Positions 1 through 64,000 of a stretch of DNA of 64,000 nucleotides are shown piece after piece. The notes under the pieces were generated by a model. That model was not told the DNA's origin, searched no databases, and worked only from the letters and a program-made list of their open reading frames with translations. The stretch's first letter is position 1. Every line of letters begins with the position of its first letter. This DNA is from Turbatrix aceti. Its lineage: Eukaryota > Nematoda > Chromadorea > Rhabditida > Panagrolaimidae. The stretch spans positions 7,263,246 to 7,327,245 of the forward strand of contig OZ017770.1 in the NCBI GenBank assembly GCA_963969345.1, read 5' to 3'. A program made the position numbers and the translations under genes.

Positions 1-2430
1 CCGTATTTAGAACGAGTTCTTAAATAGAGAGAAAGTTTGCTTTGACGCATTTCTCATAGTTGTTCAGGATCGCTGTCGCAAAAAGTTGATAAAGAACACT
101 TGGGATTGAAAATTCATAGTATCCGCATGAGAAAGGAGCGCGATTAGCGATAATAAAAAACAAGTGTCATATCAGCATAAAATTGAAACACCCTCTTTTT
201 GGTTTTGTTTTGGGGTGTCGGTTCGTGAAAAGTGAAATTAAAAGTGACGAATGAACAACAACGTCTCAATTTTAAAAGCATGTTCCTACCTCAGGATTAT
301 AACCCTGCTAAGCGCCACCGCTCTTACCCATGAGGCACATTATTAAAAATGCTATAAACGATTATGAGTTGCCCAAAACACTTCTTTTGAAGCCACTCTT
401 TGCCCCAAACGCTTGCGAGAGCTTTACTTTTGTACTAGAAAGGCAATTAGGTACATGGCAAAATATCAGCAAAAAAGTTCACCAGCACCAAAAGGATGGA
501 TAACCTTCACTTTCCACAGCAGCGAAACTACAGACTAAAGCGATTGGAATCGACTGGTGATTTGGATAAAAACGGAAATGATTTGACCGCTGGTGATTTA
601 AACGCCCCCTTTAATGCCAGTGGAACGTTCTGTCCACAAAAAATGTAAATCCTTGCAAACCTATCAACTCGCCGGATATCTGTATACTGCGTTAACAAAA
701 AAATCCTAATTGAAGCACGGCGCTTTTGTGGTATATTGTCACATAGTACTCCATTGAATGACCCGATTTCTTTTTTTTATTACAAAAAAAATAACATGCG
801 TGTGTACTAATGCCAGAGGCTTATTTTTTTGTTAATCCAAGTCAACAACACACAAAAAAAGGGATATTCGGTGGCCCTGTGTTAATCTGGAACCTGTTCA
901 CCCATTCACCTGGTCAGTGAAAAGGAAAATGGAAAATCAGTGACCGGCTAAAGTGTTATTTTTTTCCGTTTCAGGTGCTTCTTGAAAAACTGTTTTTTTA
1001 TTTTTGAACTGAAAGTAAAACCAAGTTAACGCAATGTGATAAAATTACCTTTCAAAAAAAATGAATGTCAACAAAAAAAGGTTACAAAGCTGTTCAAATT
1101 TGATTAAATAGCTTGCTGAAAGCTTTTTTTGTTATTTTTTAGCGTTCTTTGTGTTCGGTGATCAAATTTTGGTTGACCAACTGTTTACGTCTCCATATCT
1201 GCTGAATAAAGTGTGTGATTAATAAATAAATCTTTGCTAGCCCGTCGAAAGCCCCATGTTTTAACAATGCGTATGCTAAGAGATATTCGGATTTTTATAC
1301 AACAGACAGACGGCATATTACTTGCTGTCCCCTAAGACGGGAAAGCAAGCGTCAACATGCAAAGTTATTTTTGGCACTAGGGAATGTACGGAGAATGTCC
1401 ATTGAATATATTTATGATCATGCTGCGACCAACGCAATGTCTTTCATTAAATCCATACATGGGATCACATTTTGTCTAAGCCCTCGTCTGGAGAATGTCG
1501 GGGCTTATATATTTTGAAACAATTTTTTTTTGAAACATTATCAATTGCCAAATAATTTTTTGTTCATTTTGCTAAAAAAATAGACAGACCATGTTTTATG
1601 CTGCGTAACGCCCCCTGTTTTTTTGATACAACAAATGAGCTAATTGTTTTAGCTCAGTTTGTGGTTGCTTTTGGTTGAATGCCACCAATTTGGGGGATAA
1701 AACGGGCCAAAAAAAGTTCTGAGTACCACGATGCGTGTTGTTTTATGAAACTGCTTGGGCGTACTTAAAACAATAACCTAATAGCGTGCATACATTTTCC
1801 GGACTGAATAGCATCCGCCTCTATTCAGGGAGGACCCTTTGTTTTTCCCAATGGACCATTTGTGGAATTGGTGAAAAAAAGTTGTCAAACATGGAAATAT
1901 TGTCGTCTATCATGCTTTAACCAGTGCAAATCAATTACTCAGTCACGTCTTCGGGCCCACAGTATCGGTCGTGGTTGTTGAGATATATGCTGTATGCTTG
2001 CAAATTGAATGGTCGTTGAATTACGCATTAAGAAAATGTGGCGGGGTCTCGAAATTTTGGCACGTCCGGAGGCTAATTTTTTTCGTTAAAGCAAATGACA
2101 TGCGATTTTCTTTTCTATGAAAAAAAAGGCGAAACTTTTCAACCACAAAAAAACAGATATACTTACTCGACTGAACAAAAATATTATTTTCGTTCTGCTT
2201 TTAAAATGTACAAATTTATTCAATAAGCGTACTAATATTTCATGCAACAACACTCGTGTGTCATAGTTCTCTCGTCATCAACCTACTCCTGGAATTTTTC
2301 TTGTTTACGATATTTTTGTGATGATAATAATCATTTTTTTCACATATATTACGGTTTTGTTTTTGTCGTCAATGCTACACTAGTTCCAACAAACTATTTA
2401 TTTTTTTATTACTGTTTTGGCAGCATGACG
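1..2430. other. AT-rich stretch with no recognised gene
   Basis: I see no coding region with convincing composition or protein similarity. The stretch is AT-rich with many poly-T and poly-A runs of 6-9 bases. A small open frame at 2242-2583 runs across the junction with the GC-richer retroelement LTR and does not look like a protein. It could be intergenic or an intron of a gene lying to the left. Confidence 0.5.
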
Positions 2431-2660
2431 ATAAACAGGCTATTTAGGAAGTGCAGCGTCCTGCGCTGTGATCTTTCGAAAGACTCTGGGGATACGGTAG
2501 CTATTAATCAAAAGACGGGAGTCCGGGTTGACAGAGGGGATCGAGTTGTTGATGACTCATCCCTCGAGCGCCTGTCAGCTTAAGACCCCTCCCTTTAATC
2601 ATACCGCGGACCTAGGTTAATTAATTGCCTTGTTTTGGCCTCCGGCTGTTGATCGCATTC

Positions 2661-2683
2661 TTCTAGAAGCTTCTCGAAGCTTC
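2661..2683 (+). promoter_or_regulatory. Heat-shock element in the LTR (five perfect TTC/GAA units)
   Basis: TTC at 2661, GAA at 2666, TTC at 2671, GAA at 2676 and TTC at 2681 follow each other at exact 5-base spacing. This is the canonical HSF trimer site (alternating nGAAn units). It lies about 60-85 bases upstream of the TATA box, a normal place for a functional HSE. Heat or stress induction of the element is inferred, not shown. Confidence 0.8.
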
Positions 2684-2745
2684 TAGCCGCGATCGGCATG
2701 CCTAGGCTACCACTAGTCGAAGGCGCCGCCCCCAAGATCGAAGCG

Positions 2746-2753
2746 TATAAAAG
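2746..2753 (+). promoter_or_regulatory. TATA box of the LTR promoter
   Basis: TATAAAAG occurs in a GC-rich stretch of the LTR, downstream of the heat-shock element and about 100 bases upstream of the AATAAA at 2855. Transcription would start near 2775, defining the U3/R boundary. Confidence 0.7.
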
Positions 2754-2921
2754 CGCCTCGATCCGGCCCTTTCGGCAGAGTCTAATTGAAGACTAAACTC
2801 CCTAATTTACCTTGTCCCTACTTTGACATTATCGTTTGTTCGTATTATTATTTCAATAAAAGTTGTTGAGGAGTTTTGTCAGTATCCTTGCAGAGGGAAC
2901 CGAGTAGAGGGACACATCAAT

Positions 2922-2934
2922 TGGTGCCACGCCC
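2922..2934 (+). other. Primer-binding site (tRNA 3'-end complement)
   Basis: TGGTGCCACGCCC begins with TGG, the complement of a tRNA CCA end, and lies within a few bases of the LTR end. The second LTR element shares the GTGCCACG core at its own PBS (52809-52820). I cannot assign the primer tRNA. Confidence 0.6.
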
Positions 2935-2996
2935 TAACTCTGTAAGTTGATACTTACTCCTAGTTTCCGGAAACTTATTAACCGCCTAGCTAGCGG

Positions 2997-5993
2997 ATGG
3001 TTTTTACACGACAACAACTAAACGACATGTCTACTTTATTCGAGAAAGGATCCACTTTGGATCAGACAATCAAGCAGCTTCAACTGTTCGCAGGAAGCAC
3101 TCTGAAGTCTATCAATGACGCTGATAACACCATGAAAGAAGTGGAACTACGCCTGAATAAACTGGAAAATACGACAACAATGATGGCCAAAGAACTGAAA
3201 ACGCTGATGGAAAACGCTGCAAACGACTACGATAAGCTGAAGAAAGCTTTGATGGAAAACGCCGAGAACTACTGTGAGAAGAAACTGATGGAAACTGTTG
3301 GAAATGATTATGAGGAACTGAAGAAAATGCTGGAACAACAAATGACGACCGCGGAAAATGAACGTACGGAAATGGAAAGTGAGATAACCAAAATGTTTGA
3401 ACAATTATTTGAAATCAAGGAAACGCTGATCAAGAAGGTAAACGAAATGGAAGAATTCAAAAATTCGATGATGAAAATGGAAAAGAAAATGGCTGTGAAA
3501 ATTGGAAAAGAAGAAAATGCGCAAACGACGACAATGGAAAGCGAAAAGAAAACGGCGACGACGACGACGATGTTGGAGAAAATGACGGCGAAAATGGAAA
3601 AACTGAAGGCAGAAATGGATGGAACAGTGAAAACTGAAAAAGAAACGATAACAAAACCAACGACGGAAAACAAGAAAACATCGATACTACGACGCGACGA
3701 ATTCTGCGTCCCCGCAGAATCAACAACGATAAGCCAGCTCCGAGAACGCCTAGACGAAATAAAAATTCAACGTGAAATCGAGGCTTTGGAAAAGGAATTG
3801 AAAGATCAGGAAAAGAAAAACGCCCCAATTCGCATCATTTTTGGTACTAAGAATGTCACGCACGGAACCTTGGAACTGGAAAACGATATACACGGTACGG
3901 ATACGAACGAGAATGGAAAGCCAAAAATTGGTCAACTTAACATGCTCTCCATCAACATTCCGACGGACGACGTACCTCAGTTCACTGGAGATCCGGCTCA
4001 AGTATTCACACAATGGCTACGACAACTCGAACTACAAATAACAAAGTACCCTTTCGACCTCAACGAAAAGAGACGTCTAGCCCACCTGGTATCAAAGCTC
4101 AAAGGAACGGCACTCATGGCATACGATTCCTTCCCCAGGCACATTAGAAACAACTACAATGATACTGTGGAAGCACTGCACCGCCGATTCCCCAGCGACC
4201 AGGCAAAGAAGAACGCCACAGAAGCCTTTGCCAACTGCTACCAGAACAAAGGAGAAAAGGTACACCAGTACTTTGAACGTCTGGCCACTCTTATCTACAC
4301 TATGATGGAAGGAGAACGAGCTGACGTAATCGAGAATGTCCTACTTCGTGAAACAATCAACAGAATGAGACCAAACCTTCGTGCATACGTTCGCGACAAA
4401 GATCCGGAGACAGCTGAAAAAGCCCTCACATTAGCACAGCGACAAGAACAGCTTAATGAAGAACGTGCCCGCGCAAGCTCACCGGACAAAGATGTGACAA
4501 ACATGGCAAAAGCTTTAACAATCTCGTCAAAGAATCAACAGAAATGCTACAAATGTCAAAAACCTGGACATTTTGCTAGCGAATGCCGCACACTAACTTG
4601 CCAATACTGCCACAAACCTGGACACACAGAGAATAGCTGTTGGGCAAAGAACAAGAGTCGAAATCACTTTCAACGATTCCGTAACTCACACTACAACCGC
4701 AAGTCGTCCCCATACCAACGAAGCTCAGGAAACTCAAACTTTTCCCGAAGGAACTTCAACCGTAATCGATCACCGTCACCTGGAAACAACCGCGGATATG
4801 GACGCAACGATCGGAGAAGTCATAGCACTACCCCAGAACGCAAAACAACTGTTAGGTTTGCGAATGCTAATCCAATCTACGCAGCAATGAATACAATATT
4901 GCCAATCAACACCACAACTCCAGGCAAAAAGTCAGGCTTAGCGACAAACCTCCTGATGACTTTGAGCATAATGGCAATCTTCACCACTCCAATTACCGCT
5001 CTTACACAAACGGATGACGTACTATTCTGTACAGCAAATGCACCTACTTCGTACTGGACGCTTCCAAACAAACCACCCTGTCAAACGCCTGAATTTCGTC
5101 CTCTGGATGCTGTAGTAGAAACGACATGGGATGTCCACAGGCCAAACACTATTGAATACCAAACAACAGCCCATCACTGCCAATGCCGACGTACAACCCA
5201 AACTCACAAACAAAGCTTCTTTGGAGACCACATCTACTCCGAACCAATTATCGTACCAGCCCCCACAACCGTAGCAGAATGCAAAAGAATGGCAAACGTA
5301 CAGCTATCAGACCATGGCAGTCTCCTAAACCAAACAGAATTCTATGGAACAAACAACACGTTGAAATTCCCAGAGCACTGGTTCCCACGTTACATGATCA
5401 GTGACACTGATTCAGTCACCAACTGCTACCATAGTACAACAAACATCTACACACGACACGGAACCGAAGAAGTAACGAAAGCAATCCCATCAACAATACC
5501 CTGCTTCTATAGACATGGCTCATGCCAATTAGATGATCAAGGAGTCTTAATCTGGTCACCAGACCAGACACACCAATGCAAGTACATCAAAATGAGAAAA
5601 ATGGAAGGTTCTTTCGGAGGCAACATTTTTATCGCAGAGAACAAACAATTTGCTCTGTCTTTTCACCCTGAAAACGAGCATGCCAGAACTAACGACTGCA
5701 ACGCCACCTTTCTTTTGTCAGATCAAGGATACGCCGTACCAATCAAAACGTGGAACTCAACAATAAGTAAACGCGATCTAAAAATTACCCAGAAACCGCG
5801 AATCAAACGGCAAACCGGAATCGTCCTTACCGAGCAATTCGCAGCTCAACTAACAGCACTGCAAAGAAATACCGACGCCACGGCTAAACAATTTTTTACC
5901 GCATCGGTACGACACGTCTGCTCAGCACTGGAAGCCATCGCCGAAGCAACTGTCGCACTAGCTGCAGCCAATCCAACACTCTTAGCTCGATAA
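2997..5993 (+). CDS. Gag fused in frame to an envelope-like glycoprotein (998 aa)
   Basis: Residues 1-270 are charged and coiled-coil rich. Residues about 320-490 form a retrotransposon Gag domain. Two CCHC zinc knuckles follow near residues 517-545, then an Arg/Ser-rich tail. At about 645-668 a hydrophobic segment like an internal signal peptide opens a cysteine-rich ectodomain with several N-glycosylation sites. A basic IKRQ cleavage-like site lies near residue 938. The frame ends in TAA at 5991-5993, in the middle of the glycoprotein as judged from the related element at 54760-57417, where the aligned codon encodes Gln. The glycoprotein would mediate membrane attachment and fusion if active. 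Which fusion-protein class it belongs to is uncertain: layout and cysteine pattern suggest capture from a negative-strand RNA virus lineage, but I could not test this. Confidence 0.85.
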   Translation: MVFTRQQLNDMSTLFEKGSTLDQTIKQLQLFAGSTLKSINDADNTMKEVELRLNKLENTTTMMAKELKTLMENAANDYDKLKKALMENAENYCEKKLMETVGNDYEELKKMLEQQMTTAENERTEMESEITKMFEQLFEIKETLIKKVNEMEEFKNSMMKMEKKMAVKIGKEENAQTTTMESEKKTATTTTMLEKMTAKMEKLKAEMDGTVKTEKETITKPTTENKKTSILRRDEFCVPAESTTISQLRERLDEIKIQREIEALEKELKDQEKKNAPIRIIFGTKNVTHGTLELENDIHGTDTNENGKPKIGQLNMLSINIPTDDVPQFTGDPAQVFTQWLRQLELQITKYPFDLNEKRRLAHLVSKLKGTALMAYDSFPRHIRNNYNDTVEALHRRFPSDQAKKNATEAFANCYQNKGEKVHQYFERLATLIYTMMEGERADVIENVLLRETINRMRPNLRAYVRDKDPETAEKALTLAQRQEQLNEERARASSPDKDVTNMAKALTISSKNQQKCYKCQKPGHFASECRTLTCQYCHKPGHTENSCWAKNKSRNHFQRFRNSHYNRKSSPYQRSSGNSNFSRRNFNRNRSPSPGNNRGYGRNDRRSHSTTPERKTTVRFANANPIYAAMNTILPINTTTPGKKSGLATNLLMTLSIMAIFTTPITALTQTDDVLFCTANAPTSYWTLPNKPPCQTPEFRPLDAVVETTWDVHRPNTIEYQTTAHHCQCRRTTQTHKQSFFGDHIYSEPIIVPAPTTVAECKRMANVQLSDHGSLLNQTEFYGTNNTLKFPEHWFPRYMISDTDSVTNCYHSTTNIYTRHGTEEVTKAIPSTIPCFYRHGSCQLDDQGVLIWSPDQTHQCKYIKMRKMEGSFGGNIFIAENKQFALSFHPENEHARTNDCNATFLLSDQGYAVPIKTWNSTISKRDLKITQKPRIKRQTGIVLTEQFAAQLTALQRNTDATAKQFFTASVRHVCSALEAIAEATVALAAANPTLLAR

Positions 5994-8530
5994 CTACTAA
6001 ATCAAACATCAATTAAGGCAAAGTTGATTACAGCAACGACGTTGGAAGTTAAGGCATGCAACGAAATTCCGTTCGAAACAATAACATTCCTACCTCAAAA
6101 GCAATGTTACGACAGACTACCCGTAGAATTTATTTACCACCACCATAAGCTACAAGCTTTTCTTGACCCTATCTCCCGTATATTGGAGCCGACAGCAAAA
6201 GAAACAACTTGCTCAGAATCGCCTTACATCTTCATTGACCGAAGTAACGGACAACTTCAACGCTACGACCAAACAACAGGCCATATTGAGTTCGTTCACA
6301 AACTCATTGAAATCGGCAGATTCCGAACCATCGATTTCCCTGAAATCAACATTGGAGACAAACATCAAATCTATACGAATCTGGTATTAACCAATCTTTC
6401 GGAAATCTTTTCATTCCGACGCTTCGAGAAAGACATTTCAAACCACTTGAACGTCCAAGAAATGATCGAAACATACGAAAACTCGCTCGACAATGGACTA
6501 TCACTACAAACAAATCAGCCATACCAAACCATCAAAGAAAAGAAAGCAATGCTTTTTGCCGAATCGCTGGTAGCGAACGGCCTTTTCGGATTTCTTACTG
6601 GAGGAATTTTTGCACCGTCTCAAATATGGATTTTCGCATGTTGCACATACGTCACCGCAGCAGCAATCGCCAAAATTATCTTGCCTGCCTTGGTACAAGA
6701 AATAATGCGCTACACCAACCTCCCTTTTCTGACTAACCGAGTAGCAAACAACGTACGACAATGGAGCAGACAACGCAATGAAAGACGTCAAGAACAAGAA
6801 AGACAACGACAAGCAACAGCAGCACTTCCTCTGCAGAATTTAATACCTGTCAGAACATTTGGAAATCAAATCTGTGCCACCACAAAGGCTCACGTTGATG
6901 GCTACTTAAACGGAATACCTGCAAGAATGCTAATCGACACTGGGGCCGTATTCTCAGTTATTCATAAAACTTTCACTGAGCGCCATCAAATCAAAACAAA
7001 ACCGGCTGAAGAAGAAATCAAGCTCGTTGGAATCAACAACACTCCCATAGTATGCAAACACGTTGCACCGATCACAATCACCCTTCAAGGAAGAAAGATT
7101 CAAAGCAACCCTATCGTGATCGAAGAAGACCATTTCGCACACTGCTACGACATTTTATTGGGAGAAGATATTCTCGACCCCAACGGCTTCGTCATCGACT
7201 ACACCAATAAGACATGCCACATAGGCAAAGCAAGTGTAGCAATGGCAGACGCTTACGCATCAGTGAAAACAACCCAGGAACAAGATGAAAGCATCATAAC
7301 TCTACCAAAAACAGATCTACCTGCAGAAAACGTCAACGAACTTGTGGATCTCATCGAGCAATATTCAAAACTATTCAGCAGAAACGACAAAGATCTAGGC
7401 AAATGTATTATTACTGCCCCGAAAATGAGCGTAAGCAGTGACAAACCAATTACGACTCAACCGTATCGCATACCAGAGACAGTAAAACCAGCAGTTGACA
7501 CATTCATCAAAGAAATGCTGGAGACCGGCGTACTAATCGAATCCACAACTCCCTGGGTATCAGGAATTGTGGTCGTGCCCAAGAAGAACGGCAAACTACG
7601 ACCCTGCGTGGATTTTCGCCGACTGAATAATGTCACAGAAATGGACCCATACCCATTACCAAGAATTGAATCACTCTTGAACAAAACTTCAGGATGCAAT
7701 TGGTATAGCACATTAGACATGAAGTCCGGCTTCCTTCAAATACCACTTGACGAGGAAACAAGCCGACACTGCGGAATTATCACAGAATCAGGAATATATC
7801 AATTCACTACCATGCCATTCGGATTGAAAAACGCTCCTGCTATCTTCTGCCGAGTTATGTCAACAGTATTACAAAACCTGGAAGACTTCGCTTTGGCATA
7901 CATGGACGACATTATTGTCTTTACACGCAGCCCAAATCCCGAAGAACATCTAAAAGCCTTGAAGCTGGTATTCCAACGCCTAAAAGACTATGGACTCAAA
8001 ATTCACGCTGAAAAATGCTCTTTAGCCAATCGCAGTGTCACATATGTGGGTCACCGCATCGACATGGATGGAATAAGCCCATCCGATGCCCACCTTAATT
8101 CCATACGGAAGTACCCTGCACCCACAACAGTCACAGAAATCAAAAGATTTCTCGGCCTAGCCAACTTCTTTAGGAAATTCATTCCTCACTTCGCAGCTAT
8201 TGCCAGACCTCTTACAGAACTCACACGCAAAAACGTGCCATTCCAATGGGAAGAAGCTCAACAAATCGCTTTCAAAACTCTCGTGGAAGAACTTACCAAA
8301 CCTCCAATCTTAGTAGCACCTGACTACACTCGTGAATTCATCGTTCACACAGATGCCAGTTTAACTGGACTCGCTGGAACAATCCTACAGAAGAATGATG
8401 ATGAATTAACTCATGCCGTTGCCTATTTCTCTCGACAACTGACATCAGCAGAAAAGAATTACTCTACAACAGAACTGGAATTACTGGCACTAATCGCAAT
8501 ATTAGAACATCTACGACACATCTTGTACGG
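5994..8530 (+). pseudogene. Env C-terminal part, protease, RT and truncated RNase H
   Basis: This continues the same reading frame after the TAA at 5991-5993; the first downstream ATG is at 6024. The segment begins with the rest of the envelope-like protein. Its hydrophobic membrane anchor lies at about residues 185-225 counted from 6024. An aspartic protease follows (LIDTG at about 302), then Ty3/Gypsy reverse transcriptase (conserved blocks about 480-690, YMDD near 625) and RNase H (HTDAS near 774). Similarity stops after about residue 835, where the retroelement sequence gives way to unrelated AT-rich DNA; the open frame runs on to 8594 with non-homologous residues. No integrase follows. 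The copy cannot support its own transposition. Confidence 0.88.
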
Positions 8531-9124
8531 TATGCTTTCTCTTTTTCGCGTCATTCGAAAAAAAAGCGTTCAAGGCGTTTTGTGTCGGTCGTGATAAATT
8601 AAATAATGTCTAATATATTTTGTTGTCTTTGAAAATTATCAATTCAATGCGTGTGTGACAACACTACAGTTTGTATCTCTTTTATCTTTACTTTTTTTTC
8701 CAGATTTTTTAGCTGCAAAGCGAATATTAATCCATAGCAACAGACCACGCCTTTTGCGGAATAAGGAAAGTATAATTTACATCGGCAACTTTCATATCAT
8801 TAACGAAGCTACGAGCAATGACAGGTATTTAATTCAAATTAAGCGCTTATATCACAGTTGAAGTTTAATTTGTTTCATAGCCCACGTATTATCTGTCATT
8901 TAACTTTTTTAACTGTTGTCTTGTTTTGGAAAAAAAAACATTATTTACTGACAGCTTACGTTTTTTAATCTGCTTGACGATTGTGAATAATTTGTTTTTT
9001 TTTGCTTTTTAATTTTTTATTTGGTGTGTTGAGAACGGCTGCCATGGAGCACCTGTCTTTTTTTACCTGCTGATGATTCATTAATCACTTATTTGCCTGA
9101 CAATTTTAGGGACTTTAACAAACT
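8531..9124. other. AT-rich leader region upstream of the GPCR
   Basis: No coding sequence seen. It begins at the retroelement break point and ends at the start codon of the receptor at 9125. It contains a T-rich acceptor-like TTTTAG immediately before the GPCR leader, compatible with a 5' UTR exon or trans-splice site. Confidence 0.5.
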
Positions 9125-10620
9125 ATGCGTTTCGTCTCCGATACCATCATTCCACGTCTTGACGGATACACTGAAGACTACTACGACTACAACATGACGG
9201 ACTACAACGGGACGTACATCGATCACGGCGAAGCGGGACTGATCACGGTTTTGTACCTCTCTTACATGCCGCTATGTTGCTTTGTAGGCCTCACTGGAAA
9301 CTGTATGGTGCTTATTTTGATACGGTGAGTGTCGTTAAAAAAAACTGTTATTTTGACGCCAGACAAATATTATTTTAGATCTAATCGTATTTTCCGCAAA
9401 CTGCCTTCAAGTGCGTATCTCCTGGCTCTTGCGGTAATGAGCAGTCTATTTTTGTTATCACTTTTGAGTTTTTGGATTGAGGAGGTAAAAAAATGCTTCA
9501 TAATTGGCATCATAATAACACGTAGACATTTAGGGCTTCATTAATCCCGTTGACAGGAGTTCGGCTCTCATCTGCAAATGCTCAACTTTTTTGGTACGGT
9601 TTTTTTAACCTGGATCTGGAAAACTTTTTAATTGTAGGCGCATTTTTGCGACTTTTCAAGCGTCTGGCTCATCGTTCTCGTGGGATTTGAACGGCTGACA
9701 CTTTTGTACAAAGCCTCGTATGAAATTCATTTCTGTCAGCCATCATTAATTGAAATATTGCAGAAGTTTCCGCGTACGCAGAACACTTACAAATTCGCAA
9801 AGACAAGTCTTTGTCCTTTTAACGATTTCCTTTTTCTGCAATTCATGGATTCTCCTGGTAGCAGAGATCAATCCACACGGAGAATGCGATATCAACGAAG
9901 ACTACGGCAACGTGTACAACGCGTTCTCGCTGTTCGAAACAATAAGCTGCATGATAATGCCGTCTATCTTCATCGTGTTTTCCAATATCCTGGTTGTCCT
10001 AAAACTCCGAGCACATCTTAAGCAGATTCCCAGCTCGCCAACCGTGTCTTTCAACACCGCAGACACGGTTTATTCTTCCGGACCGTCTCAAACTATCAAG
10101 TCGATGAAAGTTTCAAAGTACGTGTTTATTGAATTTCTTGTGTTAGCAATGCCTGAGAAAATTCCACAACTTTTTTAGGGCCAGTCTATGCCGACTTGGA
10201 AGCAGATTCTCCCTAACCCGGGCTGAAATGCAAGATGTAGCGAGATGCAAGCGACATTCCCTTCGTTACGCTGATTTGCAGCTGACTAGAAGTCTGCTGG
10301 TGGTCACAACTGTCTTTATCCTTCTCAACATGCCCAATTATGCTTACAGGATAGCCGTGCAGTTCTTAAACATCAGTGATCAGGTAAATTTACAAAATTA
10401 ACTTTTTCGGACCGAATTAATCTGTTCTTTTTAGTCTGAAATTATGCAAAGACTAAGCTTTGCGGCTCACGTGTTGCTGTACACGCATCATGCAATTCTT
10501 TTTTACTTATATATTTTCTACAGTCCTCAGATGAAAAAACGTCTCATACCAACGGCTCTCAAGTTGCTGGAATGCTACTGTCTCAAGCACGTCCACGATG
10601 AATCCATTCACGGAAACTGA
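9125..10620 (+). CDS. Divergent class A neuropeptide-type GPCR
   Basis: Seven exons (9125-9324, 9379-9484, 9557-9598, 9638-9717, 9764-10117, 10179-10383, 10435-10620) give 390 residues. The N-terminus has N-glycosylation sites (NMT, NGT) and Tyr/Asp-rich sequence. Helix 1 carries GLTGNCMVL, and seven hydrophobic helices can be traced. After helix 3 the usual DRY is replaced by ERL. Helix 7 lacks NPxxY and reads FYLYIFY. The overall pattern resembles nematode FMRFamide/myosuppressin-type receptors, which also drift at these motifs, but I cannot name the ligand. The third intron needs a weak GTTTTT donor at 9599 to keep frame; that junction is the least certain. Product: plasma-membrane G-protein-coupled receptor, probably neuronal. 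Confidence 0.75.
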
Positions 10621-11097
10621 TTTTGTAGTCGTTTGCACTATACCGTTCATATCTATTTTAGGCTTACAGAGTCATGACTTTGTGCCACTCAATTTGAGAT
10701 ACTCGAAAAGTACATTTCTTTTATGGGGTGTTTGTTATGATACATGCGTGTGCACATTCAGTAAATGCCTGCTGCATTGTTCGGCAATGAGTTTCCTTTT
10801 GCGTGACCAACATCGTGCTTTTTGACAAAATACCAAGATATTATTCCAATGTGCACAGAAAGAATTACGTTAATTTTTATCATTTGCATACACTCGAGAC
10901 CATGGTCACTGTAGCTAACACATATCACATTTTCACACCACGCGTCTTGCTAAACGTATATCTGCTTTAAAAAAAAAGTAAAGAAAAAGAAGCTTCAGAA
11001 GTGGATAAAAGATACTTGTACACGGTAGAATTCGTATCGAGATCGTATTCATAAGAAATTTTGAGTTGCATTGAGAAGAAGAAGAAGATGAAGTAAA
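10621..11097. other. Convergent 3' region between GPCR and NDNF
   Basis: This is the tail-to-tail spacer between the receptor (+) and the NDNF-like gene (-). It holds a short GAA-repeat run near 11075-11090 and no recognisable gene. A 75-residue open frame at 10598-10825 overlaps the receptor stop and looks non-coding. Confidence 0.5.
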
Positions 11098-13289
11098 CTA
11101 GCATGATTTTGTGTGAATTCTTTGCGTCTTGTAGACAACGTCTCGACCACCTACGAACACCCGTGAGTCCAGCGCCGTGACGGTGAATTCGTACGTTCGA
11201 TTAGGCTGGAGGAAGGGTAGTTGCATGTGAAGGAGTGTCTCCTTGTCGACGTCTTTTTTGTCTACCTTGTCCTCCTCAAAGCAGTTGACTAGCTCACCCC
11301 TGGACGCGGTTGGCCAGCATACGTCTTTTGCAGAGAGCTTGCGGTAGGGCAAAACAACAGGGTGATTATCCAAATCTCGTAGATAAAGGCAATACGCAAT
11401 GTGCGGACTTTGTACTGGATAAAATTGTAGCGAAACCGACGTACATGTCAGGGATTGAGCGTGAAGACTGTAAATGCACTTTTAATAAAAAAAGAAAAAA
11501 ATAACAAATGTCTCTAAATGCTTACTTTGCGTCTTCAGGCAGAACAGGGTATAAATTCTTGCCGGATTGCATGCTGCCCCAGATATCAAAGCCACTCTCT
11601 CGGTTACGGTTGTTTATGACTTGTATGAGTAGAGTTTCGTCATTGACGTTGTTGATGATAAATCTGCAAAAACAGGATTTATCTTTAGCTGACCTTTTCA
11701 AGTCAACAACAAACCGACCTTTTAATGGTATCTGACACGTGAGAAAATAGTTTAATTTGTTTGTGGTCTTTAAATACACGGATATCAACGTTGCCGGCGC
11801 ATACACGGATAGAAAAATGTGCTTGGCCGGAAAAGCGGGATTTAGGAACAACAAACTCGTAGTTCCGAACGTTGTGCTTGACAGGAGCCATGACCCACTC
11901 GTCTGCGACAGCATCGCGAAGGGTCACAATGGTCGTCATATCCTCATTGCGAATAAGACGCTTCCTTGTCAGTATTTCCTTTTCAATGAGATCAATTGGC
12001 AGCTTAATTTCGACGGGAAACAAAGCAGAGGATCGTTGACTTATGTTGTCGCGAATGAGGAGCGTGGCAAACAACTGACCCTTGGACTTCTGGTTGGAAA
12101 TCATCATTTGAGTTTGCGTTTGGTTCACGCAGTGTTCTGCCTCACTGATGACATTTTTACCTGGACACAAGGTGTACAGCGGTGTTTTGGTCAACAGAAT
12201 GCAAAATTTGTAACGATGCAGGTCGTAATTCATGTTGTTCATCTTCTGGATGGCAGACGGGAGTTGCCAATTAAAAGCAATGGTATAGAGTGTGAAATGA
12301 TCGTGGTCATTGTAAATAGTGTGATTCAGGTGTTTGTCTCGCGGCAGAGGGGGGTACTGCTTTTCCATGCGCGTCTGCGCCGTCGTTATGAACACGCGAA
12401 CAGTCGTGTTTTCAACGGCACTCAGATTTAGCATGACGTATTCTGCAAAAACAAATCACTAGAAAATGCAATGCCACCAGACGTTTCATGCATCTAGTTT
12501 ACACTTCATCATGTGTTTGAAAGAGTCTTATCAGTGCCTTTCATCAGTCAAAATCCTAACTAACGCAGTCATTTTTGTCGCATATTTGCAACTACATTAC
12601 ACGAAGAGAGAACTCTTTGGACCCAGAGGAATTACAGATCTCTGGATCTTATCAAAAAGATGTTTGTTCTTGCCTAATAAAAGGCTGCAATATTTCACTG
12701 GGGAGTCTTTAGCCAAATGGCGCGTACTACTTTCACGAACAATTTTTAGGAAGCGTATGAAATCTCAGCTCACCAGCATCTACGGCGCTGTTGAAGTACT
12801 GCATGCGGTTTTCGTCGGTTTCACCGCCAAGCAAAATCATTTCATCGTTGGATTCTCGGGTCACCTCAATCAGGGGAGGAATTCTGACGTGAAGCAGGTT
12901 ATTAAAGAGCGCAGAATTTGGATGAACGTTCAGGGGGTGAGATGCTGAAAAAAAACTGTTGTAATCATGTTTGTGTAAAATGCTTAATATTACCGTACTG
13001 ATTCGGAATGTACAAATTCCAGCGAACAGGCGTCGCACAGGGGGTTACGGTCATGTACAGAGGCATCCGAGTCGAAGGCATGTGGAAATAAAAGCTAAAA
13101 AAATTTTGTAGACGAATCACAAAAAATTCGAGCTTACATGGAGTGCGCTCCTTTCGTAAGCCGAATGGCATGTTCAACTCCGTCATCCAGGTTGATGTGT
13201 GGAACTCGTTCAATGTGAACACCGACGTAGGCAATGGAGCTCCGTATGATTAGGAAAGAAATAAAGACTACGGCTTGAAGCCAAGTCAT
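11098..13289 (-). CDS. NDNF-like secreted glycoprotein
   Basis: Six exons (13289-13138, 13094-12994, 12944-12774, 12442-11719, 11663-11526, 11467-11098) give 551 residues. A hydrophobic N-terminal signal peptide (MTWLQAVVFISFLIIRSSIA) is followed by the FYFHMP...TVTPCATPVRW block typical of neuron-derived neurotrophic factor. A long central region and a C-terminal fibronectin-III-like domain ending in RTYEFTVTALDS follow. Several N-glycosylation sites (NLS, NTT, NQT) are visible. NDNF proteins are secreted and matrix-associated and act on neurons and vessels in vertebrates; the role in this animal is unknown. Length is close to vertebrate NDNF. Assignment rests on motif recognition by eye. 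Confidence 0.75.
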
Positions 13290-15715
13290 CGTGGATATCT
13301 GAATACAAAAAAATAAATAAAGACAAAAAAGAAGACGACAAACAAACACGCTTCCAAAAACCGATATTTCGGATAAAAAGAGCATTTTAAAATTTAAATG
13401 ACACAGAAAGATATTTACTAATGAATCGTAAAGGTGTGAAAAGACAAGAACGCAAGTCTTATTCTCGGCAAAAAATAAGGCATACCATTTAAATTTTGAA
13501 AAAAAAAGAGGAAATAACATTGATTAGAACGATCTGAAAACCACTTCAACCTTTTTGAACTACTCTGACATTGGCCTTTCGAATCATTCAAAAGGCGGGC
13601 AGAACAACAGAGAGCCGGCAAGAATGCGTGGAATGTGAAACAAAGGCCTAACTTTGACTGATTTGCCATCGCAGCTGGCCCTAGCCGCACACAAGACTTC
13701 GCTCTTCGACATTCCAAGCACGTGTGGATGTATTTTTTGTCTCTTTTGTTATGCATATTTACAGAAAACAACAATGAGGTTCAAAGTGACTGATAGCCAA
13801 TTGATGACATTTTTGTCTTGAATCTGTGACGCATGAAAGATTCCACAAATTTTTTGCATTGCGAGAGCGCAGACAGATATGCGGATAGGCATTTCTTCAT
13901 TTTCCGATTAAAAAACAGATACCAAAAAATGTATTTCCTTTGAGATCACAAAATGTCGGCATTTGGCTTTTCAAGATGATCACTAAAAATATTTTTCTAT
14001 TTATATGACCGACTTTTCCAGCTGCCGAATTCCCTTTTTATCATTTGCCTGCCAATTCGTCATACGTCAACATATGTACTATCATCGTTTTGAAGTGGTT
14101 TTTTTTCAAAGCAATATGCGCATCGGGTGGGTACATAAATCTGAATAAGACAAAAACATATGGGACTGACTGCACGTTCCGAGATTTTTGCAAAAAAAAT
14201 GATTTGACGATTTTTGCGGAGGGAAGAAACAAAGCCGCTGACAAACTTTGATACATAAATAGCTCACGCACAACTGTTGTCGCGGAACAGATTCAAAATG
14301 ACATGTCGTTTTTTATCAGGTGGCAAGGTTCAGTCTAACAAACCAAAACGAAACCTCAAAACGGAAAAAAAACGTTTTTAAAAAATATTCTTCGTCAGTT
14401 AACCGTAGCCAAACCGTAACACTGCCGGGGCTGGGGCACTTAGGTCAACAAGAGGCATTTTAAATACTTTCTTCAATATATTCAGCCTGCTTAACCATGA
14501 GAAAAAAAACTTAGCACGTGTGCCAAGGAAGATGAAATTCACTGCGAAATCTGCACAAACTCATTCTTATCTACGACTGCTATGGCACGTTGAACCAAAG
14601 CAATTTCGCACAAACTCTGGAAATGTGAGGATTTGATGTGTGACAACTTGCGAAATAATTAAAAAAATACGCAGAGTATCTCAAATTAACAATTCTGAGT
14701 AGTGAGCTTTTTTTTTCGGTGCTTCGAATTTTTAGCTGTATGAAACAAAAAATATCTCACTTTTGGCAAAAAATCCAGGACCTGGTGCCAAGTCTAAAAA
14801 GTGACAATGACACATTGAGGGAATGATTATTTTTATTTTTTACACACATTCCGTATTGTTATTCGTAAAGTTCTTCTTGCCCGATTGATCACAGCTCTTC
14901 CATTAAGCCAGCGTGTCAAAGTGGCAATTTTGTCCTGCACCTGGCTTTGCGGCGCCGATGCCAGGCGAGTGTTGATCGTCTCCTCACGTCGTTCTTTGAC
15001 TAGCGATTTGCGTCATAGCCGCATTCCTTAGATGCTTTTGAGCCATATCGCGGACCTGGATCGGGTGATTATTTGTTCGCCTTTTTTTTCTCAATCACTG
15101 TCAGCTTATTTATAGCACCCAGTCATCGGACAATAGCAATAATTGCCGACACCGTCAAAAACATGTTATGACTCGTTGCTATTTATCTTGGCGAGTCACC
15201 TTGGGAAAACTGCTGCAGTTACGACAGGTAATGAATTTCATATTCATTCAAATGTATGTACGTATGCCAGTTGACAATTCAATTCATAAAACACAATATA
15301 AAAACTTGACTCATCGCAGAGGGACAAAAAACAACTTATCACAGTTTACATAAAAAAAATGTTGGATGGACGGGGTGCATCGATGGGTGTTTGTGTGAAA
15401 GCAACTATGATAATGACAAAATACTTCTGTTTCTCATTCGATGACAAAGACAATATAAAAGACGGTGAGAAGGATGGTTAAAGAGAGTTACACGCTAGAG
15501 GCACTCGTGATGTAGACTTCGGATAAATTATGCAGAATCAAGGGAAATGTGTGAAAAAAATAAGAGGGCGATATGGAAGCCACCCTTTGGAGTCGGCATG
15601 TTTTCTGACAGTCGTAGGTGAAAGGGGTAGAAATGTAAATTCAAAGCGCGTTTTTTGGGGTATTTGAAGAGAAAGCGAAGAAAAAAAACAAATTATGACC
15701 AATAAATAAACATTT
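13290..15715. other. Intergenic region between NDNF and Rap1
   Basis: No gene recognised. It is AT-rich apart from a GC-richer patch near 14935-15060. It lies upstream of the NDNF start and downstream of the Rap1 stop, so it should contain the NDNF promoter and the Rap1 3' UTR. AATAAA-type signals for the minus-strand Rap1 transcript occur as TTTATT near 15700. Confidence 0.5.
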
Positions 15716-16487
<772 letters not shown>

Positions 16488-19400
16488 TCTGGTTCTGGTT
16501 TGTAGCGATGAACAAGTATCGAGTAGTAATTCGAACCACAACCAAGTGTGCGCTGGTGTTGTCCCCAATCGCTCGGATCTGTAAAGGCGGGAATCGTTCG
16601 TTCAAATATTATAGAATACTAAACGTGCATCAATGTCATTTCTGCACAATGCAAAGCCAAAACACTGTCATCACGCATCGTGAACAAATACACACCACGG
16701 AAATAAATGTTTGATAAAAAATACGCGACACGGATGACGCAAAGCAATTGTATATATTTTTTCCAGGACGCCAACCTCTGCAGATAAGACAAGGCGTTCA
16801 AACAGCAGAAAAAGGGTGCAACTCTGTTACTAATATTTGATTCGAGGTATCATTGACTTGCAAATTATTTTCTCTAATGACGCACGTAGTATGAAACGTG
16901 TGACTGAACAATATATGGCCCGAGACCCCAGTAGATAAGTAATTAGAGTCAACTTCATAGCAGACTGTCAACTGTCAAGTCAAGAAACAAATGGGATTAC
17001 GGCTCAGCAGAAAACAAGCCAAAAATGGAATGAAAGAAGAAGCAAGCTGACAAAAGCTAGTTGTAAGGCATCCCAGCACGCGGCACGGGTATAAGTAAAC
17101 GATAGCAAAGGTAATAACAAAAATGCAGGGTATAATTTAACAAAAAAAAATTGCGTGCACCAAAAGGCAAAGCAAAAATTATTTATTTAAAAAAACAGCA
17201 TTTGATAGTGTGGTTTGTCGAGTTTACGACCAAAAATTGTTGACGGATGGCGAAAAGCCGTAGGCAGTTTTTACCCATCGCTCGCCCTGAACCGTGCCAA
17301 CCATAATTTACGACATCGCACGAAACTAATAAAATAACGCCTTTTTATATCAAAAAACATCATTGACGATTTCAGGCTGAGTCACAGTCACTGATAAGGC
17401 GTTGCAATTAACTGGCATCAAGCCAGAAGAATATGTACATAAAAACTAACTAGCAGCTTGCTAAAAAATGAGAAGGTTGTAATATCCGGCGATGTAAAGC
17501 AAATCGGCGAAACAGAAAAGATGAGATCGAACGAACATCGATAAACGATGAGAAATAAGTGCAACACCCTGCCACGCACACATAAGACTGGCCAAATCCT
17601 GCCCACGTATAAGGAAAAGCGTCTGCGGTATTCGTTTCACTTTAGTTTAAAAAAAACAACAACGTGGAAACGTAAACGATCACAAAGGCCATAAACAAAA
17701 AAAAATAAAAATAAAATCGATTGATTATGCGAACATTTGGTGAACAATTAAGGTAGTTGAAGCCTGCAAAACGCAAACAGGTCGATGACGACACATCATC
17801 GTAGCTCAATGCACTCAAGTGTTGGTAGAACATCGTCGTCGCATCAGCTTCATAGCTCCCCCCCCTCCGCCCTCTGTCCTGGGATAGATGCGGGCAAAAG
17901 CACAAACAGCGATAAAACCCACGATGACTCTCGAAGCCCCTCTCTCTAAATATAGAAGCAATCGCGCAAAAAGCGCCTTGACCAAAGTGTAAGTGTCACC
18001 AAATTTTCCAATAGAGTGCACGTGTCGTTTTCGGAAGAAAGTTCATCTAGGCTAGCAAAACTCACCGCAGGCTGCTCCAAGCCCCCTCTCTGCTAAGCTT
18101 ACTTGGGTGTCGCAGGGTGTAAAAATTGTTACTTTTTTTTAATTTGAAGACATGAAAAAGCTGTCATCGTTGTCTCGACTTAATTTCCAAGGAAGTTATT
18201 TTAAAGTAAAAATGAAAAAAAAAATAAAGTTTACACTTCTCAATAAAAATAAAACGCTCCGAAGCTGCACGCACCTGACAATCACAAAACAAAACTCGAA
18301 TTGAATTGCAAATAGGCTAATTTGAAGAATCCCTCTCAAAAGCATGACTGAAGGCATCAAAAGAAAAAAAAACGCAACAACGGAAGTCGTATATCGAGAA
18401 ACAAATGTGTCTGCGCCTTGGTTGGTCTAGAATACCAAAAAGAAAACAACGACGCCAGAGGCGCCACAACGAAGACGGGGCCAAGAGTCAGCCAGTCAGG
18501 CAGGGTAGTCATCATTTCACCGTCGGCGATTACGATTACAATCTACCACGCGACTACCAAAATTGGAGGTAGAGACACGCCGCAGTCAAAAAAAATCTTA
18601 GAGAAAGCCTCCAAAAACAAAATGCCGTAACGCACACCCTCTTTTTTTGTTTGCTACTCGGCAATTCTTTGTCTGGCGCTCCTTCGTAGTATACACAAAG
18701 CATTCGTGACAAAATCATAGCAAAAAAGGGGGGAAAAGCCAGCCAGATTATATCAGCTGTGATGAAGCCAAAAAAATGCGGTGAAAAGGAAGGGAAAGCC
18801 ACGCTAAAATAGAAACGGCATTTGTTCGTCGAAACCGTGTGTAGACTTTACCGGAAAATACATATGTAACACTTTTCGGTCCGGTTGAAAAAAACCATAT
18901 GCATGACAATGCAATGCAATACGTCAAGGCAATAGCAACTAACTAGTTGTGGGATAAAGACTCGTAAGTACTAATGACACGCTTGGAAAGAAAACCTTGT
19001 ATACAAAAGCGATCATAAAAGAACACAATCACAATGAACGTAAACACAAACAAGTCTGGTCTGCAGAAGTCAACCACCAAAAACAGGAGCAGCGTTTCAA
19101 TTACGCGAACGTGGGAAGCCGACCGACTTGTGCTCCTTGCGGTAAACAAAAAAGACTGACGTGAAAGCACGCAGAACTAGACATGACACACCAGAACTTG
19201 CCCAAGGCGATGCAAAAAAAGAACGCTTCTAACAAAGTGTCATCGAACTCAGAGCTCGTTCAGGTATGAGAATGCCGCGACTAGGAAAAATCGATTTAAT
19301 TCCTTCTTGACGGTGGTCGACGAGGTCATAAAATTGAAAACCAACCATCGTCTCTGGATGGATCAAGGTCACTACGGTACTGTGCACAGAAACAATCGCC

Positions 19401-19638
19401 CTGCCACCACCGCGCCACACGCATAGAAGGAAGTGGCTGGTTCATGATGCGAAAAAAAGAGACACGCAAAAGCCAGGTAGTTTATAAAAGCGGTTTCAGA
19501 CCGCTGATTGACCGACTGTCGTCCTCGAAACGTGGTGCTAGTCACTCTTTCATTTAGTATTCACATCGAACGACAAAGGGAAGGGAAGAAGAAAAAACTT
19601 GAATATCTACGAGCATGGTCGCCACCGACATCCGACAG
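16488..19638. other. Intergenic region, no gene seen
   Basis: It contains the Rap1 leader and promoter on the left and the 3' UTR of the HIG1 gene on the right. Composition is AT-rich with many short homopolymers. A plus-strand TATAAAAG at 19482-19489 is followed by no convincing plus-strand gene. Short open frames here have no recognisable content. Confidence 0.5.
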
Positions 19639-20156
19639 TCACTCGTTTCGCTGAAGGAAGCGCTTAGTCAAAGGGTCTGGAGGAGAGGGAATGCTGCCGG
19701 GCGACGCCGACGAAAAGCGATTAGGATTAAAGCCGAGATAAATCGCGCCACCAACAAGCACGCAAACGGTGAAGAATTGCGCCGCACAGCGGCCGCGCAT
19801 GTAGAGCTGGGCGCGGTAGACGTTTCTGTTGAGCGTGGCCTTGCACATGCCTAAAAATGTAGATAACCCTGTTAGAATCATGCCAAAATGCACTAAAATT
19901 TTCAACCTATGAGACAGCCGACGGTGGCGGCCATGCCAACTGGAACAAAGGGATTCGTCAGCGCCTGCTGGAGTACAGCATTGTTCTGAACGCTGAGGGT
20001 CTCTGAACCCCCAAGGGCGGATGGCGGAATCATGGGAACCGCAGAAAACGACTGCGCACTCACGCGCTGATGCTCCTTTGGTCCGTGACGTTCCTCAACG
20101 CGCCATGTCATGAACGGTTTCTTCGGATTATCTGCATTCTGATTTGAAGTTGCCAT
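19639..20156 (-). CDS. HIG1-domain mitochondrial protein (HIGD/RCF1 family)
   Basis: Two exons (20156-19907, 19850-19639) give 153 residues. An unstructured N-terminus of about 65 residues precedes the HIG1 hallmark NPFVPVGMAATVGCLIG, followed by a second hydrophobic helix. This gives the two-helix hairpin of the family. HIG1 proteins sit in the mitochondrial inner membrane and assist assembly or regulation of cytochrome c oxidase and its supercomplexes. The protein is longer than human HIGD1A because of extensions at both ends. Which paralogue it matches (HIGD1 or HIGD2) I cannot tell. Confidence 0.85.
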
Positions 20157-20665
20157 GGTTCATTCACTGAAACAAAGGATTCAAGGTTATGGACAAAAAA
20201 GCCATGCCACGATATCTAGGCCAAAATAAACACAAATAACGATGAATATTACAAAGCAAAGCGCCAAATCGTCGACGTTGTAGTCATCAGCAAAATAGAA
20301 AAACACATCGAACAACACTGAGCATGGTCTCAACGGGAAAAATGAAACACATCGACGAGCTCGTTCTTGCGTGCCTTTTCACCTCTTTATTTTGTATGTA
20401 TATTTCTTGCATCAAAAAACGTACTGTTTGCGATTTTATTTTCCAAGTTTAGTTGACATATCATTGTAAAAATTTATCATTTGTAGTCAAAAAATCATTT
20501 CACAGCAGTGAATGACGACAGCAGTGTGTGTGTGTGTGGCAAGAAGAACACTTTACCATTCAACTCGGCTAGTATCTATCAGAACGCATAAAAGTGACCC
20601 AGAGATGAGAGGGGGATAACGGGAGAAGCACAATTGGCGGTGTGTAGGACCGGATGGGGTATACG
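20157..20665. other. Spacer between HIG1 gene and TPRKB
   Basis: This holds the promoter of the HIG1 gene and the 3' UTR of TPRKB, both on the minus strand. A short TG dinucleotide run occurs at about 20525-20538. No gene is seen. Confidence 0.5.
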
Positions 20666-21388
20666 TCACTGATCTTTAGCAAGAATCCGGGTAATAATAG
20701 CGTCACTCAGAGATTCACCGGCGTGCTCAGGCAGGTGAGCGTCGTACACCTGCAAAAAATTTAAAAAAAAAATTAGCCGCACATGTGATTGATTGCAAAA
20801 ACTGGTTTTTTTACCTTTTCGATTAATTGTCGATCGGAACAGAATCGGAGGTGATCAAGCGGTACGGGCTGTCCATCGATTTTCCTGGCCAATTTCACCA
20901 TCTTGTTTCCACTGATGTCGCCGAAGATGACGACGATCAAGTCCTTGCTATTCTCCCCTATGCCAAACATGTTGAGGGAATCTGATATCTGAAGTTGCCA
21001 GGGGACGGTGAGGAAATCATTAGTGCAACATGGCTAACGAGACTTACATTACGAGTCGGCGAAAGCGAATAAATGAGTTCGGCAGGAAGTGATCGTGTGT
21101 ACATTCGGTTGTGAGCTACCTGATGATATGCACGATTTGCAGCCGCCAGAAGTATAAACGGCTCCAATACCTGAAAAAAAAGAGTTTAAACGGATGACAA
21201 AGAAGTTCAACGTGACTCACCATTTCTGCTCGTATAAATGCAGCGTGGATCGCTCCGGATTGTAACAACATCATCAATTCTACGGCATTTTTGACGTCTT
21301 TAAACAAACACATTCTAATGTATCCACGTTGAGTTTCATCGTATGGGTCGGGATTGACCTCATACAACCGGGAAATACCTGCTTTCAT
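20666..21388 (-). CDS. TPRKB / Cgi121, KEOPS complex subunit
   Basis: Four exons (21388-21221, 21170-21048, 20988-20815, 20749-20666) give 182 residues, close to the usual 175. The LFKDVKNA motif near the N-terminus, the central AAANRA and TRSLPAELIYSLSPTRN block, and the DSLNMFGI motif match the Cgi121/TPRKB family. The protein binds the kinase Bud32/PRPK in the KEOPS/EKC complex, which makes the t6A modification on tRNAs reading ANN codons. A splice acceptor lies 12-13 bases upstream of the ATG (near 21401), so the transcript has either an untranslated exon or a trans-spliced leader. Confidence 0.9.
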
Positions 21389-24300
21389 CCGGTACTTTCT
21401 CCTAAAAACATAAATAAATTATTTATTAACAATTAAAAGAAGTTGTTGCCGCAAACGAAAATTTGCATTTATTTTAACCCGGCGCTAAATCGCGACCGTC
21501 TTGTGGTGTATCGACGACACGCAATCAATTTTATTCAATCTAAAGAAGGATTATATCGAAGTTTACAGGACGTGCAGTTTTTGTGCATCACGTACTCGCA
21601 TTTCGTGCCTGAGTTGCCGTGTCACTGCTACAACCGATGCAAGTACGCGCGCGCCTGGGACTTCCTTCTTTCTCTTCGATATGTCTAGGCGTAAGCAACA
21701 AAAACATGCGCGTTTTCTAAACAAAACAACAACCACCCGCGGGCATAAAGGAAAGCGAGCAGTTCGTTCTGTCCTCTGTGCACTCTGCTCATTTTTCTAA
21801 TGCTCTGCAAAGCAGAAAAAATGCCTAAAGCCTCCCAAAAAATATAATTGACTTGTGTGTGTAAAAAAGTAAAAAATAACGCGAGTTGAAATTACACACG
21901 TTTTTTTTGCATATTCAAACAAGTTGAATGTCATTGACGAGTAAACTTTTTTTTTCAATGGTATTTTTTGCATGCTACACGGAGAAAAACTGTGAGCAAA
22001 CAATGCGTGGAAAGCAGAAACTCTCAAATATACATAGCATTCGATAGCACCTTTATTATGCGTGAAATCAGTGTTCTATACATCCATGCTTAGGCATTGC
22101 AACGACCAGAAGAATAAAAAAGCGCCCGTAGAGCTTCTAGGCAATATTTTACTAGGGTGAAACTATTGGTGTCATTAATACAGGAGAGAGGACATAATAT
22201 TGCCGGTCGCAGTCGGCGAGGAAGGGAGTCATTATGACCTCTGTTCTGTCAAGTGCAAGAAATGCATCCAGCGTTATAGTGAAAACTGCGCGCTGTTTGT
22301 TGCCCTCGGGCAAAAATGGAATATGCAATATGCGGAGTAAATCATTATGCAAATTTTTAAATTTTGAGTGAGTCAAAAATACGCTTATTTCATATGCGAA
22401 ATGTTGCAAATGTCATGCAGAGACGACAGGAAATAAATAAAATTTAAAATTTAAAGGAAAAAAGTCAATTGTTTCTCCGCAAATGAACGAACGCTTTGGT
22501 AAATTTTATTTAGCAAAATTAAAGGAAAAGAAGCGCTAAATTAATTACCAAACCGGGCAATAAAATTTGTGTTTTAAAGACACCCAGCGCAAGTCGTTAA
22601 GGCAAAAATAAGGCTTATAACAAAGCAGCATCTTGCTTCAAGCCCTCAGCGCTGCTCGTGAGGAAATGAGCGGTTGCCACCGAAAACACATGCAAGCGGC
22701 AAAAAGGCCTTTTCTCTTCGCCGCTCTGTCCTAGGGTAAAACAATATCGTGAGTCAACTTACGTTCGTGATTCGAGAGAGATGTTGCTGGATGATGACGC
22801 GAAGCAACACATGTTACCTGTCTTTCAAAAATAATTTTGAAGTAGGTAATGAAGGTTAAAAATAATCTGGGGGGGTTCAAGTTAAGTTATGCTTCTTCTA
22901 GTGCATGCAACTTGATTAGACGATGGGTCTGGTCTGTCGGACGAACGACCTTTCAGTACCGTTCCATTGATTGCTTAACAACGCGTTTAGAAACATGTAA
23001 TGGTGTTAGACCAGGCAAGAAGTACAATAGCTCGAGGGCGACGCCCGGCCGGATGCGGAACAATGAATTTTGTAGTCGCAACAGCTTTGATCTTTGAAAC
23101 AGGCTCGAAGAAGAGAGTTCTGTAATTATAGCAGGTTATGAAAATAGAATAAAATCAAAATCGACGATTACGTTACAGGGGGACGAGACCGGACCAAGTG
23201 AGGGGGGTACAAATCTCTTATTTATTTATTTATTTATTTATTTTATTTGTTTCAACCCGAATTCCTTAAGCAAGACAGAAATCAGACAAAGAGCGATTGC
23301 AACTTAAGTGGCTTTTACCTGGGTCTTAGCTGTTATAATCGCATAGAAGACATCCACAGTTCTTCAACTGCTAGCTTGTCCTACAGAACAACTCAACAGC
23401 ACTACCCCCACCACTAGCAGAGGGCACTTTTGATGGATGAATTAAAATTGACTTTGCACTCCCCCAGTAGCACCAAAGTGGTAACGGAGTAGGTTGACCG
23501 AGGTATTTGTGGTCATCCAGCCTGACAGAGATCGAGATGATGAATTTATGAGACGCCACAGAAACGGAGCACCTCCTAAATCACATTCCAAGCGATTTCT
23601 GAGCTCCGCCCTCTCTGGTGGTCAGTTTTCTTCATTAAAAATGCCGAAAACGAAACAAGCTTCACTGGTGTGTCGAAAAAAAGGCCAAACATAGTGCGAA
23701 AATGAGGCAACGAACGAAACCGCATTACCGACTAATAATAAGAACAATACGCTGTCAAAACAAGGATTCACTGACAGAACCAACTGACGATTACATTATT
23801 TTCTGCCGTGTTAAACTGACATAACACATCTCTTTCATTTGTTGCCATCCATCGGATAACTACAATTGGCACGCAATGGGTTTTTTTTTCATGTTTAAGA
23901 ACAATACTTGAGTTTGCCACCATTCTTGAAGTCACGCAAACAATTAAAACGTCATCATGAAAGTTCAAAAAAATATATAACGATATTGATTCTTTCACCA
24001 TGCATTTTTGTGGCGTAATAAAATCTAATGCAAGTTTTTGGGGTTCCTCGTTAAGCCCTATAACATTTCGGGAGTTATGGCATGCACGCTGGCCTTTATC
24101 GTAAAAGCAATCTGTTTAGGCAGCATTATGACACGCCTTTAGGTACTGATGATGCGAGTGGAAATGCAAATATGTCGTACAATTTCAGTATTTGCCGAAA
24201 CAGAATGTACTTCTTTTTAGAGTGCAACTGACGGTTTCATTCTTTTTACTGCAAAACAAAATGTGGCAATGAATAAAAAAAACAATCAAGATTCTGGATT

Positions 24301-24869
24301 CGAAAATGTATATTTAAACAGATTGTGTAATTTTTTTTGAATAAATAATGATTTTTATTTCAAAATAATTCAAATGTTTGCTATTTTTTAAAAATCATAA
24401 CATTTTTTAAATACAATTTATTTGTGAATCGAAAATTTTTTTCAAGGTTGTAATCTTTGGTTTAGGTTTTTGATTGGTCTTCTTCTTGTACCTACTCGTG
24501 TTTTCTCGTAAAGTGCGTGAGGTTGACCGATTCATCGACATCATTGAGTGCCTCAAGTGTGGCTAAAATGCATGCTGATCAATAGATCAAAACTACAATG
24601 AAAATGACAGATTTCCAATATGATGGTTTTTTAAATATTTCTGCCACAGTTATTCATAAACTCTGCGGTAGGATTCAGTAAACATAGCGTAGTGTTAATC
24701 TCTGATGAGGGACCGCTTGATGCACGTCGTTTTGTTTTATTTGGTATCGAGCGAGTATATATCACATCCAGTTAAGTTCCATCCTGTTTCGAATGAACGT
24801 ACAGCGTCGTTGCTCGAGCCTTTGACACCATAACTTATTGTTTTTCGTGGTTTCAGAACGGTGAGTGTC
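21389..24869. other. Long intergenic region with a TTTA microsatellite
   Basis: No gene is supported. An 85-codon minus-strand frame at 22152-22409 has ordinary residue composition but no splice signals or family I recognise. GC-richer patches lie near 22900-23060 and 23380-23610. The right end contains the Ly6-type gene promoter. Confidence 0.45.
23217..23249. repeat. (TTTA)n microsatellite
   Basis: About eight tandem TTTA units, nearly perfect. Confidence 0.9.
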
Positions 24870-25261
24870 ATGGCTGGCTTCCGAATGCAGGTACTTTTTC
24901 TGCTGAGTGTTACTTATGCGATGGCGCAAGAGTGCTACGACAATGACATGGTGCCACTTCGGTGTGGACCAGGCAGGCCATTTTGCCTCAAGGCTAACAG
25001 CTACGACGGAAACGTATACCGAGCCTGCGCTGCGCTGGATGAGTGCCCCCAGGTTTGTTTGTGGTTACAAAGTGGAATAAGTGATGACTTGAAATAATTT
25101 TTCAGGGCGAATCATGTGAGCACATATTATTCACCTACGATGGCACGACCGATTTTGTGTGCTGTTGCCTTGGAGATCTCTGCAACAGCGCACTGACGCC
25201 TTCCGCGATCATCACTTTCGTTGCCTTCTTCTTTGCCTTGATTGTTCATTATTATGCCTGA
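24870..25261 (+). CDS. Ly6/three-finger (TFP) membrane-anchored protein
   Basis: Two exons (24870-25052, 25106-25261) give 112 residues. A signal peptide (MQVLFLLSVTYAMAQ) precedes a single cysteine-rich domain with about ten Cys, ending in the family signature CCCLGDLCN. A hydrophobic C-terminus (IITFVAFFFALIV) serves as GPI-attachment signal or membrane anchor. Ly6 proteins modulate ion channels and receptors at the cell surface. The last 20 bases of this coding sequence are repeated at 29728, as part of the target duplication around the inverted-repeat insertion. Confidence 0.8.
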
Positions 25262-25433
25262 CTGATTGATTACATAAATAACTTACAAACTAATGATAAA
25301 AGTAAATTGAAAAAAAAACGAACAAACAATGCAAATCAGCTGGGATTAAAGAGAAAGTACGAGACTCATTCATACGTGGATCCATTGCGTGCGTTCTGAC
25401 TATATTGAGTGCTCCCAATACGATTGTTGCAGG

Positions 25434-26010
25434 CAGACATGAAAATGGCCCGCCGAAGCCTGGCCCGGCCCGGGCCTGTGACTTTTCAGTAAGCCCGGAA
25501 AAAACCGTTTTGGCCCGTTATTTAATAAATAATGTAAAAAATACGAAAAATTAACTGCCTTTTGGTAATTTTTAACAAAATTTAGTCTCTACAGATAGAA
25601 AACATAGTATTTTGAGTAAAAACCAGTAATTTATGTAATTTATATAACGATTGGTTGCTATTTTTTTGGATAAAAATTTGGAAAAAATAGAGAATGGATA
25701 TTTCGACGGGCCGGGCCGGCCCGGGCCTGTGACTTTTCAGTAAGCCCGGAAAAAACCGTTTTGGCACGTTATTTAATAAATAATGTAAAAAATACGAAAA
25801 ATTAACTGCCTTTTGGTAATTTTTAACAAAATTTAGTCTCTACAGATAGAAAACATAGTATTTTGAGTAAAAACCAGTAATTTATGTAATTTATATAACG
25901 ATTGGTTGCTATTTTTTGAATAAAAATTTGGAAAAAATAGAGAATGGATATTTCGACGGGCCGGGTCGGGCCGGGCCTGGGCCTAAAAATTAGGCCCGTT
26001 TTCATGTCTG
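25434..26010. mobile_element. Non-autonomous hAT-like element (577 bp)
   Basis: The ends are inverted: CAGACATGAAAA on the left and TTTTCATGTCTG on the right. An 8-base target duplication GTTGCAGG flanks them (25426-25433 and 26011-26018). CA/TG ends with an 8-base duplication are diagnostic for hAT transposons. Subterminal sequences are rich in GGCCCGG blocks. The inside consists of two tandem copies of an AT-rich 251-base unit and encodes no transposase. The paralogous sequence at 29925-29932 carries one GTTGCAGG and no insert, an independent empty-site proof. Confidence 0.93.
25472..25973. repeat. Two tandem 251-base units inside the hAT element
   Basis: Unit 1 spans 25472-25722 and unit 2 spans 25723-25973, nearly identical. 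Each starts with GGGCCTGTGACTTTTCAG. The duplication accounts for most of the element length. Confidence 0.9.
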
Positions 26011-26636
26011 GTTGCAGGCCAAGGCCACGCTCACAGCAGCCAAGATGCAAAAAAATAATTTTTTTTTAAAATATTTATGCAAATGTAGAATGCAGTTTTA
26101 TACGAGCTTTTAGCAAACCCTGAAAAGAGCTTGAAAAACAGAGGCACCTGAGTTGTCGTGCTCAACTCAAATCCACCTAGCGTGCAAGCCTACCCGAGCC
26201 CAGTCATTTTTTTGAACAATCGGCACACATGTGCGCAGCCAATGGATTTCAGTATCCACAAAACCTTAAAAAATGCCAATATCAATACTGTTTCATTTGT
26301 AGTTTTGCAAATAATAACAAAAGATTTGCCAAGCTATCAATTGCTCGGCTCGACAAAGTTCGGCCCGAAAGCAAAAACACCGGTGATGACGGTTTTCACT
26401 TATCGTCAAATTATTATTTGCTTGAACATTTTTGTTCTCTCCATGTTTTTTTATGTTGCTCTTGCTTTCGTGTAGGAAAAAAAGCGTGATCTTGGCCGTG
26501 GCAAAGAAAAAGAGCATTGGGTTTTGCGCAGTGCAAAAAACAGGGCTTTCGAAACGAAAATAATGCGTCTTTTTTAGATCACGCTTGCAAGAGCGTCGTA
26601 AAAACCGCTCGTTGGTGTCAAATTCACAGTTCTGTC

Positions 26637-28296
26637 ATGTCTTCGGACTCGGATTCATCGGTGCAGGGTGAGTATTAGTCGTTTTTGTGCGTTTTCATAG
26701 ATTTCTTGCTTTTTAGATTTCGCGAACGAGCACTTTACTCGAAACTCCAACTCGGCATTGCACGATACGAGCAACAACAATGATATCGGCAGTGCCAGCG
26801 ATGACAAGGATTACCCTTTTGACGCGGAATCAGAACCACCGGCTGCCAAGGTTCCTCGAATGGAGTGCGATGCCCAGGAAGAATCTGATGTACCGACCGA
26901 CGACGACTGCGAAGATGAGTACGACAGTCAGGAAGAGTACGACGGCGAAAAAGAAGAAGAGGAGTGAGTTCAAAGATGCAACTTAGAGCAAAGAATCCTT
27001 TTTTTTGTTTTCTTTAACCCATCAGTTTCTTTTCCTGAATACCAGTAGTTATGAGTAAGATTCAATTTGAAATATATTTGAATCGTTGTATTTTGCGATA
27101 GTTGAATGTTTCATTAATTTCAGACTCAGCAAAACCCGACCCCTGTCCACTGCTTACATTACTCCTCTTCTGCGTGCCATCTTTTTGCGTGAGGATTTCG
27201 ACGAAATTCGTCAGCTTGTCTTCTCGTCCGTGAGCCTGACGTTCTCATTCGCTAAGCTCATGCGAGAAGTCTATGTGTCCGATTATTTTGAGGAAAGCAT
27301 ATTTTTCATTAAAAATGGAAAATCTGTTAATGCGTATGCGATTTTGGAATTCTGTCCACAGTGGATCGCCCCGTTTGTTTTGAACGTTTATTTCAACGAC
27401 GTGTTCCATCGCTCGAATCTGTGCTTCTATGAATCTCTACTTGAATGGAAGTGTTAGTTATTTTAGTTTTAAACACTTTTCAATAACGGTTTTCAGACCT
27501 CGCCGTCCTCAATATCACCGATGCCCATGACAGATGGTTTTCTTATCCGGAATCGCTAGATTTGATCTCAATTGCGCACAAGTTGTGCATCAATTTCAAA
27601 TCACTAAACCATGTGAAGAAATTTTTTCCACGATTTAAATTGCTGTGTTTTGCCGGTGATTTGGCGGGGGACGATTTCTTCATTAAGCTGGAAGTAAGTT
27701 AAATTTTTTTATTGAACTTTTTAAGTTTTTATAAGTTTTTTTAGAACTTTTTTGACGGAATCTCGCTGACCACGCTTCAACTGCATTCGTATGCAATGAC
27801 TGTGAAGGACATCATTGATGTCATGCGTATGTACCAACAAGAACTGCAACACGTTAAATACATGTACTTTCATTGGCATACACCAAATGCGCTATCTGAC
27901 GGCAAGATGCTGATCAACTTTTTGACGTCTACCTTTCCGGGTGCTACTAAAATCAATTTGAACGTCACTGATCACCCATTTCATCCAAAGTTGGATCTGG
28001 ATTCCAACTTTTGGTCTCTGATGAAGGCTGAGTATAATCAAGTTACCGCCATCCTTCCTGGCATTCCAAGTCAAATAACCGTCAGTATTTTGTTGTCTGT
28101 TGATCCCGGAACTCTGTTTACCAAGGACACGCCTTTGCACGACCGACAACGCTTTTTTCCGCCGCAGGATTTTGACTGCACCACACAAGATTCTTACGAT
28201 GCTAAATCCTGGGTTTTGCGCAACCGTCGTACGGATTTTGCATCCAACGTTGCGTTTACTTACTGTCTACGGTTCAAAAATGTGTCTCAAATGTAG
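26637..28296 (+). CDS. Unrecognised 451-aa protein, left copy of twin genes
   Basis: Five exons (26637-26667, 26717-26963, 27124-27452, 27497-27693, 27745-28296) form an intact frame. Residues 1-93 are acidic and disordered, with an Asp/Glu-rich run. The rest is hydrophobic and regularly spaced with Leu/Phe, for example FDGISLTTLQLHSYAMT, reminiscent of leucine-rich-repeat regions in nematode F-box-type proteins. I see no clear F-box and assign no function. No signal peptide or membrane helix is evident. The right copy at 35217-36877 has the same exon structure and length. Exons 1, 2 and 5 are almost identical between copies, whereas exons 3 and 4 differ at about 40 of 175 residues. Confidence 0.75.
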
Positions 28297-28491
28297 ACGG
28301 TTGGACGCGGGTGCCCAAGGCTCATTTATGCATCTCCTGGTGTCAACGTGGTCATCGACGGCGGGTTCAAGTTTGCTTATATCTTCTCTCTCTTTTGTTG
28401 GATCAGCGCGCGGGCAGTACAGCCTATCGACTTCTCTACTGGTTCGTATCAAACATCTTCCTGTTCACTTTTCTTTAGTTTGTTCATCATG

Positions 28492-28550
28492 AGTAGTATG
28501 TAAAGTTGTCGCTGAACGAGCATTTTGCCCATTATAATTTACATACTACT
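28492..28550. repeat. Short palindromic element with 13-base inverted ends
   Basis: AGTAGTATGTAAA (28492-28504) is the exact inverse of TTTACATACTACT (28538-28550). The 33-base loop is AT-rich. The same structure is present in the right arm near 34965-35023. It could be a tiny MITE or a 3'-UTR hairpin of the twin genes. Confidence 0.6.
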
Positions 28551-28702
28551 TACATGTTTCTCTTTTTTCGCCGGAACCTCTTACTTTTCGCTTTGTTCTC
28601 CTGTCTCTAACGTCCGTCTCGATGTCATCGTCTTTTCAAGACTGACGCGAATCTCACTGCTGACGCATTCAAAGATACCGTCAAGGCGGATCTCAACTTT
28701 TG

Positions 28703-28814
28703 TTTCCATGTTTGTCACTTCCAATTTCGCTCAGGTGTTTATTTGTTTGTCTTTCTAATTTCCATGTTTGTCACTTCCAATTTCGCTCAGGTATTTGTTT
28801 ATATGCCGGAAAAA
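28703..28814. repeat. 56-base tandem duplication unique to the left arm
   Basis: Two adjacent copies start with TTTCCATGTTTGTCACTTCC at 28703 and 28759. The right arm has only one copy, so this arose after the inverted duplication, or one copy was lost in the right arm. Confidence 0.8.
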
Positions 28815-29307
28815 TTGCAGTTATTATATTTGAATCGTTGTATTCGGGCCTACCTATGATTATTGTTTCAATGAAATGGATTTGTTTTTTGTTTCAACTC
28901 ATAAAAACTGATTACTAAAGATGCTCTGAGAGAAAAAGCGTATACATAGATGCAATTTGTACAATCATGATTCTGATAAATATTTATGAGCGTTATCTAT
29001 ATTAATCATTTGATCATAACAAAAAATGCGTGTGCATTTGTGCCTGCACATTGTCGCATAAACAGCTTTTGTTTTGATATACGGTGCTTTTCTTCAATCG
29101 TTTTCCATGACGTCAACGTCAAAGCCTTAAGGAAAAACATCCTAGGCTTCTGTTGTGATGAAAATAAGCATGCCAAAGGGAGGTACAAATCGACGACTGG
29201 ACCGATTACCCCGACCCCCAAAATGTCAAACGTAGAAGGATTTCACCTTTATTCAAAAAACAACTGTTATTTCTTGCACGAGTCTATTTTCAAAAAAACA
29301 CGTAAGT

Positions 29308-29726
29308 TTAGAGTTCTGTCTTTCTGACTGGACTCAGGAAGGTGCTGATGAAAACCGAAGTTTCCGCGTTGAGGGTTGCGTGCCACCACTTGTCTGGGAA
29401 GTAAATAATCTCGCCAGGTCGCATGAGGCATTCCAGGAGTCCGTTGTTCGGAGGCAGTTTTGGATATTCGTTGACGTACCAGTCGAGGGTCGATTTGTCG
29501 GGATCGAATTCCGGGCGGTCTTCGTATGGCCTCAAGAACCAGCGCTTGCTGCCATGAATGACCTCCGCAAAGCCCGGGCCGTGGAAATGAAATGGTACGC
29601 CGGTGCCGGCGGCTGCGATTCCGAAGCTGAGAGCCGGCTCGTGGTTGGGCAATGTCCATTCGGGAAGGCTGTACTGCTCCAAGAGAGGTTTCCACACGTC
29701 CTGATCGATGTCGCCAAAGAGATACC
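29308..29726 (-). pseudogene. Truncated copy of the last JMJD8 exon
   Basis: This matches the last exon of the complete JMJD8 gene (33837-34261) except for its first six bases, with no protein change. The other three exons, signal peptide and promoter are absent. An ATG at 29697 would open 129 codons covering most of the JmjC core, but the fragment starts at the duplication breakpoint and is probably silent. Conservation shows the duplication is recent. Confidence 0.88.
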
Positions 29727-29727
29727 C

Positions 29728-29957
29728 TTGTTCATTATTATGCCTGACTGATTGATTACATAAATAACTTACAAACTAATGATCGAAGTACATTGAAAAA
29801 AAACTAACAAACAAAGCAAATCAGCTGGGATTAAAGAGAAAGTACGAGACTCATTCATAGTATGAATTTCATACGTGGATCCATTGCGTGCGTTCTGACT
29901 ATATTGAGTGCTCCCAAAACGATTGTTGCAGGCCAAGGCCACGCTCACAGCAGCCAA
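29728..29957. repeat. Target duplication copy A' (uninterrupted, with hAT empty site)
   Basis: 230 bases match 25242-26043 minus the hAT insert, in direct orientation. The copy runs from the last codons of the Ly6 gene to a point 53 bases upstream of the OST3 start codon. It carries a single GTTGCAGG at 29925-29932. Confidence 0.92.
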
Positions 29958-30010
29958 AGCCACGCGTTCCTCTCGACAGTCGGATTCCGATTTGAAGCTG
30001 TTGTTTTCAG

Positions 30011-31388
30011 ATGCAGGTCTCTGCTTTGTTCCTTCTCATTGCCTTTGGCTCGTTTGCCAGCTGCAAACAATCGTTGTCACTCGATGAAAAGGTATCTCAT
30101 CTCTACGAGCTGCAGTACAAGCGGCCCATCATCTCCATGAACATGGATCGCTGGAACAACTACGTACGATCCGCCCCACGCAACTACTCCTTCGTAGTAA
30201 TGTTCACGGCACTTTCGCCGGGTGTCAACTGCCCTATTTGCAAGTGAGTTTTTTGCCGAAAGCGGATATTTGGGGAGAATTCTTGGGAGTAATAGAAAAT
30301 AACCGAAAAGGCTTCTTCGACGTTGACTAAAACTTTTCATCTGAATATCTGCGCGTTAATATTGATTAGGATGATGTGAGATGACCTCAAAACTCTGGAG
30401 AAAAAATGCGAGCTTATTGAACGCAGTTTTGTTGTCCAAAAACGGCGAATTAAATTTTTTTTGCAATTTTCGAGCAAAACGTCCGTAAGTTGAGTGCGCT
30501 GCTTATTTTTGGCATTTTTGAAGTCAGCGTGCTTCAATTAGTCTTCACATATAGCTATGAGAATCTATAGGGATTTGTTCCACCTTAATTTTATATAACA
30601 CGTTTTTAGGCCAGCCTACGACGAGTTCTACATCCTCGCCAACTCGTACCGGTATGCTCACCTCACAGAAAAGAGTGTATTCTTCGGCGTCGTAGAATAT
30701 GACGAGTCTCCTCAGATCTTCCAGCAGATGAACCTCCAGACAGCCCCGGTGATTTTCCACATCCCAGCCAAGGGACGTGAAAAGAAACAAGATCAGATGG
30801 AATTCCAGCGCTACGGCATCGACGCCGATGCAATGGCCAAATTCGTCGCTGAGCGCACCAGCGTACACGTAAGATCATTTTTTATGGTTTTCTATAAAAA
30901 ATGGATAAAATATTCAGATTCACGTGCTACGACCCCCCAACTACACCGCTCCGGTCGTCATCATCTTTGTGATCTTCATGATTATGGGTTTCCTCTACAT
31001 GCGTCGCAATAACCTCAAATTCCTCCGCAATCGCACTTTCTGGGCTGTGATATCGCTCATTGTCGTGTTTTGCTTCATGTCGGGTCAGATGTGGAACCAC
31101 ATCCGGGGGCCTCCCTTCGTCATGACCAATCCTCAGACCCGGGAGACGTCTTTCGTCCATGGCAGCACCCAGTTTCAACTGGTCTCTGAGACGTATATCG
31201 TATTCGCTCTCTACGCTTCGATTACCGTCGGTATGGTCCTTCTCGTCGATGCCCCAGAGCGCAAAGACAACTACCGCAAGATGTCTGCATACGTCGGAAT
31301 CGGGCTTATTGCGATCTTCTTCAGCCTTCTGCTTTCCGTGTTTCGCATGAAATACCAGGGTTATCCATACCACTTTTTGTTCCACTAA
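30011..31388 (+). CDS. OST3/OST6 subunit of oligosaccharyltransferase (TUSC3/MAGT1 type)
   Basis: Three exons (30011-30243, 30610-30868, 30918-31388) give 320 residues. A signal peptide (MQVSALFLLIAFGSFASC) precedes an ER-lumenal thioredoxin-like domain with a CPIC redox motif near residues 75-78, then four transmembrane helices in the last 150 residues. Motifs YGIDADAMAKFV and GFLYMRRNN are typical of TUSC3/MAGT1. The subunit forms transient mixed disulfides with client proteins so that the STT3 catalytic subunit can N-glycosylate Asn next to cysteines. It lies in the 4.1 kb spacer of the inverted repeat and reads away from the left arm. Confidence 0.95.
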
Positions 31389-31708
31389 TTTATTTGCATT
31401 TTTGGTTTTGTTGCTTTTTTCTTTGCAATTGGGGGTAAGTCACATATAGAGCTGAATAAATTGTCGTTTCTCGAACTGCTCCAACTAATGCTGATTTATA
31501 AATAACAGAAGTAAGAGCCTGACACATATATACTTCCAAATGCAGGTCTAAAACACGTATTTTGAATTTGGCGGTGATTTTGTAAAAATATCAGACGCAA
31601 ATAATCAAGTGTTCCCCCAACTGCAGGTTGCGCGCATTCGGGAAACATCAACCTTCATTTGCAAAAAACTGATAATCCAAGCACGCTTGTTATTGCATAT
31701 TCTTCACG

Positions 31709-32202
31709 ATGGGCAACACAGTCAGCTCCAAAGTCAACAACGATGTCATCCTCAGGGAGGTTCGGGAGTTTTATTACCCTGCTTTGATAGACATGAAAAT
31801 TTTTGTTTTTTAGACATCCGAATATCCCGTAGTCGTTTACTCGAAGCCGAATTGTACGTATTGCAAGCAAGCTAAGAATGTGCTCGAAGAGAACAAGATC
31901 GACTACAAGGAGAACAATCTCGAGCAGATTTCCCAAGACAATCCCGATGGATACCAGGCAAGTTTGGTAGCGATGGCCTAGGCTTTGACCTGTCGGTGCT
32001 TGGGTAAACAAAACAACGCGTCTGTCTTATTTTACAGGCGTACGTCAACGGTTTGGTCTACACAACGCGTCAAACCACGGTTCCCCAGATTTTCATCTGT
32101 GGCAAGTTCGTTGGCGGCTTTACCGAGCTCAACAATCTCCAGAATGCTGGCAAGCTTCTGGACGCCGTTGCCGAGTGCGCGAATGCCACAGATGCTCCGT
32201 GA
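31709..32202 (+). CDS. Glutaredoxin with predicted N-myristoylation
   Basis: Three exons (31709-31759, 31814-31957, 32038-32202) give 119 residues. The dithiol active site CTYC near residue 29, the cis-proline motif TVPQIF and the GG glutathione-binding turn are intact, so it should reduce disulfides and protein-glutathione adducts. The N-terminus MGNTVSSK fits N-myristoyl transferase substrates, suggesting membrane attachment. The second intron starts with GC (CAG|GCAAGT at 31958), a rare GC-AG intron with otherwise strong donor sequence. An AATAAA follows near 32245. Confidence 0.92.
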
Positions 32203-32604
32203 TTTCTTTTTTCTCTCTGCCCGTATGTTTTAATAGTAGCTGAATAATAAAGCTTGTTACTTCGGACAGCCCACAAGCTTTGGCGTAGTGTGACATGACG
32301 TTGCTTAGCAGTTTTAACGAGCAGGCTTTTTTGACTTTTTTGTAGGATTGAGTCTACAAATTCGGCTACGTTTTACGGAAAGCTTACCACGCATTATTCA
32401 GGTTTGTTTTTTTCGACTAATATATCAGTTTTTGTGGGGTAAAAATGCGTGAGGGGTTTTTTTATTGCAGTTTAAGCATTGGTGTTTGGCTCAACTTTCA
32501 AATCCTCGCAATTTTATTAGTCTCGCATTGTCTCACATACATTTACATTGATCAATTTTTGTTATCCTCTCCTCAACAACCCAAGCAGTTACATGAATCG
32601 CAGG
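32203..32604. other. Spacer between glutaredoxin and neuropeptide gene
   Basis: Convergent 3' ends meet here. AATAAA for glutaredoxin lies near 32245. No gene is seen. Confidence 0.5.
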
Positions 32605-33001
32605 TTATCCTATTCTGGCCGCAAAAACACGTCTTTTGCCAATTCGGGCAATGTACAAGCGCTTTTCGATAGCGGAATTGCCGAATAGAGTTCGCTTTTG
32701 TCTTGAGTTGCTAAAATTTTTGAACTTTTACTATTTTCTAAAACAAAGGGATACTGTACCTGGTGTCTGCGTTCGGCGGTGTTGGTGGCACGTGGAACGG
32801 CAGTCTCAATGACGGAGCGAGGTAGAAAAAACGTGGGCCACCTTTATTCGCGGTGATCCTCGATGGCGGCGGTAGGATGTCCTGCTTGTATCTGCTGCCT
32901 CCATCGTAGTTGCCTTGAGTAACCGTCGCAGACGCTCCATAGATTACGGATAACGTAAAAATAATAGAAGATATTCTGTTGCAATATACGCCGCCGAGCA
33001 T
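32605..33001 (-). CDS. CAPA/NLP-44-like neuropeptide precursor
   Basis: Two exons (33001-32760, 32710-32605; intron 49 bases, AG|GTACAG to TTTTAG) give 115 residues. A signal peptide (IISFTLSVIYGASA-like, residues about 9-25) is followed by a Pro-rich spacer. Exon 2 encodes dibasic sites: QKR, EKR, then LYIARIGKR and a terminal RVFAARIG. The Gly next to KR, and the C-terminal Gly, predict amidation to LYIARI-amide and (R)VFAARI-amide. LYIARI-amide closely resembles LYMARV-amide of nematode NLP-44, a CAPA/periviscerokinin relative that signals through neuromedin-U-type receptors. A 5' UTR exon likely ends near 33088 (CTCAG|GTGCGT). The unspliced frame stops before the peptides, so the gene is easily missed. 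Confidence 0.78.
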
Positions 33002-33294
33002 ACTGAAATATTTTTACGGAAAGAAATGAATACTCAACTACTCCATCCGTATTCGGTCCTGATATAATACAAAACTTCTGGCACGCACCTGAGTTGTTTC
33101 TTGCTTATTCTGCCTATGCCCGCCTTCGCAAGACAAATAGGTAGTGCGCTACCGTTCGCCCCAATTGTCCTTATCGCCTTTACCTAAACGAAATAATAAT
33201 GACGTAAACAAACGCACGCGGCAACTAACCTTTACAAACAATGGAATATAATTTTTTTTAATTATATTAAATAACAAGTTACCTTTTTTAGGCT

Positions 33295-34261
33295 ATGCGG
33301 GTCTTACTAGCGCTGTCAACGCTGCTTACGATAACGAAGAGCGATTCTGAGACGTCTACCGGGGGATGGTGAGTGGGAGAAAAACTACAAAGGCACAGGA
33401 AATGTTTTTGGCTTCAGGCAACTTCCGGGCGAGCAGCAGGTTGGATTCGAAGGTCCTTGCAACATCGATCGGGTCGACGGCAAGATTCTTACTGACGCCC
33501 AGTTCCTCGACGCCTACGCCTTCCAGAAGCCAGTAATTGTCTACAACGTCGATAACAAAAAATTCCGCGAGTCTTGTGAAAAACAAGAGATGCTCCAAAA
33601 ATGGGATGATGTTGATGTTGTCTTGAATTCTGCAAACACGTATTCGTACTCTCGGAGTGAGTTAACCAATTTATAGTTTGTTTCATTATAAACAGCTTTT
33701 TTCAGAACCTTCAACTTTTGGAAAGTACGTGCGTGATTTGCTAAGACCGCAAAGCCTTGACACGCTCGGCAATGGTAAGTCTTTGAGGGCAACGCACGAC
33801 GTCATTCTCATTCACATTCACCCCTCGTGACTTTAGAAACGTGGTATCTCTTTGGCGACATCGATCAGGACGTGTGGAAACCTCTCTTGGAGCAGTACAG
33901 CCTTCCCGAATGGACATTGCCCAACCACGAGCCGGCTCTCAGCTTCGGAATCGCAGCCGCCGGCACCGGCGTACCATTTCATTTCCACGGCCCGGGCTTT
34001 GCGGAGGTCATTCATGGCAGCAAGCGCTGGTTCTTGAGGCCATACGAAGACCGCCCGGAATTCGATCCCGACAAATCGACCCTCGACTGGTACGTCAACG
34101 AATATCCAAAACTGCCCCCGAACAACGGACTCCTGGAATGCCTCATGCGACCTGGCGAGATTATTTACTTCCCAGACAAGTGGTGGCACGCAACCCTCAA
34201 CGCGGAAACTTCGGTTTTCATCAGCACCTTCCTGAGTCCAGTCAGAAAGACAGAACTCTAA
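33295..34261 (+). CDS. JMJD8, ER-lumenal JmjC protein
   Basis: Four exons (33295-33368, 33418-33656, 33706-33774, 33837-34261) give 268 residues, matching the usual 264. A signal peptide (MRVLLALSTLLTITKS) directs it to the ER. The cupin/JmjC core includes FGIAAAGTGVPFHFHGPGF, SKRWFLRPYE, PGEIIYFPDKWWHATLN and SVFISTFL, all JMJD8 hallmarks; His residues in HFHGPG and WWHATLN are the expected metal ligands. JMJD8 is linked to NF-kB signalling, metabolism and ER protein complexes in mammals, and its catalytic activity is unsettled. The last exon crosses the start of the right inverted-repeat arm at 33843. AATAAA at about 34315. Confidence 0.92.
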
Positions 34262-37200
34262 ACTTACGTGTTTTTTTGAAAATAGACTCGTGCAAGAAAT
34301 AACAGTTGTTTTTTGAATAAAGGTGAAATCCTTCTACGTTTGACATTTTGGGGGTCGGGGTAACCGGTCCAGTCGTCGATTTGTACCTCCCTTTGGCATG
34401 CTTATTTTCATCACAACAGAAGCCTAGGATGTTTTTCCTTAAGGCTTTGACGTTGACGTCATGGAAAACGATTGAAGAAAAGCACCGTATATCAAAACAA
34501 AAGCTGTTTATGCGACAATGTGCAGGCACAAATGCACACGCATTTTTTGTTATGATCAAATGATTAATATAGATAACGCTCATAAATATTTATCAGAATC
34601 ATGATTGTACAAATTGCATCTATGTATACGCTTTTTCTCTCAGAGCATCTTTAGTAATCAGTTTTTATGAGTTGAAACAAAAAACAAATCCATTTCATTG
34701 AAACAATAATCATAGGTAGGCCCGAATACAACGATTCAAATATAATAACTGCAATTTTTCCGGCATATAAACAAATACCTGAGCGAAATTGGAAGTCACA
34801 AACATGGAAAAAAAAGTTGAGATCCGCCTTGACGGTATCTTTGAATGCGTCAGCAGTGAGATTCGCGTCAGTCTTGAAAAGACGATGACATCGAGACGGA
34901 CGTTAGAGACAGGAGAACAAAGCGAAAAGTAAGAGGTTCCGTCGAAAAAAGAGAAACATGTAAGTAGTATGTAAATTATAATGGGCAAAATGCTCGTTCA
35001 GCGACAACTTTACATACTACTCATGTAAAACAAATTAAAGAAAAGTGAACAGGAAGATGTTTGATACGAACCAGTAGAGAAGTCGATAGGCTGTACTGCC
35101 CGCGCGCTGATCCAACAAAAGAGAGAGAAGATATAAGCAAACTTGAACCCGCCGTCGATGACCACGTTGACACCAGGAGATGCATAAATGAGCCTTGGGC
35201 ACCCGCGTCCAACTGTCTACATTTGAGACACATTCTTGAACCGTAGACAGTAAGTAAACGCAACGTTGGATGCAAAATCCGTACGACGGTTGCGCATTAC
35301 CCAGGATTTAGCATCGTAAGAATCTTGTGTGGTGCAGTCAAAATCCTGCGGCGGAAAAAAGCGTTGTCGGTCGTGCAAAGGCGTGTCCTTGGTAAACAGA
35401 ATTCCGGGATCGACGGACAACAAAATACTGACGGTTATTTGACTTGGAATGCCAGGAAGGATGGCGGTAACTTGATTATACTCAGCCTTCATCAGAGACC
35501 AAAAGTTGGAATCCAGATCCAACTTTGGATGAAATGGGTGATCAGTGACGTTCAAATTGATTTTAGTAGCACCCGGAAAGGTAGACGTCAAAAAGTTGAT
35601 CAGCATCTTGCCGTCAGATAGCGCATTTGGTGTATGCCAATGAAAGTACATGTATTTAACGTGTTGCAGTTCTTGTTGGTACATACGCATGACATCAATG
35701 ATGTCCTTCACAGTCATTGCATACGAATGCAGTTGAAGCGTGGTCAGCGAGATTCCGTCAAAAAAGTTCTAAAAAAACTTATAAAAACTTAAAAAGTTCA
35801 ATAAAAAAATTTAACTTACTTCCAGCTTACTGAAGAAATCCTCCCCCTCCAAATTGCCGGCAAAACACAGCAATTCAAATCGTGAAAAAAATTTCTTCAC
35901 ATGGTTTAGTGATTTGAAATTGATGCACAACTTGTGTGTAATTGAGAATAAATCTAGCGATTCCGGATAAGAAAACCAATTTTCCTTCGCATCGGCGACA
36001 TTGAAGACGGCGAGGTCTGAAAACCGTTATTGTAAAGTGTTTAAAACTAAAATAACTAACACTTCTTTTTAAGTAGGGATTCATAGAAGCACAGATTCAA
36101 AGGACTGTACACGTCGTATAAATAAACGTTCAAAACGAACGGGGCCACCCACTGTGGACAGTAGCCAAAAATCCCCCTTGTTTCATCAGATTTTCCATTT
36201 TTTATGAAAAATAGGTCTTCGTCAAAATAATGAGACACATAGACTTCTCGCATGAGACTAGCGAATGAGAGCGTCAGGCTCACGGACGAGAAGACAAGCT
36301 GCCGAATTTTGTCGAAATCCTCACGCAAAAAGACGGAACGCAGAAGAGGAGTAATGTAAGCAGTGGACAGGGGTCGGGTTTTGCTGAGTCTGAAATTAAT
36401 GAAACATTCAACTATCGCAAAATACAACGATTCAAATATATTTCAAATTGAATCTTACTCATAACTACTGGTATTCAGGAAAAGAAACTGATGGGTTAAA
36501 GAAAACAAAAAAAAAGGATTCTTTGCTCTAAGTTGCATCTTTGAACTCACTCCTCTTCTTCTTTTTCGCCGTCGTACTCTTCCTGACTGTCGTACTCATC
36601 TTCGCAGTCGTCGTCGGTCGGTACATCAGATTCTTCCTGGGCATCGCACTCCATTCGAGGAACCTTGGCAGCCGGTGGTTCTGATTCCGCGTCAAAAGGG
36701 TAATCCTTGTCATCGCTGGCACTGCCGATATCATTGTTGTTGCTCGTATCGTGCAATGCCGAGTTGGAGTTTCGAGTAAAGTGCTCGTTCGCGAAATCTA
36801 AAAAGAAAGAAATCTATGAAAACGCACAAAAACGACTAATACTCACCCTGCACCGATGAATCCGAGTCCGAAGACATGACAGAACTGTGAATTTGACACC
36901 AACGAGCGGTTTTTACGACGCTCTTGCAAGCGTGATCTAAAAAAGACGCATTATTTTCGTTTCGAAAGCCCTGTTTTTTGCACTGCGCAAAACCCAATGC
37001 TCTTTTTCTTTGCCACGGCCAAGATCATGCTTTTTTTCCTACACGAAAGCAAGAGCAACATAAAAAAACATGGAGAGAACAAAAATGTTCAAGCAAATAA
37101 TAATTTGACGATAAGTGAAAACCGTCATCACCGGTGTTTTTGCTTTCGGGCCGAACTTTGTCGAGCCGAGCAATTGATAGCTTGGCAAATCTTTTGTTAT

Positions 37201-37480
37201 TATTTGTAAAACTACAAATGAAACAGTATTGCTATTGGCATTTTTTAAGGTTTGGGTTTTTGTGGATACTGAAATCCATTGGCTGAGCACATGTGTGCCG
37301 ATTGTTAAAAAAAAAAATGACTGGGCTCGGGTAGGCTTGCACGCTAGGTGGATTTGAGTTGAGCACGACAACTCAGGTGCCTCTGTTTTTCAAGCTCTTT
37401 TCAGGGTTTACTAAAAGCTCGTATAAAACTGCATTCATAATATTTACATAAACATTAAAAAATAATTATTCCTTTGCAAT
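33843..37480. repeat. Right arm of the ~3.7 kb inverted repeat (probable source copy)
   Basis: Reverse complement of 26044-29726. It is continuous with the complete JMJD8 gene, so this arm is the ancestral location. It spans the JMJD8 last exon, the convergent spacer, and the twin gene on the minus strand with its upstream region. The far edge near 37480 is approximate because similarity fades in AT-rich sequence. Confidence 0.92.
35217..36877 (-). CDS. Unrecognised 451-aa protein, right copy of twin genes
   Basis: Five exons (36877-36847, 36797-36551, 36389-36061, 36016-35820, 35768-35217) form an intact frame with exon lengths identical to the left copy. It has the same acidic disordered N-terminus and Leu/Phe-rich remainder, with no recognised domain. 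Exon 5 differs from the left copy at only two residues (Ile for Thr, Met for Val). Exon 3 differs at about 26 of 110 and exon 4 at about 14 of 65. Differences cluster in charged or exposed-looking positions such as GKSDETRGIFGY. No frame breaks exist, so both copies are probably expressed proteins. Confidence 0.75.
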
Positions 37481-38586
37481 GTAATTTTTTTTGTTTCCAG
37501 ACATTTTTTTAATAAAAATAAATCTAAAAATGTGTTTTTTCTTTAAAGTTTATTATTTTAAGATGTTTGAATAATTTTCCGTATAAAAAATTGTTTCAAA
37601 AATCCATCAAAGTTGTGAACGCTGTTACACTTCAAAACAATATCAAAAGCGACGAATAAAAATGCAACTTCTTTGATCTCAGTTTTTATTTTTAACCCGG
37701 TTGAAATGCTACTTTCGAAGTTGTTCCTTTTTTAGCGCCTAAATGCTTGTCTGCCTGGAATCTGCTTTGGATGTGCCCCTGGAACCTTTATTTGGCGTTT
37801 TTTCTTTTAAATTCTTGTTCTGCTGCCAGTTGCAGATATTCAACGATCATATTATGCATGCCGTTGTTTTTCGATTGAACGTACGCCTTTTGAATATAAA
37901 TTTTTTTTCTGCAAAATTGATGCAGCTAATTATTGTAATAACCAGACAGAATATTTTTTTTTGGAATTTAATTTTTGTTACTTGATATTTGACGGCTGTT
38001 AAGATGGTTGGTTACACGGATGAATCAAATTACAAATTGAACAAAAAAAACAAACAAAGAAAAATCTGTTTGACATACCAGACGTAGCATAATTTAATGA
38101 CACAAAGCATCGACACTCACGAACCTCGTCGCGGGGGGGCATGTAGCCACCAGCCGGGAGGCGATGATCGATTGCACGACATGGGACTTTTAAAAATTAT
38201 ATCAATAGTTGCGTGGGATTATCTGCCTTCTGCCCTCTAAATCCCCTGTCCTACTTTATTGACGACCAGCCCAGCTGAGGCTAAAAGAGTAATTAATGGT
38301 TTTAAAAAATGTTACTGCTAGATTTGCAAAACCCAAAAAAAGGAGGAAACATTTGTGCCGGTCATCAAATTTTTGTCTAGCCAAAACTTTTGTCAAGTTT
38401 TTGCGACAATGCGAACCATGCTGTATCTCGTGTAGAACAATGAAATTCGATTAGAAACGCTATGGAAGACGTTGCTATCTGTGTAGCCGTCCTATTTCTT
38501 TTTTAGCTCGACATAATTAGACGGAAATCCTTTTTATAACCTAGTGTTATAGCGATTGATCAATTATTGCTCTGTTCAAAAAAACT
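37481..38586. other. Intergenic region upstream of the K2P channel
   Basis: AT-rich, no gene recognised. It holds the promoter region of the channel gene. Confidence 0.5.
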
Positions 38587-40626
38587 ATGAACGCTAACCC
38601 CGTAATGTGGGCTGATTATCAGCCCCTAGAGCAGCACGTGGACGAAGCCGCCATTCTGGATCATCATAGAAATGCCTTTATCTCAATGGCTAAGCACGAG
38701 GTAAGCCAATTTTTATTATTTTTGCCCCAGAGGGCCAATGTTTTCGCTCATGCTTCATTTATTAATTCAGATTTTATTCAGCAGTTAAACAAGGTTTTCA
38801 CTTTTAATGGAAAGCTTGTCTGCACTTACGGTTTCATTTTTTTCGAAACACTTTTGTACAGTCAGACAAATCAATCTTTACAAAACACCACTGTTAAATG
38901 TAACACTTTTTTTTATTATACAACAAGAGGAATTCTGCCTGATTTCATTCAGTGGCTTTTCTTAATTTTTCGTATAAAGTGCACGGTGTGACGTAAACGA
39001 TGCACTGAAGCAGCGATTTGGGCTGCAAAATGCATTCCGCAGAGCTTCTCAATATTTGTTTGGCATTTGTGAGCTAATCGCTTAAAGTTGCTTTTTAGAC
39101 AATGAGACTGAGGCATGTTGTCCGAATCGCGGGTTGGCATCTGGCGTTGTACTGTTTTGTCATATTGTATATTCTCATCGGTGCATACACTTTTCACTAC
39201 CTCGAAGGTGAATATGAAAATGAACGCCACTTGGAGCATAAAAATATTATACGCTATCTCAAAAATAATCTTATCACCAAAATGGTTAATTCTACAAATG
39301 TAAGTATTTGCGGCGAGTTCTCTTTTTTTTTCGTTCCTAAAAATAATCATTGTTCCTTCCGATTTTAGCCTCAACATATCGAAGTATGCCTTAGAGAATT
39401 CATGGAAAACATTTCACAGCTACACATTTCAATGGATAATTATTTGTTATTCGATGATAACACAAACAGCGTTCCCAAGCGATGGACCTATCCGTCTAGC
39501 GTCCTCTTTGCATTCACAATTCTCACGACTATAGGATACGGCAACGTGGCGCCGACTACACATGTGTGCCAGATCTTCACAATGATATACGGAGCCTTCG
39601 GCATTCCTCTGTTCCTCATAACTATTGCAGACGTCGGCCGCTTTTTCAAAACCGGAATCATGTATCTTATCCAGCTGGTTTACAAAAAAGAACTCAAAAA
39701 GCAGGGAGAAAGAAAGTTTCTTCGTGAAGTCGGCGAAGTTAGCAATTTTTTTTGTTCTATTTAAATAAATGATTTGTTTTTGTTTTTTTCCAGGTTGTTC
39801 TCGTTGCTGTCATGTTTCTGGGATTTATTGCTGCAGGATCAGCGGTTTTGCCACTCTGGGAACACCAACTAACATATTTTGATAGCGTTTATTTTTCATA
39901 CATGTAAGTTTAGTTAAATATTACAAGTTTCATACGGCGGCAGCTACAGGTCACTAACCACTATTGGTCTCGGGGACATAGTTCCGAGAAGGATGGATTT
40001 TCTCCTGCCTACACTGATTTATATAACCATTGGACTCTGGCTTACAGCGGCCCTTGTCGAACAGCTCGCCGATGTATTCAGACTGGTGCACTATGCCGGG
40101 CGACACGTTAGCAACGTCAAGGGAGTTAGAATTTTAAAAATAAATTAATGCATCCGTACGTCACTTTTGTAGATTACAGTGTGGCTTGGGGGCCGCCGGC
40201 TGTCCATGGGCTCACTCATCCAAACGGTCTGTCGCCGAGTGGGCATGTCGGATCATATTATCAGTAAGAAAAAAACCCTTTCCAGCAAACTGCATATGTG
40301 TATAAAATTTTTTTTTTTTTGCAGGTCAAATTAATTGGGACAACACAATTAATCAGGCACTAAACGGCGAACAGCCTCCTCTTGTACCCATATTTCCATG
40401 GCATTTTGCGGACTTTATTGAACACGATCCTCCTCTTATCGATCTCAGCATGGATTTTGACACTACCGAAAGCACGCATTATTACACCGCCACGCATTGC
40501 AACAGTCCCCTGCACAACAGTCGTCGAAAAACTTCCGCACCGCCTTTTGATCGACGAAATCACCGAAATAGCAGCTACTGTAGTTTTCGCAACATTGACG
40601 ATGACGTATCCGATACCAAGGAATGA
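38587..40626 (+). CDS. Two-pore-domain (K2P/TWIK) potassium channel
   Basis: Seven exons (38587-38700, 39099-39299, 39369-39737, 39794-39903, 39950-40124, 40173-40263, 40325-40626) give 453 residues. Helix 1 (residues about 50-70) ends in FHYLEGEYE. Pore 1 carries TIGYGN near 159 and pore 2 TIGLGD near 268, each followed by a transmembrane helix. The extracellular cap between helix 1 and pore 1 has NST and NIS glycosylation sites. A long cytoplasmic tail follows helix 4. K2P channels set resting potassium leak in neurons and muscle; nematodes have many (twk genes), and I cannot name the orthologue. Confidence 0.93.
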
Positions 40627-42489
40627 CGTTTGGCCGTTCCATTCATTGTTTTGTGACGACTAGTTTAGGGTACTCATTTGTCACGTCTCTTCATTATGCC
40701 GCTTTTTGGCAAACTTGTTGTGTTGTTCTGATTTTGTAATGAAATTTGGATTTATAAAAATGAGATTCATACTTTTTCATGTGTATGCAAGAAGGACGCC
40801 GGCTAAATTTCTTACGCTTATAAGCAAAAACAAAAAAATATATGTCAAAATAAGCATGAACGAATGTTGTATAGATTTTTGCCTAAATCTCGATTTTTCG
40901 TACGAAAAGCGCAGCTGCGGATGCGTAACTTTGTGTCTCCTCCAAAAAATCTTACGTATGAACATAATGCGGAGGAAGAGTCGCTTTGATTATTAAGGCG
41001 TTAACAAATTTCCATTTCTGCACAATCGGCTGCAGACTGCCTGGTAGTAGTGGTGGTCTGTTTTTGTGGCATTGCGTGTTGTGTTTTTTTTTTTAAATCT
41101 GTGAGATCGGTATGAATTCTTTATCACGCAAGTGCTGATTTTTTCCATTTTCCGACAATACGCTGGAACGTGCAATTACCAGTGACTGCACGGTACTTCA
41201 TGGTCAGGTACAAATTTATCCGTTTGCTTTCTCACCTGAATGGGAACAATTTACCTGACACCAACTTTTTTTTCCGGCGTTTTTGCAAGTCTTTTCAATG
41301 GGCTTTTAAAATGGCATTCAAAAATCTTTTGTTTTTTCTGTCGTTTTCAATGTCCGCAGAATGACTTTTTATCTCGCGTGATATAAGCATGCGATGTAGG
41401 CTTCAACTTAGGCTCAAAAGTATTTTTCTGGTCGTCGGATTATAAGAGAGAGCGTTTAGTCAAACTATCTTCTCTAAATTCCGCCATTTAACACTTGCTT
41501 CAAGTTACTCAAGCAGTCATCACTCAAATCTGAATGGCCGCTAAGTTGTGGTATGGAGAATCCAGAAATCGAGAATGTTTTCGCTTAATGTAGCATATTA
41601 GATGACCTTAATTAATTTTTAAATGACTTTCCTTCCTGGTTGTTTTTGAAATTCGGTTCAGAGACCGTAGTCTTTTGTTTTTACACTTGGAATCATCAGG
41701 TTTTGTGCCAAAAGAGCGAATTCGTCTTTCAAATGAGCAAAGAGTAATTTTCGGTAATATTTATTAATTGGATATGAGCGGACGCATCTTGACGTAGAGA
41801 TTTCAATGTTTCCAAGACATGAGAAGTTCGTATTCAGTTATTTCTGTATAGTAGCCATTCCTCTGCCTCCTGCTTACGTGCCTACACACCGGGGAACCCT
41901 GCATTCCACCGTTGATTGCGCTAATAACATCCACAGACACGAACGAACCTTGTTGGTGTCGACCTTCATATCTGTTTTTGGCAGGCCACGCCTCCTTTTA
42001 TTCATAGATAGTTTTTTATATACTTGAATGTCTTTTACCAAAAGAGTTGAACGTACAAAGAACACCGCGCTACCACGCAACTCTCAGAGTTATTTCGTCT
42101 GCTTACGCCACCCCTCAGCCTCCATTGAAGCCGGGAACAGTCGAAATCTATTGTTGAATGACTTATTCTATTCCGACATCATTGCCTGGTTCAGATAGTT
42201 ATTACTTTTACGCTGCTATTAAGCTTGCTTTGCATAACACCGCCAGCATCAGCTAAAAAAAGCGGTCATACCAGTTTAGAGGCGTGGCACATGCGGACTG
42301 AAAAATTTGTTTAGTACCATTGGGCAATTGTTCATCTTCGTTTGTGGGAGCCCATACTACAGCTTCAGGCTTTATTTTTTTTGTGTGTGTGCTAAAGACT
42401 TCTGCTTGATTTCATATTCATTTGCTTTATTGTTTCTCTAAGAGTTTTTTTTTCATTATTCCCGCTTGCTCTCCTGCCTATCCGGGAAT
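40627..42489. other. Intergenic region between K2P and aminergic GPCR
   Basis: No gene recognised. Small open frames have no supporting splice sites or similarity. It likely contains the receptor promoter and 5' UTR. Confidence 0.5.
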
Positions 42490-45400
42490 ATGGATGACAG
42501 TCAGGGTATTACAGCCGCTACGACAAGCGGTAACATGGTGCTTGGTTCATTGTTATCACTCCAAAATCACCTCCTAAACATCAGTAATGCTACCGGAAGT
42601 GATGGCGAAATTGGAGGTGCCAGCAGCGATGGACTCATGAACAGCTTGGGCAGTGAAAACAAACGCGGCGAATTCCTTCCGGTTTTTGAGCTAGTTTTGG
42701 GAACAATAACCTACGTGGTAAGTCCCTTTTTTTGTTTCCATTGTATGCACGACTACAAATCGTCGTGGGGGCTTGAAACAATGTAAAATTTTTTTCCCAT
42801 GAAATATTAATTAAGGAAATTTTTTTTGCCAGTCGATTTAACGCGTAATTTGAAAAAAAATTTCACAGTCACAAATTACCCAGAAAAAGAGTTCTAAGAA
42901 CTGCATGTTTGATTTAAATTGAGTGATTTTTAGGTAATCATCGCAATGACCGTTGTCGGCAACGTACTGGTTGTTATGGCTGTCTTCAGCTACAGACCCC
43001 TCAAGAAGGTGCAAAATTACTTTCTCGTGTCATTAGCCGCGTCTGATTTGGCCGTGGCTGTTTTCGTTATGCCATTACACGTCGTGAAATTCTTGGCTGG
43101 TGAGTAGAGAGCGTCTTTCTTTTTTCTTCCTAACGTCATCGATAGTTCCGAAAATTGTCCAAAAACTCGGCACATGTAATAGGGTACAAAAACATAAGTG
43201 ACAATATTTTGTCAGAACATCACACGGGTAGATACATTTTGTTCCGGCTTTTAGTAGGGTGTAAAGTTCGTCACTGTTGCAGTCAATTCTCAATAGGCAA
43301 AGTAGTGTTTACGGTTTGCGATGTTTCAATGAATAGGACAGCCAACTCTGATAGCTGGCTTTCAAACCCGAAAATTACATACTCCATTTTGCCTCTGTGT
43401 TTAGAACCTCGACTCAGGGATATGTATGTATGTTACAAGTCAAAAAAAAATTCGTCAATTTATATAGAAAACAGAAAGATAAATTAATAAATAAAAGTTC
43501 TTTTTAATGCCAAAGATTATGGCCCTAGGCAAGTTGACGTAAAGTTTAATTTGTGACTTTTGCATGACTTTGCAGCAATTCAAAAATCTTCACAATTTTC
43601 CCAAAAATACACTACAAATTATTACAGGGGTGTTCGAAATAAAAATCATGCAACTAAATAAAACTTAGAGGAACAAAAATTCAGAGATTGCATAGCTAAT
43701 TCTCACGCATTAGCAGCATGTTGTAATTAAATATGCAAATTTTTGCAAGTCTTATTAAGGCTCAAATATTACCAAAAGCCTCTTCGCAATACCAGGTCTT
43801 TAGCACGGGATTTGTCATGGTTTCGAATATCAAGCGTATCATGCGTGCTCGCTGCTCGATGCGCTGCCCTTATGTATTTAGTGAGAAAATCCTTAAGGCT
43901 ACATCTCTTGTTTAAGCCATGTTTATTTTATCAACATGCCATATTCCTAGCTGTCAAACTATTTAGTCGCTTTCTGTTTTTCTTCTAGACTTCAAAATAT
44001 ATGTTTGACAACAACTTTTATTGGTACTAATTTGAAAAAAACTTAACCATACTTTTGAGTGAGTGAGGGATGTTCTTCGATAAATTACACTCTTCTTTTT
44101 GTTTCCAACATTTTTTTGTTTGACTATATATTGTTAGTCCAAATGAGCCGGAACGCAGTCAGTTAGCATGCTAAGGCCTCTTTTGTTCGGCAATTTGTAT
44201 CTTAACAAAAAGGAGTAGGCGGCAATGACTTTGAGAGAACCAGCAAACTTTTTGCGCAAAAAAAAGAGATTTTCAAAACACTGCGGGCATTTTCTCGCCC
44301 AGCAAAGCAAAACTTTGTAGTACCAAGCTATTCTAAAATAAATGCTACACTAATTGCATTTTTCGGACTTGGGTCCAAAATCCAGTACCCCTTCTGGAGG
44401 AAAAAGATTTTTACTGTCTCAATGATGGCCGTCAGCAGTGTTGTTTTTTTAATTGAGCGAAAGTTAGTGCAACGAGACCAGTCTGTTCCGAAGGATTACC
44501 ATCATTTACTTTTATGTAAACTTTAATGCCATTGGAAAAAAGCACAAAACAAAAAATAACATTGCTGCGGTCAGTAGTCAATTCATTTGTCGTCCCGCTT
44601 GAATAACAAGACTGACATGATTATGTGACATTTGTGTAAACTGAAATCGAGCACCTTTTTTAAATGCGAAAAAAATTACAAACAGTTGTCGTAACAAACT
44701 GCTGCTCCTTGTGAAGAAGAGGGTTTTTGGTTACCGGAGACTAAAAATGGTGTACAATTGTGGTTATTCAAAGTGTACGGGATCAAAAAACGGAAGTTTG
44801 TTTTTTTGTCACCTGATTGCAATAAATTACAACTTCATTATGCAAAATATTTGAAGATCAAGAAGTGCTTAATTTGTTTACGGTGCATGCCCCCGTAGAA
44901 TAAAAATATACAATGAACTGAATAAGATTTACCCATGCGTGTCGGCATCGCATCAATTAACAAAGAGATAACACTGCTAACTTACTCAATCCTGATTCTA
45001 TTTTTAGACGGTAGATGGCTTCTCGGTGTTACGGTATGCCAGTTATTTACAACAGCCGACATCCTATTATGCACATCATCGATTTTAAATCTCTGCGCGA
45101 TTGCCCTAGATCGGTATTTCGCCATTCACGATCCAATCAACTACGCAAATAAAAGAAATGTCAAATTTGTGTGTATAAACATTGCTTTGGTATGTTTACT
45201 TCAAAACCGTTTAAATTGTATTACAATTATTTTTATTAGGTTTGGGTTGTCAGTGGCATCATTTCCGTACCTCCACTCATTGGCTGGAATGACTGGTCAT
45301 CGCAGAAGCTCATGGACCATTGCGAGCTCAACAGCGAAAAAGCCTTTGTTGTTTTTTCTGCTAGCGGGTCGTTTTTCGTTCCTTTAGCCGTCATGATCGT

Positions 45401-46204
45401 TGTTTATCTCAAAATTTTTCTTTCTGCCCGTCAGCGAATTCGTACAAATAGAGGTGGACATTTGGTGTCTATTTCATTCCTCATCTTGTTGTTTTTTTAG
45501 GAAGAAGCGCGTTAATGAAGATAAAAAATCAACCATCACCGAACAAGCGCGGTTCCCTGAAAGAACAAAAACGCTTTGGATCCACCAAACTGCTCGTTGA
45601 GAAAACTCCCCTCGTTACAGGAGACGGGTACAGTGCCATCACGGTAGGCATTGGCTTTTCGATCTCTGATCTGCAAGCTTGTATGGCTATTTTTAGAACG
45701 GCAATCCCTCCAGCGAAGATCGCAGACAATCAGAAGACGTAAACACTCTTGGCGGAAAAGTTGCGTTCGCCGAAGTAGCAGCCAAGAACAAAGAAACTGG
45801 TGAAGAGCTGACCACCACTGTTTTGCGAACAAAGGAGAGAATAAGTGTTGCCAAAGAGAAGCGGGCTGCAAAAACAATTGCGGTTATCATATTTGTATTT
45901 ACATTTTGCTGGTTGCCCTTTTTCTGTGCTTACATCATCCTGCCATTCTGCACATCTTGTCACCTTCATCCAAAAGTAGCTCTTTTCGCTTGTGAAAACG
46001 GCATAATTAACGGGCTTTTTTTAGGTTCATCAAGCATTTGTCTGGCTCGGGTACATTAATTCATCCCTCAACCCGTTTCTCTACGGCATTCTTAATTTGG
46101 AATTTCGACGCGCATTTCGCAAAATTCTCTGTCCCAAAGCCTACTTGGCCCATCGGCGTCGCAGCACATCAATACGTCGTCCGATTCAACATGCGAAAAA
46201 ATGA
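42490..46204 (+). CDS. Tyramine/octopamine-type aminergic GPCR
   Basis: Seven exons (42490-42717, 42934-43099, 45008-45189, 45240-45453, 45501-45643, 45697-45975, 46025-46204) give 463 residues; an in-frame ATG at 42466 would add eight. Helix 2 reads SLAASDLAV, helix 3 carries the amine-binding Asp ([10 protein letters not shown]) and DRYFAI, helix 5 has the SASGS serines, helix 6 FCWLPFF, helix 7 NPFLYG. The sequence [12 protein letters not shown] after DRY is characteristic of invertebrate tyramine/octopamine receptors. The third intracellular loop is long (about 100 residues) and basic. The second intron is about 1.9 kb, unusually long here. The tail is short. Confidence 0.88.
43100..45007 (+). 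other. Large second intron of the aminergic receptor
   Basis: GTGAGT donor at 43100 and TTTTTAG acceptor ending at 45007. I see no nested gene or repeat in it; it is AT-rich. Its size contrasts with the 40-70-base introns elsewhere and suggests regulatory content. Confidence 0.6.
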
Positions 46205-47189
46205 CAAAAGCCTATCAACACCCAGCTTACCTTGCTTACGGTCAAATCATCTAGGATTCAGCTTTATGTTGCTCAACATGAAATTACTTGCGTGTTTTTT
46301 TTCTCGATGCCACACCTGTTTTACAGAATAAAGAAATTATGAGGTTGTATATCCGAAACAGTATTTCTCCCTACAAAAACAAGGTAACGATGCTTGTCTG
46401 CGTAAACAGGATTACGATTGTATCTGGTAATGGAAAAGCTTCATAGCTCACATTACGCGCTTAATATCAAAATTATGAGGCATATGATGCGCTGCGTCAT
46501 CCCGTCTGAGTCACGAGCATGGTCGAGTGATTTTGATTGATACTAATTTAGGCACTATTCGGCTTCATTGTGCAAAAGAATTGGTTTGTTAAGAAGTTTG
46601 ATAACTGTTTACTACGGAACGCATTGAAAAGAAAGAAAAAAACGCATAACCCTTACGAAGCTAATAAACTGCGTTGGAGTGTGTTTGAATAAAGAACTTC
46701 AAAGTTTGATAATAAACAACGCTTTCATCAAATAAAAAATAAACACGAAGCGTGCTTGATAATTTTTCATTAAAATAATTATAAAAGGATAAAATTCAAC
46801 AAGTTTTAATGAAATACTGATTATGCATTTGGTTTTTGCTCCCTTTCTGTTTTCTGCACACATATATGTGATTTAACGTTTATAGTTCCTAGTAAAATTC
46901 GATTTATTACTGTTTGCAAGACTCCAATCAGAAACAAAACAAGGATTATCGTTGTGTCACAATGCAGAAAGAATAAAAGGTGTCGTTATAAAAGAATACA
47001 GTTAACAGAATTAACCGGTTGCGCTGCCTGACTCGGAATTGATACTGGCAAGCGGCAACAAACAAGTTAACAGTCAGAAGTAAATCTTCTCCACAGTCGT
47101 GCATAAGACATATAAAATCATTGCCTGTTGTATTGTATTATTCGTTGTTTTTTACTCAGCAAGCAGTAATGCTGAATTTCTGTTTTCTG
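46205..47189. other. Convergent spacer between receptor and TIA-like gene
   Basis: No gene recognised. 3' UTRs of the receptor (AATAAA near 46330) and of the minus-strand RNA-binding protein are expected here. Confidence 0.5.
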
Positions 47190-48682
47190 TTAGTGCCAGG
47201 ATGGCAGGAGATTTGGAGCGTAAAAGGTAGGATAGAGGGGGTTCCACTGAGTAACCGGTATCGCGGGTGCAGCAGCCGCAGCCGCGGTTGCCGCATTTGC
47301 AGCTGCAATCTGCGACAGTCCGGCAATCTGACCAAACGACAGCATTGACGTCGGAGTCGCAATTGCGTTGTTCTGTAATGTAAAAATGTATGTATTTAAC
47401 AATGGCCATTTTAGTCATAAAAAATAAGTGCGTACCGTGGTTTCAGCTGGTCGACCCCAGGAGCAGCGTAGCATCTGGCCTTCAAAGTCTTCGAAGCTCA
47501 TCTCCAGTATGGCAACTGTTGCTTGCTCTTTTGTATCGTATGTTACAAAACCGTAATTTTGCTGGGCAAAAAGACGAATTTCTTTAATTGCTCCAAACTT
47601 TAAAAACGCTTCTCGTACACTTGTTTCTAAAATCGGCATGTATTATATTATTTAGATTACGTATGCAAGGCTAGTCTGAAATTAATTCTGTCTCACCCGT
47701 CGCTGTCGAAGCGAGATTGCCGAGATAAACGGTGGTGTTATCGGATCCAGTGGCATTGAAGATTTGTTCGTACGACAGAGCTTTTTTCTCGTCTTCTGGG
47801 GTTCGACGAGTAGCCCAATTTGTTCTAACGGCTCGCCGACCGACTAATTGTCCGTTCATTTCTTGGATAGCCTTTTCTGCGTCCTGAAACCAAAGAGTAC
47901 AAAATTGCGGCACAAAACAAGGAAATAAGCTACCTCTTTCTTCGGAAAAGTGACAAATCCGTATCCCCGTGGTTTGAGTGATTGAGCATCCCGTATGACC
48001 TTTACTTCTCTGCAAAATTATGAACTTTGGTGATGCATAAAATTGAAAAATTAAAAATAGCATACGATATCTCGCCAAACTTGTCAAAAGCCGCTTTGAG
48101 CATGCTGTTGTCAACTTCCGATGACAAATCGCCAACGAAAACGTGAAAATGTTCTGAAAGAGCAGCGCGGTAATCATTAATAGGCTACAACACCTTGGAC
48201 AAAGAGCACTTACTACTGGTATCAATTTTTGGTGCACTGGCGAGTTGTTGCTGGGCCAAAAGTGACTTTTGAATAGCCGTTAGTGGCAACGCGCTGTTCT
48301 GTGGCATCATGAAGATAGGTAGTCCTTCAAAAGCATTTCCCGCACCCAGCGGGTTGGTTACCGGTGTCGCAACTGGTAAACCGGTTGCCAGATTGGAAAG
48401 TACGTAATTGTTGAAAGGCATCACACCGGGTTGCAGATAACCCAGATGAGCGGCAGCACAGTTTTGACCAAATAAATTGACCGGCGTTGAACAAAGCGAA
48501 CTCGATGATGTTCCGTTAGAGACAGACGCTGCTCCTGCGTTTGCACTGTTCACAGCTGCAGCTGCAGCCGCGGCCATGATCGCACTGGTATTGGGCGCAG
48601 TCGGGACAGCAAACTGAGATGCAAGACTCGCGGTACCGGGCACTCCTACTGCTGTCATCATTTTTTTGCTGAACTGGTACGG
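47190..48682 (-). CDS. TIA-1/TIAR-like RNA-binding protein lacking RRM1
   Basis: Six exons (48682-48214, 48153-48066, 48009-47934, 47883-47697, 47626-47436, 47372-47190) give 397 residues from the first ATG; the open frame extends to 48811 without an ATG, below a stop near 48845. Residues 1-155 are Ala/Ser/Thr-rich and disordered, where TIA proteins have their first RRM. A full RRM2 follows (HFHVFVGDLS, RGYGFVTF, TNWATR), then RRM3 (TVYLGNL, YGFVTY, CSWGRP) and an Ala-rich prion-like tail. TIA proteins bind U-rich RNA, regulate splicing near weak 5' sites and nucleate stress granules. The U-rich introns of this genome are natural targets, but that is inference. Confidence 0.88.
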
Positions 48683-51600
48683 CATATCGTTGTTGTCATC
48701 GAGGAAGAACAACGGCTGACCACGAGCAGCCACAGCACCGCCGACAGGCGTGCTTGAATCGAGGGGAAACGCACGCTTCAGTTTGAAAGATTTCGTCTCA
48801 AACCGGTGCACCAGCGCTTTATCGTGACAAAGCGCGGTTCACTCGGTTCTGGTAAATAATTTATAAGCAGAAATATAAAATTGGAAGTATTAATAAATAT
48901 TCTACTGTGTAAAAAACACGATGTTACTCTCTAGACTATCTGCTTGATGAATAACAATGCAGGTACATGAACCGACGACAAGACTTCGTATTGCAAGACT
49001 CCTAAAAAACGTGAACAATGTGAATAAAGGGGGAAGAAAAAAACACGCATCCGAACAGTTGGATAATTTGCCGTTTAATCTTTTTTCTTCACGAATGAAT
49101 ACTTATAAATGCCTATTAAAGCGGGGAAATGCTTAGATTAAGAAAGTCAAAATGCAAAAGACCATGCATACTTAATACAGTCGAAGAGATGTTTAACAGG
49201 CCGGCTTCGGGAAAAGAATGACGAAAAGCAGGGTTGAAGTTTAATTAAGTTAGTCACATAACTCGACGGTTAACGAGGTGCGGCAAAGCGCTTTACGGAC
49301 CTTGTAACAGTCGAAACAAAAGCATCAAAACATAGACATCCCTTTTTGCGACCAGCGGAACAAGAAGAGCCATCCTTGTCTTATCCACGCGCATGAATTG
49401 TCCTGCACACGGCACCAGTTTGGTAATCTTCATCAGCCATAGAATAACTCTTCTTTCTCAGAAATAATGGACAACGAAGATAACAAAGTACTGTTATTCT
49501 CATAACTTTGCCTTCCCCCAAACAACAGATTTGTAATCCCCTAGCCAAAGCCTTCAACTACAAAATGAAATTCAGATGACGCGACTCGACTCCACCGGTG
49601 CTGTTCGTTGTGTTAAGCAAAGAGATAAAAGCAGAAATAAAACTCGCATCAGACCCACAGACAGAGTCGTTATGGCTACTGAACACCACGATATTTGCCG
49701 GATTAACAACCACTCATACGGACATTGCGCGATTAGTTGTTTTACCATTGAAAATGCTGTTAACAGAGGGCACTTTGAAATGTAGAACCTTCTACGATGC
49801 AATGTTTCGGCCTTGTGATGGGGATAGTAGTGGTTAACGAAAAAAAAGTAAAAAATAAAAGCAATAAGAAGGAAAAAAATGGAGAAGAATATTGTCAAAC
49901 CATAAAAGTTTACTTTTCCTATTCATTTATTTATTTGGGAAGAAAAAATATAATGCATGAAATATCTACGGCGATAGGGAGTTCATAATGAAGAATAAAT
50001 GGTCACGAAACATTGATGGCCTCGAAGGGGGGCAGAGGCAGATAGGAGTAGCAATGTTTGTTTTCAAAAAAAAATTTTTGTTTCAAAAATCCGTCAAACA
50101 AAACAAAACTCGTGCTAAGTGCTTAAATTGTGAATGAAAGCCGCAAAAAGCATTGATGGAAACGCTAATTTTTGTGAATAATTACAAATACTCAAGATTC
50201 TTAATGTAAAGGTCTTTTGCAATGCAACGAAACGTTAATAAACTTTGACTAAATCGCCCAATGCAATAGGAAGTGTTAGCACACCGTCGTTCAGTCTTTG
50301 AGGACAAAGAAAATACTCATGTTCATGTTACCGAAAACTTATGAGTGCATGCTCGACCAGCAGCTTGGTCGGTGTTTATGATTAGTAATATGTAATTATG
50401 TAGCAGTTTCCTTCTGAAATAGTCCCTTTAGCGGCAAAATATCCCTACATTATAAAAAAAGTGGTAGATATTGTCGCAAAACATATGTTCACAATTTTTA
50501 GAAGAAAATGGCAAAAAGACAAATGAGAAGTCATAGAAGCCGAAGAATAAGGCGTTTGCCAGGGGGGTAGTTGGAAGCAGGGGATTATGATACGGCAAAA
50601 AGCTCTCTTTACTCGTTGAAATCCATCGTGCTCGTCGTATAGAAGCAACGGGCCAAATGCGACGTGATGCGAAAGACTCTCGGGTACAGTGACAAGCTGC
50701 CAGCCGGTATTAATTGGTGATGCAGGAAAGGAAAGAACAAAAACCTCTATGGCTGGATAGGTGAATGATCAATTGTAAAAAAATCACATGGCAACACGGA
50801 GATACAAAAAAATCAAAATCAGCGAAGAAATCAGAGAGAAGAAGAAAAAAATACTAATTGAATGCGGCAGGAGAGAGATTTTGATTGGGTTGTGACTCAC
50901 GCTAATGCTCTACAAATATCACTGAAAAATACCAAGTATAAAGGGTAGCAGGGACACCCGCTACTGGCACCAACCCTAATATTTGACCAGCTGAATTTTT
51001 TAAAGACCAGAAACACATAACCATGTACGTTAAATGACGGCTGTCGACAATATTAGTTGGACTTTGAAATGACAGGAAAATTTTAGTTCGGCCAAAAAAA
51101 ACTGTCAAAAACTAATTGAAGGTGCAGAAACAAAATGATAACAAGAAGGAGAAAATAGAGGCATAAAAGGAGAATTGAAAGTTTCTAATTTAACGTGTAT
51201 TGCCTCAAAGCGACATCCTGAATTGCAAATTGAAGATGTTCAAACAGAAAACAGCAAAGAGAGAGAAAGTATGGGTGAGGCAAAAAATATAGACAATAAT
51301 GCCTTTAGATACAAGAAGCAAGGCGGAACAAAACCATATTGCCCAAAATCTCCCTCTGTCGCTCTTCAGATCTTTAAGCAGAGCTTACATAGTGCAAAGG
51401 CGACAGTTTGGAGGCCGGTGTAAACATGCGATAATAGCAAATGCATGACTTGCAGCGAGGAAGAGTCATTGATGAGAAAATGGCGTTGTAAGCGTTTACT
51501 CGTCTGGTAACCTTTCTTGTGTCCCTTCATGTTTGAACAAATTCACTAATAACATTTACCAATCAATGACTTCAAAAAAAAATTGACTACAAAAAATAGA

Positions 51601-52218
51601 AAACACTTGGTGACACAAAAGAGGACGACTTCCTTTTTTGATAATGAATTCGGATTTTTATGATCGCGGAGACCCGTCGTAAAAAAATTCGGAATAAATA
51701 TATCGCAATTTTTTTCAAGACAATTTTGAAAACGAGATGGTGATAACACGGTTGAAACGAACAGTTCGGTCGATCCCCTAAATCAGATAGACAACCAATA
51801 AATCATTTAGGTAGCCACGCCACATTGCTGTCTGTTACCGCGATGCAAAAAAAAAGTGCATTCAGTGGTTTTTGTGTGAAGGGATGCGTTCTCCCAGTTC
51901 ACTAAACAAAGCCAAATTGGCTGAAATAACTGTGTGTCGTTTTACTCTTCAAGGGCAAAAAAATAATTAAATGACACCGATCATTAGACAAGGTAAGGTG
52001 ATATTCTAATTACATCACTTGGTGACCTGTTGGGAAAATAAAATTATGTATCAAATCAATTACGCAATATCTTATACGATGATACAAGACAGAAAATGAA
52101 ACGGGTAAGCAATTCATTCAGCGGAAAGAGAACAAAAAAGAAGAAGAAAATGTGAAGTCAAGTGCATGCTGGGTGCCGCATCGCATCGGTGGTGCCAGTA
52201 GTTGCAATTAGCTTTATT
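48683..52218. other. Intergenic region upstream of the TIA-like gene
   Basis: About 3.5 kb with no supported gene. AT-rich, with purine-rich stretches. It contains the promoter of the TIA-like gene on the left, and on the right the original 3' flank of CLUAP1, displaced by the LTR element. Confidence 0.5.
52213..52218 (-). terminator. Polyadenylation signal of CLUAP1, displaced by the LTR insertion
   Basis: TTTATT on the plus strand is AATAAA for the minus-strand CLUAP1 transcript. It lies one base outside the target duplication at 52219-52223. Before insertion it would have been about 20 bases past the CLUAP1 stop codon; now 5.5 kb of retroelement separates them. Confidence 0.75.
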
Positions 52219-52223
52219 ATCAG

Positions 52224-52804
52224 TGTAACGTTTGTAACGTTACGTCGTCACTCGTAACAACGTTCCGTCGTCACTCCGTCACTCCCACGCCACGCAGTGG
52301 GAAAATGCGCGGTGACGCAGTGGGAAATGCGCGGTGTATTTTGCGGCCGCACCGGAAATTCCACCACTGCGCCGTCATCATCAACACCGGAAATTCCCAC
52401 GGTGCGCCACCAACCCCCACTGCGCCGTCATCATCAACACCGCCCCCAAGCTAACTTCACACCGCCCCAAGCTAACTTCTCCAGGCCCTTCCCGGCTCCA
52501 GCTCCGTACACTTATAAAGGGCGCCGTTGTCTCCTCCCGGCTCAGAATTCAAATTCAACCCCTCCGCTTTTCCCCGTTCGTTTCTTTTCGTTTCTTTTTT
52601 TTATTTGTTGCCTTTTGTTTGCCTTCTCCTCTCCATCCCCCGCCGTGGCTCGAACTATTTTTTTATATATTGTATTAACCGTGTTCCTATTTTTTTTTGT
52701 ATATCTTTTATATCGTGAGGTTTAATTACCCAAGTTTGAGATAAACCCTGCTCTTTGAATTGATCGATTACGCACACACGCTCACCTAACACGAGGACGT
52801 AACA
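52224..52804 (+). repeat. 5' LTR (581 bp)
   Basis: Matches 57187-57767 throughout. U3 contains several short direct repeats: CGCAGTGGGAAA(A)TGCGCGGTG twice, ACTGCGCCGTCATCATCAAC twice and CCCCAAGCTAACTTC twice. TATAAAG is at 52513-52519. Open frames inside it are present in both LTRs and are not genes. Confidence 0.95.
52513..52519 (+). promoter_or_regulatory. TATA box of the LTR promoter
   Basis: TATAAAG in a GC-rich U3, downstream of the repeated motifs, about 290 bases from the LTR end. Confidence 0.65.
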
Positions 52805-52808
52805 TTTT

Positions 52809-52820
52809 CGTGCCACGACC
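52809..52820 (+). other. Probable primer-binding site
   Basis: CGTGCCACGACC begins four bases after the LTR and shares GTGCCACG with the PBS of the first element. It lacks the expected TGG start (TCG instead), so the match to a tRNA CCA end is imperfect. Confidence 0.5.
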
Positions 52821-53075
52821 AATCGACCGCAGGACCAGCTCCTCCCGCAAACAGTTGGTTTAACCGTTTTCTTTTTTTTTATTTCTATATAAGTTGTCCC
52901 TACCTTCCGGAAGTTCCCCCCCCCTTTTTTTTTTTCACCTTTTGTGATCTAAGTGAATTGAATTGAATTTTATTTATTCTTTTTCGAAAAACAAAAAGTC
53001 TATCCGAATTGAACTTTAATTTTGCAAAAGTCTATACTGAAAATTATTTTCGGAATTTCGATTACAAAAAAAAAA

Positions 53076-54971
53076 ATGTCTGACCCTCCGTTCACACCCT
53101 CTCTATTTGGTCACATTTCGACCACTCCGAAGTCCATCAAAGAACTGGCAGGCCACGTCAACGATGTAATTGAAAATTGTCAAAAACTGGAAAAAGAAGT
53201 ATCGATCGAACTAACAAGGATGGCCCGGGGATCGAAGGAATTGGAGAAAAGCACAGTGGAGAATAATACGGCACTTATGAATAAATGGGATGAGCTCATG
53301 GACGAAGCAGAAAAATGGCGTAAAGAAAACACGGAACTGAAAATGAAAATCAAGAAGCTAGAAGAAAGGATGACGACGATGGAGGAGAAAAATGAAGAAG
53401 TGCGAAGGACGACAAACGAGGAAATATTTGAAAGAAAGGCCGACTACGAAGAGATAAATTTGAGAATCAAGGACACGGAAACAGAATTGCGATACACAAC
53501 AAGCCAATTACGAAAAGAAATCCAGAAAATCGAAGAACCCGCTTGCATAATCCCACTACTCGTGAATGACATGGACTCGAAACCATCGCAGCGCCAGAAG
53601 CAACAAGAGGAGGAATGTCGACAAGCGGACCTCCTCATCGAAGAGACTGAACGGGCCCTCGCAGCGAATCCCGAAAACGACCTTCTTCAAATTGAACTCG
53701 CGAATCTAAAAGCTCTCAAGCAAAACATCGAAGAACAACCGGAAATCAATGCTATCACGCACGACTCAAACGAAGGCGAATTTGAAATCTTGTCGCTGTA
53801 CTCCATCTCGGACAGCGATGACGAGGACATAAAAAGCGACGAGCTCGAAGAAGGAGAAATCCCGTACGAAGACGACCAAGCATATCCCACTGATACCGAG
53901 GAAATAGTTCATCAACAACAATGCGACGAGGACGACCTAACGTATTTCGAAGCTACGAATGAATTTGTTGCTCCTATCATCTACCGCAGCGTTAAAGAGC
54001 GCACCCCTACGCCGGTACCATGGAAAAACGCCCCGTCGCAACACAAGCCAAAGCATCACTATCCAGAATCTCGGAAACGGTCTCACCAAGCCCAAAAGAG
54101 CAGATACCCGCACCCGTATCAACGCAATGAAAACGAGCACCGGCACAGAAAATCGCAGCAACCCGTCGACTTTTACATGCTCGGACACGGCACACACGCT
54201 AGCAGACTCAAACCGTTCAACGGCTTGAACAGCCAACCGTTCGAATTTTGGAAACGCGATCTCGAGATCGAGATGACCGCTGCCGGACTGCCCTTTACAG
54301 AAGCCCGTAAAGTTGCTTATTTGGCACACAATCTCGACGGGCCTGCAAAGGCAAAGTTCCACGCACTCGACGACAATACGAAAGCCGTGTATGAGGAAGT
54401 AGTAAACGCACTTACTGCCGCTTTCCCCACAGCAAACACTATTGCAACGGCGTACACAAGACTGCAGGAATCACAACAACGAAGCGAAGAAACAGTCGAC
54501 GAATTTCTGTCCCGACTCGAAGAACTTCTTCGGGCAGCGTACCCCAACGCAGACGACGCAACGATCCAGCGAGACGTCATTCGCGAATCGCTAAGCCGCC
54601 TCAAGGCAGAAATTCGATCCGTTGTTTACGCCGAGATGCCATCCACGGTGGCGGAACTCAAGAGAATTGCCACGAGACAAGAGCGATTGTTAAGCTGCAA
54701 ACCAAAAGAACTAACCGTGCAAGTTATGGCAGTTAACCAGACGACACCTCGCACCTGCTATGCATGTCAGCAACCAGGGCATCTCCTCCGAGATTGCCCC
54801 AACGTCAATATTCGCACGCGGTACCCCCAGTACCTACACAAACCTCGGAACAGTTTTTTTCGGAAACCCGCCGCAAGGATCATATCATCCGAACCCGACA
54901 TATCCAACCGGATACAATTCACAGCAGCCGCCGATGGCAGCCCAATCGCAGGCACGTCCCTACTGGAATAA
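53076..54971 (+). CDS. Gag polyprotein of the gag-env element (631 aa)
   Basis: The ATG at 53076 follows an A-rich leader. Residues about 20-170 are a long coiled coil, 190-330 acidic and disordered, 375-545 a retrotransposon Gag (capsid) domain, and residues 561-574 one CCHC zinc knuckle (CYACQQPGHLLRDCP). The other element has two knuckles. The last about 55 residues after the knuckle read in a different frame from the downstream glycoprotein, which overlaps at 54760-54971. The frame is intact. Gag would form particles that package RNA; maturation would need a protease in trans. Confidence 0.9.
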   Translation: MSDPPFTPSLFGHISTTPKSIKELAGHVNDVIENCQKLEKEVSIELTRMARGSKELEKSTVENNTALMNKWDELMDEAEKWRKENTELKMKIKKLEERMTTMEEKNEEVRRTTNEEIFERKADYEEINLRIKDTETELRYTTSQLRKEIQKIEEPACIIPLLVNDMDSKPSQRQKQQEEECRQADLLIEETERALAANPENDLLQIELANLKALKQNIEEQPEINAITHDSNEGEFEILSLYSISDSDDEDIKSDELEEGEIPYEDDQAYPTDTEEIVHQQQCDEDDLTYFEATNEFVAPIIYRSVKERTPTPVPWKNAPSQHKPKHHYPESRKRSHQAQKSRYPHPYQRNENEHRHRKSQQPVDFYMLGHGTHASRLKPFNGLNSQPFEFWKRDLEIEMTAAGLPFTEARKVAYLAHNLDGPAKAKFHALDDNTKAVYEEVVNALTAAFPTANTIATAYTRLQESQQRSEETVDEFLSRLEELLRAAYPNADDATIQRDVIRESLSRLKAEIRSVVYAEMPSTVAELKRIATRQERLLSCKPKELTVQVMAVNQTTPRTCYACQQPGHLLRDCPNVNIRTRYPQYLHKPRNSFFRKPAARIISSEPDISNRIQFTAAADGSPIAGTSLLE

Positions 54972-57417
54972 TGGGCAAAACCAACGACAAGCTCCGCCGT
55001 TTGAACCCCCGGTCTACGCATCGCGTCAGCACTGGGGCTACGGGCAACAACTGAACAACCAATTCCAACCTCCTCGCCAGTACTGGAACAATATGACAAC
55101 GCAACGCCAACCTAACGCGTTTCGAAACCCAGCATACGCGCCACGGCTACATTGGAATGCCGAAACCGAGCAACAACAAGTTTCAGCACCACACGGCCAT
55201 CGCAATGGGCACCAGGGACAGGCACAACCACGGGCCGAACAACCACAAATCCGGTTTGCAAGAGTTGGTAATATGGAAACGGCTCCTGTATGGCAATGCG
55301 TAGATGAGGCTGATGTAAACGAAAGTGCTATTGACACAACCGAGGAACTGACAAGCAATGAAGCTGAGGAAGTGGAAGCAGCCCCTGTCACAGACCACCC
55401 CAGAACGGCAACGTACTCGCCTCGTGGGTCATGGGCAAACTTGTTTTTGTTGATCGCGATGCTCCCTCTATGGACGACAGCACAAATGATATGCCCACCA
55501 ACCGCACCTGACACACTCGTAAAGTTGCCGCACGCCGCGAGATGCAAAATACCGCCGTTGACAAACATAACCCCTCGGTCCTACGAATTAACAATATACC
55601 GACCAAACACAATCAGGTACAAAACGAAAGCTCAACACTGCACATGTTGGACGACACGATCTACGCAGTCGCGAACGTTCCTAGGAACCCTAGTATCAAC
55701 GACAGCGACAGAACCGAAAAACTTGTCGGTCAAGGACTGTGAAAACATGATCAAACTGCATGAAAGCCCCGCAGGCCGTCTCTTCAACACGACGCACGCT
55801 TGGACCACAAACAACACGACACCTACACCACAACGACCGTGGCCACTCTGGTTACTAACCGAAGTCCAAGAGGTTTCTAACTGTGCCCTGGCAGACACCT
55901 ATGTTTACGCAAAATACGGAGAAAACAACATACTAGCTCAACCGAATCCCGAAAAACCATGCGACTATCACGCTGAGGAATGCAGAGTCAATAACGCGAA
56001 CATATTGATCTGGAAAGCCATTGAAGAACAAAATTGCCGGTACGTAACCATGGGACAATTCGCAGGCAGCTTCACCCCAGGCTTATGGATGTCATCAAGC
56101 CATGGGGTAGCACTGACGTTCCAAAACACCATGAGGGTATTCAACTGCCATAAAATACTCTACATCACTGACCAAGGCTTCGCGATAGAAGCAGCACAAT
56201 ACCACGATCTCAAGGATCCCGAACCCAGAAGCCGAGGCAAAAGACAGGACAGCGGCCCGGTACCTTCCACGCAACTGGCAGCCGAGCTGACAGCAGTCAA
56301 AACCGACGTGTCAAATATGTTGAAGCAGTCCTTCTGGGCATCAGCACAAGCGGCTTGCAAAAGAATCGAATTTCTCACCGAAACGATAATGACCCTGGCA
56401 GCAGCTAATCCCACTCTCCTAGCCAGACAATTACTTAACACCACAGCAATCGAAGCAGAGTTAGTCGCTGCCGACATTCTTCAAATTCGCACATGCATTC
56501 CGGTCACGATCAATGAAACTATAGATCTACAACAGTGCTACGACAAACTACCGGTCAAGTGGTCACGAGAAAACCACACAGGCGATGGATTCTTAGACGA
56601 AGTAACAAACATCATCCATCCTACGGCGAACAGAGTCAATTGCGGACAGCCAACACGTAAAAATACAAGCAAAATACAAGAAATCCCACTCTTCGGAGAA
56701 GACGCATGGCAATGGCAAGACATCGACGTTACTGTCCCCAACCTAGTACTTCTAAATTGGTCCGAAATCTACAACTTCGAAAACCAACACATGTCCAGCA
56801 CCAGTATATTGTCAAAAGCCGCAATACAGGAAATTTTTCCACATGTTCCAGTCGAAGAACTGGCTCCAAAACTGAAGGACTTTGTAGAAGACATGATAAA
56901 GCCACCCTGGCTTCGAACGCCGACCATCTTCGAGCTCTGGACTACATTGTGCTGTTTGTACGTCACCGCGACTATCGCGCAACATGCACTTATTCTTATT
57001 CTACAACTAGTAAATGCTTACTTACCCGCCTTCACCCGACCTGTTCAAAGAACGCCTACACCATTGCCCCCAAACTACCGGCTCGTCGACCTTCAAACAA
57101 GTAAACATTGGCAGCAAAACGGTCATCCCCGAAGACCAAGCCAATTCCCCCCCTCCCCGAGCTTAAAATTTTTCAAAGGGGGAAGGTGTAACGTTTGTAA
57201 CGTTACGTCGTCACTCGTAACAACGTTCCGTCGTCACTCCGTCACTCCCACGCCACGCAGTGGGAAAATGCGCGGTGACGCAGTGGGAAATGCGCGGTGT
57301 ATTTTGCGGCCGCACCGGAAATTCCACCACTGCGCCGTCATCATCAACACCGGAAATTCCCACGGTGCGCCACCAACCCCCACTGCGCCGTCATCATCAA
57401 CACCGCCCCCAAGCTAA
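54760..57417 (+). CDS. Envelope-like glycoprotein frame, +1 relative to Gag
   Basis: This open frame overlaps the Gag end. It starts with a Gln/Pro/Asn-rich linker that continues the Gag tail in composition. At about residues 223-240 a hydrophobic signal-like segment opens a cysteine-rich ectodomain with many N-glycosylation sites. A basic RGKR cleavage-like site lies near 492, a membrane anchor near 726-750, and a short tail runs into the 3' LTR. It aligns over its length with the glycoprotein of the first element, including the region where that copy has a stop. Expression would need a +1 shift or splicing. The fusion-protein class is uncertain; a negative-strand RNA virus origin is my inference. 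Confidence 0.8.
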   Translation: MHVSNQGISSEIAPTSIFARGTPSTYTNLGTVFFGNPPQGSYHPNPTYPTGYNSQQPPMAAQSQARPYWNNGQNQRQAPPFEPPVYASRQHWGYGQQLNNQFQPPRQYWNNMTTQRQPNAFRNPAYAPRLHWNAETEQQQVSAPHGHRNGHQGQAQPRAEQPQIRFARVGNMETAPVWQCVDEADVNESAIDTTEELTSNEAEEVEAAPVTDHPRTATYSPRGSWANLFLLIAMLPLWTTAQMICPPTAPDTLVKLPHAARCKIPPLTNITPRSYELTIYRPNTIRYKTKAQHCTCWTTRSTQSRTFLGTLVSTTATEPKNLSVKDCENMIKLHESPAGRLFNTTHAWTTNNTTPTPQRPWPLWLLTEVQEVSNCALADTYVYAKYGENNILAQPNPEKPCDYHAEECRVNNANILIWKAIEEQNCRYVTMGQFAGSFTPGLWMSSSHGVALTFQNTMRVFNCHKILYITDQGFAIEAAQYHDLKDPEPRSRGKRQDSGPVPSTQLAAELTAVKTDVSNMLKQSFWASAQAACKRIEFLTETIMTLAAANPTLLARQLLNTTAIEAELVAADILQIRTCIPVTINETIDLQQCYDKLPVKWSRENHTGDGFLDEVTNIIHPTANRVNCGQPTRKNTSKIQEIPLFGEDAWQWQDIDVTVPNLVLLNWSEIYNFENQHMSSTSILSKAAIQEIFPHVPVEELAPKLKDFVEDMIKPPWLRTPTIFELWTTLCCLYVTATIAQHALILILQLVNAYLPAFTRPVQRTPTPLPPNYRLVDLQTSKHWQQNGHPRRPSQFPPSPSLKFFKGGRCNVCNVTSSLVTTFRRHSVTPTPRSGKMRGDAVGNARCILRPHRKFHHCAVIINTGNSHGAPPTPTAPSSSTPPPS
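54854..54860 (+). other. T7 run at the Gag/Env frame change
   Basis: Seven T residues lie in the overlap just where the protein that makes sense passes from the Gag frame to the +1 frame. This could be a slippage site in transcription or translation, or a simple one-base indel that broke this copy. Confidence 0.5.
57175..57186 (+). other. Polypurine tract
   Basis: AAAGGGGGAAGG directly abuts the 3' LTR, the normal plus-strand primer position. Confidence 0.85.
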
Positions 57418-57767
57418 CTTCACACCGCCCCAAGCTAACTTCTCCAGGCCCTTCCCGGCTCCAGCTCCGTACACTTATAAAGGGCGCCGTTGTCTCCTCC
57501 CGGCTCAGAATTCAAATTCAACCCCTCCGCTTTTCCCCGTTCGTTTCTTTTCGTTTCTTTTTTTTATTTGTTGCCTTTTGTTTGCCTTCTCCTCTCCATC
57601 CCCCGCCGTGGCTCGAACTATTTTTTTATATATTGTATTAACCGTGTTCCTATTTTTTTTTGTATATCTTTTATATCGTGAGGTTTAATTACCCAAGTTT
57701 GAGATAAACCCTGCTCTTTGAATTGATCGATTACGCACACACGCTCACCTAACACGAGGACGTAACA
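57187..57767 (+). repeat. 3' LTR (581 bp)
   Basis: Same length and apparently the same sequence as 52224-52804, with the same U3 repeats and TATA box. Followed by the ATCAG target duplication, 17 bases below the CLUAP1 stop codon. Confidence 0.95.
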
Positions 57768-57789
57768 ATCAGCAACACGCTTTGAAATA

Positions 57790-59427
57790 TTAAAAATCGT
57801 TGTCAGAGTTATTTTCGGGGTCTTCGTCTTCGTCCCCGTGCATGTCGTAGTCGTGTCCAGCCGTATCCTGGGCTTCAAGAGCAATGTGTTCGTCGTCGTT
57901 GTCAACGTCGTCCATCGATTCACCGGGCTGTGTTTGATTTCGCGTGTGATTCTCGTTGGAGGCGGTCTCATGGCGTAAGAGTTCGTCATCGTCGTTGTAA
58001 ATGTCATGGGCCTCGATGCCTTCTTCGTCATCATCATCGTCGTCGTCGTCGTCTGACAAGCCTGCTCCAATCATGTTGCCGTATATTTTCATCGCTAAAA
58101 AAAGCCGGAAATTGTTTTAAATCCTCAAAGAAGGAAGTAGTACAAACCGTGTTCTTTTATGTTGTCTAATTTTATTTCGACCCTAAAAGAAGTTTTTTTT
58201 TTGCTTTTGAAGTGAAAGTTAAAAAAACAAGAAAAAAAATTCCTACTGAGGGAGTGCGTTGCTTTCCTGCTTCATCATTTCAACGGCGTTGCGCATATTC
58301 TTTTCTACCTCGATGGTCTTCTGCCTCTCAATGGATTCAACTTCACTCAACCGCCACTTCAGATACGTCAAATTTCGGAATTTGACTGTATAATTGTCGT
58401 ATATGACTCTGAGACGCTTTTCGTGCTTTTCAAACTCGTCCCTGTTTGGAGGTCGATACGCTTGAAGTTTTTGCAATCGTCGCTGCAACTGATCTACTTC
58501 CATCTTGCGGCGCTCAATTTTGTTGTCTAGTGCTTGCTCGTCTTTTTCTACGTTTGAGAGCTTCTGATCAATCTCGGTTTCGTCACGACGTGCTTTTTCA
58601 ATCAATTGTCGTACGTATTTGTCAACTTCGCTAACATTCAGTTTTTGAGACAATGCCCGCATTCGGGCCTCCTAAATGCAGGAAGAACAATTATAATTCA
58701 ATGCTTTGTGCTAGCAATTTACACTTACTTTGGCAAAAGGTTCTCGAGACAATAAATCATAAACACTAGCACCATTCTGCGGGATATCAGACGCTACATG
58801 TACGGCCATATTAACAATTTGCTTCTAAATTAAAAAAAAATATATATATAACTTTGCTATTACCCGACCCACCTTGTCTGATATTTGACCACGAAGGGCA
58901 TAAGTATACGATTTGTCATCTGCGTTGTCGACTTGTCCACGCGTTGTTTGGTACAACAGTCGAAGCACAGGCATAAGTTCTCTGACTGCGTGTCCATCCG
59001 ACTAAAACCATTAATCCAATGTTTTTTTTTCCCTGACGCACACACACTTACCATGTAGAGGTTCTTCGGGTTCAACTTGATTCTCGTTTTCTGCATGATT
59101 GCCAGGACGCATGATTTGATGAAGAATATTCTGTCGGATTCCAGTTCCCGGTTTTTTGGCACACGCGTCAGTGCATCGAACCTGCAAGCTTTTATTTTTA
59201 CAAAATCGTGTAATATTAAAAAAAATTGTAAAAACTGATAACTCACTTGTGAACGATCCATTCGAGTATTTCCGCGATAAGCTGAAAGTTTGGCGCCCGA
59301 AAGTTTTCAATTGACACGAGCCGTGGAAATTCAAGTGTTCTCAGGATTTCCGTTGTGTCTAAACTGGCATTTACGTACATATTATCTTAAGACGCTTTAA
59401 CTAACCTCTTAATTCACGGAAAGACAT
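57790..59427 (-). CDS. CLUAP1 / IFT38 (DYF-3, Qilin) intraflagellar transport protein
   Basis: Eight exons (59427-59406, 59358-59247, 59181-59052, 59001-58873, 58824-58729, 58671-58247, 58182-58148, 58094-57790) give 417 residues, close to human 413. It starts MSFRELR and has the calponin-homology-like N-terminus ([15 protein letters not shown]), a long coiled coil, then an acidic tail ending SDNDF as in other CLUAP1 proteins. IFT38 is an IFT-B subunit needed to build cilia; in nematodes it acts in ciliated sensory neurons. Exon 7 is only 35 bases and is required to keep frame. The LTR element is inserted in the 3' UTR. The gene shares a 177-base head-to-head promoter with the phosphoesterase at 59605. 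Confidence 0.93.
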
Positions 59428-59604
59428 AGCTAGCTGAGCACTTACTTTATCTTGTGTGACTCCAGCTTTCGCCAAACAAGATATCCCTGTATCCATGGAA
59501 ACAAACGCCTGTATTTGTACTTGCATGTGTCCCGTGCCGAACGCGCTTCAAATATATTTTATAAAACCCCTTTGTTTAATGCAGCATCGGGTTTTGCAGT
59601 TGCT
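59428..59604. promoter_or_regulatory. Bidirectional promoter between CLUAP1 and MPPE1
   Basis: Only 177 bases separate the two divergent start codons, so both leaders and the promoter must share this stretch. I see no TATA box. An open frame from 59452 joins the phosphoesterase frame but has no ATG before 59605. Confidence 0.6.
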
Positions 59605-60886
59605 ATGCGACTCAGACGACTTGCAAAGCTCTCAAAAGCTTCGTCGCTCTTGTTTTCCCTTTTGGGTGTTGTTCTATGGAATGAATTCCTGTCATTGAAG
59701 TTTTCCATGCTATCGTGGACGATGCCAGAGGTCAACTCAAATTCCTTTCCGATTCTCATAGTCAGTGATCCTCAACTCATTGGCTACAGACACGAATCGC
59801 CATTTTTCGGCCCAATCAGTAGATGGGATGCTGACAGGTACATTCGAAGAGGGTTTCAAGAAGCTCTCGCTGTTGTGAAGCCTAAACTTATTATATTTCT
59901 TGGCGACCTCTTTGACGAGGGTGTCGACATGAATTCGGAAGAGTTTGAATTTACAATGGAGAGATTCCGGTATATATTTGACAACACACAAAATATTAAT
60001 GTGAGTCGAATTCTAGCCGCACAATGGTAAAAAAATCCAGAATACGGTTAATCAAAAAAATGTTCACACACAGCTAAAAAAATCCAGAAAACGTTATTTT
60101 GCACAACCAAAAAAACGGCGTTGTTCAATAATTTTTCTACAAAATTTTTTTCAGAAATTTTACATCCCCGGTGACAACGACATCGGCGGAGAAATGGAGC
60201 CGGTCTACGATCACCTTGTCAACAGATTTCGCCGACATTTTGCCAATGCCATACTAACCGGTGATTTGCCATCAAATGAACAGTTTTTTGAGGTGTCAGA
60301 GTGCAACATGCTTACCGATTTTTCCATTCGCCATATTAATGAGCCCCAAAGCTCCAATATCAAAATTCTACTTTCTCACGTGCCAATTTCCCGTTCTGTA
60401 AACCCCAAAGTTCAAGCAGTAAGTATTGTACAAATTTGCATCAGTGCACTTTTATTGAAAATTTTAATTTAGGCATTAGAAAACTACAATCCTGATTTAA
60501 TTTTATCAGGCCACGACCACACTGCCGAGATTTACATTCGCGATCGATTTGGCTCAAATTTCCAGCGATTTCTCATGAAAAAGACTCTTACATTTGTCGT
60601 CAACTCTGAGCACCCCTTTACTGAGATACAAAATCCAACGTGTAGCTACAGAATGGGCGTCAAATACATGGGTTACGGTGTGCTGACCCTTCACGACGAA
60701 AATCCCACAAGAGTGCAGTTCAACGTTTTCTGGACTCCTGGCCGATATCCGCAGTTGTTTTTGTACATGTTCAGCATATTTTTAGCCTCTTATATTTTCC
60801 TACGATCAAAGTTGTTTTACCATTTGCGTACACCTGACCGCAATGGCTTTGGTTCCCTGTTTAACAAAAAGCAATTAATTGAATGA
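59605..60886 (+). CDS. MPPE1/PGAP5-type metallophosphoesterase
   Basis: Three exons (59605-60000, 60155-60418, 60473-60886) give 357 residues. A membrane anchor lies near residues 13-35 and a second helix near the C-terminus (LFLYMFSIFLASYIFL). The catalytic metal-binding motifs are complete: SDPQLIG, LGDLFDEG, PGDNDIGGE, LSHVP and SGHDHTAE. In animals PGAP5 removes an ethanolamine-phosphate side branch from GPI anchors and helps GPI-proteins leave the ER; yeast Cdc1 is related. A GPI-linked Ly6-type protein is encoded elsewhere in the window, but there is no sign that the two genes are coupled. Confidence 0.92.
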
Positions 60887-61345
60887 CACGTTTTGACCAT
60901 CATTTTTAAATCATTGTTTTTTACGGGTTCGTTTGCATTTTGAGAGAATAAATGACTGACAGTAAAATTTGCGATACAAAACAATATTGAAGCTGTCAAA
61001 AAGCATCCGCGCTTGTCTTGCACTCAATCGCCTATTAAGCTTTCACTTTTTAACGCTGTGCAGCTTTGCGTAGGATTTTTAACATTTGATCGGCAAATTT
61101 TAGTGCAGGTGTCTGCCAAATCTCATTTTTCTGCCTGCTCATTTTCACGCTGACCAATGCCTCGAGTCAAGACTTGCATATCTTTTTTTCCCGAGTTGAT
61201 CGAACACGCCATCCTTTGTTTCAGCGCGGCGCTTGAGCGGACGATGAGCGTAAAGCATATATATGCTTGGCTCACCGCCTGTCCGAGGTGTTCTGTTTAT
61301 AGCCAAAGTTTCAGGATTGCTTAAATACATTTTCTACGACAAATC
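60887..61345. other. Spacer between MPPE1 and the PDZ-LIM gene
   Basis: MPPE1 3' UTR (AATAAA near 60947) and the PDZ-LIM promoter. No gene is seen. Confidence 0.5.
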
Positions 61346-64000
61346 ATGTCTACCGTGGATATGGTGACAGTTCGAATGTCTCGGGGCGAACTATCAACGC
61401 CGTGGGGCTTTGAGGTATTGCCTAGCGGAACTATAACTCAGGTACGTTTGCGTACATTTATTTGTTATGATGTTTTGTGAGTCACTACTGACAGGCGCCA
61501 ATAACCATTTCCGTGTGGAGAAAACACATGTTGCACACACATCTGGATGAGTGTAATATTGCGAGCTTAAATTTTTTTTTCAGATCACCGGCGGCAGTTT
61601 GGCAGATCGCGCGGGCCTGCACAATGGAGATTACATCAACGAAATTCAGGGGGTTCAAAATCCCTCCATTGAACAAGCCGCCTTCTTGTTGCGATCCGCA
61701 AAACATGAAATCGACCTCGTTGTTCTGAGGTGAGTCACAAAGGGTGTTTGAAAGATGTCAAAAAAGTTTGACACCTTGCCCACTGTTTTTCAAAATCTCA
61801 AAAGCAAATAAAAACATCCAAAGCCAGCCAAGATAGGGAGTGCGTTGATATGACGATGTTAAAATCCAACTGACCTACATTCATAATTACCCGCAAATAT
61901 TTTAATATATCAGTTGAATGAAGTTTATTTCTTTTTCGCGCATACCAAGGTTATCCTCGCAGAGCAAGTCATCATAACTGTTGTCTTTATCTTTTCTTCC
62001 AGAGAACCGACACTTCTAACGGCTCCACCTTCGTGGGAATCTAACGCGGCGCAATACTCAACCAGCGACGGCTCAGTGTCTTCTGGCTTTTCGCCAAATT
62101 ATTCCAATCACCAGAATCCACCTCCACCGCCTGCCAGAAGCATTTCCATCCAGCAAGTCATGAAGCATGCTTCAGAGCTGCAACACGTAAGCGCGCGCTT
62201 TTTTTTTATACAAAATATTCATCTTGGCGCATTAACGTTCAGTTTTTGTTATGTTTTTGTAAAATCAGTTTCAAGTGCAGCTTTAGCATGCTCTTTTACC
62301 TGCAGCCGGATATTCCGTGCGCAAAAAGATGTACACTCAAGTTGCTCGCAGAAATTTGTTTGTGCGCAAGACTTGAGACTGCGAAATCCGAGCGATGAAG
62401 GGCTAGCGCTATAGCTTGTCTTGAATGAACAAAAACTGAAACGTGCGCTCTTGCTTGCTTGTACGACTCTCACTTTTGCCTGTCATTTGTTTTTCAAATG
62501 ACTTGGCTTTGGGAGAAGATTCCTGTCACATTTTTTACACTTCATTTTGGGTCATTTAAAATCCCTTGACCAAAAGTGAATTGTCCAATCCTCCGATTTT
62601 AGCACGATAGACCGTTCTACGACACCGCACAGCATTCTCGCACGTATCACCTCAACGGGACCACCACCAATACCACCACCCCAGCCGTGAGATCCTCTTC
62701 AGCTGACCATAACGATAACGTCACATCTTCACCACAGGAAGACTCCTCTAAGAGCTCATATCTTTCCCCTGTGGATAAATATCTTCTTGAAAAAGGCGGC
62801 TTGTTTGGTACTGAGTAAGTTTTTTTTTGTTTTCTTACACCGAGTTTGACTCATGATGCCTGCCTGAACTTTAGTCCTCGCGTCATGAAGGCTGTTCATA
62901 CGCCTTCCTACATGCAATCCGAAGCTCTCAAGCTTATCCAGGAGGAAGAAAAAACCAAGAAGCCCAGACAACCTGCTCCTCCAAAGCGTAAGAAGCACCG
63001 ATATTTTAGTCGATCTACATACATAAACGAAATTTATTTAGCATCTCCCCAAGCACGGCCTCAAGCCTCTCCAGCCTCGAACGGACAGGCCGTGAAACTC
63101 GCCGCATGCTTCCTCTGTGGAAAGCCCATTATGTACGTTTTTTTTACACCAACAGCGCATCATTTATCGGGGATAGAAAATGTCAAGACAGAATAGAAAG
63201 GTTGAAATCGTTGCATCTGGATTGTTATCCAAGCAGGATGGCACCACCTGTACGCTGGAATGCCTTGACAAATCGTTTGTTACTCGGCGATCGAGGGGCC
63301 CGCTGGAGGTCGCTGGAAAAAAGTGCAAGAATTAGGTGGGACAAATTTAGGCGATGAGGCGTTGCCACTTGCGCAGCGGAGCTAAAACTTTGCTATTTAC
63401 AAAAAAGATGCCGAGAACATTACCGAAATACTCGCCCAAAAATTGTGTTATCGTCGTCTCCGGAGTTGAGTTCGTAGGGCTCTTCCATGCCGCGCTTGAT
63501 CATCCAGTTGCGGTTCAACTTGAGGAATTCGTTTGTGTACTGAAACTTTTGGAAGGCTTTAGAACTAATTATGCTACACAAAATCACGTACCTGGGGCTT
63601 TACGCTGACAGCCAGCACAGTAATAAGCAGGATAAATTTGGTCACAATTGATAGATTCATATTTGTTTCAGAGGAGTTAACAGTCAGAACAGCGAAGTCT
63701 TAGTACATCCAGACTGTTTTCAATGTTCGACGTGTGGAGCCTCACTGAAAGGCGTACAACACCACTTTCTCAATGATAAGTTCTACTGCGATGTCCACGG
63801 ACAACAGATACGACAACAACTTGGAACCAACTCTTCGGCAACTCGTTCTGCCCCCTTTGTCCGTAGTCCAAATACGGAGCCTCCTCTTAATCCAGATCTT
63901 GCTGTGTACGTGACAGGGATCACAAGACTTCTTGTTGTCATCATTGTACTACTTTTTCAGAAAAATTCCGCTCTCGGCTCACCATCCTTCGTCCATTCTT
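61346..64000 (+). CDS. PDZ-LIM protein (ALP/Enigma/Zasp family), 3' end outside window
   Basis: Eight exons are visible (61346-61441, 61584-61729, 62003-62186, 62603-62814, 62875-62987, 63042-63132, 63672-63905, 63961 onward). Residues 1-82 are a PDZ domain with the carboxylate loop PWGF. A Zasp-like motif region follows (SYLSPVDKYLLEKGGLFG), then SYMQSEALKLIQEEE, and the first LIM domain with cysteines CFLCGKPI, HPDCFQCSTC and FYCDVHG. These proteins bind alpha-actinin at Z-discs or dense bodies and organise muscle attachment. More LIM domains probably lie beyond the window. The sixth intron (63133-63671) contains a small gene on the other strand. Confidence 0.9.
63420..63660 (-). CDS. Small secreted peptide gene nested in the PDZ-LIM intron
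   Basis: Two exons (63660-63592, 63539-63420) joined by a 52-base GTACGT...TTTCAG intron give 62 residues. A strong signal peptide (MNLSIVTKFILLITVLAVSV) is followed by a charged mature region with one dibasic KR (NWMIKRGMEEPY) and a GR near the end (DDDNTIFGRVFR). No cysteines are present, arguing against a defensin-like fold. It could be a neuropeptide-type precursor (KR cleavage, possible amidation at the Gly) or another small secreted factor; I recognise no family. Its ATG is 12 bases from the host-gene acceptor. The codon-level fit, signal peptide and canonical intron support it. Confidence 0.6.

What the first reader, a model, noticed from the sequence alone, without database searches (positions are those of the whole stretch)
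52219..57772. A recently transposed LTR element that carries gag and an envelope glycoprotein but no pol
The interior between identical-looking 581-base LTRs, with a perfect 5-base ATCAG duplication, encodes only Gag and an envelope-like protein. Non-autonomous LTR elements normally lose env as easily as pol. Keeping a long intact glycoprotein frame without any polymerase suggests that Gag plus glycoprotein are useful in cis, for example for particle formation or cell-to-cell transfer, while RT and integrase come from a partner such as a relative of the element at 2440-8530.
Basis: partly seen in the sequence, partly recalled or inferred. Interest (0 to 1): 0.9.

Follow-up and report, generated by a model that had tools for sequence, protein, structure and literature searches.

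The report
Pol-less copy of gag-env-pol retroelement
This is a short, polymerase-less copy of a worm retrovirus-like element whose envelope gene sits, unusually, between its coat and polymerase genes, so losing the polymerase simply left coat and envelope behind.

Summary
In detail: identical 581-bp LTRs, a 5-bp ATCAG duplication, Gag and a viral-fusion-type glycoprotein, no pol. Relatives explain it. Four 8.9-kb copies with the same LTR carry gag, env and pol in that order in one reading frame; the window copy lacks exactly 3,395 bp of pol, so env stayed because it lies upstream of pol. One other site has the identical junction. A second, independent pol deletion, and three RT-less copies in a remoter family, also keep env. 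Eighteen elements in this genome read gag-env-RT in one open frame. Env is nearly as constrained as RT in the autonomous families (dN/dS 0.05-0.11 against 0.04-0.05). In the pol-less copies privately arisen changes look neutral (7 nonsynonymous, 3 synonymous), and the window copy has a break between gag and env. I read it as a young, probably trans-mobilised deletion derivative, not a proven gag-env family under selection. The interesting part is the in-frame gag-env-pol order, for which one precedent was found, the planarian Burro giants. The likely helper is a same-LTR full-length copy, not the element at 2440-8530.

The parts
52219..52223 (.). Target-site duplication ATCAG, left
   Evidence: matches 57768-57772
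52224..52804 (+). 5' LTR (TG...CA, 581 bp)
   Evidence: identical to the 3' LTR
52808..52820 (+). Putative primer-binding site (label by position and recalled motif), changed at one base in this copy compared with the six other copies aligned
   Evidence: the primer tRNA is not identified: no tRNA gene at the six of 32 pattern matches examined
53076..54971 (+). gag frame: coiled-coil-like N-terminus, PNMA/Ty3-type capsid, one CCHC knuckle; the end of this frame lies beyond the private frame break
54840..54870 (+). Gag-env linker with a private one-base homopolymer-length change that puts env out of gag's frame (possibly a consensus error)
55441..55497 (+). Hydrophobic signal or transmembrane segment at the start of env
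   Evidence: hydropathy
55498..57108 (+). env: fusion glycoprotein (PF24664 match about 56347-56649), RXKR-type (furin-like, recalled motif) site at 56233-56244, C-terminal membrane span about 56947-57003, which holds a private 6-bp in-frame length change
57108..57109 (+). Deletion junction: 3,395 bp (protease, RT, RNase H, integrase) missing relative to four full-length copies
57109..57171 (+). Relic of the last pol codons, out of the env frame
57175..57186 (+). Polypurine tract
   Evidence: sequence
57187..57767 (+). 3' LTR
57768..57772 (.). Target-site duplication ATCAG, right
2446..8532 (+). Related but distinct gag-env-pol element: 5' LTR about 2446-2876, gag plus env N-part 2994-5993 (ends in TAA), env C-part, protease and RT to 8532; no 3' end. 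Given as context, not as the partner

Best explanation
The element is a pol-deletion derivative of a Ty3/gypsy-type LTR family in which a viral fusion glycoprotein lies in frame between Gag and Pol. Shown: the parent family has gag-env-pol in one open frame; the window copy lacks exactly pol; the junction occurs at two genomic sites; the window copy's LTRs are identical and flanked by a 5-bp duplication. Inferred: the deletion arose once, probably by template switching in reverse transcription. The deleted RNA kept the LTRs, primer site and polypurine tract and was copied and integrated in trans by RT and integrase from full-length copies with the same LTR. In the intact polyprotein Gag would be cytosolic, Env would thread the membrane through its signal and C-terminal span, and Pol would return to the cytosol. 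That layout is predicted from sequence only.
For: The LTR query gives 29 matches; read as pairs they include four 8.9-kb copies (A3-A6) and one further 5.5-kb copy (A2). The four full-length copies align to base 57108, then continue in frame into a protease; they resume at 57109 after 3,395 bp. In A5 that stretch was scanned and holds PR, RT, RNase H and IN. The 120-bp junction sequence is found whole at 2 of 16 matches, the window and C5:7231039; the other 14 are halves at copies that carry pol or another deletion. TSDs: A1 ATCAG, A3 GCTGC, A4 GTTTT, A5 ATTTG, A6 GGTAG. 18 elements have gag, env and a whole RT in one frame of 2126-2762 aa (from the tables). Signal, ectodomain, RXKR-type site, membrane span and then protease recur in the representatives of families A, B and C examined.
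Against: No substitution is shared by A1 and A2 alone (A1-A2 27 differences, A1-A3 14, A2-A3 15), so one origin rests on the exact breakpoint. A2 has no target-site duplication (AAAAT against TTTCC), so it may have been moved or reshaped by recombination. Trans-mobilisation was not observed. The primer tRNA was not identified. A structure model of Env failed (mean pLDDT 36.9).
Confidence: 0.88

Rival explanations
1. One reading: gag plus glycoprotein form a stable non-autonomous family because the Gag-Env product is useful in cis (particle formation or cell-to-cell transfer) while RT and integrase come in trans.
For: Two copies share the junction. A second pol deletion, A10 (C5:2870548-2876897, TSD GACGG; a truncated kin copy A11 at C5:2888-2890 kb has the same deletion), keeps env. 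So do three RT-less copies of the remoter family C (L026, L027, L028; the last two with different breakpoints and 4-bp TSDs), which also keep protease. 25 of the 25 RT rows of this clade that were checked, five of them pieces of one rearranged locus, have an env match upstream. Env differences of A1 or A2 from the full-length copies are 2N:8S.
Against: Changes private to A1 or A2 are 7N:3S, the neutral ratio; 6 of the 8 synonymous env differences are alleles shared with A10, so they belong to a common pool. The window copy has a gag-env frame break and a changed primer site. Gene order alone explains retention. Derivatives with truncated env also exist (L039/L040, apparently L059). Env is broken while pol remains in at least three copies: the window's 2446-8532 element, C6:9452677 and C26 (the last also lacks part of RT). 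A 26th RT row, a 119-aa fragment at C6:5434483 left out of the script, has no env match near it.
Confidence: 0.15
2. The short form is a reverse-transcribed spliced RNA in which pol was removed as an intron.
For: The deleted segment begins with GT, the breakpoint is identical at two sites, and there is no microhomology.
Against: The deleted segment ends in GG, not AG; a canonical splice at the nearby CAG would leave one more G than is present. The other deletions (A10, L027, L028) do not share the boundary.
Confidence: 0.04
3. The pol-less structure is an assembly or consensus error.
For: Several private differences of the window copy are homopolymer-length changes, including the frame break.
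Against: The same junction is assembled at two sites with different flanks, and the window copy has a clean TSD and its own substitutions. The frame break alone may well be such an error.
Confidence: 0.03

Closest known systems
Burro giant gypsy-like retrotransposons of planarians (Arkhipova and Yushenova 2019, PMC6431247; passages and section 7 read; author names recalled)
   Same: env in frame between gag and pol in one polyprotein, upstream of protease; env region hits mononegavirus fusion glycoproteins; gypsy-like pol
   Different: Burro exceeds 30 kb with many extra domains. The family here is about 9 kb with Gag-Env-PR-RT-RH-IN, in several families with many open frames, and with pol-less derivatives
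Anakin: Pao elements with chuvirus glycoprotein in mosquitoes (Dezordi 2020, PMC7642597; abstract and sections 17 and 18 read)
   Same: Glycoprotein of the chuvirus kind captured by an LTR element
   Different: Anakin pol is BEL/Pao; here the RNase H and integrase profiles are those usual in Ty3/gypsy (assignment of profiles recalled). Gene order in Anakin was not seen in the text read
TelKA2n, a non-autonomous rotifer LTR family (Rodriguez 2017, PMC5408684; passages read; author name recalled)
   Same: Non-autonomous LTR element that keeps a paramyxovirus-like env while most of pol is gone
   Different: [quoted passage not shown] here gag is kept and env precedes pol
Cer1 of C. elegans (Sun 2023, PMC10309623; passages read)
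   Same: Nematode Gypsy/Ty3 element without a stop between gag and pol
   Different: Its extra protein CERV lies after pol and, by the paper, does not resemble retroviral Env but is needed for nuclear export of the genomic RNA

Membership tests
Ty3/gypsy (Metaviridae) LTR element | PR-RT-RNaseH-IN order with Ty3-type RNase H and integrase in the family | tested here: met
   Full-length copy A5: PF13975, then PF00078, PF17917/PF17919, PF17921, PF00665 in order. The window copy itself has none, being deleted
Ty3/gypsy (Metaviridae) LTR element | LTRs TG..CA, polypurine tract, short TSD | tested here: met
Ty3/gypsy (Metaviridae) LTR element | tRNA primer-binding site | tested here: inconclusive
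   A candidate site follows the 5' LTR; an 11-base pattern gave 32 matches (16 for the reversed control), several of them primer sites of these elements; no tRNA gene at the six examined
In-frame gag-env-pol element (Burro kind) | env between gag and pol in one open frame | tested here: met
   18 elements with gag, env and whole RT in one frame
In-frame gag-env-pol element (Burro kind) | Giant size with BIR, BCL2 or dUTPase-type extra domains | tested here: not met
   8.9-kb elements; none of these domains in the pieces scanned with Pfam
In-frame gag-env-pol element (Burro kind) | Common descent with Burro by RT phylogeny | not tested
   No Burro sequence was fetched
Monjiviricetes/chuvirus-type fusion glycoprotein | Profile match above curated cut-off | tested here: met
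   Window env 33.2 bits, cut-off 27, about 100 residues of a 653-position model. Also above cut-off in A10 and in 3 of 4 complete B representatives; none in the fourth (L052); the two halves of the window's B env gave 21.9 bits and nothing. Family C frames gave none and are tied in by the env search only
Monjiviricetes/chuvirus-type fusion glycoprotein | Fold | tested here: inconclusive
   AlphaFold model pLDDT 36.9; no sequence match in the PDB up to E 10
Anakin (Pao plus chuvirus glycoprotein) | BEL/Pao pol | tested here: not met
   No Pao-type profile among the pol matches; they are those of Ty3/gypsy
Stable non-autonomous gag-env family | Several copies with different flanks | tested here: met
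   Two sites share the junction; A2 lacks a TSD
Stable non-autonomous gag-env family | Purifying selection on env within pol-less copies | tested here: inconclusive
   Private changes 7N:3S, p=0.53 for fewer N than neutral; only 10 changes, of which 3 lie in env proper (1N:2S)
Retrocopy of a spliced RNA | GT..AG at the deletion ends | tested here: not met
   GT...GG

The most novel reading that the evidence does not exclude
A compact nematode lineage of retrovirus-like elements makes Gag, Env and Pol as one membrane-threaded polyprotein. Because Gag-Env carries out assembly and RNA packaging in cis, pol can be supplied in trans and is lost again and again, while env is seldom lost as long as pol is kept. 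Pol-less gag-env copies would then be a recurrent, functional particle-making form.
Probability: 0.2. Interest if true: 0.75.

Novelty: new variant of a known kind. Interest (0 to 1): 0.5.

Why it matters
Envelope genes of LTR elements normally follow pol and are made separately. A nematode genome with 18 open-frame gag-env-pol elements in several families, and an env nearly as constrained as RT, offers a small system in which to ask how one polyprotein can build a membrane particle, and why env is kept. It also shows that a gag-env element need not mean selection for env: the gene order of the parent decides what a pol deletion leaves.

Tried and rejected
Splicing as the cause of the deletion: boundaries GT...GG, not GT...AG. 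Reading the gag/env frame difference as programmed frameshifting: in all six other copies aligned (A2-A6, A10) gag and env share one frame. Partner = element at 2440-8530: different family, RT 58% identical, no 3' end. Selection on env in the pol-less copies: the raw 2N:8S looks like purifying selection (p=0.0007), but 6 of the 8 synonymous alleles are shared with A10; private changes are 7N:3S. PBS tRNA: nothing found at six of 32 places. Homologue searches with the family C env and with a B-family env C-part found nothing; only the window env search gave two proteins. An IMG/VR scan with the C-part of the window env found no relative. Structure of Env: not usable, so no fold search was run. 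Rows dropped before the counts: 20 of 54 gag rows (the weakest) and 13 of 64 RT rows (weak rows and fragments, among them the 119-aa fragment C6:5434483); all 44 env rows were used. The dN/dS representatives (12 env, 7 RT) were chosen from loci at hand, not at random.
Full report
What was checked. The window lies at G000:C6:7263246-7327245 in a 59.9-Mb genome of 28 contigs. The size fits the 60-Mb, six-chromosome nematode Oscheius tipulae (PMC8022731, passages read), but that name is my inference. The element is as described: 581-bp LTRs at 52224-52804 and 57187-57767 without a mismatch, and ATCAG on both sides. Gag matches PNMA, Ty3_capsid and CCHC profiles. The second frame matches PF24664, a viral fusion glycoprotein, above its cut-off. 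No pol domain was found in the two frames.

The relatives. The LTR finds 29 matches in the genome. Read as pairs, they give the window copy (A1), one more short copy on C5 (A2), and four copies of about 8.9 kb (A3 and A4 on C1, A5 on C6, A6 on C25). Aligned piecewise, the four long copies match the window element at 99% or better, except where pieces include LTR gaps (down to 91%). They part at base 57108 and resume at 57109 after 3,395 bp. In A5 the missing stretch was scanned and is pol: protease, RT, RNase H and integrase. In the four long copies the env frame runs without a stop into the protease.

One open frame. In each of the four, gag, env and RT matches carry the same open-frame length: 2514 aa in two copies, 2240 and 2348 in the others. 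In a count from these tables, 18 elements (4 of family A, 14 of B subfamilies) have gag, env and a whole RT in one frame of 2126-2762 aa, in the order gag, env, RT. Of the RT rows in this clade (50% identity or more), 25 of 25 checked had env upstream, five of them pieces of one rearranged locus. A 26th, a 119-aa fragment, was left out of the script and has no env match near it. RT rows under 40% identity mostly have no such env upstream (1 of 26 does). Outside the genome, a Heterodera trifolii protein joins a PNMA-type Gag to the N-part of this env, and a JGI protein joins the C-part of env to an aspartyl-protease-like stretch with a DTG motif whose profile score is just under the cut-off, so the order is not peculiar to this species.

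Why the glycoprotein is kept. With env upstream of pol, one deletion of pol leaves gag and env. That is the simplest reading of the window element. The exact junction is present at two sites. A1 carries a TSD and A2 does not. A1 and A2 differ at 27 of 4298 aligned sites, each from A3 at 14 or 15, and the four long copies from one another at 1 to 4. The pol-less copies have therefore diverged more than the long copies, partly through alleles they share with a related copy, A10. This suggests exchange within a pool of co-existing elements.

More than one loss. A10 (C5:2870548-2876897; TSD GACGG) lost most of pol by a different, in-frame deletion with a 2-base overlap at its ends; a truncated kin copy, A11, has the same deletion. 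In the remoter family C, L026, L027 and L028 are LTR-bounded elements with one frame of 1509-1709 aa that ends shortly after the protease and has no RT or integrase match (L026 protease just under the cut-off; its 3' end is the contig end, so its TSD cannot be read). L027 and L028 are 99.4% identical to each other and nearly identical to an RT-bearing element on C5 up to the breakpoints, yet their breakpoints differ, so these are separate deletions. L039 and L040 are truncated within env and appear to be one segmental duplication.

Selection. In autonomous families env is strongly constrained. B2 against B3 gives dN/dS 0.05-0.06 for env and 0.04-0.05 for RT, at dS of about 1.1 to 1.3; B2 against B4 gives 0.10-0.11 for env and 0.04-0.05 for RT; A3 against A10 gives 0.26 for env at low divergence. 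For the pol-less copies the raw count of env differences from the long copies is 2 nonsynonymous to 8 synonymous. Six of the eight are shared with A10 and cannot be placed on the pol-less branches. Changes private to A1 or A2 are 7N:3S over gag, linker and env (1N:2S in env proper), against 72-78% N expected. The window copy also has a gag-env frame break, a changed primer site and a 6-bp length change in the membrane span. The frame break is a homopolymer change and could be a sequencing error. There is thus no sign that gag-env is under selection in the pol-less form, but ten changes give little power.

Layout. The representatives examined of families A, B and C share a hydrophobic segment at the start of env, an ectodomain, an RXKR-type cleavage site, a C-terminal membrane span and then protease. 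This suggests that Gag and Pol both face the cytosol with Env threaded through the membrane between them. It is a prediction: the structure model of Env failed.

Known precedents. [quoted passage not shown] PMC7642597 (abstract and two sections) describes chuvirus glycoproteins in Pao elements. PMC5408684 (passages) mentions TelKA2n, which keeps env and has lost most of pol. Nothing on gag-env-pol elements in nematodes appeared in the listings; these cover open-licence papers only, some listings were cut (15 of 25, 10 of 14, 12 of 39), and only the named passages were read.

Verdict. The window element is a young, probably trans-mobilised deletion derivative. The answer lies mostly in the parent's gene order, and that order, in compact and abundant form in a nematode, is the part worth following.

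Noticed in passing
window 2446-8532: B-family gag-env-pol element 99.6-99.7% identical to C2:8509000-8517500, with one stop in env (5991-5993) and cut off in RNase H without a 3' LTR.
   Followed up: partly
L035:785-4552, L036:1671-6499, L037:2471-4897, L038:553-4297: Open frames of 683-810 aa related to the same glycoprotein; in L035 and L038 beside a double-jelly-roll capsid gene and in L036 beside an integrase with chromodomain: apparently Maverick/Polinton elements with a kindred fusion protein.
   Followed up: partly
L046:3206-5857 (-) and L027:2655-2860 (-): Family C: an open frame downstream of pol with an AAA_30 match (33.6 bits, cut-off 27), and in L027 a tail with an AAA_12 match below cut-off: perhaps a captured helicase gene in an LTR element.
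   Followed up: partly
G000:C6:10803778-10810600 (-): Weak matches in the order gag, RT, env: the same kind of env in the usual position after pol, with stops in gag and env.
   Followed up: no
G000:C5:6695000-6717800: Family A pieces in both orientations repeated at a constant 8,442-bp offset: a tandem duplication of a rearranged locus.
   Followed up: no
window 25242-37478: Repeats: 26046-28744 inverted against 34769-37478 (96%), 28759-29726 inverted against 33843-34810 (99.7%), with shorter direct repeats nearby.
   Followed up: no
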